NCBI GenBank assembly: GCA_024698865.1
Contig: JAILQS010000034.1
Coordinates: 1 to 41,097, forward strand
Direction: 5' to 3'
Source: Lachnospiraceae bacterium
Lineage (GTDB): Bacteria; Bacillota; Clostridia; Lachnospirales; Lachnospiraceae
Length of the DNA: 41,097 bases
Shown: positions 1-41,097 of the stretch, piece by piece
How the letters are laid out: each line of letters begins with the position of its first letter
Numbering within the stretch: position 1 is the stretch's first letter
The notes under the pieces: model-generated
What the model saw: the letters and a program-made list of their open reading frames with translations, nothing else
Databases searched by the model: none
What the model was told of the DNA's origin: nothing
Position numbers and translations under genes: made by a program

Positions 1-160
1 CATTGGAGAACAACCCCTGTACTCCAAGGTACTCAACTCCAAGAACATCTTTGATTGCGCTCTTGGAAAGGAGATTCAGTAACAATGACATAATCTGATA
101 CAGTATCCCCGCTATGAAATTTCTCATTGAATTGATTTCTCTTGAACTTTGATTTTCCAC
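1..160 (-). CDS. Wzx/oligosaccharide flippase-like protein, N-terminus only (runs off the window)
   Basis: Not in ORF track. Reverse complement gives AGGAG-TTAAC-GTG then VENQSSREINSMRNFIAGILYQIMSLLLNLLSKSAIKDVLGVEYLGVQGLFSN; the 'LGVEYLGVQGLFSN' segment is typical of polysaccharide flippases. Confidence 0.8.
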   Translation of the reverse strand, partial: MENQSSREINSMRNFIAGILYQIMSLLLNLLSKSAIKDVLGVEYLGVQGLFSN

Positions 161-181
161 GTTAACTCCTGTCTTCCTTCT

Positions 182-1537
182 TTATTCCACCAATTGCCAT
201 TTGCCTTTTTTGACATTCCACTCATACGCAGCAAAATAATTTATATGATTGGCAAACCTGCAACCTTTTGTTGCAAGTTGAATTCCTTCCCCAATTTTAA
301 TTCCGATTTCAAGTCTGGAATTCTCGGTTGTATCTAAAAGTCCCGGGAAATCCACTTTTCCGGAGAAAGTAATTTGAGCATCCGAAAAATCGGTTTTGAG
401 GTCGCACAATCTTGTACCTTCTTCATCCTTTATTGCAAGCTTGATGGAATACTCCTTAGGCATCCCTGCAAATCCCGTATTTTTAAGCGTGCCGCCAATT
501 TCCATCGCACGCCCCGGAATTACTTTTCCTTGCAATTTTACCTTTCGCAGATATGCGCGATACCCCAGATGATTCTTTATGTATTCATCTGCACGCTGTC
601 CCTTGTACGTTTCATTTCCCCAGGCTTTCCACACTTCTGTATTGTAATAATAATTCAAATACGTCAGATGCATCTGTTTCATCGCCTGTACTGCAGACTT
701 TGCCGTAGTATACTCGCTGACGTTCGTCGTCTCTCCGCCCGTCGCACCATAAACCATATTATCATGCATCCATGTCAACTCTGTTTTACGTGTGTAATTT
801 TCTTCTACGAAAGTTCCCATATCCGTATCTGTGGAAAATAGTGCATCGTCATGTACGGTAAGCCTTTCCTTTGGAATTCCTTCTGCAATCGCTCTTCGTA
901 CAAACATCGGTCTGCGAAGTGCAATGGAAATGGAATCGTCCAATTGCTCATCCATTTCTTTTAAAATCGGCATCCAGTCCCAACTGTTGTTTTGTCCATT
1001 CGATGCCGACTCTGTTTCCGCTCCGTCGTCAGTTCCTTCTATAAATTTGCTGGAATGCCACTCCCCGTACGGTCCGATAAAACCAGCCTGAACTACGAGA
1101 ATGCACTCCTTATATCCGTTGATGACCGGCGCCAACTGACGTATATGCGCTTTTATTGTCTCGTCACTTTCCGGATCTTCGTAATTGCCGCCCCAGTCAT
1201 AGGCACACCGAAGAACAACACTCAGCTCTTCCTCTCTGGCAACCTTTAATGCATTTTTCAATTCTTTTATTTTTTCTTTCGGCAATTTCTCCTGATTCAG
1301 ATAGTCCTTGAGATTTAGTGCAATCAGCACAACTGAAAATTTGTCATCTCCGTAATACTCTTTTATATGGTCGACTTCCTCCGCCGGAATCTGAAAATAA
1401 ACGCCCCTGCGCGGATTGTTTATCTGCTCCTTACTTTCTTCAAACATTAATTGTATCGGTAAAGGAACTGTATATATAAAGAGCACTACCATGAAAACTG
1501 CAAAAAGAATAATTGGTATCAGCCAGCGCTTCTTCAT
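182..1537 (-). CDS. Secreted/membrane-anchored DUF4874/DUF4832 protein (TIM-barrel glycoside-hydrolase-like)
   Basis: 451 aa, N-terminal TM, 'NPRRGVYFQIP' and 'QAGFIGPYGEWHSS' motifs; last complete gene of the polysaccharide operon. Confidence 0.75.
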   Translation of the reverse strand: MKKRWLIPIILFAVFMVVLFIYTVPLPIQLMFEESKEQINNPRRGVYFQIPAEEVDHIKEYYGDDKFSVVLIALNLKDYLNQEKLPKEKIKELKNALKVAREEELSVVLRCAYDWGGNYEDPESDETIKAHIRQLAPVINGYKECILVVQAGFIGPYGEWHSSKFIEGTDDGAETESASNGQNNSWDWMPILKEMDEQLDDSISIALRRPMFVRRAIAEGIPKERLTVHDDALFSTDTDMGTFVEENYTRKTELTWMHDNMVYGATGGETTNVSEYTTAKSAVQAMKQMHLTYLNYYYNTEVWKAWGNETYKGQRADEYIKNHLGYRAYLRKVKLQGKVIPGRAMEIGGTLKNTGFAGMPKEYSIKLAIKDEEGTRLCDLKTDFSDAQITFSGKVDFPGLLDTTENSRLEIGIKIGEGIQLATKGCRFANHINYFAAYEWNVKKGKWQLVE

Positions 1538-1554
1538 TTTCTTACCTGTCTTTC

Positions 1555-2544
1555 CTACTTTTGCAACCGTAATATAATCTTACAACATACGCAGTATAGC
1601 GATGGACTAAACCGGAATATATCTAAAACAAGGCGGTCAAAGAGACTTGCTTTTTGGCGGATAATTTTCTTTTCCGACTGCATAAAAGCTTTCCAGGTTT
1701 GACGCAGCTTCCTGTAGGTCTCCTGCTGTCCGTCCATTTCCTTGCGCACTCTGTAGTATGCAATCTGTACACTTAACGCATATCTAAGTTTTGCTGCTGC
1801 CTGAAGTTGTGCATCGTATGAAAAATAATCCACCGCCTCACGCAATGCCTCGAGTTTATCGAGTCTTCTCAGTGAATAATTGACATGCATAATACTGTTC
1901 TTTCGCTGGAAATAATACAATAACTTCACCGGATATCTCAGTACGGTATCACTTTCTGCAATTGCTTTGTAAGTGACAAATTCATCCTCGTTCAATTTAC
2001 CAACCGGATAAAGGTGTTCTCTCATCTTCGCTGTTTTGTAAATCTTAGCGGATGCACTGATTACTCCTGCCTCACCATCTTCAACAATTAATCTGACTGC
2101 CTCCCGTCCGCTAAGAACCTCAGGCTCGCATCCGGTGATTGTTTCCTCGCTAATAGGATCCCCTTCATAATATACATACAAATCGCCAATTGCCAAATCC
2201 GCACCTTTTTTTATCGTTGGCTCCAACATTATCTTAAGGAAATCTTTGTGCCAGAAATCGTCGCTGTCCAGATAAGTAATATACTCAGCTGACGCTTGCA
2301 TCGTTCCTGCATTTCTTGCCGCACTCAAGCCCTGATTTGCCTGATGAATTACGCAGACGCGGGCATCTTTTTTTGCATACGCGTCACATATCTCACCGCT
2401 GCGATCCGTAGAACCATCGTCTACCAGAAATATTTCCATCGCATCGGGTTCCTTATACGTCTGTGCCAATACGGAATCCACACATCTGTTTAAATAGTCC
2501 TCCACATTATAAACCGGGATTACTATGCTAATCTTCTTATCCAT
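1555..2544 (-). CDS. Family 2 glycosyltransferase
   Basis: KISIVIPVYNVEDYLNRCVDSVLAQTY...LVDDGSTDRSGEICD...YLDSDDFW. Confidence 0.93.
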   Translation of the reverse strand: MDKKISIVIPVYNVEDYLNRCVDSVLAQTYKEPDAMEIFLVDDGSTDRSGEICDAYAKKDARVCVIHQANQGLSAARNAGTMQASAEYITYLDSDDFWHKDFLKIMLEPTIKKGADLAIGDLYVYYEGDPISEETITGCEPEVLSGREAVRLIVEDGEAGVISASAKIYKTAKMREHLYPVGKLNEDEFVTYKAIAESDTVLRYPVKLLYYFQRKNSIMHVNYSLRRLDKLEALREAVDYFSYDAQLQAAAKLRYALSVQIAYYRVRKEMDGQQETYRKLRQTWKAFMQSEKKIIRQKASLFDRLVLDIFRFSPSLYCVCCKIILRLQK

Positions 2545-2554
2545 AAAAACCTCT

Positions 2555-3613
2555 CTATTTAACCGTTTTTTTGATATACAACATCATAAGTGGTTTGAAA
2601 ATCCAAAATACCAGCGCGATTAACACGCCTAAATTTCTGTTTAGACAAAAATGCAGGAATCCATAAAACACTTTTTGCAGGAAGCTTGGAATCGTTCGAA
2701 GTGCTTTATGAAAATCTTTGCGCCTCATCACGTACATAAAATCCTCTGATTTGCAAAACGGTTCCATATAATACCGATATCTTTGCAAGGTCATTTTCTC
2801 ATAAGGGATGTTTTTTACCATTGCCCAACTAAATATCCTCATGACAAGCGGTACCACCAAATCCATATTTTCATCCAATACATCGTTGTCCTTCAAATCA
2901 TTCACATAACTGCGGGTCAGATTCACATACCTGTGCGATATTTCGGTATCTGCCGTATGCGTTGTAGAATTATCCTGTATATAATAGTTATACACCCAAA
3001 CCTGACACAGATAATAGGATGGTTTCTTTGCCCACGCTTTTAAATTAAACAACGTATCTTCCATATAAACCGTTTTTACATCTTCGAAAAACAGTCCGTT
3101 CTCATCCAAAAAGCTCTTTTTGTATAACTTGTTCCACAAATATCCGAACAAACTCGAGGTCTTGATGCTCTCATATCTCTGTTTCTCATCTGCTGTACCA
3201 TCTTTTTTGACCTCGCCCTCTGTGTATTCATTTCCGACCGGAGTTCTTACCCCATTCTCAATTCTGTAATAACTGCCACAAATAATATCATGCGTCTCTC
3301 CGGCCTCCATAAGTCCTCGCAAAGCACCCGGTTCCAACGCGTCGTCCGCGTCTATAAACATAACGTAATCACCGGTAGCTTCCTTTAGGCCACGATTTCT
3401 GGCAGCTCCCTGTCCACCGTTGGGTATGTGAAAAATCTGGATATTTTCCTCTGTTTGAAAATGATCCAGATACTCCGATGTTCCATCCGTGGACCCATCG
3501 TCTATTACAATAATCTCTACAGACGGATAGTCCTGTTGCAAAACGGATGTCATACATTTTTCAATTGTTGCGATTCCGTTATAAACGGCTATAATCACAC
3601 TGATTCCAGGCAT
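2555..3613 (-). CDS. Family 2 glycosyltransferase
   Basis: ISVIIAVYNGIATIEKCMTSVLQQDYPSVEIIVIDDGSTDGT...MFIDADD. Confidence 0.93.
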   Translation of the reverse strand: MPGISVIIAVYNGIATIEKCMTSVLQQDYPSVEIIVIDDGSTDGTSEYLDHFQTEENIQIFHIPNGGQGAARNRGLKEATGDYVMFIDADDALEPGALRGLMEAGETHDIICGSYYRIENGVRTPVGNEYTEGEVKKDGTADEKQRYESIKTSSLFGYLWNKLYKKSFLDENGLFFEDVKTVYMEDTLFNLKAWAKKPSYYLCQVWVYNYYIQDNSTTHTADTEISHRYVNLTRSYVNDLKDNDVLDENMDLVVPLVMRIFSWAMVKNIPYEKMTLQRYRYYMEPFCKSEDFMYVMRRKDFHKALRTIPSFLQKVFYGFLHFCLNRNLGVLIALVFWIFKPLMMLYIKKTVK

Positions 3614-3635
3614 ATTCTTCCTCCGCCTTCAACAA

Positions 3636-4703
3636 TTATTTGGATAAAAGGTTTTCTTTCCTTATCCTGCGTTTTGCTCTGTTAAAATGATAATAATCGA
3701 TCAAATAGTTTCTTATGGTTTTAAAACAGAACACGCAACAGGTTCCGGTTCCAAAATGTTTGATTCCAAGCCATACATGAGACTTTGGATATCCATTAAT
3801 GAACATATGCATAAAATACATGCGCGCAAGTATGCATTTTAGTGCTTTACCGTCATAAAATCCCGTTGCCGCATTTCTTCGTTCCAGCCGCAACAGCCAC
3901 TCCGTCAGATGATTCTCTGAAACTCCTGCCTCGCGTCCGGCAATTTTATAATGTGTCTCTTTCTCTTCCTCGGTTAAGCTCTCTTCTCCGAAAAAACGTT
4001 CCAGCTGTCTCTCCAGTATCTGATTGTTCTGTCTAAGCTGTCTGCCTCCCTGTGCATTCGACACCTGGCCTTCACTCATCCGATACAAAACTTCGTTATT
4101 TCGGGTTCCGGCGATACCCTCCGGATACATTTCTACGATTCTCGTCCATAACTCCATATCTTCGGACACGGTGAATCTCGAATCGTATACATAACCGTAT
4201 TTATTTTTGATCTGTTCCAGACATTTTCTTCGAACAATGACTGCATTATGGTTTATCACATTATGGAACAACAAAATAGTACGTATATACGACGGTTGCA
4301 AAGGATTCGTGTTATGATCATTAATCAGTTCCTCTCCTTTGAACTTTACGATATCACTAAAGGAAAGCTGGATATTTGGATTATGATCCATAAATTCCAC
4401 CTGATGTTTCAAGCGATCCGGCAGACATATATCATCCGCATCAATACGAATGATATATTCCCCTTCTGCAACATCAAACGCTTTGTTCAAGGAACCTGCC
4501 AGTTTCAAATTTTCTTCATTGTAAAGCAGGCGTATTCTCTCATCCTTGTAACTTTGCAAAATACTTCTCGTGTTATCTTTTGAACAGTCATCTACGATAA
4601 TCAACTGAAAATCCGTAAAACTCTGATTCAGAATACTATCAATTGCTGCTTTTAGATATTGTTCCCCATTATATACGGACATCAGCACAGAACATTTCAC
4701 CAT
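3636..4703 (-). CDS. Family 2 glycosyltransferase
   Basis: CSVLMSVYNGEQYLKAAIDSILNQSFTDFQLIIVDDCSKDNT...IRIDADDICLPDRL. Confidence 0.92.
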   Translation of the reverse strand: MVKCSVLMSVYNGEQYLKAAIDSILNQSFTDFQLIIVDDCSKDNTRSILQSYKDERIRLLYNEENLKLAGSLNKAFDVAEGEYIIRIDADDICLPDRLKHQVEFMDHNPNIQLSFSDIVKFKGEELINDHNTNPLQPSYIRTILLFHNVINHNAVIVRRKCLEQIKNKYGYVYDSRFTVSEDMELWTRIVEMYPEGIAGTRNNEVLYRMSEGQVSNAQGGRQLRQNNQILERQLERFFGEESLTEEEKETHYKIAGREAGVSENHLTEWLLRLERRNAATGFYDGKALKCILARMYFMHMFINGYPKSHVWLGIKHFGTGTCCVFCFKTIRNYLIDYYHFNRAKRRIRKENLLSK

Positions 4704-4733
4704 GATATGTGCTCCTTCCCTGACCTTTCGCCT

Positions 4734-6182
4734 TTACTTTTTATTTTCCTTTTGGTATACAATACTTTCCGCTTTTACACCGGTTCTCTTGGTAGTAATT
4801 ATCTGCGAACAGAAAACGTGTGCTTCAAAATGCTTTTCCATATAACGAATTCTGAAGTACGTGAAGGTCCATCCTACTACTCCACCAAACAAAGCTCCCA
4901 TTCCGTAATAAGCTACAGCATAATCTTTTGCAACCCATGTACCTGCTGCCGTGCACAGGAAGAAGATCAGGCTGGACCAGAAAGCTCCAACATTATCATC
5001 AAAGTAATAGAAGTACACAATATTACAATACATTAAGAATATTGCTAAAAATGCTACTGCCAGTGCCGGGTATATTTCCATAATCATTCCCGCAATTCCC
5101 AAAGAAGGAAGGAAAATCTCGAATGCAAGATAAATGGTTGCGGTAATAACCGTCTGGATTGCAAAGACCTGTGTAATCTGCTTCATCAGCAAACGGAACA
5201 AGCCGGATTTCTCTTTTTCGATAGTTGCCAGAGTCGCACCATTAATTGCTGCAACGAACTTCTGGAACTTATCGTGAAATTTCGTTTCTGCCAAAACAGT
5301 GAAAATAATCAAAATGGAAAGGTTGGTTATCAATGCAAGACAAGTTGCCATGTCATATGACTGCATTGTTACAAAAGTCTTTGCTACTACCAATCTGTCC
5401 TTAGACATCCAATATATAAAATTGTGTATGTACAGTCCCAGGAAGTACAACAGATTCGCACCAAATACAAGTTTGTACTTTCCAAAGTACGTCAGACACT
5501 GCGTATAATTCTTATTGTGATTTCTAAAATAATAACGGATGTAGGTTCCATTCAGCACTGCAATCAACAAAGTTCCGATTGCAAAGCCGGTAATAATGGA
5601 GTTCGACACCAACTGTCCGGCAAACTCATAGAGTCCAAAACTGATTGCCAGCGCTACAATCATACCTACAATAAAGGACGTTGAAATAAACCTATAATCT
5701 TTCGTTGCATACAGGTATGTCATCGAGAAATACAAAATCATTTCTGACATCCAGAAAATATATGCAAATAATACAAAGACCGGTTCCACTCCACCTACCA
5801 CAATCAAACGATAACAAACCGGTGCGCTGACTAATGTCGCCAATGTACAAACGATTGCCAGTCCGGTGTAGTAAGACGGCAAAATACTCTGAAATTCTTC
5901 TGCAAATATCCGGTCCGCCAGATATCTGGAGAAAACCGCGTTGATTGGTGCTGTTAAAACTACCGCACCGATGAAAATATAGAGAATTGTAGAAGACAAT
6001 AACTCTCTTTCACCATATGGTACTTTGCCATATCCCAATAATAAATAAATTGTCAACAATGCCAACATCACTATGATGGTTGGTCCTACCGTTACAAGAA
6101 TACTGTATGCAGCTCCTGCGATATTACCTACGATACTCTCTTCACGATAAATCTTTTTTAATTCAAAACCTATTCCTGCCAT
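4734..6182 (-). CDS. pelG: PelG-like exopolysaccharide membrane transporter
   Basis: 482 aa polytopic protein beginning MAGIGFELKKIYREESIVGNIAGAAYSILVTVGPTIIVM, characteristic of PelG; adjacent to PelF. Confidence 0.93.
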   Translation of the reverse strand: MAGIGFELKKIYREESIVGNIAGAAYSILVTVGPTIIVMLALLTIYLLLGYGKVPYGERELLSSTILYIFIGAVVLTAPINAVFSRYLADRIFAEEFQSILPSYYTGLAIVCTLATLVSAPVCYRLIVVGGVEPVFVLFAYIFWMSEMILYFSMTYLYATKDYRFISTSFIVGMIVALAISFGLYEFAGQLVSNSIITGFAIGTLLIAVLNGTYIRYYFRNHNKNYTQCLTYFGKYKLVFGANLLYFLGLYIHNFIYWMSKDRLVVAKTFVTMQSYDMATCLALITNLSILIIFTVLAETKFHDKFQKFVAAINGATLATIEKEKSGLFRLLMKQITQVFAIQTVITATIYLAFEIFLPSLGIAGMIMEIYPALAVAFLAIFLMYCNIVYFYYFDDNVGAFWSSLIFFLCTAAGTWVAKDYAVAYYGMGALFGGVVGWTFTYFRIRYMEKHFEAHVFCSQIITTKRTGVKAESIVYQKENKK

Positions 6183-6206
6183 ACTGCCCCTCCGGTATCT
6201 CTCATC

Positions 6207-7610
6207 TTATACATATATCTCCTGATACATATCAAAATATTTACGGTATGCATCTTTCGCACTATTTGCTACTGCTCGTTTATAACCTGCTTCGCCCATT
6301 GTTTTACGAAGATTCTCATCCTTAGACATCTTGGACATTGCCTCTGCCATTTTACCTACATTCATAACCGGCACTACAAAACCGGCACTTCCGAAATCAT
6401 CCGCTTCACCCCGAATCATTCCGGCACAGTTTCCAACATTCGTTGCAATGTATGGTTTCTTTGCGGAGAAGCCTTCCAGAATGGATAACGGCTGTCCTTC
6501 ACTAATACTACTCAGCACCAGGAAATCCATCTTGCCAATATAGTCCTTTATATTTACCATTCCTGTAAATACAACATCTGTTGTACCAAGTTCATCTACG
6601 AGTTCACGACACTCCTGTGCATACTCAGGGCTTTCATCCATACCACCCATAATCCAGAGTTTTAATTTTGGATTGTTTTGTTTGGCTAATGCAAAGCCGC
6701 TGATTAACGTCTTAACATCCTTGATCGGCGTCACACGCAAAACTGCTCCGACATTGATAAACTTATCGTCCGGATCCTTCTGCGGTATTCCTTCAAATCT
6801 GGACGCATCCACACCATTTGGAACAATCATGGTCTTCTCTTTTGGACATCCCAGTTCTATCTGAAAATCTCTGGCGTCTTTAAAAAGTGATACTACCCTG
6901 TCTGCAGAATCATAGCAACAGGTGGATATTTTCTTGAACTGACTGATCCACAAATCTTTATATAACCCTTCTACCCATTTGGACTTGATAATTTCTTCTT
7001 CTCTCTCACGGGTATAAATACCATGCTCGGAAATCACTACCGGTTTGTTGTATACATGGTGCGCGTAACATGCAAGGATTCCTGCATATCCCGTAGACAC
7101 GGAATTATAAATATCCGCCTGTGGAAGTTCTCCCTTTAATACCGTAAACAAAGGAAGGTACATAGATCGCATCGTCCAAAGGAAATCATTAAAGATTACA
7201 CGCTCAAAATTTGATTTGTAATACTCTGCCGTCATATTCAGGAAATCTTCACTTGCAAGAAGATCATTGGTAGATACCTGATGATTATGGAAATAATCAA
7301 AAATAATACTCCAATCCACCTGATCACCAAACATCAGTGAACGAAATGCTTCGTATTCTCTTGCGTTCAGTTTTACGCGATTTCTTTTGTTTCTTTTTAC
7401 AATATCCTGATCCAGAAGATATACTTCGCGCATTTCCGTTACATTATCCGGCACTTTATATTTTATCTCTTTTTTCTCTTCTCTATTGGAAGAAATAATC
7501 TGCACTGAGAATTCCACTTCCGGCATAGATAAAATCAACTGTTGCACCCAATTGGCAACTCCTCCGTTTACGTATGGATATGCTCCTTCTACTACCAGAC
7601 AAACTTTCAT
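6207..7610 (-). CDS. pelF: PelF-like GT4 glycosyltransferase
   Basis: MKVCLVVEGAYPYVNGGVANWVQQLI start, VVISEHGIYTREREEEI, SISEGQPLSILEG E-x7-E motif. Confidence 0.94.
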   Translation of the reverse strand: MKVCLVVEGAYPYVNGGVANWVQQLILSMPEVEFSVQIISSNREEKKEIKYKVPDNVTEMREVYLLDQDIVKRNKRNRVKLNAREYEAFRSLMFGDQVDWSIIFDYFHNHQVSTNDLLASEDFLNMTAEYYKSNFERVIFNDFLWTMRSMYLPLFTVLKGELPQADIYNSVSTGYAGILACYAHHVYNKPVVISEHGIYTREREEEIIKSKWVEGLYKDLWISQFKKISTCCYDSADRVVSLFKDARDFQIELGCPKEKTMIVPNGVDASRFEGIPQKDPDDKFINVGAVLRVTPIKDVKTLISGFALAKQNNPKLKLWIMGGMDESPEYAQECRELVDELGTTDVVFTGMVNIKDYIGKMDFLVLSSISEGQPLSILEGFSAKKPYIATNVGNCAGMIRGEADDFGSAGFVVPVMNVGKMAEAMSKMSKDENLRKTMGEAGYKRAVANSAKDAYRKYFDMYQEIYV

Positions 7611-7620
7611 GCCCCGCCTC

Positions 7621-9291
7621 CTAATATTCTATAATTAACTTATTTGCCGTTTCTTCAATTAAATACGTGTTGTCTATAATCTGTTCCGCTGTTCCACCCT
7701 CTATGGATTTAAACGGAACCTCAAGTCTCAAAATATAATATGCCACTCCACTAAAGCTTTTGGGTTCTACAATTATCTGACCGCTTTTTTTATCCTCATT
7801 TGTTTTATATGTAATCTGCGGCTGCAAATTCCGAAAAACCAGAATTCGATTGGTTGCATCCACCACGTTCAACGGATCCACATACGGATACATATTTTGA
7901 ACGATTCCCGTGGTCGTGTTCATATCATCATAATATTTTACCCAATCATCACTATCATCCTGTGGATGCAATACATTTTCCATATTTACTCTTGTTGAAA
8001 CAAAACCAAGCGATGTCACCGCAGAACAAATCGTAATAATATCTGTATGGGTGAGCTTTGGCTGCTCTTTTACAACCGGAATGTTTAAGCGTTCCTTTTG
8101 GGCATCTACAAACGTAAAACTACTGCCCCATTCCTTCAACGCTGTCGGAATGCTTGTATCCGGTTTTTGCTCATCAAAATATACACAGTCACCGTTAAGC
8201 ACTTTTCCCAACGCCGTTCCCTCTCGAACAATCTGTTTTTTGAAATAATCCAGTGTACTGTCGTTATTATTCTGTTTGAACGCTTCGTAATCCTCCGTAT
8301 AATACGTAGGAATTACATTATATTTACTACAAAGATTTGATATTCCCGGGAAAAGTAAGTCTCTCTCCACGCCCATAGCATCTCTGCTGTAGCGTTTGTC
8401 CAATTCTTCAGACTTAAAATTGTCTGTGTATGGATAATTCATAAAGAAGATGCAGTTACCGTTAATTACGGGATATATCATACTTCCTTTAATCTTTGCC
8501 AGAATGGAAACACAGATTCCAGGTGCCACCTTTGTACTCATCAGATTAGAATTGACAACAAATATCTCGCTGTCTCCCATCATATGTCTCCAGATAAGTG
8601 GCGGAAGCGTTTCGTTTTTGCCAAGTGTTTCATCTGCCTTATATCCTTTCAGGCTATATGCAAATACTTTGCTTCCCTGTACAAGACTCACATCTTCCAG
8701 TTCTATTTCAATATTCTCAAATTCCAAAAGATCGCTTGCCAGGAAATTTGAAATAATACGTATTCCCTTGTAGTTCTTCTTACCTTTATCTTCCAGAATC
8801 CCCAGCTGCTTTCTTCCCCACTCGCTCTGTAAAATCTTTGCGGATGGAAGCCGGCTCCATATAACATGCGTTCCTTCCTCTATATAACGGTCTATCGAAT
8901 CCTGTTCTTCTTGTGAATAATTGTTTTTATTTAAAAAGATAGCTTCTGTCTTACCCTCTTTGAACGTAACGTTCTCTGATACTTCATAGGTGAAATTCAG
9001 ATTGTTGAGTTCCCCGCAAAGCATAAGAACTCCAGCATCGTCTTCATCTCCAAAAATACGATACTCTGCTTTTTCTTCCGTTGTACGGTTATCCTCCAGT
9101 GCTTTTACTTCCTGAAAATATTTCTGTACCGGAATGTTTTTGTGTTTTATATCTGTACTTCCCTGTTCCAGTAAAAGATACGTCAGATTACTGATTAACT
9201 GAAATACCAGGAAGAAGATAATAATACCGGCAGTTATCGTATAGTATTTGAATTTCTGTACTCTTAGCTTTTCTTTGGATTTCTTCTCCAT
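7621..9291 (-). CDS. DUF2194 membrane-anchored extracytoplasmic protein (possible PelA-equivalent)
   Basis: 556 aa, one N-terminal TM, large extracytoplasmic domain, located directly upstream of pelF. Confidence 0.65.
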   Translation of the reverse strand: MEKKSKEKLRVQKFKYYTITAGIIIFFLVFQLISNLTYLLLEQGSTDIKHKNIPVQKYFQEVKALEDNRTTEEKAEYRIFGDEDDAGVLMLCGELNNLNFTYEVSENVTFKEGKTEAIFLNKNNYSQEEQDSIDRYIEEGTHVIWSRLPSAKILQSEWGRKQLGILEDKGKKNYKGIRIISNFLASDLLEFENIEIELEDVSLVQGSKVFAYSLKGYKADETLGKNETLPPLIWRHMMGDSEIFVVNSNLMSTKVAPGICVSILAKIKGSMIYPVINGNCIFFMNYPYTDNFKSEELDKRYSRDAMGVERDLLFPGISNLCSKYNVIPTYYTEDYEAFKQNNNDSTLDYFKKQIVREGTALGKVLNGDCVYFDEQKPDTSIPTALKEWGSSFTFVDAQKERLNIPVVKEQPKLTHTDIITICSAVTSLGFVSTRVNMENVLHPQDDSDDWVKYYDDMNTTTGIVQNMYPYVDPLNVVDATNRILVFRNLQPQITYKTNEDKKSGQIIVEPKSFSGVAYYILRLEVPFKSIEGGTAEQIIDNTYLIEETANKLIIEY

Positions 9292-9293
9292 AC

Positions 9294-10037
9294 TTAACCC
9301 TTAATCCTTTTGTGTCGCAAAATTGCAATTAACGTACTCAGCATCATAACACACATATACTTCATTGGTTTGATAATGCCGGAGTGCATTGCCTCACCCA
9401 TCGTTCTCTCATACATAATGGCAGGCGTTTCTTCCACCTGATATCCCAAAAGCATCATCTGAATCAACATATTAATATCCGGGTAACGAATATCAAATTT
9501 CTGGTATCCTGCATAATAACAGAACGCCCTTCTGCTTAACCCCTGCAGACCACTTGTAGGATCTGTAACCGTTTGCTTCGTAACGATTTTGATAATCTTC
9601 CGAAACATCTTCACGGCAAACAGTCGAATGCCTGACATCGGAAAAGATTTTGCTCCCTCTAAGTATCTGGAACCAATGATAATATCCAATGGACGATCTG
9701 TCTGCTCGGATGCTTTCATCTTTTCATAAATAACGTCCACATTTTTTACATCATGCTGCCCATCTGCATCTATTTGAATGATGTATTTATACTCTCTTTC
9801 TTGTGCATACTTATATGCCGTCTGGAGCGCCGCTCCATATCCCATGTTGTACACCTGTGACAGTACTTTTGTCCCGGTCTTCTTTACAACTTCCTCCGTA
9901 TTATCCGCAGAACCGTCATTAATCACCAGAACATCTGCATATTCTTCAATTCCGGCGTTTCGTAAATTAACGATCACCGTCTCAATGTTCATTTCTTCGT
10001 TATAAGCCGGGATAACCACCAATGTTTCCTTTGCCAT
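9294..10037 (-). CDS. GT2 of the dolichyl/polyprenyl-phosphate glycosyltransferase (DPM1-like) type
   Basis: ETLVVIPAYNEEMNIETVIVNLRNAGIEEYADVLVINDGSADNTEEV...YIIQIDADGQHD...IIIGSRYLEG...DPTSGLQG. Confidence 0.88.
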   Translation of the reverse strand: MAKETLVVIPAYNEEMNIETVIVNLRNAGIEEYADVLVINDGSADNTEEVVKKTGTKVLSQVYNMGYGAALQTAYKYAQEREYKYIIQIDADGQHDVKNVDVIYEKMKASEQTDRPLDIIIGSRYLEGAKSFPMSGIRLFAVKMFRKIIKIVTKQTVTDPTSGLQGLSRRAFCYYAGYQKFDIRYPDINMLIQMMLLGYQVEETPAIMYERTMGEAMHSGIIKPMKYMCVMMLSTLIAILRHKRIKG

Positions 10038-10052
10038 TCTTACACCTTCTTT

Positions 10053-12194
10053 TTAATATTGAATCGATAAGTTGTTGAGCGCATATTCATTTTGCTCCAA
10101 ATGATATATAATCGTCTCCTTATCTTCATAATAAACCTTCATCTCGTGTGGGTACTGCTTTGCGTATTCCTTTGCCCAATAATAAGCTCTTGCCATTATG
10201 GCACTACGCTGCGTCTGGTAAATCAGACTCTTCTCCGCTTCCGAATACTCACCCAACGGTTCTCTTAAATCCGCCCTGGAGATTTTTTCTCTCCCCTCAA
10301 GGCTATTCTTGTCCATTACATCCACACCCAAAAACATAACCGGATATTTTTCAATTACAAAGAATACGTCTTTGGTCGGAATAGTAAACAACTGGTCCTC
10401 TGACCAATGGTCCAGTTTGTCCGCCAGATCCAGTAACTCATAATGATATCCGTAATTCAATACAATAGACGTTTCATTTACCGGTGAAACTACCGTCCAG
10501 GAATTCTTCGGATACTCATCTACCAGTTCCCGGCAAAGCTTTGCTGCCGCTTCTGTCTGAATCTGCATACAGGTTCTCTCCTGCTTTTGATATTTGTAAT
10601 CATATCCAATGTAAATCACTACCACCACAGAAGCTATGGATAAAAAGATTGGAATGAATTTGACCTTCTTTAATATAAAGCAAACCATCTGATATATAAT
10701 CTCAAAAGGCGTCATAAATGCTGTCATTCCAAATATAAATACCCATTCAATTACACGCTTTTCTTCTATCAATGCGGAATATCCAAGCATCGTAAGATCC
10801 GAAAGACCGGCTGCAAAACACCAAGCAATTGCCATTCCCAAATAAAAACGGAATGCCGTATTGGATTTATTTTTTCGCGTAACAATAATTGCAATGATGC
10901 ATAACAGCAAAGAAAGTCCGATCAGCGATAACAGTATCGTGTATTCTAGCCGTCCAAGACCTCCCCATGAATTCATGGCATCAAAGAAGCGCTTCTCCAC
11001 TTCCTTAAAATTTGTAAAGTCTACTTTTGCAATCTCCGGCGGTAACCCTTCCTCTGTTGGCGTAGAATAGTCTTTGTTCATAACTCCGATTGCCCATGCA
11101 ATAGACTGCTCAAACGGGTAGCCAAGCACCAGTCCCACCACAAACGGCACAAGGGAAAATATGATACTTCCTATCGCAGTTCCAACGAGTGGAAAGAATG
11201 TTTTATTTTTAAAAATCGGAACCAGATTGGCAATTCCAAATGCTACACATACGAACGCAACAAACATCGTGAGATAAAAGTGCGAGAAGAACGTGATGCA
11301 GATTGCCGTACCAAACAAAAGTAATGTCTTTCGTTCCTTTTGATATATATATTCCGTCATAAAATAAATTACGGCAAATAACGCAAACAATCCGTATTCC
11401 ATCGGTAATGTGAACTGAAAACGGAAATAGGTATTGATTCCTCCAAATCCTGAAAGCAACCAGATCAGCATCGAAGCAAAAATCAACACTCTTGCCGTAT
11501 AAAACCTACGAAACAACATATACACCGTTGCCATGGTCAATATCAGAATGGTTGCTGAAAACACATGCACTACCCGTCCTGCCGGCAACCCGGATATCAA
11601 TGCAAGTACCGTCATTACACTATGCATTCCAAACGGATACATACCGGAAACAAAAAAATCTCCGCCGATAAGCGCCTGAATCCAATACAGGTGTACTTCC
11701 TCATCCGATACGCCATACGCATTGTTATGTAACTTGTAATAACCATAGAAGTTCATTACCACCAATACCAGTGCAAGAAATACCAGGTATTCCAGTACTT
11801 TTCCGCGTATTGCTCTTTGATAAAACTTATGATATTTTCTCTTAATGTTCTGTCGGATTCTTTTTAAGTATAAATGTCCTCCGAAATATCCACGCAGCAT
11901 TTCATAAGTCGTGATACCCGCTTTTTGCAAATTATCCCGGTAAGTCCAGGTACGATATACAAGTGGTAATAACAGCATAATTACTACTGCGGGCGTATAA
12001 AACAAATGAGAATACCCTAAAATAAACACTAAAACAGAGATGTACAAATTAGAATACAAAAGGTATGCAAATACTCGGTAGGAAAGTGCCTTCTCCTTAA
12101 AAACCGGATAAAGCACGTATGCCGGAAGTATTATAAAAAGTACACCGTATGTAATTAGAATCTGTATCATATCAATTAGATTGTTTACTAGCAT
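10053..12194 (-). CDS. Large polytopic membrane protein, GT-C/DUF6541-like putative lipid-linked-sugar glycosyltransferase
   Basis: 713 aa, ~12 hydrophobic helices, early acidic 'VSDEEVHLYWIQAL' loop as in GT-C proteins, soluble C-terminal region. Confidence 0.6.
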   Translation of the reverse strand: MLVNNLIDMIQILITYGVLFIILPAYVLYPVFKEKALSYRVFAYLLYSNLYISVLVFILGYSHLFYTPAVVIMLLLPLVYRTWTYRDNLQKAGITTYEMLRGYFGGHLYLKRIRQNIKRKYHKFYQRAIRGKVLEYLVFLALVLVVMNFYGYYKLHNNAYGVSDEEVHLYWIQALIGGDFFVSGMYPFGMHSVMTVLALISGLPAGRVVHVFSATILILTMATVYMLFRRFYTARVLIFASMLIWLLSGFGGINTYFRFQFTLPMEYGLFALFAVIYFMTEYIYQKERKTLLLFGTAICITFFSHFYLTMFVAFVCVAFGIANLVPIFKNKTFFPLVGTAIGSIIFSLVPFVVGLVLGYPFEQSIAWAIGVMNKDYSTPTEEGLPPEIAKVDFTNFKEVEKRFFDAMNSWGGLGRLEYTILLSLIGLSLLLCIIAIIVTRKNKSNTAFRFYLGMAIAWCFAAGLSDLTMLGYSALIEEKRVIEWVFIFGMTAFMTPFEIIYQMVCFILKKVKFIPIFLSIASVVVVIYIGYDYKYQKQERTCMQIQTEAAAKLCRELVDEYPKNSWTVVSPVNETSIVLNYGYHYELLDLADKLDHWSEDQLFTIPTKDVFFVIEKYPVMFLGVDVMDKNSLEGREKISRADLREPLGEYSEAEKSLIYQTQRSAIMARAYYWAKEYAKQYPHEMKVYYEDKETIIYHLEQNEYALNNLSIQY

Positions 12195-12218
12195 ATAGGT
12201 ATCCCCATTCTTAATTCA

Positions 12219-13121
12219 TTAAGTATAAAAACGTATCCATTCTACTGCTTCACTGTCAAGTACCAGAGAAGACGCTTTCAAATCCTCCATAACTTTCTCA
12301 AACTGTTCAAACTGACGATTCGAAAAATAGTAGCGCATACACACCTTAATTGCCTCAAGATCATCCTGACAGTTTGCACTGGCATAGGCAATCCACTTTT
12401 CCGCCTTTTCTCCGGAATCCTGTTTCTCCCAGATTTGAACGATTGTTTTTAATTGCTCACCGGACAACACTCCGTCCACGCTTTCTGCAAGCTGCCATAA
12501 TCTTTTATCTAATAAATCACTGTATCTACCCTGTTCCTGCTTGTTCATTACATTTTGAAGCAGGAAGTTACCAACATAACTTACATAGTTTTGCAGTGCT
12601 GCAACGTCTGCAGAGTCTTCCAGTTCTTCCGACAATAGCTTTTCCTGACGTTTAAAGTCTGCAATCGTTTCAGATAAGAATGCTGCTGCGTAATGGGAAA
12701 TCTCAGAATCCTGATCCTCAATTGCCATTTTAACTATGTCGATGGAACCTGATACATCTGTTTTTAATACATCTAAAAAGGCATTTCTTCTACTATGTTT
12801 ATCTGAAATAATAAGTGTTTCTTCAATCGGTACTTTATTGCTCTCCTGTCGGATATCCGCTGCAGTAATTACTTTTATCTTCTTGCCTCCTACCAGATCA
12901 CTGATATCCATGGAGTCATGCATAAAATAATCCATTGGAAAATAGAACAGACGAATCAGCAGATAAAACAACGGCGCAATGACCGGACAAAAGAAAATGA
13001 TAATTGCCCAGGTGATTCCCTTTTGCTTTTCGCCTTTATAAATCTGATAGCACATCTCGACAAACGCAATCACTGTATTGATAACAAGTACCACAACCAA
13101 TACTTTTATATATTCATCCAT
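12219..13121 (-). CDS. pelE: PelE-like protein (N-terminal TMs + helical repeat domain)
   Basis: 300 aa, two N-terminal TM helices then a TPR-like helical domain; immediately downstream of the PelD-like gene. Confidence 0.6.
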   Translation of the reverse strand: MDEYIKVLVVVLVINTVIAFVEMCYQIYKGEKQKGITWAIIIFFCPVIAPLFYLLIRLFYFPMDYFMHDSMDISDLVGGKKIKVITAADIRQESNKVPIEETLIISDKHSRRNAFLDVLKTDVSGSIDIVKMAIEDQDSEISHYAAAFLSETIADFKRQEKLLSEELEDSADVAALQNYVSYVGNFLLQNVMNKQEQGRYSDLLDKRLWQLAESVDGVLSGEQLKTIVQIWEKQDSGEKAEKWIAYASANCQDDLEAIKVCMRYYFSNRQFEQFEKVMEDLKASSLVLDSEAVEWIRFYT

Positions 13122-13133
13122 TTAACATACCTC

Positions 13134-15284
13134 TTAATCTACCACAACAACTTTTAAATGGTTGTTCGCAAATCTTGTCACTACGGCACTTACTTCAGTT
13201 CTTGAGGTGTTGGCAAGAAGAATCTGTACTTTATCTTTTACGATTCCGATGTAGTCCGTATCACGAATCAGTCCTTCTGCCATTGCCATTTCTTTCTCTG
13301 TGTTCTGCTCTACAACCAGTTCCAGTTTACAGTACTCTGACAAACCATTTTCCATACCTTCTCTCAATGTTTCTTCACACTGTAAGAAAGCCTGTTCCTT
13401 CATGATGTTCGTATCTTCATAATAACTGTCTCTGAACAAAGCATCCATAAATTCAAATGCTCTACCGATAGATTTCTCAACCAGTTTACATAAAAGAGCA
13501 AGTAAGTTTGCCTGATATAAAGTCGTTGTTTCCAACTCTTCCGGCCAAACCATTATAATCGCGGAAATGGCTCCGTTATAATGTGTTACGCCTGCAAGAA
13601 TCGGTAACTTTTGGTCAAGTTTCACGTTACGATAAATACCATTCTCCGAAAGCTGTTCAAAGAATCTGCTTTCCTTGTCCAGTTTGAAGGAATTGCCAAG
13701 TTGTCTTGATTCGTCTGAAGTGGAAGCTGCCAGACGGTAATAATCAGATGCACCGTTTCCAACATATACGGCAACATTCTTGCATTCCATTGTCTGCGAA
13801 ATAACTTTTGCTGCCTGGAACACTACCTTCTGCGACTCCAGATAATCCAGTTCACTCGTAATCTCATAAATCTTGGACATACTGTTTTTGTAGTTCACCA
13901 GACGTTTTTCGAATACATTTTTAATGTATACGTTACTCTCGTTAATCTCTTTGATTTCTTTTAATTCTCTCTTGTCATAACGATTCTCTTCTTTGAGGTC
14001 TGCAATCTCTGTTTTGAGTTTGTCTCTGACATAGGAAACTACGACGCCGATTAACAGAAGCTGCAATACCCATACGTATCTTTCAAAATCAATCAATACG
14101 GCAAACATACCATCTACTGCAAAGGCTGCTGAGAAATGGCCGATTGCACTGAGCACTACCGCAATGAGTGACTGTGTCGTTCCCAAAACGGCAGCTATAA
14201 TCACTACATAAATCAGGTAGAAATCAACAATTTCACCAAACCAAGTTCCTTTAAACAATAAAGTTAATGCATATGCCAGCGCAAACATCAAAGCATTTTC
14301 AATTAACTGGCGCACTACAATATCAAAAGTACGGCGCTTGCCTTCTTTGCCGGTATTCTTTTTCTTGTTCTTCTTTACGATATTGTTAATCTCTTTGATA
14401 CTGTCCTCGATATGGTTTCTAAGTTTGAAACCGATATCATCCATACGCTTGGTAGAAAACTCTTTTGCTATACGGTCTTTGACTTGTCTGCTCTCCTCGA
14501 CTTCCAGGTCTTTGAACAGCGTCTTCTTCAAAAGATCCACAATCTCCTGTTCTGTTACCACAGTTCCCGGTACGTTATAATGAACGTGTGGCTCCTCCGG
14601 ATCATGGAAGGATAACGCGTAGCACGCCTCCACAGCATCCTTAAGGCCAATCATAATATGTTCACTGTTTGGACGACATTTTACTTTTCCTTCTGCATTC
14701 GCCTGTGTTAACATATCTACAAGCACATTATTTTGCATACAGTGGGAATCCTGTACTCCATATACTTCCGGCAGACGGACAATCTTTACTTCAAATTCAT
14801 CCGGCTCACGGTAGAATACGCAAAGTCTTTCCCCTTGTGCAATTGTCTCCATGGTCTTAGTAGCTGCCATCGGGCGGATCAGTTCCGTAATCTTATTCTC
14901 TGTATTACCGTCATGAACGTAGAGACTGCTAAGATAAATAAACTTTTTGACATTACCAAGTTTGGCCGCTGTTACAACATTTACAAGACCGGAAATGTAC
15001 TCAACAGACTTGTTCTGTAACGCCAATTCCTCTTTATCTGCCAGGCTGTCGGCAAATATTACAATCTCCGGATTCACGTTCTGAATTACATTTACCACAC
15101 GATCACTGGTAAATGCGAAATCGTACTGCTGGAAAACTCCTTTTGCTGACTTCTGTATTCCGCTCTCGTCCCCAGTCAATACATAGATTTCATGATCTTC
15201 TTTTCGAAGCTTTGCAATAAGGCTTCTTTGAAACGCTGTGTAACTTCCACAAATTAAAACGTTAATAATAATCAACCTCCCCAA
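13134..15284 (-). CDS. pelD: Degenerate NAD-epimerase (SDR)-like domain fused to PelD-like TM-GAF-degenerate GGDEF c-di-GMP receptor
   Basis: N-term Rossmann-like region (VLICGS...FIYLSSLYVH...RLPEVYGVQ), four TMs, coiled coil, GAF-like region, C-terminal RDTD-x4-VKDKV-QILL matching RxxD I-site + degenerate GGDEF. True start uncertain (see findings). Confidence 0.8.
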   Translation of the reverse strand: MGRLIIINVLICGSYTAFQRSLIAKLRKEDHEIYVLTGDESGIQKSAKGVFQQYDFAFTSDRVVNVIQNVNPEIVIFADSLADKEELALQNKSVEYISGLVNVVTAAKLGNVKKFIYLSSLYVHDGNTENKITELIRPMAATKTMETIAQGERLCVFYREPDEFEVKIVRLPEVYGVQDSHCMQNNVLVDMLTQANAEGKVKCRPNSEHIMIGLKDAVEACYALSFHDPEEPHVHYNVPGTVVTEQEIVDLLKKTLFKDLEVEESRQVKDRIAKEFSTKRMDDIGFKLRNHIEDSIKEINNIVKKNKKKNTGKEGKRRTFDIVVRQLIENALMFALAYALTLLFKGTWFGEIVDFYLIYVVIIAAVLGTTQSLIAVVLSAIGHFSAAFAVDGMFAVLIDFERYVWVLQLLLIGVVVSYVRDKLKTEIADLKEENRYDKRELKEIKEINESNVYIKNVFEKRLVNYKNSMSKIYEITSELDYLESQKVVFQAAKVISQTMECKNVAVYVGNGASDYYRLAASTSDESRQLGNSFKLDKESRFFEQLSENGIYRNVKLDQKLPILAGVTHYNGAISAIIMVWPEELETTTLYQANLLALLCKLVEKSIGRAFEFMDALFRDSYYEDTNIMKEQAFLQCEETLREGMENGLSEYCKLELVVEQNTEKEMAMAEGLIRDTDYIGIVKDKVQILLANTSRTEVSAVVTRFANNHLKVVVVD
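15276..15282 (-). promoter_or_regulatory. Strong Shine-Dalgarno (GGGGAGG) of the PelD-like gene
   Basis: Reverse complement AATATTGGGGAGGTTGATTATTATTAACGTT; lies inside the ORF-track start. Confidence 0.75.
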
Positions 15285-15306
15285 TATTAAATTTTATTTT
15301 TTGTTT

Positions 15307-15693
15307 TTACTTTGATTCCTTGTTTTCCAAATCAATAATCTTTTGTTCCAGTTCTTCTTTTTCATTTTTAAGAATAGAAACCTGCATCGTTAATTCCGAC
15401 ACCTGATTTATTAATTTTGAAATAGACGAGGTTTGATGAAATATGATAAATGCAAGCAATACACTTATCATCACAAAAAGAATCGTTGGTGGATACCATA
15501 CTCCGAACCATCCAGCGACAATATTGATTATTCTTGGATACACTCCAAGAACCATAATAAAGACAGCACTAATAAGCCAAGGAATGGCCTGTGCTTCAGT
15601 TATCATCCTAGACTTGATTCTGGATACTACGACCCAGATGAGTAAAATACCTACTACTTCCGCAGCAATGTTAATTAAAATACTCATATCCAA
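15307..15693 (-). CDS. DUF2304-like small membrane protein with C-terminal coiled coil
   Basis: 128 aa, three TMs + KNEKEELEQKIIDLENKE; DUF2304 proteins commonly accompany DPM1-like GT2s. Confidence 0.7.
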   Translation of the reverse strand: MDMSILINIAAEVVGILLIWVVVSRIKSRMITEAQAIPWLISAVFIMVLGVYPRIINIVAGWFGVWYPPTILFVMISVLLAFIIFHQTSSISKLINQVSELTMQVSILKNEKEELEQKIIDLENKESK

Positions 15694-15717
15694 TTTTCCT
15701 CTCTCATCAACTTAACA

Positions 15718-15728
15718 TTAACAGTTAA
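15718..15728. promoter_or_regulatory. Candidate operator upstream of the polysaccharide operon (TTAACaGTTAA)
   Basis: Perfect 5-1-5 dyad just downstream (minus strand) of a TATGAT -10-like hexamer. Confidence 0.35.
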
Positions 15729-15821
15729 TACTCAAATATCATACCATTGTCCTATTGAAAAGTACAGTTTTTTTTGAAAATTTTCGACAGTATTTTTTTT
15801 ACTCTTATTTTATCTTACAAT

Positions 15822-16613
15822 TCACACGGCGGCCGCTTTCGGTATTACAAATGGGCTATGTGAAACCGGGTCTTCTATTATAAAACTCTCCAGCCCGTAT
15901 ATTTCACGAATCACCTCCTGCGTAATAATTTTTTCCGGTGCTCCCTGATACATCAGGTTCCCGTTCTTCATAGCAAAAATGTGGTCTGCGTATCTCGAAG
16001 ACAGGTTGATATCATGTAGTACCATTACAATTGTTGTTCCTCTCTCTTCATTCAGTTTCTTCAATAATTCCAGAATCTCCACCTGATAGGAAATATCCAG
16101 ATACGTGGTTGGTTCATCCAGAAACAGGATATCTGTCTGCTGTGCAAGTGCCAACGCAATAAACACTCTCTGTCTTTGTCCTCCTGACAACTGATTTATA
16201 CGTGCATCGCTAAGTTCCAAAATCCCCATAAATTTCATCACTTCTTCCACCACTTCATAATCCTTTGCATTCAAAGGTGCCATCAGTTTCCGGTACGGAA
16301 AACGTCCTCTGGAAACAAGCTCCGAAACTTTAATTCCCTCCGGTACTGTCGTACTCTGTGGAAGGAGACCAATATTTTGGGCAATTTGTCTGGTAGGGAT
16401 GTGTGAAAGGGATTGTTCTCCCAGTTTAATACTTCCACTGCTCGGTTGCAGTAAACGGCAGAATGTCTTTAATAATGTAGATTTACCGCTTCCGTTAGAT
16501 CCGAGTATAACACTGATTTTCCCGCGCGGAACAGTTACATTCACTCCGTGTAGTATTTCCTTGTCACGATATCCCGCAACTACTTTTTCTGCTTTCAACA
16601 CTTTATTATTCAT
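15822..16613 (-). CDS. Iron-siderophore ABC transporter ATP-binding protein (FepC/FhuC type)
   Basis: Walker A GSNGSGKST, signature LSGGQRQR, Walker B ILFLDEPT. Confidence 0.95.
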   Translation of the reverse strand: MNNKVLKAEKVVAGYRDKEILHGVNVTVPRGKISVILGSNGSGKSTLLKTFCRLLQPSSGSIKLGEQSLSHIPTRQIAQNIGLLPQSTTVPEGIKVSELVSRGRFPYRKLMAPLNAKDYEVVEEVMKFMGILELSDARINQLSGGQRQRVFIALALAQQTDILFLDEPTTYLDISYQVEILELLKKLNEERGTTIVMVLHDINLSSRYADHIFAMKNGNLMYQGAPEKIITQEVIREIYGLESFIIEDPVSHSPFVIPKAAAV

Positions 16614-17632
16614 TACACATGGTCTCCTTTATTTAAACGAATCAACAGATACAAAAGGTATGGTGCTCCCAAAACACCTGAGACAACACCTACCGGGTAT
16701 CTGGTCGGCAACAGATTCTGTCCGATAAAATCCGCTCCAATCACAAGTATTGCTCCCACAATCCCCGAAGCCAACGTATTGCTTCGGTTTTTTCCACATA
16801 TTCCACCGGCAATCGGGCCGGATAAAAATGCAATGGACGAAATCGGGCCGGATACCGCAGTGGCTACTGCAAGCATCACGACAGAACAGGCAAGCAACAA
16901 TACTCTTGCCGTTCCTACCTTAACTCCCAGGATCAAAGCGTGCTGCTCACCCAGTTCCAGAATCTTTTGTACTTCTGATAAAACTGCTATTACGCAAGAT
17001 ACCACGCCTATCACAAGTCCGACCAGCCATAGATAGTCCATCGTCACTTCATTTAGATTTCCTGCCATCCAACGCATCGCTGCCGGCACATCATACTCTG
17101 CTGCTCTAAGCAGCATCCAGGAAATACACGCACTCAAAAATGCCTGTACACCTATTCCGGTCAAAATCACGCGGACCGTTGAATATCCATCCTTATACGC
17201 AATCAGATATATTACCAGCACAGTTACCAGACCGGCAACAATTGCCATAATAGAAACGACTCCACGATTTGCGTGCAAAACCAATATCCCAAAAACTGCT
17301 GCCGCCGCTGAACCTGTAGATACTCCGATTATATCCGGACTTGCAAGCGGATTGCCTAACAGCTTCTGAAAGGTATTCCCTGCAATTCCAAACGCATATC
17401 CACAGATAATTGCTGCAATTGTTCTGGGAAATCTCAGTTTTCCAATGATATACGTACCACCCGGCACATCTTTTCCAAATAATACCGAAATAACCTCTGT
17501 GGGGGAAAAATTCTTACTTCCTAACGTCATATTTATTATAATCAGCACTGCCAATATAAGAAGCATTACACTGACATCATATTTGTATTTTCTTTTTCTT
17601 TCCAGATTCTCTATTTGAACTCTATTTTTCAT
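16613..17632 (-). CDS. FecCD-family iron ABC permease
   Basis: LRFPRTIAAIICGYAFGIAGNTFQKLLGNPLASPDIIGVSTGS. Confidence 0.95.
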   Translation of the reverse strand: MKNRVQIENLERKRKYKYDVSVMLLILAVLIIINMTLGSKNFSPTEVISVLFGKDVPGGTYIIGKLRFPRTIAAIICGYAFGIAGNTFQKLLGNPLASPDIIGVSTGSAAAAVFGILVLHANRGVVSIMAIVAGLVTVLVIYLIAYKDGYSTVRVILTGIGVQAFLSACISWMLLRAAEYDVPAAMRWMAGNLNEVTMDYLWLVGLVIGVVSCVIAVLSEVQKILELGEQHALILGVKVGTARVLLLACSVVMLAVATAVSGPISSIAFLSGPIAGGICGKNRSNTLASGIVGAILVIGADFIGQNLLPTRYPVGVVSGVLGAPYLLYLLIRLNKGDHV

Positions 17633-18666
17633 CCGATACTTTGTACCTCAGCCTTTCTGATTATAAACACAAAACATGGCACTCCAATCAATGCAGTCAT
17701 CACACCGGACTCCAGTTCTCCGGGACTTCCCAGAATTCTTCCAATAAGATCTGAAAGTATCAGCACTCCGCTTCCATAGAGTGCCGACATGGGAAGCAGC
17801 ACTTCGTGGTTATCTCCGATGAAGCTTCGAATCAAATGCGGTATCATCAATCCGATAAAACCAATCGGCCCTGCAAGTGCCGTAGTGCATGCACATAACA
17901 AAACACCAATCAATGCTGCAATTCCTCGGATTCGATTCACATTCAACCCAAGCGCACATGCGGTTTCATCCCCCAATGCCAGAGTATTCAATTTGGTTGC
18001 AAGAAAGAAACACAATACAAATCCGAGCAACATTGGTGAAAGTAACAACCGGATATCTTCAAAATCAGCTCCTCCTATACTTCCCACCTGCCAGAAACGA
18101 AATGTCGTCATAACACTTGTATCCGGCATCACCAATGCACTTACCATCGACGAAAGTGCTGTGGAAACAGCGGCTCCGGCCAGTGCCAGCTTAATCGGTG
18201 TCACGCCCCCATATCCGAAAGATGCGATTCGATATACAAAAAACGCTGTCACCAACGCCCCTGCAAACGCCAGAAGCATATAAACCGGCTTTGATTGTAT
18301 ATGAAACAAACTGATTCCAATAACAACAAACAAAGATGCCCCCGTATTAACTCCAAGAATACTCGGATCCGCAATCGGATTCCTTGTAATGGACTGCATT
18401 AATACGCCGGACATACTTAGTGCTGCTCCGGCAAGAATTCCAAATACCGTTCTTGGAATCCTTGCCCGGACAACATTTACATTATATGTGGTTTGTTTCT
18501 TTCCGAATAACGCACTGATCACATCCGTTAGTTCTACCTGTTTGGCTCCATACGTTATGGAAAGCACTATGCTTACCAGCAGGAGAAGTACTCCTGCCAG
18601 AAGCATTAGAAGCAATACACGATTATGTACACTTCTTTTGTATCTCTTATCTCTATTTGTTGTCAT
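17629..18666 (-). CDS. FecCD-family iron ABC permease (start placed at ATG 18666; ORF track extends to GTG 18684)
   Basis: RIPRTVFGILAGAALSMSGVLMQSITRNPIADPSILGVNTGAS; overlaps the 3' end of the binding-protein gene. Confidence 0.93.
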   Translation of the reverse strand: MTTNRDKRYKRSVHNRVLLLMLLAGVLLLLVSIVLSITYGAKQVELTDVISALFGKKQTTYNVNVVRARIPRTVFGILAGAALSMSGVLMQSITRNPIADPSILGVNTGASLFVVIGISLFHIQSKPVYMLLAFAGALVTAFFVYRIASFGYGGVTPIKLALAGAAVSTALSSMVSALVMPDTSVMTTFRFWQVGSIGGADFEDIRLLLSPMLLGFVLCFFLATKLNTLALGDETACALGLNVNRIRGIAALIGVLLCACTTALAGPIGFIGLMIPHLIRSFIGDNHEVLLPMSALYGSGVLILSDLIGRILGSPGELESGVMTALIGVPCFVFIIRKAEVQSIG

Positions 18667-19705
18667 ATTTCTTTGCTGCCTCACTCAACAATTCCAAATA
18701 CTGATCTATGGTATATGGAATCGACAAAATAGATGGCGTTGCTGCTCCAGCCACTTCTGACTGCGAATCAATCAGTACAACAGCGCCTTTTTTTACAGCC
18801 GGTATCTGACTGATTAACGGATCTGCCTGCATTGCTTCAAGCAACCCTTCATCTCCATACACAACCATAATATCCACATCATTTAACTGCTCTGAATTTT
18901 CTCTGCTTATCGTTACGCTGAATTCTTCCTCACTTTGCGAAAGAGCCAGAATGCTTTCCGGAGTTTTGAAGCCGAGGTCATTCAGATATGCTGCTCTTGG
19001 ATCTGTTGGCAAATATGCATAGTAAGTGCTCATATCATCCTGTGTAATCCAGAAAAATGCAGCGCTTTTATCTTTCAGTTCCGGATATTTTGAAAGCTTT
19101 TCCTCTATCGTTTTTTCCATATCCGATACCAAAGCTTCCCCTTCCTCTTTTTTACCAATTGCGGTTGCATTTGTAATCGTCTGCTCTTTCCAGTTTGACA
19201 TCCACGCCTGCTTTGTATATGGAACAACCGGTGCAATTTCGGAAAGAATTCCATATTCCTCTTCTGTAAAACCGGAGTAGGATGCGATAATCACATCCGG
19301 CTGTGCAGCTGCAATTGCTTCATAATCCCAACCGGTCTCATCATTAAATACATTTGGATTGCTTTCTCCCAGTTGTTCAAATGCTTCATCTGCCCAAGGG
19401 TGAAGTTTATGCTCGGTCATATATCCAAAGTTTGCTGCGGATACTCCAACCGGTACCACTCCCAATGCCAGAATCGAATCCTCATTTGCCCATGAAAGTG
19501 TAACTACGCGTTTCGGTTCTTTCTCTATTACAGTCTCTCCAAAGGCATGCGAAATTGTGATTGGGAAACGGCTCTCCTGTCCCTCTTCCTTTACCATTTT
19601 CGTTTCCTCATTTGTTTTTACTGCTTCCTTTGAAGATGTGCCACATCCAACGAAAAGTACTGCAATTAATACGATAGATGTTAAAATTCTCAATTTGTTA
19701 CTCAT
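18653..19705 (-). CDS. Iron-siderophore substrate-binding lipoprotein
   Basis: Lipobox LFVGCG, 'EKEPKRVVTLSWANEDSILALGVVPVGV', periplasmic-binding (FepB/FhuD type) architecture. Confidence 0.94.
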   Translation of the reverse strand: MSNKLRILTSIVLIAVLFVGCGTSSKEAVKTNEETKMVKEEGQESRFPITISHAFGETVIEKEPKRVVTLSWANEDSILALGVVPVGVSAANFGYMTEHKLHPWADEAFEQLGESNPNVFNDETGWDYEAIAAAQPDVIIASYSGFTEEEYGILSEIAPVVPYTKQAWMSNWKEQTITNATAIGKKEEGEALVSDMEKTIEEKLSKYPELKDKSAAFFWITQDDMSTYYAYLPTDPRAAYLNDLGFKTPESILALSQSEEEFSVTISRENSEQLNDVDIMVVYGDEGLLEAMQADPLISQIPAVKKGAVVLIDSQSEVAGAATPSILSIPYTIDQYLELLSEAAKKYDNK

Positions 19706-19730
19706 TTTTTGTCCTCCTGAATCTTATGTA

Positions 19731-19784
19731 GTTAGCATTCACTAACGGTTAGTCAGTATAACACACGGAGGTTAGTCTTGTCAA
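19731..19784 (-). promoter_or_regulatory. Promoter TTGACA-N18-TATACT (or N17-TTATAC) with overlapping DtxR-like dyads
   Basis: Minus strand: TTGACAAGACTAACCTCCGTGTGTTATACTGACTAACCGTTAGTGAATGCTAAC; ACTAACcGTTAGT perfect dyad plus GTTAG-N6-CTAAC. Confidence 0.75.
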
Positions 19785-19798
19785 ACCATTTTCATCAC

Positions 19799-19848
19799 AA
19801 AAAAAAGGTTCTAAGCCTTATTTAAGATATATGGCTTAAAACCTTTTA
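19799..19848 (-). terminator. Rho-independent terminator of the ROK kinase gene
   Basis: Minus strand AAAAGGTTTTAAGCC...GGCTTAGAACCTTTTTTTT. Confidence 0.85.
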
Positions 19849-19879
19849 TTATACAAAATATTTATTCTGTTCCCGGAAT

Positions 19880-20836
19880 TTAGTCGTTTAGTGCTGCTGC
19901 ACCAATCATTCCGGCATCATTACCCAACGTGGCAACTTTAACCTCCGGTACAAATCCTCTGTCACCTGCGAAACAGTTCTTCTTAACAAATTCATTAACC
20001 GGATCCAGCAATACATTTTTCTGATTGCAGATTCCTCCGCTGACAAGAAAACTATCCGGACGGAACACGTCAATCAGGTTAACGATTCCCTCTCCCAGAT
20101 ATCTTTCATAATTGGCAAGCACCTCTTTTGCAACCTCGTCACCTTCCAGTGCTGCATCAAACGGAACTTTACCATTCACCTTGTCCAAATCTCCATTTAC
20201 AAGTTTGTTAATCACAGATTCCGGATGAAGTTTTGCCGCACGTTTCGTGTCGCGAATCAATGCGGTAGCCGAACAATACGCTTCAAAGCATCCTTTTCTT
20301 CCACAGGTACACTGTTCTCCATCTGCTACTAATAGCGTGTGTCCTGCCTCTGTTGCACCGGCATGTCCACCCTCAAAAATCTTTCCATTGATTACGATAC
20401 CGCTTCCAACGCCGGTTCCAAGTGTAATCAGTACAACATTTTTCAATCCTTTTGCTGCTCCGGCAACTGCTTCTCCAAGCGTAGCACAGTTCGCATCGTT
20501 GCTGAGTTTAATTGGTAAATCAAAATGTTCACCAAGCAGTTTTGCTATATTTTCGTGTTCCCAATCCAGATTCCCCGCAAATACAACAACACCATTGGTG
20601 CTGTCCACCATTCCCGGGCTTCCGATTCCGATTCCTACACATTCTTCCTCCTGAATGCCAAGTTCCGAAAGAACATGTTTTACCGCACCTGCCATATCTG
20701 CTATGATGCCCTTGGCACCTTTTTCAACAACGGTTGGCACTGCATGTTTGCCAAGAATATTGTACTCCCGGTCTACAACTCCGACTTTAATTCCGGTTCC
20801 ACCCAGATCAATTCCGATTTTATATTTCTTTTCCAT
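19880..20836 (-). CDS. glcK: ROK-family sugar kinase (glucokinase-like)
   Basis: MEKKYKIGIDLGGTGIKVGVVD start preceded by GGAG; CTCGRKGCFEAYCS ROK zinc motif. Confidence 0.92.
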   Translation of the reverse strand: MEKKYKIGIDLGGTGIKVGVVDREYNILGKHAVPTVVEKGAKGIIADMAGAVKHVLSELGIQEEECVGIGIGSPGMVDSTNGVVVFAGNLDWEHENIAKLLGEHFDLPIKLSNDANCATLGEAVAGAAKGLKNVVLITLGTGVGSGIVINGKIFEGGHAGATEAGHTLLVADGEQCTCGRKGCFEAYCSATALIRDTKRAAKLHPESVINKLVNGDLDKVNGKVPFDAALEGDEVAKEVLANYERYLGEGIVNLIDVFRPDSFLVSGGICNQKNVLLDPVNEFVKKNCFAGDRGFVPEVKVATLGNDAGMIGAAALND

Positions 20837-20999
20837 AGTCACAACTCCATTTCTATATCTTATATCAATTATTCCCCATCGTTCAAAGGGCATAACCGCC
20901 CTATTTTCACTTATATAAAAATTTTAAAGGATAACCGTGAATAATTCAATGATGTATATTAGTTCTTCCTATGGATTTTTGCGAAGAAACTTTTCTTTT

Positions 21000-21836
21000 C
21001 TACGCGTTCTCACAGCCAATCAATATACCGCCACTTTCTCCGTAGTAGCTGCAAATTCCGCGGCACTCATATAACTCTGTTGGTGCCATAGGGTATCTGT
21101 CCAATAATGCCTGTTTGAATTTGAGCGCAAGTTCTTCATTTCTGACGTGACCGATCTTGATTTTTCCTCCCTGATAGCCGCCGTTTTCCATTTCCTCGAT
21201 TATTTTCAGTATTGTTTTCTTTTCGCTTCTGCTTTTTGTAATCGGCTCCACTTTGCCGTCTGCACTTGCCTTACCGATAATGCTGATTCCCATCATTCCG
21301 ACCGCACTTGCCACAACCTTGCTCACTCTTCCGTTTTGTGCAAAGTTGTGAAGCGACTGAAAGGCAAAATACAATCCTGTTTTCTTAATATATTCTGCTC
21401 CTTTTTTACAGACCTCCTCAAATTCCATTCCGGCAGTATCCATTTCTATTATTTTGTCCAGAATGATGCTCATTTCCGGTCCTGTTGTTAATGTATCAAA
21501 GATGTGAATCTGCACATCCTTATGCTCCTCTAAAAACTGTTCCCTTGCGACCACGGCAGAATTATACGTTCCGGACAGCCCACTGGTCATAGTCACTACA
21601 TAGATTCTGTCTGCATTTCCTCTCTCATACGCATCCATCCATTGTGCCACTCCCGGACATGCCGTATGCGACTTTCCTCTGTACTGTCGCAAATCATCCA
21701 GCATTTCGTTTATGTCCAAAGTTTCGTCATCTACATATGTTCTTTCCTCCGTATTAATCGTCAGTGATACCGACTCAAAAAGAACATCCTCTCGTTCTAA
21801 TAAGTCGCAGGACGAGTCTGTTATAAATTTTGTCAT
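21000..21836 (-). CDS. DegV family fatty-acid-binding protein
   Basis: MTKFITDSSCDL...; GGAGG before ATG at 21836; TSGLSGTYNSA motif. Confidence 0.93.
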   Translation of the reverse strand: MTKFITDSSCDLLEREDVLFESVSLTINTEERTYVDDETLDINEMLDDLRQYRGKSHTACPGVAQWMDAYERGNADRIYVVTMTSGLSGTYNSAVVAREQFLEEHKDVQIHIFDTLTTGPEMSIILDKIIEMDTAGMEFEEVCKKGAEYIKKTGLYFAFQSLHNFAQNGRVSKVVASAVGMMGISIIGKASADGKVEPITKSRSEKKTILKIIEEMENGGYQGGKIKIGHVRNEELALKFKQALLDRYPMAPTELYECRGICSYYGESGGILIGCENA

Positions 21837-21948
21837 ATTATTCCTCCATACAAAAGCCATATCGTCCATATTGTATTTTAAAAGTTGCAGTGATACAATT
21901 TACAATAATGAACAATGTGTAAGATATTCACGACGGAAGGAGAAAACT

Positions 21949-22536
21949 ATGCCAATAAATATATCCGTCCCACATTTAAAGCCCCATAACACCAAACGCT
22001 CCCGTTTCACGCGAATGTGCATCGGAGAAGCGATTGTTCTGTTATTGCAAACGGAAAGCCTGGAGCATTTAAAGGTGTCCGCTGTAGCTAAAAAAGCCGG
22101 CGTTTCCCGTATGACGTTTTATCACTATTACACCTGTGTTACAGACGCACTTCACGACTACTTTAATGAAATAATTGAAGAATATATCGAGGCAGACAAC
22201 AACAATGCATCACGCGGAAACTTTCTGGAATATGAACATGTACTTTTTTCCCTGCAATTCTTTGATCAATACTCGGATTTTTTCAATGCTATGGCGGCAA
22301 ACGGTCTCCACACGCTCCTGCTAAACGGAATCAACCGTTTTATGTTTGAACAGGTTGCAAACCTTAAGCCTCCTGGTCTTTCGGATAAACTGCTTTCGAC
22401 TTACGAAATGACATATTATGCCGGAGGTTTACTGAATGTCTTCCTTGCCTGGGAACAAAACGGTAAGAAAGAGTCCCCGGAGGATGTTGCCTCTATCATA
22501 TGCAAATGCAAACCGGGCAAATCGCTCTATTCATAA
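21949..22536 (+). CDS. TetR/AcrR family regulator
   Basis: AAGGAG then ATG; HTH 'LKVSAVAKKAGVSRMTFYHYY'. Upstream extension in ORF track rejected. Confidence 0.88.
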   Translation: MPINISVPHLKPHNTKRSRFTRMCIGEAIVLLLQTESLEHLKVSAVAKKAGVSRMTFYHYYTCVTDALHDYFNEIIEEYIEADNNNASRGNFLEYEHVLFSLQFFDQYSDFFNAMAANGLHTLLLNGINRFMFEQVANLKPPGLSDKLLSTYEMTYYAGGLLNVFLAWEQNGKKESPEDVASIICKCKPGKSLYS

Positions 22537-22551
22537 GATGCGATTGCCCGG
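22513..22551 (+). terminator. Hairpin terminator overlapping the TetR stop codon
   Basis: CCGGGCAAATCGC...GCGATTGCCCGG with the TAA stop in the loop, followed by CTTTCTTATT. Confidence 0.65.
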
Positions 22552-22573
22552 CTTTCTTATTCCATTCTTTTAT

Positions 22574-25426
22574 CTATTTTTTGTCTTTTCCTCTGCTTTC
22601 ATCAGATGCTTCCAGCAGACTGTTGTAAATCACTTCAACGACCTTTGCGTACTCTATCGGTTTGGTAAGATATTCATTCATTCCTGCGTTTTTACCTGCA
22701 TTGATATCCTCCGAGAACGCATTCGCTGACATACCGATAATTGGCACTGTCTGTGCGTCCTTGCGCTCCAAGGCACGGATTACTTTCGTAGCCTCCAATC
22801 CATCCATAACCGGCATCATAACATCCATCAGGACAGCAGATATTTCATATTCAGGGCTTTTCTCAAATATTTCTACTGCAATCTTTCCGTTAGAGGCACC
22901 AATTACTTCAGCCCCCGCTTCCATAAGCGTATATTTTGCAATTTCCATATTGATTGAATTGTCTTCCACGAGTAATATTTTCAAGCCGTCAATACTTGGT
23001 GTGCCCTTTCGCATCAATTCCTGTTTCTTATCTTCCTTATATTCCTTGTCCAGCTGTAACGGCAACATAATATAGAAATTGCTGCCCTTGTTCTTTTCGC
23101 TCTCTACATGTATCGTTCCGCCCATCTGATCTACCATCCTTTTTACAATGGATAATCCAAGACCGGTCCCCTGATACTGCGAACGGATTTTGCCATTTTC
23201 CTGCGAAAACGGTTCGAAAGCATGTTTTAAAAACTCTTTACTCATTCCGACACCGGTATCTTTTATAATCAGGCGGTAAATAACTTCATCATCCGTTTTA
23301 TTAACCTGCCGAACATATACATCTACTTTGCCACCTTCTTTATTGTACTTAATGGCGTTGTTTACCAGATTAATGTAGATCTGCCTTAGATGAAGCGGGC
23401 TTCCGCTGATGTGCGTTCCGTCTGTCCATTCTTCGATATGCTGCTCAAGGGTAATTTTGTGTTCCATTGCAATCGGTTTCACAATCTGGTAACACTCCTC
23501 CAGCAGTTTTTCAACATCTACAGCTTCTGTTTTGTATTCAACATTTCCCGACTCCAGTCGGCTCATATCCAGAACATCATTTACCAGGGATAACAGATAT
23601 CCGGAAGACAGACGAATCTTTTCATGACAATCTCTTACCTTGTCCGTATCTTCTATATTCCGCTCCGCAATCTCCAACATTCCCATAATTCCGTTGATTG
23701 GCGTTCTGATATCATGACTCATACAAAACAGAAAGTCTGTCTTTGCTTTATTGGCTTGAATCGCCTGGTCTCTGGATTGCTCTGCCAATACCGTTGCATT
23801 TCTTAATTTTCTCTGGATAATAAATGCTCCAATTACAACAATCAGAATGATTACAAATAACACAAGCATAAATACAATCGAATTATCCTGGAAGAAATCC
23901 TTAAAGGTGTACTCCATCACAATATGCGAATTCTCCGTGATGATGTTTTGTATCTCTGCCTTTGATATTCTGGTAAGCCCCTGATTAATAATCGAAAGAA
24001 GCATCGCATTCTCCGGTTGGAATGCAAAAGTTATTCCAATCCGCTCCGGCAGTTTAACTGAATTCATCGTATCAATATCAAAGAATCCTTTTTCATACAT
24101 CAGATAACTGTCCGTCAAAATAAATATACAGCCTGCCTTGCCGCTTTTGACCACCTCGACACCTTCATTGAAATCCTTCGTATGTACACATTTACTTCCT
24201 TTTTCCAGAGAGTCCACATAAAAGGCATCTGCAATGCTCGTCTCCGGTGTTGCTATTCTGTCATAGATTCGTTCCGAAAACTCTCCTTCATACAGAGCGG
24301 TCATCGTCGTTTCACACACTGTGTCCGAAACGATGATATTTTTGCTTTCTGTCATCCACGCATTATCCAGAACCGGAAATGCCATGTCTATCTCGCCTCT
24401 TTGCAAAGCATCCATCATAGTATCGTAGGTTTTATATGCAAGCGTCTTATATTGAAACTTCTGAGTTTTTGATATGTCATCTAACAGATTCTTTAATGCT
24501 CCGGACATTTTGCCGGTCTCTTCATCTTTAAAACAAAGCGGTGCATAGTCCTGCAGATATCCGACAACAAAAGAATTGTTTTCTTTCAGATATTCTGTTT
24601 TTTCATTGGACATATATACATTGGCAACCGTTCGTCCCGCAAGATATTTATTCTGAATCTCCTCGTTATAAAACGGATTAACATCGAGAATCTCCTGTTG
24701 CGCATAGTTGAGTTCATGTAGCAAATCCAGGCGTTGTCCCGACACTCCAAAATAGAACGATTCGCTGCCTATCTTATATGCGGAGTGCCACTGGTATCTG
24801 TCCAGATCCTCCGCCAGCATGGTCGTTCCCACTGCGCCGTCTATGACACCTTCATTCAAATCCTTGTTACGGTCTGCTTCATTTATATATTCAATTATCT
24901 CGCAGTTAAGATTTCTCTCCTCTACCCATTTTTTCAAAAGTTCTTCCTGATAACTGTTTTTGGCAACACCCAGCTTTTTATCCATCAAAGACGTGTAGTT
25001 CTCTGAATTTATTTCGTCGTTATCATTTCGAACATACATATAAAAGCTTTCTTTTCCCTGTTCTTCCGAGCCAAAGTTAATATATTTATCCCGCTCGGCG
25101 GTATAAGAAAGATTACCCATCAGATCAATTTCGCCATCGCACAGTTTTTGAAGCAATTCCGAAAAACTGCCATAAACATATTCGTATTCCCATCCCGTGT
25201 AATAACGAATCTCCTGCAGATAATCATAACCGAATCCACTCTTTCTCTCGCCTTCTTTTCCTTCCTGATAACGCTCAGAAATGACATAGGCTACTTTAAC
25301 CTTCTTGCGTTCCAGCTTCTGCTCAGCACGCACCGGTATCTGTACCAAAGTAAATGAAAGTAATAATATGCACACAAACGCCAACAAACATTTTGCTGAT
25401 TGTCTCCATCTTTTTAAAGTGTTCAT
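22574..25426 (-). CDS. BvgS-like hybrid histidine kinase: signal peptide, two SBP_bac_3 domains, TM, HisKA, HATPase, receiver
   Basis: MSHDIRTPINGIMGML H-box, N/G boxes (NLVNNAIKYN, GTGLGLSIVKRMV), REC 'VLMDVMMPVMDGLEAT'. Start placed at MNTLKRW after AGGAGG. Confidence 0.93.
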   Translation of the reverse strand: MNTLKRWRQSAKCLLAFVCILLLSFTLVQIPVRAEQKLERKKVKVAYVISERYQEGKEGERKSGFGYDYLQEIRYYTGWEYEYVYGSFSELLQKLCDGEIDLMGNLSYTAERDKYINFGSEEQGKESFYMYVRNDNDEINSENYTSLMDKKLGVAKNSYQEELLKKWVEERNLNCEIIEYINEADRNKDLNEGVIDGAVGTTMLAEDLDRYQWHSAYKIGSESFYFGVSGQRLDLLHELNYAQQEILDVNPFYNEEIQNKYLAGRTVANVYMSNEKTEYLKENNSFVVGYLQDYAPLCFKDEETGKMSGALKNLLDDISKTQKFQYKTLAYKTYDTMMDALQRGEIDMAFPVLDNAWMTESKNIIVSDTVCETTMTALYEGEFSERIYDRIATPETSIADAFYVDSLEKGSKCVHTKDFNEGVEVVKSGKAGCIFILTDSYLMYEKGFFDIDTMNSVKLPERIGITFAFQPENAMLLSIINQGLTRISKAEIQNIITENSHIVMEYTFKDFFQDNSIVFMLVLFVIILIVVIGAFIIQRKLRNATVLAEQSRDQAIQANKAKTDFLFCMSHDIRTPINGIMGMLEIAERNIEDTDKVRDCHEKIRLSSGYLLSLVNDVLDMSRLESGNVEYKTEAVDVEKLLEECYQIVKPIAMEHKITLEQHIEEWTDGTHISGSPLHLRQIYINLVNNAIKYNKEGGKVDVYVRQVNKTDDEVIYRLIIKDTGVGMSKEFLKHAFEPFSQENGKIRSQYQGTGLGLSIVKRMVDQMGGTIHVESEKNKGSNFYIMLPLQLDKEYKEDKKQELMRKGTPSIDGLKILLVEDNSINMEIAKYTLMEAGAEVIGASNGKIAVEIFEKSPEYEISAVLMDVMMPVMDGLEATKVIRALERKDAQTVPIIGMSANAFSEDINAGKNAGMNEYLTKPIEYAKVVEVIYNSLLEASDESRGKDKK

Positions 25427-25459
25427 ACCTTTTCCTCCTTTCAAATTACTTATTATATA

Positions 25460-25488
25460 ATTATACCAATATCTGCACAATTTGTGAA
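25460..25488 (-). promoter_or_regulatory. Promoter TTCACA-N17-TATAAT
   Basis: Minus strand TTCACAAATTGTGCAGATATTGGTATAAT upstream of the hybrid kinase. Confidence 0.55.
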
Positions 25489-25523
25489 ATACTTTCTTCA
25501 TTTTTTGATTTTGTGTAGCCAAT

Positions 25524-25579
25524 AAAAACACCCCTGCATTCAAATGGTCTCCTTTGAAATCGTTTGAATACAAGGGCGT
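25524..25579 (-). terminator. Terminator of the peroxidase-flavodoxin operon
   Basis: Minus strand ACGCCCTTGTATTCAAACG...CATTTGAATGCAGGGGTGTTTTT. Confidence 0.75.
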
Positions 25580-25619
25580 CATAATAATCTTTTTAAAAGC
25601 TCTCTATTATTTTAAAGAA

Positions 25620-26027
25620 TTAGTTACAGATTTTCTTTGCAAATTCTGCTACATCCTTCAGATCCTTTGCATTTGGTCTTCCCTTATGCATCAGTCCAAA
25701 GGAACCTCTACAGTGAAACTCCTCGTTTGAAACCTCCACGCCGTTCTCTGCTGCGATTTTCTTAATCTGTTTGTAGGTAGATGGGATCAATGCTGCTGTG
25801 CTAAACCCGACGATTGTTCCAATTTTTTCTTTGTTATTGCGAATAAATTCTTTTACCGATTCATCTACACCGGCTGCATATACCGAGCTTCCAAGAAATA
25901 AAACATCTGCCTTTTCACTCAGTGGGGTTTCAACGGTCTCAACCTGCGCTCCCACTGCCTGTCCGATGGAATCTGCCAGTTTTTTGGTATTACCGGTTTT
26001 GGAATAATATCTGATTGCAACGTTCAT
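25620..26027 (-). CDS. Flavodoxin-like protein
   Basis: MNVAIRYYSKTGNTKKLADSIGQAVGAQ phosphate-loop motif. Confidence 0.9.
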   Translation of the reverse strand: MNVAIRYYSKTGNTKKLADSIGQAVGAQVETVETPLSEKADVLFLGSSVYAAGVDESVKEFIRNNKEKIGTIVGFSTAALIPSTYKQIKKIAAENGVEVSNEEFHCRGSFGLMHKGRPNAKDLKDVAEFAKKICN

Positions 26028-26566
26028 TACAGAACCTCCTTGATTTTAGCTTTTACTACATCCAAGGACTTTGTAGGCTCAAATCTTGCAACGATTTCTC
26101 CTTCTTTGCTAATCAAAAACTTGGTAAAGTTCCATTTGATGTTGCCATTATTCTTATAATCTTTGTCCATTTTCTTTACAACCGGCGCAAGTGCTATTTT
26201 CGCAACTCCATCAAAGCCTTCAAACTTTGTATTCTCTGTCAGCCATTTGTAAAGAGGGATTGCATTTTCTCCGTTAACATCGATCTTTGAATACTGTGGA
26301 AATTTAATTCCAAATCTTCCGGTACAAAATGTATGAATCTCTTCATCTTCTCCCGGTGCCTGGTTACCAAACTGGTTACATGGGAAATCTAAAATCTCAA
26401 GTCCTTCCTCGTGAAGTTCATCATAAATTTCCTGAAGTTCTTTGTACTGTGGTGTGAAACCACAACCTGTAGCAGTATTTACAACTAAAACTGCTTTTCC
26501 TTTAAACTGTGCCAAATCCACTTCGCTACCATCCTGTGCTTTTACTTTGAAATCATATAAATTCAT
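26027..26566 (-). CDS. Glutathione peroxidase-family thiol peroxidase
   Basis: MNLYDFKVKAQDGSEVDLAQFKGKAVLVVNTATGCGFTPQYKELQ...FPCNQFGNQ; Cys rather than Sec. Confidence 0.95.
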   Translation of the reverse strand: MNLYDFKVKAQDGSEVDLAQFKGKAVLVVNTATGCGFTPQYKELQEIYDELHEEGLEILDFPCNQFGNQAPGEDEEIHTFCTGRFGIKFPQYSKIDVNGENAIPLYKWLTENTKFEGFDGVAKIALAPVVKKMDKDYKNNGNIKWNFTKFLISKEGEIVARFEPTKSLDVVKAKIKEVL

Positions 26567-26635
26567 ATGTTTTCCTCCTTCTTTTTTATAAATGTTCTGT
26601 TTGTATTGTTTGTATATTCGTTTACTTTGACTTTT

Positions 26636-26673
26636 TACAATTTGATTGTACACAATCTAATTTTATTTGTCAA
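26636..26673 (-). promoter_or_regulatory. Promoter TTGACA-N17-TACAAT with OhrR-like operator TACAATCAAATTGTA
   Basis: Minus strand TTGACAAATAAAATTAGATTGTGTACAATCAAATTGTA; the near-perfect 15-bp dyad includes the -10. Confidence 0.75.
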
Positions 26674-26695
26674 CATTTTTTTAAAAATTTTTTTA

Positions 26696-26753
26696 GGCTA
26701 TCGTATATAGTGTTTTTCGCTGTAAACGAAATGACAATCTATATACAATAGCC
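26696..26753. terminator. Two-tier long hairpin, terminator-like on the plus strand
   Basis: GGCTATcGTATATAG...TTTCG-CTGTAAA-CGAAA...CTATATACaATAGCC followed on + by TTTCTTTTTT. Confidence 0.55.
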
Positions 26754-26768
26754 TTTCTTTTTTCCATC

Positions 26769-27812
26769 TTATTTCATATCTGCCAGAATATCTGCAACAT
26801 TTTCTGTTGTAACCGGACTAATTTCACGGTACACATTGTGTGCTCCCTGTTTGTCCGCTAATATTAGCGCAATCATGGAGGCGGCTGCCGTACCTGTCTG
26901 GACGTCCGAGCCTTCAAAACCAATCAGTCCACGGCATGCTTCCTCGCCTAAAATAGAATTCAACTGGCGTTTTGTCACATCGGTCGTAATTACTCCGACA
27001 TTTTCCGGAATCTTGGATTTGTAATAATTCATATAGGATTCATTTGCACCTATCATTGCGCCGGAGCCAATTCCTACTGCGATGTTGCAATCCGGTGTTT
27101 TTGCCAGCACATCATCCATCGCCATCTGTGCACTCTCCGGATCGAGACCATCTACCTCTGCCACAATTTCAAATTTACCGCCTGCAACTTCTTCCATGCC
27201 CTCTTTAATTCCGTTCGCACGTTCCAAAAGTACTTCCAGCGAATTATATCCGATCATACAAACCTTTGCCTTGTTGTTCTCGTCATAGTGCTGATTAATG
27301 AAATCACCGGCAAGTTTACCAATCTCAACGCCCAGATAACTATTATCCAGAATCCAGTTTACATCACTGTTTTCCATGGTGTCGTCCCAACACATAACCT
27401 TAATGCCTTTGTTTCTCGCTTTTTTACAAATATCTTCCACTGCACTTTTATCCGCAGCATGTACAAGTATAAAATCATATTCATGTGTGATAAAGTTCTC
27501 AATTTGTCCGATCTGTGTGTCTACATTCTGGTCACAGGTAATGAGTTTATAGTCTGCACCGTTAGCTTCCAGTACCTCTTCCAGACCGGCCATAACACCT
27601 GCCCAATAGGCATTATCTAACGACTGAATCGTGATACCGATTTTTTTATTTTTCAGGGAAGACAGATTCGCCTGTGCATAGTAATTGGCATCTGCCTGTA
27701 TCGTATCCTCCTGACCCGCAGCTTCTTTTGACGATGTTGCATTTCCACACGCGGTCAAAAGAAATGTACCTATCAGGAGCAGAGCAATCAATTTTTTCAT
27801 ATTTGTTTTCAT
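26769..27812 (-). CDS. Ribose/galactose-type substrate-binding lipoprotein
   Basis: Lipobox LLTACG; 'KKIGITIQSLDNAYWAGVMAGLEEVLEANGADYKLITCDQNVDTQIGQIENFI'. Confidence 0.92.
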   Translation of the reverse strand: MKTNMKKLIALLLIGTFLLTACGNATSSKEAAGQEDTIQADANYYAQANLSSLKNKKIGITIQSLDNAYWAGVMAGLEEVLEANGADYKLITCDQNVDTQIGQIENFITHEYDFILVHAADKSAVEDICKKARNKGIKVMCWDDTMENSDVNWILDNSYLGVEIGKLAGDFINQHYDENNKAKVCMIGYNSLEVLLERANGIKEGMEEVAGGKFEIVAEVDGLDPESAQMAMDDVLAKTPDCNIAVGIGSGAMIGANESYMNYYKSKIPENVGVITTDVTKRQLNSILGEEACRGLIGFEGSDVQTGTAAASMIALILADKQGAHNVYREISPVTTENVADILADMK

Positions 27813-27841
27813 CCTTTCTGTTGGGATTTTACTCTATTTTA

Positions 27842-29626
27842 TTATTGGAACATAGCTACGGAGGTGGTCAAATCATCTGATACCTGCGTATTAGTCTGCA
27901 CTGCCGAGTCGATTTCCGATATTTCATTTACAATCTCCTGTGAACTCTCTGCCGACAACATAATCGCTTCTGACGACTCATCAATAGACTGGGAAATGGA
28001 ATTGATTCCTTCCAGCATTGCATTCATAGTCTTGGAAAGAACATCTGCCCTGTCGGTAAAATCCTGCACCATTTCTGAAATCGTATCGGAAGTATTCATG
28101 TAATCATCGCCTATATTTCCAAAGGTGTCATAATCATTCAAAATCGTATCGTTGATAAATTCTATTACGCGGGTAGCATCTTCTGACAGTGCATTTACCG
28201 CTGCTGTTACTTCCGTGGAAATGGATTGAATATTTTCAGCTGTCTGGTGTGAGTTTGCAGCCAAATCACCAATCTCGCTCGCTACAACCGCAAATCCTTT
28301 TCCTGCTTCTCCGGCTCTTGCCGCTTCAATGGAAGCATTCAATGATAACAGATTCGTTCTTTTTGCGATATCCATAATATTTGTCGTCAAATCATTAATT
28401 TGTGAAACTTTCTCTGCATCTCGTACCGACTGCTCCAAAGTCTTGGACAAATCTTCCACTCTGCCTTTGGCGCCGTCTTTTCTCGCCACGGTATCCGCCT
28501 TAATTGCGGAGGCACTTTCTTTGATCTTATGCACGGTTTCTAACCCTTCCACCGCACCGTTTCGAATATCGTCTGCTGCCTTATTCACATCTTCCATTCT
28601 ATGGTTCAAATCCTGTGTTACATTTGCAACCGAATCCATCGTAGCGGACAACTCTTCCATAGCGGCTGATGTGTTCATAATATTTTCGGATACTTCACTG
28701 ATTCGTCCGGAAACGTTAGAGGACGATTCCTCAAGTACTTCCGTTCCATCTTTCACTTTATCAATGATTTGCTGCAACGTATCCATAAAGGAGTTAAAAC
28801 CTCCAACAATAAGCGATAGCTCATTCTGCGTCATCGTCACCAAACGTCTGGACATATCGCCGCGTCCTTCATCAATTTCACTTACGATGCTGCTGATTTC
28901 CTTCGTAATAGAACGGATTTTATTCGTAATACTCAATCGCATAAAGAATAATGAAAGCACAATCAGCAACGCAACAAAAACAGTCATAATCAGTGCCGAG
29001 TGCGATATTTTGACCAATTTATCTTCAATCGCCGGTCCGACACGGTCAACTACAACCACAACATCATCTTCCATAACCTTAATTGATGTCTGTGCTGCCT
29101 GCAAATCTTCCTGGTACTGCCCGTCCATCAGTGTAAATGCGTCGTCATACTTTCCCGCTTCCACCATATCAAGAATTGTGAATACATCCTGAAAATAGAC
29201 TTCCAGTTTGTCGGTCGCGTCCTGCACGGCAGTTTTTCCCGGTGTGAACATTTCCCACAGACTGTTTTCCCGCAAATAAGCTTCCTGTTTTGCAAGTCTG
29301 TTATGCAAGCTTTCAATCTCGATTCTGTAGTTTGCCGCATTTCTTTTTTTGATACTGTCTTCCGTATCCGCCTGTGTACAGATTCTAGCCAATCCGGCAA
29401 CATCCGAAACAGCTGTACTTACATTTGCTTTCATACTTCCAAGTGTTATCAGCGTCTCCGAAGAGGAATCCAGGGATTCCACTGCCTGGTCCTTAATACC
29501 ACCCATTGCATCCATGGTAAAAAATGAAAACAAAACAAACAACGCTAATAAAACCACATAGATTAATGTGATCTGAAAACTGATGCTTTTGAAAAAACCT
29601 ATTCTTTTTGATTCGTTTTTCTTCAT
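27842..29626 (-). CDS. Methyl-accepting chemotaxis protein (4HB-like sensor, HAMP, MCP signal)
   Basis: Two TMs; '[39 protein letters not shown]'. Confidence 0.95.
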
Positions 29627-29698
29627 GCCTTCCTATTACCTTTCTCTTATACTTGTTGATAGTTTTACGTGTACAAAAAACAGCGAAATTATATGAAT

Positions 29699-29727
29699 AT
29701 TATAGTGTATTTTCTAAATATTTTCAA
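29699..29727 (-). promoter_or_regulatory. Promoter TTGAAA-N17-TATAAT for the MCP-SBP pair
   Basis: Minus strand TTGAAAATATTTAGAAAATACACTATAAT. Confidence 0.6.
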
Positions 29728-29824
29728 CTTTTCACCGTTAATCCTTTTATATTTCTGTCTTTTTATTAAATTTTCTCAATTTATCCCCTGTTTTTTGTAT
29801 GAAATGGGTTTTATAGAAAAAAAT

Positions 29825-29880
29825 ATCCATTTCTTTTACCGCGCGGTTGTTCTAAACCTTTTCCGGTAAAAGAAATGGAT
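29825..29880 (-). terminator. Terminator with perfect 17-bp stem
   Basis: ATCCATTTCTTTTACCG...CGGTAAAAGAAATGGAT; minus strand continues ATTTTTTT. Confidence 0.85.
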
Positions 29881-29895
29881 CTCTAATAGTTCTCT

Positions 29896-30090
29896 TTATT
29901 CTTCCCAAAACAATTCATCTAACGTCTTATCCAACGCCCGACATATCGCAATGCAAAGCTTTATCGTCGGGTTATAATCCCCTTTTTCTATCGCACTGAT
30001 TGTCTGTCTGGATACATCGCATCTTGCCGCCAGTTCATCCTGTGACAAATCTTTTGCAGCTCTCGCAGACTTCATTTTTAAATTTTTCAT
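29896..30090 (-). CDS. Small XRE-family (Cro/CI) regulator
   Basis: 64 aa: KSARAAKDLSQDELAARCDVSRQTISAIEKGDYNPTIKLCIAICRALDKTLDELFW. Confidence 0.94.
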   Translation of the reverse strand: MKNLKMKSARAAKDLSQDELAARCDVSRQTISAIEKGDYNPTIKLCIAICRALDKTLDELFWEE

Positions 30091-30602
30091 CTGTCATCCC
30101 TTCTTTTATTATAAACAGTTTTGCAGGCAAGTGTGATAAGCAGCGCCGCAAACGCTGCTGCGCAGACCAGATTGCTTCCATATTCGAATACCAGCTTGCC
30201 GTTCTGAATAACTGTACCATCCATAATATGCATAACTCCGACGCCGCCGTTAATCACTACTACAATCGCGCACAAAACGATGTAGTATCTTCCCTTCTGT
30301 CCAAGCGGAAAGAATACTTCCTTTACAATGCAGTAAATCGGGAAAATGACAATTCCAAGCATCAGTGTCGCAAATATGCCAAATGCCGGTGAAACGAATC
30401 TCTCCAGTCCCATCTCGTATCCAAACGACAGCGCAACCATGCACATAACCGTAACAAAATAAGACAAACGATACCCGTCTCCTCTAATCTTTAACTGCAT
30501 TTCATCATAATGCTTCCCTGCGTCAAATTTCTTTTGTTTGATAAAAATAATGGTAAATATACAGATTAGTATTATCGCTCCCATAACAACTGACATCTCC
30601 AT
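30087..30602 (-). CDS. Four-to-five TM membrane protein paired with the XRE regulator
   Basis: Start placed at ATG 30602 because AAAGGAGG lies inside the longer ORF; 4-bp overlap with the XRE gene. Confidence 0.8.
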   Translation of the reverse strand: MEMSVVMGAIILICIFTIIFIKQKKFDAGKHYDEMQLKIRGDGYRLSYFVTVMCMVALSFGYEMGLERFVSPAFGIFATLMLGIVIFPIYCIVKEVFFPLGQKGRYYIVLCAIVVVINGGVGVMHIMDGTVIQNGKLVFEYGSNLVCAAAFAALLITLACKTVYNKRRDDR

Positions 30603-30677
30603 ACCAATACCTCCTTTAAACATCCTAATTACATGTTCGTTTGTTTCTAACTTTAATATACATTATTTCTTCCATTT

Positions 30678-30695
30678 TGTAAAGTATATTTTACA
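30678..30695. promoter_or_regulatory. Candidate XRE operator TGTAAA-N6-TTTACA
   Basis: Perfect 6-6-6 dyad overlapping tandem promoters TTGACA-N16-TATACT and TTTACA-N17-TATATT. Confidence 0.6.
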
Positions 30696-30750
30696 TTTTT
30701 CTTTTGTCAATGGATTTTTGTCGTATCTGAACATTCCGGTCTTGTGCTAC

Positions 30751-30796
30751 AAAAAAGACCTGCAAATCACCCTTCAAGGCAATCTGCAAGTCTCTT
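30751..30796 (-). terminator. Terminator of ddh
   Basis: Minus strand AAGAGACTTGCAGATTGCCTTGAAGGGTGATTTGCAGGTCTTTTTT. Confidence 0.8.
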
Positions 30797-30825
30797 ATAA
30801 ATTAATCGTGTTGTTATATCAGTTC

Positions 30826-31794
30826 TTACAGGAAATGTGCTCTAAGTTCATCTCCGGAAACCGGGCTTAAGTATGCCGGTGCAATATCAAATACTGTTTT
30901 TGCTCCTGCAACACCTTCCTGATTTAAGCGGAATGCTGCTCTTGCGTATGCAACCAGTACAGAACCTGTAAAGTCCGGATTAGAATCCAGTTTTAAGCTG
31001 TATTCGATTACGTGATTGTTTTCTCCGGTATTACCTGAGTAGATAACAGAACCACCATGTGGAAGTCCGCTATGATTTTTCTTTAACTCTTCTTCTGAAA
31101 TGAAGTTTACTGTTGTATCGTAATCTGAGAAGTAGTTTGGCATTGTCTTAATTTCATTTTCAATACGAGCCTTGTCTGCACCTTCTTCTACAACAACAAA
31201 ACACTCTCTGGTGTGTTTCTCACGAGTTGTAAGTTCCGGATTCTCTCCGTTACGAACACGTTCCAAAGCAGCAGGTACAGGGATGGTATACTGTCTTGCA
31301 TCTACAACACCTTCGATACGGCGAATCGCATCCGAATGTCCCTGGCTTACACCCTTGCCCCAGAATGTATAATCTTTGCCGCCCGGTAATACAGAATGTG
31401 CATATAATCTGTTCAATGAGAACATTCCCGGATCCCATCCACAAGAAATGATGCCTACTTTGCCGGCTTTCTTTGCTGCCGCGTCAACATTTGCAAAATG
31501 CTCCGGAATACGTGCGTGTGTATCGAAACTATCAATTACGTTAAAGTCTTGTGCATATTTTGGTGTCATCTCCGGCAAATCCGTAGCGCTTCCACCACAA
31601 ATAATTAAAACATCTACATCATTTTTCATATTGGCAAGATCATCTACATGATAAACCTTTGCTCCACTAACTGTCTTTACGCTGTCCGGATTTCTTCTGG
31701 AAAATACTCCAACAAGCTCCATATCCCCGGCAACGTTCACTGCCTTCTCTACTCCGCGTCCTAAATTACCATATCCTAAAATTCCTACTTTCAT
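30826..31794 (-). CDS. ddh: meso-diaminopimelate dehydrogenase
   Basis: 322 aa: MKVGILGYGNLGRGVEKAV...VDVLIICGGSATDLPEMTPKYAQDFNVIDSFDTHARIPEH...GWDPGMFSLNRLYAHSVLP. Confidence 0.95.
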   Translation of the reverse strand: MKVGILGYGNLGRGVEKAVNVAGDMELVGVFSRRNPDSVKTVSGAKVYHVDDLANMKNDVDVLIICGGSATDLPEMTPKYAQDFNVIDSFDTHARIPEHFANVDAAAKKAGKVGIISCGWDPGMFSLNRLYAHSVLPGGKDYTFWGKGVSQGHSDAIRRIEGVVDARQYTIPVPAALERVRNGENPELTTREKHTRECFVVVEEGADKARIENEIKTMPNYFSDYDTTVNFISEEELKKNHSGLPHGGSVIYSGNTGENNHVIEYSLKLDSNPDFTGSVLVAYARAAFRLNQEGVAGAKTVFDIAPAYLSPVSGDELRAHFL

Positions 31795-31914
31795 AATGCT
31801 ATCCTTTCTTTGTTTTTTTATGTAAACGAAATAACAAACTTGTTTTTCAAAAGAATTTTAACAGAATACTTGTTTTTCTGCAATATTTTTAAGGAATTTT
31901 AATAATTTAATTCG

Positions 31915-32445
31915 CTACTCCAATGTTGCGTTCTCTAACTGACAATACTCCGTTCCTTCTTCGTCATAGGTTCCAAAGATGCCTTCCACCGTTATATTGT
32001 CCCCTTCTTTCGGGTAATCTTCCGGGTATTTTGCATCGCCTTGCAATACAAATTCGATACCCTGAGAACAACACGCCGTTGCATCTGATATAAGACATGC
32101 AAAATATTTCTTCCCGTTTTCTTCGTTCTCATACACCGCAAACGTACCTTCCATTTTCACTGTTTTACCGATATAATCTTCCGGCGTCATTACCATATTG
32201 TACACTTCTGAATAAACCATTGTGCTGCTCAGAGTTGTCAGGTCGACATCCGTGGACTGTTCCGGCTGCTCCAACTGCTCCGACTGCTCCGACTGCTCCG
32301 GTACTTGCTTTTCAACTTGATTTTCCTGTTGCGTGGAGATTTCATCAGAAGTTACGTTATCCTCTTTTGCTATTTTCTCACTCTGGCAGGCAGACAACAC
32401 TATCACAAATACCAGTACCGCCAAAAATCTGATTGCTTTTCTCAT
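31915..32445 (-). CDS. Uncharacterised lipoprotein (possible OB-fold-like C-terminal domain), translationally coupled to the zinc permease
   Basis: Lipobox VLSACQ, Gln/Glu/Ser linker, 'DYIGKTVKMEGTFAVYENEENGKKYFACLISDATACCSQGIEF'; 4-bp overlap with upstream permease. Confidence 0.7.
   Translation of the reverse strand: MRKAIRFLAVLVFVIVLSACQSEKIAKEDNVTSDEISTQQENQVEKQVPEQSEQSEQLEQPEQSTDVDLTTLSSTMVYSEVYNMVMTPEDYIGKTVKMEGTFAVYENEENGKKYFACLISDATACCSQGIEFVLQGDAKYPEDYPKEGDNITVEGIFGTYDEEGTEYCQLENATLE
32256..32300. repeat. Five tandem 9-bp units (ACTGCTCCG and variants) encoding the EQSEQSEQLEQPEQS linker
   Basis: ACTGTTCCG-GCTGCTCCA-ACTGCTCCG-ACTGCTCCG-ACTGCTCCG read directly. Confidence 0.9.
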
Positions 32446-33284
32446 ACTATTTTACCTCCTGTTATACATCCGACTGTATAGCAAACCACAAATACTACTG
32501 CATCTACCGCAACAATTGTTGCACCCACCGGTGTTCCTGCAGTAATAGATATCAAGATTCCCACAACAGCACAAATTACAGACAGGACAGCAGAGCAAAC
32601 CGTCACACTTCGAAAACTATGAAATAATCGCATTGCTGAAAGTGCAGGGAAGATTATTAACGCCGAAATCAGCAAAGAACCTACCAGATTCATTGAAAGA
32701 ACAATTACCACCGCAACAATTACGGCGATTATCACGTTATACATATCAACCTTAGTTCCTACAGTTTTTGCGAACGTTTCATCAAATGTAACATCAAATA
32801 TTTTGTGGTAAAAGAAAATAAAAAATAATACCACCATAACAGCCAAAACAGCGCTCAACCACACGTCCTCTGTTTTCAGAGTCAGAATTGACGTGGAACC
32901 AAACAGTGTTGAGCACACATCTCCGGACAGATTGGAAGATGCAGAAAAAAGATTCATCAGTAAATAACCAAATGCAAGCGCTCCGACAGAAATCATTGCA
33001 ATCGCAGCGTCTCCTTTGATTTTGGTATTCTGTCCTGTTTTCAGCAGTAATATTGCACATACAATCGTTACAGGAAGAACAATTAATGTGTTATTGGTCA
33101 CCCCAAGCACCGCTGCGATAGACATCGCCCCAAAGGCAACATGCGATAAACCGTCTCCTATAAATGAGAACCTTTTTAAAACCAGTGTTACTCCCAATAA
33201 AGAGGAACACAGTGCAATCAATACTCCGACAACAAGTGCATATCTTACGAAAGGATAACTGAGGTATTCTATTAATTTTTCCAT
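32442..33284 (-). CDS. znuB: Zinc/manganese ABC transporter permease (ZnuB type)
   Basis: VLKRFSFIGDGLSHVAFGAMSIA, FDETFAKTVGTKV; ABC-3 family. Confidence 0.93.
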   Translation of the reverse strand: MEKLIEYLSYPFVRYALVVGVLIALCSSLLGVTLVLKRFSFIGDGLSHVAFGAMSIAAVLGVTNNTLIVLPVTIVCAILLLKTGQNTKIKGDAAIAMISVGALAFGYLLMNLFSASSNLSGDVCSTLFGSTSILTLKTEDVWLSAVLAVMVVLFFIFFYHKIFDVTFDETFAKTVGTKVDMYNVIIAVIVAVVIVLSMNLVGSLLISALIIFPALSAMRLFHSFRSVTVCSAVLSVICAVVGILISITAGTPVGATIVAVDAVVFVVCYTVGCITGGKIV

Positions 33285-34000
33285 TCGTTTTCCTCCTCCT
33301 TTCGTTCACTATACATCAAAAATTTTTGTCCCAAAACACTGTTCACGTAATCGTCTTTGCTTCCATAAAAGCATTTCTTTCCTATGTGGAGGATATGATC
33401 TGCGTAATTAATGGCAGTTGTAATGTCATGCGAAATCATTATTATGGTAACTCCGTCATCATTTAATTCCTTGATTAACGCGTACATTTCTGCCGTAACT
33501 ATCATATCAAGTCCCGCTACCGGTTCATCCAGAAGCAACAGTTTTCTAGTCGCACACAAAGCTCTCGCAAGCAATACTCTTTGCTGCTGCCCCCCGGACA
33601 ATTCACGAAAACTTCTCTTTGCCAGCGACTGCAAATGCATTCTTTCCATGTTTTCCATGGCCAAAGCTTTCTCCTCTTTGCTATAAAACGGTCGCCACCC
33701 CATACGTCCCTGGCATCCGGATAAGACGATTTCTTTAACCGTTGCCGGAAAATCTCTTTGCACAATTGTCTGCTGCGGAAGATACCCTATTTCGTTGTTC
33801 TCCAGACCATCTCCCCAAATCAATTCTCCTTTTATCGGATTCAAAAGACCCAGGATCGTTTTCATTAATGTAGACTTACCGGCTCCGTTTTCCCCAACAA
33901 CACAAAGATAATCCCCCTTATTTACTTCAAAATTAATATCCTCCAATACTTCTTTTCCATCGTACCCGATGGCTAAATGGTTGCCTGTTATGTATGGCAT
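33272..34000 (-). CDS. znuC: Zinc/manganese ABC transporter ATPase (ZnuC type)
   Basis: GENGAGKSTLMK, LSGGQQQRVLLARAL, LLLLDEPVAGLD. Confidence 0.94.
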   Translation of the reverse strand: MPYITGNHLAIGYDGKEVLEDINFEVNKGDYLCVVGENGAGKSTLMKTILGLLNPIKGELIWGDGLENNEIGYLPQQTIVQRDFPATVKEIVLSGCQGRMGWRPFYSKEEKALAMENMERMHLQSLAKRSFRELSGGQQQRVLLARALCATRKLLLLDEPVAGLDMIVTAEMYALIKELNDDGVTIIMISHDITTAINYADHILHIGKKCFYGSKDDYVNSVLGQKFLMYSERKEEENEWKN

Positions 34001-34022
34001 GGCTTGTTCCCTCTTTTCTATA

Positions 34023-35027
34023 TTAGTTTAACGCCTGTTTTAATACTCCAAGATTATTTTTCATAATCTCTAGATATGTTTTTCCATCTTTTACATCTTT
34101 TGAAGTTATCGATTGCATAGAGTCAAGTGTGTGTATCTGCTGATTCTTTTGCTTTGTGTTTTCCTTAATTGTTTCTGCAATTTTTCCATCCGAACTTTCT
34201 ATTTGGAAAATGGACGACAATTCTAATTCATCCATTTTCTTTGCCAGGAACGTGATTGTCTCAAAACTTGCTTCCGTCTCTGCCGAACACCCTACAAATG
34301 CAGCATAGTAGTCAAGACCATAGTCATCTACCAGATAACGGAACGGAAACCGGTCTCCAAACAGCAATGTTTTTTTCTCTGCTCCATCCACTACCTTCTT
34401 GTATTCTTCATCCAACGCAGTTAGCTTATCTATATATGCTTTTACATTTTCATCATATTTTGACTTATTATCTGCATCCATTTTCCCTATTTCATCGGCA
34501 ATGTATTGGCAAAGAATTTCTGTGTTTTTTAACGACAGCCAAACATGCTCATCATATTCCGGACTTTCTTCCTGCGTTTCCTCTTCTTGCTCACCACTCT
34601 CTCCGTGCTCGTGCTCATGTTCATCTTCACTTTCCATTCCTTCGACGATTTCTTCTTCTTTTACCTGGTTGCCAAGCACCTCCAAAAGATTGATTGCTCT
34701 CATCTCTTTATTGGTTGCTTCCCTGAGAGCATCTTCTACCCATTCGTCTGACTCTCCACCAACATAGATAAACATATCACATTCGGATATTTTCACCATA
34801 TCATCTGCTGTAGGCTGAAAACTATGAAGATCTACACCATCATCTAAAAGCATTGTCACGTCGACATTGTTGCTGCCTTTTGTGATTTCCCTCGCCCAGT
34901 CATACTCCGGAAAAATCGTTGTAACTACAGAAATTTTTTCTTCCTGCTGTGTATCCTCTTTTTTGCAACCAAAAATAAAGGTTCCCGCCATAAGAACCAC
35001 GCTCATTAAAGTTAATATCTTTTTCAT
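34023..35027 (-). CDS. znuA: Zinc-binding lipoprotein (ZnuA/AdcA type) with His/Glu-rich loop
   Basis: Lipobox FIFGCK; VVTTIFPEYDWAREI; EDEHEHEHGESGEQEEE; DEHVWLSLKN. Confidence 0.94.
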   Translation of the reverse strand: MKKILTLMSVVLMAGTFIFGCKKEDTQQEEKISVVTTIFPEYDWAREITKGSNNVDVTMLLDDGVDLHSFQPTADDMVKISECDMFIYVGGESDEWVEDALREATNKEMRAINLLEVLGNQVKEEEIVEGMESEDEHEHEHGESGEQEEETQEESPEYDEHVWLSLKNTEILCQYIADEIGKMDADNKSKYDENVKAYIDKLTALDEEYKKVVDGAEKKTLLFGDRFPFRYLVDDYGLDYYAAFVGCSAETEASFETITFLAKKMDELELSSIFQIESSDGKIAETIKENTKQKNQQIHTLDSMQSITSKDVKDGKTYLEIMKNNLGVLKQALN

Positions 35028-35121
35028 TTTAAATCTCCTTATTATGTTTTTTGTACGACAAATACGCCCTAATCTCCCTTGAGATTAAAGCTTCTGTTTT
35101 GTATTACACAAATCGGAGTAT

Positions 35122-35427
35122 TCAATTATTCATTCTAACCTTTTGGATGATTAAAGAATTACAGAGCACATAATCTGTGTCTGCTTTAAGAATCTCTTTC
35201 ACATAGAAGATCGAAAGAATCGAAGTTGCTACTATAACAACTGCCGAGCCAATCGTCTTGATGATATTGGTGCACTGATGGAGTGTTTCACAGATTGGAC
35301 AATCTTCACCATCACAGTGATGTGCCATATTCTCACTGATATAGACAGCAGAAAAGAGCACAACAAACAAAGTAGCTATTAATGCCACCCATGCAACTAT
35401 TCTTTTTGTACTCTTTCTCTGCATCAT
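35122..35427 (-). CDS. Small two-TM protein with HHCDGEDCPIC-ETLHQC candidate metal-binding motif
   Basis: 101 aa upstream of znuA on the same strand; TTGACA-N16-TAAAAT promoter at 35464-35491. Confidence 0.75.
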   Translation of the reverse strand: MMQRKSTKRIVAWVALIATLFVVLFSAVYISENMAHHCDGEDCPICETLHQCTNIIKTIGSAVVIVATSILSIFYVKEILKADTDYVLCNSLIIQKVRMNN

Positions 35428-35523
35428 ATGTATTCTCCCATCAATGTTTCAAGAATCAGTTATATTTTATCAGTAATATTCTTGTTGTCAATAAAAATAC
35501 CAGCCAAATTACATTATACATTC

Positions 35524-36000
35524 TTATCCGGTTATAATATCTCCTGTCGTATATCGGATTATTTTCTCTATATCGGATACTGCTACCTTTACCTGATATC
35601 CAACTTTCCCTGCACTAAAATATATGCTGTCGTATTCCTTCATCGACTCATGGAACATCGTCTTATAAAACTTTTTCATTCCGATTGGCGAACAGCCACC
35701 ATGCACATAGCCTGTTAGCGGAAGCAGTTCCTTTTGTTTTAACATGGAAACCGCCTTTTCTCCTGCTGCCTTTGCAGCTTTTTTCAAATCCAGCTCCGCA
35801 TTGACCGGTATGACAAACACGTAGTATCCTCCCGACTTTGCCTGCGTTACCAGTGTCTTAAACACCTTATCGGGATCTTCGTTCAGGATAGCAGCAATCT
35901 CTTCTCCTGTTTTGGTTGGATCCGCCTCATAAGCAAAGCTTTCATAGGATATTTTCTTTTGCTCCAAAAGTCGCATCACATTCGTTTTTTCTTGTATCAC
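35524..36000 (-). CDS. ybaK: YbaK/EbsC-type aminoacyl-tRNA (Cys-tRNA(Pro)) deacylase
   Basis: MRLLEQKKISYESFAYEADPTKTGEEIAAILNEDPDKVFKTLVTQAKSGGYYVFVIPVNAELDLKKAAKAAGEKAV...GYVHGGCSPIGMKK. GTG start at 36000. Confidence 0.93.
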   Translation of the reverse strand: MIQEKTNVMRLLEQKKISYESFAYEADPTKTGEEIAAILNEDPDKVFKTLVTQAKSGGYYVFVIPVNAELDLKKAAKAAGEKAVSMLKQKELLPLTGYVHGGCSPIGMKKFYKTMFHESMKEYDSIYFSAGKVGYQVKVAVSDIEKIIRYTTGDIITG

Positions 36001-36003
36001 TTT

Positions 36004-39000
36004 TTAGAATCCTCCTGTAAATCGTTTGATTCCACCCGAAAACTTGAAATCGCCAACCCACAGATACGTTCCATCGTAACAAATATAGAACGGATTAAAG
36101 AAGGTATCTTCGGATTGTATTGCCGTCACCTCATCTGTCAGGTCGAAGGATGCGTTGGTCGGGTCTGCATTTCTCACATCATATACATTGTAATAATTGG
36201 AGCCGTTTCCAAGTATGGCAATGGATTTTTTACTGTTTTCTTTCACTTCATTTACGGCATCCGCAATAGAATTCCAGATAATAATTCGGCAAAAGCCACC
36301 ATCACAGGCAATCACCTGTCCTGTAGGCGTTACCAGAATTTCAGATAGTCCACCAAAACTCCTATACCGGGTGCTATAGAGTGCTTCACCGTCGTTGTAT
36401 TTATCGATAATCTGCTTATGCGCTCCTTCTATTACATTGGCATTTTCCATTGCCGTTCCTTCAAATATATCGGAGGTTTTGACAATGCAGGCATGCTCAC
36501 CTACATTTGCAATGCCGACGTAGGTATTTCCATCCTCACATTTGGTGACATGTATCTTGGCATTTCGATACGTTTCTGTCTGATTGTCCGACAACGTAAA
36601 TGTCATCTTTAGTGTAGCTACCGGGTTAGAATCTGTTCCCGGCACTCCTTCATACACGTACAGACTGTCGTCCTGCGTCATATAAAAGTACCCATCACAA
36701 TAATCGATTGCATTGATATAATTGATATTTAGATTTCCTATTGTATCACATAAATATGTTTTCGGTAATTCTTTATGAAATGCGTCGTTAATATCCTCAT
36801 AATAATACAGTCTGTTGCGCTGCGCTACCGCCAAGCCTGTGATTCCGTCATGTTCCACAAAGGTTACATCTTCCACACTGTCGCTATATTTATATACCAA
36901 ATCCGGTTTTGCATCGTTGCTGTCCGGCAAATGTTTCCACAGACAAAGTGCCCCGTTATAGTCATCCAATGATGCAAAATATTTGCCGTTGGATTCTGTT
37001 ACGCAGTTTTGATATTTGAACAATGTGTCGGCAACACATTCCTTTACATCTCGTGCGCCAATACATATGTTTGGAGCATCTGTCGCATGTTTTTCAAGGA
37101 TACCCGTATTTGGGTTGTTCCAGTAGTACGTGCCGTTGTAAACAAATGTATCTCCGTTTCTTTCTATCTTATCAATATCGACACTTGCAGGTTCTGCCGG
37201 GAACGTACCTGCTTTATATCCAACAATCTTTCCTGCATTTATTCCTGCACTGTATAAATTGTTATTGTGATCCTGTATAAGCGGCGCAATATCCCCGCCG
37301 ATAAAGTAATAGTAATCCGTCGAGTTAAACAGGTTACCGCCAATATAGTAATTCGGCTTATCCGACTCACTATCCACTTTGCCGTCCTTCCATACCGTTA
37401 GTGCTCCACCTTCATGCAGAATCAGCGTTCCTGCTTTTAACGTACCTGCATTTGTTGTCTGAATATCATTTTTCAAAATAAGTCCGCTTGGCTGACCTGA
37501 ATTATGATCCGTGTAAGCGAAGTCTCCAGGGTATTCACAATAATCAAATAATTTCTCTGTATTGTTTTCTTTGTTGTACTGTCCCTGATAATCAAGCGTT
37601 GCTATATCGTTAAATACTCTAAGTGCCGCATACTGTGGCTCTCCCTTAAAGCTTACATTGTGATCTCCCACCAATAGATAGTTCCCATTACAAGTGATTG
37701 TTCTTGGTGTTCCTCCAGTATAAATTACCTTATCCGGATACTTGTCATCCGCTGCAGGTAAACCTTTGTCCCATATCAAAACATATCCGTCCTGTGTGGA
37801 AGTAGCAATCAGTCTTTCGCCGTCCGTATACAAATCCCACGGCCAGGCTACTCTTGCATAACTTGGATTTTTCATTACCGATGTATCCGTGTAGTTATAT
37901 TTCTCCGGATCGTATTTTTGCATAATAGAGAAGTCTGCCGGCGTTCCATGCGCATTTTGCACCGGAATATCATTCCACACAAGAATTCTGTTATTCTTCG
38001 CATCTGCAACGAATATCTTAATCTTGCCATCTGCCTGCTTCGTAGCCGCTACTCCAACCGGCCAGTTCAGTGCGCTTAAGGAACATCCGGCTTTCGAAGA
38101 GGTGACATCCGGCTGCCCAAGTACACAATATAAATACTCTGTCACGTCACTTCCATTCCAAACTTTATCTTCCGGCACGCGGAAAATCAGAACGCGGTTG
38201 CTCCACGTATCGGACACAAAATAATAGTTATATCCGTCTTTATAAACCGTATCTATATCTGCGGCATGTTCATAGTATTGGCTGGAACATTTATTTATTC
38301 CCGATGACAAAAGCGTAAGGTCACAGCTTTGTCCGTCTGTAAAACTCCTGTCTGTGCCAAGCGTCGCCTGGTTGTAATTGTTGTCCTCGTTTTCCATTAC
38401 AGAATATAATGTGCTAAACGGTTCTACATTTACTTCTGTACTGTTATATTTCACACCATTATCTGTGCTAAAGGATGCACGTATCTCACAGCTTCCTCCT
38501 TTGCCCGGAACACCGTACACATTTCCCTGCTGATCTACCGTTGCAACTGATGTATTGGTACTGCTTAGCGTGTATGGCAGATTAACCCCTTTGGCTCTAA
38601 CCGTAATTTTGTGAGTCACTCCCGGACGAAGTTGCACTCCGTATACGGAGAATTCAAAGCCAACAACACTTACGTTGCATCTATATTTTCTTGTACCGTA
38701 AGTCGCCGTAATTACGCTGGTACCTGCCATATTTGTTCTAACCTGTGCATTGTTATCTATCGCTGCAACCTGTGGATTGCTACTTGTCCATATGACACGG
38801 TTAGCCTGCGCACCATTCAACGTAAGTTTGTAGCTGTCATTTTCTGCAAGCGTAAGATTGGTCTTACTTATACTTACGCCAGTGTAATCGATGTTGTCCT
38901 GAGGGTTACCCGGCTGCATGGATGCCGGTTTTGTCACAGTCACTTTACACTTATAGGATTTTTTCTTGTTGGTAGCGGTGATTGTTGCACTACCTGACTT

Positions 39001-39462
39001 AACTCCACTGACAATTCCTTTTTTATTGACAGAGGCAACCTCCGGTTTTGAACTTTTCCAGCTTACCGTCCCTACAGCACCCTTTAAAGCGAGTTTGGCT
39101 GTTTTCCCTTCTTCTATCGATAATTTTTTCATATTTAGCGATGGGTTCTTCACGGTAAGCTTGCACTTGTAAGCCTTCGTTCCAACCTTTGCTGTGATAG
39201 TCGCCTTTCCTGCCTTTTTGCCTGTTACCACGCCCTTTTTACTAACTGTAGCAACCGCTTTTTTTGAAGTGGTCCATTTTACCTTTTGCTTGTTGTTTAA
39301 CACCTTGAGGGTAATACTCTTCCCGACATAAATAGTCGCACTTGATTTGTTCAGCTTTGCCTTGGAAGCCGCACTAACCGGAATACCGGTAAAGACTAGT
39401 ATACATACTAAGAGTAAAGCAATTACTATACTGTTTTTTGATATCGTATTTTTTCTTTGCAT
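36004..39462 (-). CDS. Large secreted protein: N-terminal Ig-like Big_2 repeats then NHL/beta-propeller-like region
   Basis: Signal peptide ...TGIPVSAASKAK; three to four Big_2-type repeats (VKWTTSKKAVATVSKKGVVTGKKAGKATITAKVGTKAYKCKLTV); repeated WD/NHL-like segments; no LPxTG. Confidence 0.85.
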   Translation of the reverse strand: MQRKNTISKNSIVIALLLVCILVFTGIPVSAASKAKLNKSSATIYVGKSITLKVLNNKQKVKWTTSKKAVATVSKKGVVTGKKAGKATITAKVGTKAYKCKLTVKNPSLNMKKLSIEEGKTAKLALKGAVGTVSWKSSKPEVASVNKKGIVSGVKSGSATITATNKKKSYKCKVTVTKPASMQPGNPQDNIDYTGVSISKTNLTLAENDSYKLTLNGAQANRVIWTSSNPQVAAIDNNAQVRTNMAGTSVITATYGTRKYRCNVSVVGFEFSVYGVQLRPGVTHKITVRAKGVNLPYTLSSTNTSVATVDQQGNVYGVPGKGGSCEIRASFSTDNGVKYNSTEVNVEPFSTLYSVMENEDNNYNQATLGTDRSFTDGQSCDLTLLSSGINKCSSQYYEHAADIDTVYKDGYNYYFVSDTWSNRVLIFRVPEDKVWNGSDVTEYLYCVLGQPDVTSSKAGCSLSALNWPVGVAATKQADGKIKIFVADAKNNRILVWNDIPVQNAHGTPADFSIMQKYDPEKYNYTDTSVMKNPSYARVAWPWDLYTDGERLIATSTQDGYVLIWDKGLPAADDKYPDKVIYTGGTPRTITCNGNYLLVGDHNVSFKGEPQYAALRVFNDIATLDYQGQYNKENNTEKLFDYCEYPGDFAYTDHNSGQPSGLILKNDIQTTNAGTLKAGTLILHEGGALTVWKDGKVDSESDKPNYYIGGNLFNSTDYYYFIGGDIAPLIQDHNNNLYSAGINAGKIVGYKAGTFPAEPASVDIDKIERNGDTFVYNGTYYWNNPNTGILEKHATDAPNICIGARDVKECVADTLFKYQNCVTESNGKYFASLDDYNGALCLWKHLPDSNDAKPDLVYKYSDSVEDVTFVEHDGITGLAVAQRNRLYYYEDINDAFHKELPKTYLCDTIGNLNINYINAIDYCDGYFYMTQDDSLYVYEGVPGTDSNPVATLKMTFTLSDNQTETYRNAKIHVTKCEDGNTYVGIANVGEHACIVKTSDIFEGTAMENANVIEGAHKQIIDKYNDGEALYSTRYRSFGGLSEILVTPTGQVIACDGGFCRIIIWNSIADAVNEVKENSKKSIAILGNGSNYYNVYDVRNADPTNASFDLTDEVTAIQSEDTFFNPFYICYDGTYLWVGDFKFSGGIKRFTGGF

Positions 39463-39560
39463 AAGACCACCGCTTTCTGAGTGTTATGTGACTAAGTTTA
39501 ATTTATGAGTGTAGGTTTGTGTGTATAAAATTTTGTGTATTTATTTATATTTATAGGATT

Positions 39561-39589
39561 ATTATAGTTTATTGCATATTCAAGTACAA
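39561..39589 (-). promoter_or_regulatory. Promoter TTGTAC-N17-TATAAT upstream of the Big_2 protein
   Basis: Minus strand TTGTACTTGAATATGCAATAAACTATAAT. Confidence 0.6.
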
Positions 39590-39642
39590 TTCTGATTTCT
39601 TCGAGATCACTCTTCTTTTTCTTACATTTATTACACTAAAAA

Positions 39643-39677
39643 GCAACCTGTGCTGAGGATGGTGCTTCTGCGGTTGC
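39643..39677. terminator. Imperfect hairpin GCAACC...GGTTGC with T-rich flanks on both strands
   Basis: GCAACCTGTGCTGAGGATGGTGCTTCTGCGGTTGC; minus strand continues TTTTT, plus CTTTCTT. Confidence 0.5.
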
Positions 39678-39781
39678 CTTTCTTAATAGTGATTGGATAA
39701 TATTCTTGAATATCGAATGGATAATATCTTTGACCTGATATGATGATGAACGGTCAGAAATTTCACAAGATTCTTTAAGAA

Positions 39782-39809
39782 ATGGGGTTCTTCCTAAGAA
39801 GAACCCCAT
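39782..39809. repeat. Perfect 12-bp inverted repeat with 4-nt loop
   Basis: ATGGGGTTCTTC-CTAA-GAAGAACCCCAT. Confidence 0.9.
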
Positions 39810-39854
39810 AATAAGTTTGATTTAGTTGTCTCCGGAAATGCACACACTTCCTGA

Positions 39855-39886
39855 GATTACACGAGCTAAGGATTACACGAGCTAAG
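39855..39886. repeat. 16-bp tandem duplication GATTACACGAGCTAAG x2
   Basis: Exact duplication read directly. Confidence 0.95.
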
Positions 39887-40015
39887 CGCGTACCTCGATT
39901 TCGCTTTGCTTCATCTCGGTCACGGCATTCGCCAAATGCCTGTAAACACGCAAAAACAGCCACTTACAAGCAAGCTTGCAGTGGCTGTTTATTTCGTGTT
40001 TTATGCGCTTAGCTC
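39879..40015. repeat. Nested inverted-repeat element (candidate MITE or structured RNA)
   Basis: Outer 11-bp arms GAGCTAAGCGC/GCGCTTAGCTC, middle AAACACG/CGTGTTT, inner AAACAGCCACT/AGTGGCTGTTT, plus lateral GGCATT-CGCCA-AATGCC. Confidence 0.8.
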
Positions 40016-40217
40016 ATTGCTTACGCGTATATTACTCGATGATTGTAGCAACACAACTGTTAATATCACGATTTGTATTATTCTGAATATTTCTAGTGAT
40101 GTTTTATTTTATTTGATGGTACATTTTGTGATTATTATATATATTTCAAAAGTTTTTCAAGTCCAAAATAAGCCCATGGGCTTTTTACCTCCAATTCAAA
40201 GAAAAGGGCTGATAACA

Positions 40218-40457
40218 ATGAAATTGATACACGCAAGATACAACCCGATGCACAACAGCATCGACATTAACCACTATAACGGCTACATCCTCCGGATTGA
40301 CTGCAATCAGGCAGAATCAGGAATACGGACCACGCCTAATTCTCAACGGTGCCTGAATGCTCTGGCGATTGATAATCCGCTGGAATATGCAAGACTTGCG
40401 CTCAATGGCGAGATGCAGGCATGGGTGGACGCGGAGGATAGTTTGGATGTGTTTTAA
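40218..40457 (+). CDS. Short DUF6061-like protein
   Basis: MKLIHARYNPMHNSIDINHYNGYILRIDCNQAESGIRTTPNSQRCLNALAIDNPLEYARLALNGEMQAWVDAEDSLDVF; family from memory. Confidence 0.6.
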   Translation: MKLIHARYNPMHNSIDINHYNGYILRIDCNQAESGIRTTPNSQRCLNALAIDNPLEYARLALNGEMQAWVDAEDSLDVF

Positions 40458-40506
40458 CACATCCTTTCATTAGTCCGGCAAATATACATCATATGCCGGA
40501 CTAATG
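40445..40506 (+). terminator. Two consecutive perfect hairpins at the 3' end of the DUF6061-like ORF
   Basis: GGATGTGT-TTTA-ACACATCC (contains stop codon) then CATTAGTCCGGCA-N13-TGCCGGACTAATG; no long U-tract. Confidence 0.5.
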
Positions 40507-40547
40507 TTATCAGCAGCCAGACATTAAAAATGCATTTACATTTTTTG

Positions 40548-40829
40548 CTAAAATATATATCTTATAAATTTAATCATCCAATATAGTTGCCCGCACAAAA
40601 CACCTAATATAACAGCAATAATTAAGCAAATCAATAATACTCCCTGCAATCTACAAATCAGTCTTCCACAGAATCCAATTACTTTTATTTTAATATGCTT
40701 CCACAAATTATTTCTATCATAGCCGCCCAAATATACAGTCAACAAATTATTTATATAACGCCATATCTTCTGAACAATCTCATTTTTAAACCATGTTATT
40801 TCATATGGCAATATCCTTATTTCACCCAA
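40548..40829 (-). CDS. Hypothetical small membrane protein
   Basis: 93 aa with a hydrophobic stretch GVLLICLIIAVILGVLC; only TTG start and weak RBS, so boundaries uncertain. Confidence 0.35.
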   Translation of the reverse strand: MGEIRILPYEITWFKNEIVQKIWRYINNLLTVYLGGYDRNNLWKHIKIKVIGFCGRLICRLQGVLLICLIIAVILGVLCGQLYWMIKFIRYIF

Positions 40830-40863
40830 CCTTAAATAATTAAATTGGTCAAAATTATATATT

Positions 40864-41097
40864 CTAAAAAATTTCCGTGCCTGACCAAACGCACGCTCTA
40901 CTATCTTTAGAAACTATATTATCGATATGCAATTCCACCTCATCCCAATAAGTTTTATCACCATACTCACGATCTGTATCATAAGCTATCTCATCTATTT
41001 TTACTTCCCGACCACTATCAATATCTATTGTTTTAAATGCAATATGGTTTCTTTCTGTGTTTCCAGAAAAAAATTTTATTACCCCCTCTATATTATC
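40864..41097 (-). CDS. Hypothetical protein, C-terminal 77 aa (5' end outside the window)
   Basis: Not in ORF track; open frame ...DNIEGVIKFFSGNTERNHIAFKTIDIDSGREVKIDEIAYDTDREYGDKTYWDEVELHIDNIVSKDSRACVWSGTEIF*. Confidence 0.55.
   Translation of the reverse strand, partial: DNIEGVIKFFSGNTERNHIAFKTIDIDSGREVKIDEIAYDTDREYGDKTYWDEVELHIDNIVSKDSRACVWSGTEIF

Follow-up and report, generated by a model that had tools for sequence, protein, structure and literature searches.

Pel of Pseudomonas aeruginosa is cationic, and deacetylation by PelA is required for its production in this species. This step is seen as necessary both for Pel production and for the DNA-binding, cationic character of the polymer. 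The closest described relatives of the locus studied here are found in Gram-positive bacteria. The pelDEADAFG operon of Bacillus cereus ATCC 10987 has the order PelD-PelE-PelADA-PelF-PelG, no PelB or PelC, and a separate hydrolase (PMC7112168, PMC13254593), and PelADA activity is needed for Pel in this organism (PMC13254593). Streptococcal and clostridial pel loci, which carry CotH, VTC (PPP), DUF4956 and DUF4832 genes, combine the same core order with a PelD bearing an SDR domain and a DUF4832 hydrolase (PMC12345266, PMC7112168). A GT2, a DUF2304 protein, a Wzx-type flippase and a GT-C protein work together in the GacI/GacJ/GacK/GacL system of Streptococcus pyogenes and the WpsA/B/G/J system of Lactococcus (PMC8035078, PMC10821137), where the acceptor is a rhamnan from an ABC-exporter pathway.

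Features of all three systems come together in a single operon of a Lachnospiraceae bacterium, located in the window analysed here (the whole stretch of 41,097 nucleotides). In contrast to Gac and Wps, the GT-C module lies inside a synthase-type Pel operon. It takes the place of the CotH-VTC-DUF4956 set of the streptococcal and clostridial loci, and its GT-C, DPM1-like and DUF2304 genes are not described for the B. cereus operon. Our literature searches found no published description of this gene set, in agreement with an earlier note on this DNA that knew of no system with this exact composition.

A compact Pel operon at a contig edge

The operon comprises the following genes, listed in the order of transcription:

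15307..15693, minus strand: DUF2304, putative GacJ/WpsB-like small membrane activator of a polyprenyl-phosphate sugar synthase (PF10066, 1.5e-20; TTG start)
13134..15284, minus strand: PelD, with an SDR domain and a GGDEF-like C-terminus, both degenerate, and a TM region and GAF between them (Epimerase, 7.7e-9)
12219..13121, minus strand: PelE homologue, assigned by homology and position (no Pfam family above cut-off)
10053..12194, minus strand: membrane glycosyltransferase of GT-C fold (713 aa), proposed to transfer side chains
9294..10037, minus strand: DPM1-like GT2, putative GacI-like polyprenyl-phosphate sugar synthase (best PDB match dolichol-phosphate mannose synthase, 2.1e-8)
7621..9291, minus strand: DUF2194, PelADA homologue, apparent pseudo-deacetylase (DUF2194, 1.8e-13)
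6207..7610, minus strand: PelF, GT4 Pel polymerase (NF038011, 369.6 bits against a cut-off of 100; EX7E intact)
4734..6182, minus strand: PelG, membrane translocase of the Pel complex (PF16933, 382.8 bits, 3.1e-114)
3636..4703, minus strand: GT2 glycosyltransferase, variable part, proposed to help assemble side chains (PF00535, 3.3e-35)
2555..3613, minus strand: GT2 glycosyltransferase, variable part (PF00535, 9.1e-37; homologue in the closest relative, G084)
1555..2544, minus strand: GT2 glycosyltransferase, variable part (PF00535, 7.3e-40; homologue in G084)
182..1537, minus strand: DUF4874/DUF4832 putative glycoside hydrolase, SIR_1591-like (PF16116, 5e-36; PF16173, 1.2e-32)
2..160, minus strand: Wzx-type flippase gene, 5' end only (53-aa start, cut by the contig end; the rest probably on contig C79)

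The intergenic gaps measure 2-30 bp. The tight same-strand packing and gene order described in the earlier note are correct; of the genes that it lists, 12 are full and the flippase is present only as its start. It is reduced to these 53 residues since contig C42 ends at base 1. Residues 58-491 of the same flippase are matched by a 453-aa ORF left open at the border of contig C79. The gene, probably the final one of the operon, is thus almost certainly split between the two contigs. A promoter scan upstream of position 15693 gave no site on the operon's own strand and three promoter-like sites on the plus strand, a number near the expectation from shuffled sequence. A search for riboswitch control found nothing in Rfam that matched, either in the window or in four loci.

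The identities of PelF, whose EX7E motif lies at residue 371, and PelG are certain. PelD carries an SDR domain, which is missing from the B. cereus protein, and retains a C-terminal RxxD (R674-D677), a candidate c-di-GMP I-site, that is conserved among relatives, whereas streptococcal PelD lacks the GGDEF part. A PDB search with the PelD sequence returned no PelD match at 0.001, and the RxxD could not be mapped onto a solved PelD; 16 GGDEF matches above cut-off occur in the genome. The pelD gene also begins with TTG, and as the starts in relatives lie about 6-7 codons later, the true start may be internal. For PelE, we know of no curated family to test against; in related loci of either operon type described below, a homologous gene stands in the place of pelE. 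The DUF4874/DUF4832 protein is a putative Pel hydrolase by analogy to SIR_1591, an active hydrolase (PMC12345266).

A predicted GT-C glycosyltransferase and a GacI/GacJ-like pair

Unlike the GT-C proteins of the Gac and Wps systems, the 713-aa protein matched no named Pfam or NCBIfam family above cut-off. Its AlphaFold2 model (pLDDT 84.3, pTM 0.86) was compared with the PDB by Foldseek: ranks 1-27 were all GT-C proteins or their complexes (DPY19, STT3/OST, AglB, ALG9, ArnT, PglB, AftA, Pmt and Emb), with E-values from 2.8e-5 and TM scores of about 0.4. Most GT-C proteins among these matches use polyprenyl or dolichyl donors. Judged by its predicted fold, the protein is a GT-C glycosyltransferase, as the earlier note had supposed, and a role unrelated to glycan metabolism is ruled out by the same match. 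The first large outward loop contains invariant D164, H168, W171, G184, Y186, P187 and H191; the acidic D164 is invariant in 22 sequences. The charges of this loop are +1/-4, those of the loop before it +13/-2.

The DUF2304 gene of the operon is the only one in the genome, and W39 and E100 of its product are invariant across relatives. The DPM1-like GT2 has invariant D90, D92 and R124; its nearest NCBIfam family is PpgS (91.4 bits, below the cut-off of 370). GacJ-like proteins are typically DUF2304 proteins, and a DUF2304 protein paired with a GT2 is what characterises GacJ/GacI (PMC8327497); for the corresponding WpsA/WpsB, biochemical work has been reported (PMC10821137). By analogy, the two proteins match the GacJ/GacI pair and would make polyprenyl-phosphate sugars. 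Extra cytoplasmic glycosyltransferases are common to Wps and this operon. They vary, with three GT2s here versus one GT4 in most relatives, and in some loci of the same type, e.g. G086, no flippase gene lies within reach. What defines the operon type is not the three GT2s and the flippase, which form its variable part.

The gene set recurs as a distinct type of Pel operon

Association at the genome level was determined in a sample of 200 genomes of the window's family, Lachnospiraceae. All 22 GT-C carriers also had PelF (21 above the cut-off, one fragment; hypergeometric P about 3e-20), and DUF2304 and the DPM1-like gene occurred at exactly the same 19 loci. The remaining Pel loci of the family have the known CotH-VTC-DUF4956 set in place of the GT-C module, and one locus possesses both. 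Among full-core loci, the gene immediately between pelE and pelADA is GT-C in 56 of the 60 found through GT-C itself and in 8 of the 20 unselected ones. A profile search of named genomes with a subset of the GT-C alignment yielded further loci in Blautia luti, Anaerobutyricum hallii, Fusicatenibacter saccharivorans, Roseburia porci and others; as this set is biased to GT-C-bearing loci, it was left out of the association statistics.

Altogether, the gene set was met again in about 90 sampled loci, far more than chance would give. This rules out that the operon genes are chance neighbours, and synteny in the homologous clusters agrees: the glycosyltransferase module is retained alongside the pel genes. 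The gene mixture is a distinct, recurrent Pel operon type, which we term type B.

DUF2194 is PelADA, and its active site is lost in type B

A DUF2194 profile matched 9zau_A, which we take to be B. cereus PelADA, over its full length (3.2e-47), and the best structural match of the DUF2194 model was the Agd3 deacetylase (4.9e-10), so the fold is retained. By homology and fold, DUF2194 is PelADA (CE26), and an unrelated non-glycan protein is ruled out. Hence, no gene of the Gram-positive pelDEADAFG set is missing here. The earlier note had overlooked this identity, along with the state of the active site and the existence of a recurrent operon class other than the CotH type.

The PelADA of the operon has neither DD-F/Y-P nor HxxxH; catalytic and metal-ligand residues, intact in B. 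cereus ATCC 10987, are absent. When D262, D263, HxxxH, P405, R458, H488, D490 and D491 were scored in an alignment, the set was whole in all 11 CotH-type loci tested and in 0 of 89 GT-C-type loci; it was also not kept in the locus with both gene sets. An alignment-free motif count gave 0 of 90 intact with GT-C versus 21 of 24 without. Among the 89 GT-C-type sequences the substitutions recur: N replaces D263 in 64, S replaces the first His in 73, and D stands in the H488 column in 73. Judging from these residues, PelADA appears to be catalytically dead in GT-C-type operons. Degeneration is also seen apart from GT-C: L167, from an unrelated genome and on a truncated contig, has a degenerate PelADA and no detected GT-C, and in G091 a CotH-lineage PelADA is partly degenerate. 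Where a degenerate PelADA occurred without GT-C, the genomes were searched for an overlooked copy of the latter, and none was found. Type B forms one clade (support 1.0), so the link between dead PelADA and GT-C represents one evolutionary event and not many replicates.

Lacking a catalytically competent PelADA, the operon is a variant rather than a standard member of the Gram-positive Pel family. Given the need for PelADA activity in B. cereus, its loss calls for a substitute.

A model for type B and its alternatives

We propose, with a probability of close to 60%, that type B produces a Pel-type backbone that is glycosylated rather than deacetylated outside the membrane, with the dead PelADA as a polymer-handling subunit. 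PelF would polymerise a Pel-type alpha-1,4-GalNAc backbone, which PelG together with PelD and PelE would export. On the cytoplasmic side, polyprenyl phosphate would receive a sugar from the DPM1-like GT2, with DUF2304 as its activator; the extra glycosyltransferases may lengthen the lipid-linked sugar, and the Wzx-type flippase would turn it outward. GT-C would then transfer the sugar or oligosaccharide to the backbone emerging from PelG. The PelADA homologue, its deacetylation lost, may have been kept as a scaffold-like, PelG-associated subunit, and glycosylation would replace deacetylation as the outside modification, leaving a polymer without free amines. The computation shows which genes these are, the GT-C fold, their conserved linkage, the lost catalytic residues and the exclusive pairing of this loss with GT-C; the substrates, the direction of flow, the side chain on Pel, the scaffold role and the lack of free amines are what we infer. 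The earlier note is supported in part: of its readings, a Pel-type polymer decorated outside the cell from lipid-linked sugars is the best-supported one, given the GT-C fold, the GacI/GacJ-like pair and the conserved linkage to pel.

The acceptor of GT-C could also be something other than Pel. The module, including DPM1-like GT2, DUF2304 and flippase, might glycosylate another surface polymer or a protein and merely be co-expressed with Pel. Distant GT-C homologues outside the family do occur without PelG, PelE or PelADA, those in other classes in clusters that lack PelG, and wall polysaccharides are the usual target of GacIJKL systems (PMC8035078). However, no genome of the family sample has GT-C but lacks Pel, the usual place of GT-C is between pelE and pelADA, and the active site is gone from every PelADA linked to GT-C; we consider such a separate pathway unlikely. 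GT-C may instead join nascent Pel to a polyprenyl- or wall-linked sugar for surface retention, a role resembling the one proposed for the lactococcal GT-C protein WpsJ, which would link an entire polysaccharide to rhamnan (PMC10821137), and the extra glycosyltransferases of most loci could make an oligosaccharide linker. The observations fit side-chain addition equally, though, and a lipid-linked primer is not among the described needs of known Pel; we regard anchoring as rather improbable.

Very improbable in our view is an ordinary Pel, made with a PelADA active through different residues or with another deacetylase, to which the GT-C module is a minor accessory. The non-random substitutions in PelADA imply that the site is under constraint, and another activity is thus possible, but the metal ligand set is gone in all 90 copies despite the retained fold, and Pfam recognised no further deacetylase domain in the window's operon.

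Returning to glycosylation of Pel itself, the presence of a dead deacetylase and a sugar-attaching module in the same operon makes it probable that Blautia- and Roseburia-related gut bacteria produce a side-chain-bearing, fully acetylated Pel-like polymer. More tentatively, and at somewhat less than even odds, the whole clade may have exchanged deacetylation for extracellular glycosylation, with the dead deacetylase turned into a polymer-guiding pseudoenzyme and a neutral, branched GalNAc polymer as the product.

Three parts that had no name receive one through the analysis: DUF2194, which becomes the PelADA family, the GT-C family and the DUF2304/DPM1-like pair linked to Pel. Commensal gut bacteria that form a large natural group appear to run Pel without deacetylation. 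If the model is true, branching outside the membrane, elsewhere described for wall polymers, extends to exopolysaccharides made by synthases, and the annotation of gut 'pel' operons would change.

A complete Pel gene set in the operon

On the minus strand, the operon starts at 15693 and reaches base 1; it comprises 12 complete genes and one truncated gene, with intergenic gaps of 2-30 bp. An earlier note had proposed from the sequence alone a hybrid Pel-like / polyprenyl-phosphate exopolysaccharide operon; family searches bore out both its gene order and its gene content. The genes of main concern here are:

7621..9291 (-), DUF2194 protein
9294..10037 (-), DPM1-like GT2 of 247 aa
10053..12194 (-), GT-C protein of 713 aa

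The window is the entire contig C42 from a fragmented genome (2.54 Mb, 86% complete), and only 53 residues of the flippase precede the end of this contig. On contig C79, an edge-open 453-aa ORF matches residues 58-491 of the closest relative's flippase and is followed by unrelated genes, so that the flippase is probably the last gene of the operon. The three GT2s and the flippase, which are shared, in part, with genome G084 only, are the variable part of the operon. Elsewhere in the window (36004-39462) lies a gene for a 1152-aa secreted protein, a possible surface adhesin, with Ig-like-looking repeats in its N-terminal and repetitive sequence in its C-terminal part.

The DUF2194 protein is PelADA. 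Its AlphaFold2 model (pLDDT 81.3) was closest to Agd3 (E = 4.9e-10), the Aspergillus deacetylase that acts on a GalNAc-containing polymer. A profile built from 23 DUF2194 proteins matched PDB 9zau_A over nearly its full length (E = 3.2e-47). The DD, HxxxH and H488 motifs of 9zau_A agree with the published numbering of B. cereus PelADA at a constant offset of 25, at which the published P405 and R458 also fall on P and R (PMC13254593); because of this agreement at one offset, we take 9zau_A for the crystal structure of B. cereus PelADA. With DUF2194 as PelADA, the operon has the whole Gram-positive set pelD-E-ADA-F-G, and beside it a SIR_1591-like DUF4832 hydrolase; SIR_1591 acts on Pel in S. 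intermedius (PMC12345266).

A GT-C protein with a putative polyprenyl-phosphate sugar pair

No Pfam or NCBIfam family matched the 713-aa protein above cut-off. When its AlphaFold2 model, made with 22 relatives (mean pLDDT 84.3, pTM 0.86), was searched against the PDB, ranks 1 to 27 were all GT-C glycosyltransferases or complexes containing them (DPY19, STT3/OST, AglB, ALG9, ArnT, PglB, AftA, AftB, Pmt, Emb); with global TM-scores of about 0.4, the similarity is distant, at superfamily level. D164, H168, W171, G184, Y186, P187 and H191 are invariant among the relatives. The loop bearing them has one positive and four negative charges and the preceding loop 13 positive and two negative, which by the positive-inside rule places the former, as a prediction, outside the cell. 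The 247-aa GT2 has dolichol-phosphate mannose synthase as its nearest PDB structure and, well below that model's cut-off, the polyprenyl-phospho-GalNAc synthase PpgS as its nearest NCBIfam. The DUF2304 domain is characteristic of GacJ-like proteins (PMC8327497), and these activate GacI/WpsA for GlcNAc-P-C55 synthesis (PMC10821137); among control genomes, the DUF2304 search also matched Lactococcus lactis.

Two types of pel operon

Among 200 genomes of the family, which is taken to be Lachnospiraceae because nearly all relatives from named genomes bear that name, the GT-C protein occurred in 22 and PelF above the curated cut-off in 35. All 22 GT-C genomes had PelF, 21 above cut-off and G026 as a fragment (hypergeometric P ~3e-20). 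Reading about 40 loci, we defined two types. Type A (pelD-E-ADA-F-G-CotH-VTC-DUF4956-DUF4832) is the previously described streptococcal/clostridial one (PMC7112168). Type B has the order pelD-E-[GT-C]-ADA-F-G-DUF2304-GT4-DPM1-DUF4832 or, in the window, G084, G086 and G028, DUF2304-pelD-E-[GT-C]-(GT4)-DPM1-ADA-F-G followed by a variable tail. The position of GT-C differs in some loci of type B (G011, G106:C22, G134, G162), where it lies downstream of the DUF4832 gene. DUF2304 and the DPM1-like gene occurred in the identical 19 loci, none of type A. One hybrid, L051 (G018:C39:61000-80990), carries CotH, VTC and DUF4956 alongside GT4 and GT-C; its PelADA site is lost, and neither DUF2304 nor a DPM1-like gene was found in the locus.

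A scan of named genomes yielded 80 further loci, a few repeating the first set, including Blautia luti, Hominisplanchenecus faecis, Fusicatenibacter saccharivorans, Anaerobutyricum hallii DSM 3353, Roseburia porci and Lacrimispora saccharolytica. GT-C stood between pelE and pelADA in 56 of the 60 full-core loci, and none of the 60 carried CotH/VTC. In the type B locus L034/L099 (G026:C12, H. faecis), PelF is readable only as a 159-aa fragment followed by 441-aa and 1255-aa ORFs, and pelF may be interrupted. Two genes for DUF4874/DUF4832 hydrolases, of which one is usually divergent, occur in many loci of type B, such as L113 and L033 (from 18.8 kb on); no type A locus has more than one.

Loss of the deacetylase site in type B

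An alignment was used to score nine positions that are catalytic or bind metal in B. cereus PelADA (PMC13254593). Conserved residues on either side fix its MT1 and MT2 columns; the H488 column is less secure, as the window protein has an LHP that could align there. All nine were kept in 11/11 type A proteins and in 0/89 of type B, and the set is absent from the hybrid too. The first Asp was gone in 88/89 type B proteins and both HxxxH histidines in 89/89; in the window protein, HxxxH was found nowhere. Counted without alignment, either motif occurred in 0/90 GT-C-linked PelADA proteins, compared with 21 of 24 copies without GT-C, which include pel loci of other families.

There are three exceptions. 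In L056 (G089:C72, 3-2754), the exceptional copy is the second of two DUF2194 genes in tandem and is degenerate in both motifs, while the partial first gene keeps HxxxH; the pair is possibly a snapshot of the origin of the pseudo-deacetylase. PelADA of G091 is partly degenerate. L167 (G419:C37, 9467-11188), on a contig ending in pelF, has a degenerate PelADA in an unrelated genome in which GT-C was not detected, possibly an independent loss. The altered site is itself conserved, with N, S and D found in 72-82% of type B proteins; this conservation suggests that the pocket has been re-used rather than left to decay.

Proposed function and relation to known systems

Deacetylation by P. aeruginosa PelA (PMC10269871) and B. 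cereus PelADA (PMC13254593) is required for Pel production, and the latter was modelled to dock on PelG via its N-terminal helix (PMC13254593). As the window model also has an N-terminal helix (residues 2-43), we propose that type B PelADA has retained a docking and polymer-holding role. The DPM1-like/DUF2304 pair and the flippase would feed GT-C, which would glycosylate the chain as it emerges. Control by c-di-GMP is plausible, since RxxD survives in the degenerate GGDEF-like end of PelD and 16 GGDEF matches in the genome exceed the cut-off; a sequence search of the window PelD against solved PelD structures gave no match.

Functional parallels are Gram-positive Pel for one part of the genes and GacIJKL-type glycosylation for the other. 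Not described in the literature searched, which included few subscription papers, are their union, the almost mutually exclusive use of the GT-C and CotH sets, and the loss of the deacetylase site throughout type B.

Evolutionary scope

In other classes, remote GT-C relatives adjoin a DPM1-like GT2 and a DUF3492 GT4 where PelG is missing; the GT-C family is thus not tied to Pel everywhere. Outside the family, L171 (G202:C5:241000-260900), L169, L170, L172, L174 and L175 carry remote GT-C homologues, often as tandem pairs, beside a DUF3492 (PelF-like) GT4 and a DPM1-like GT2, and in L171 also beside DUF2304 and a DivIVA-like protein. PelG, PelE and PelADA are absent from these six loci, which possibly represent another unnamed surface-polymer system.

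In a PelF+PelG tree, all type B loci form one clade (support 1.0), so that gain of GT-C and loss of deacetylation may have been a single historical event. The large type B counts are evidence of maintenance, not of independent origins.
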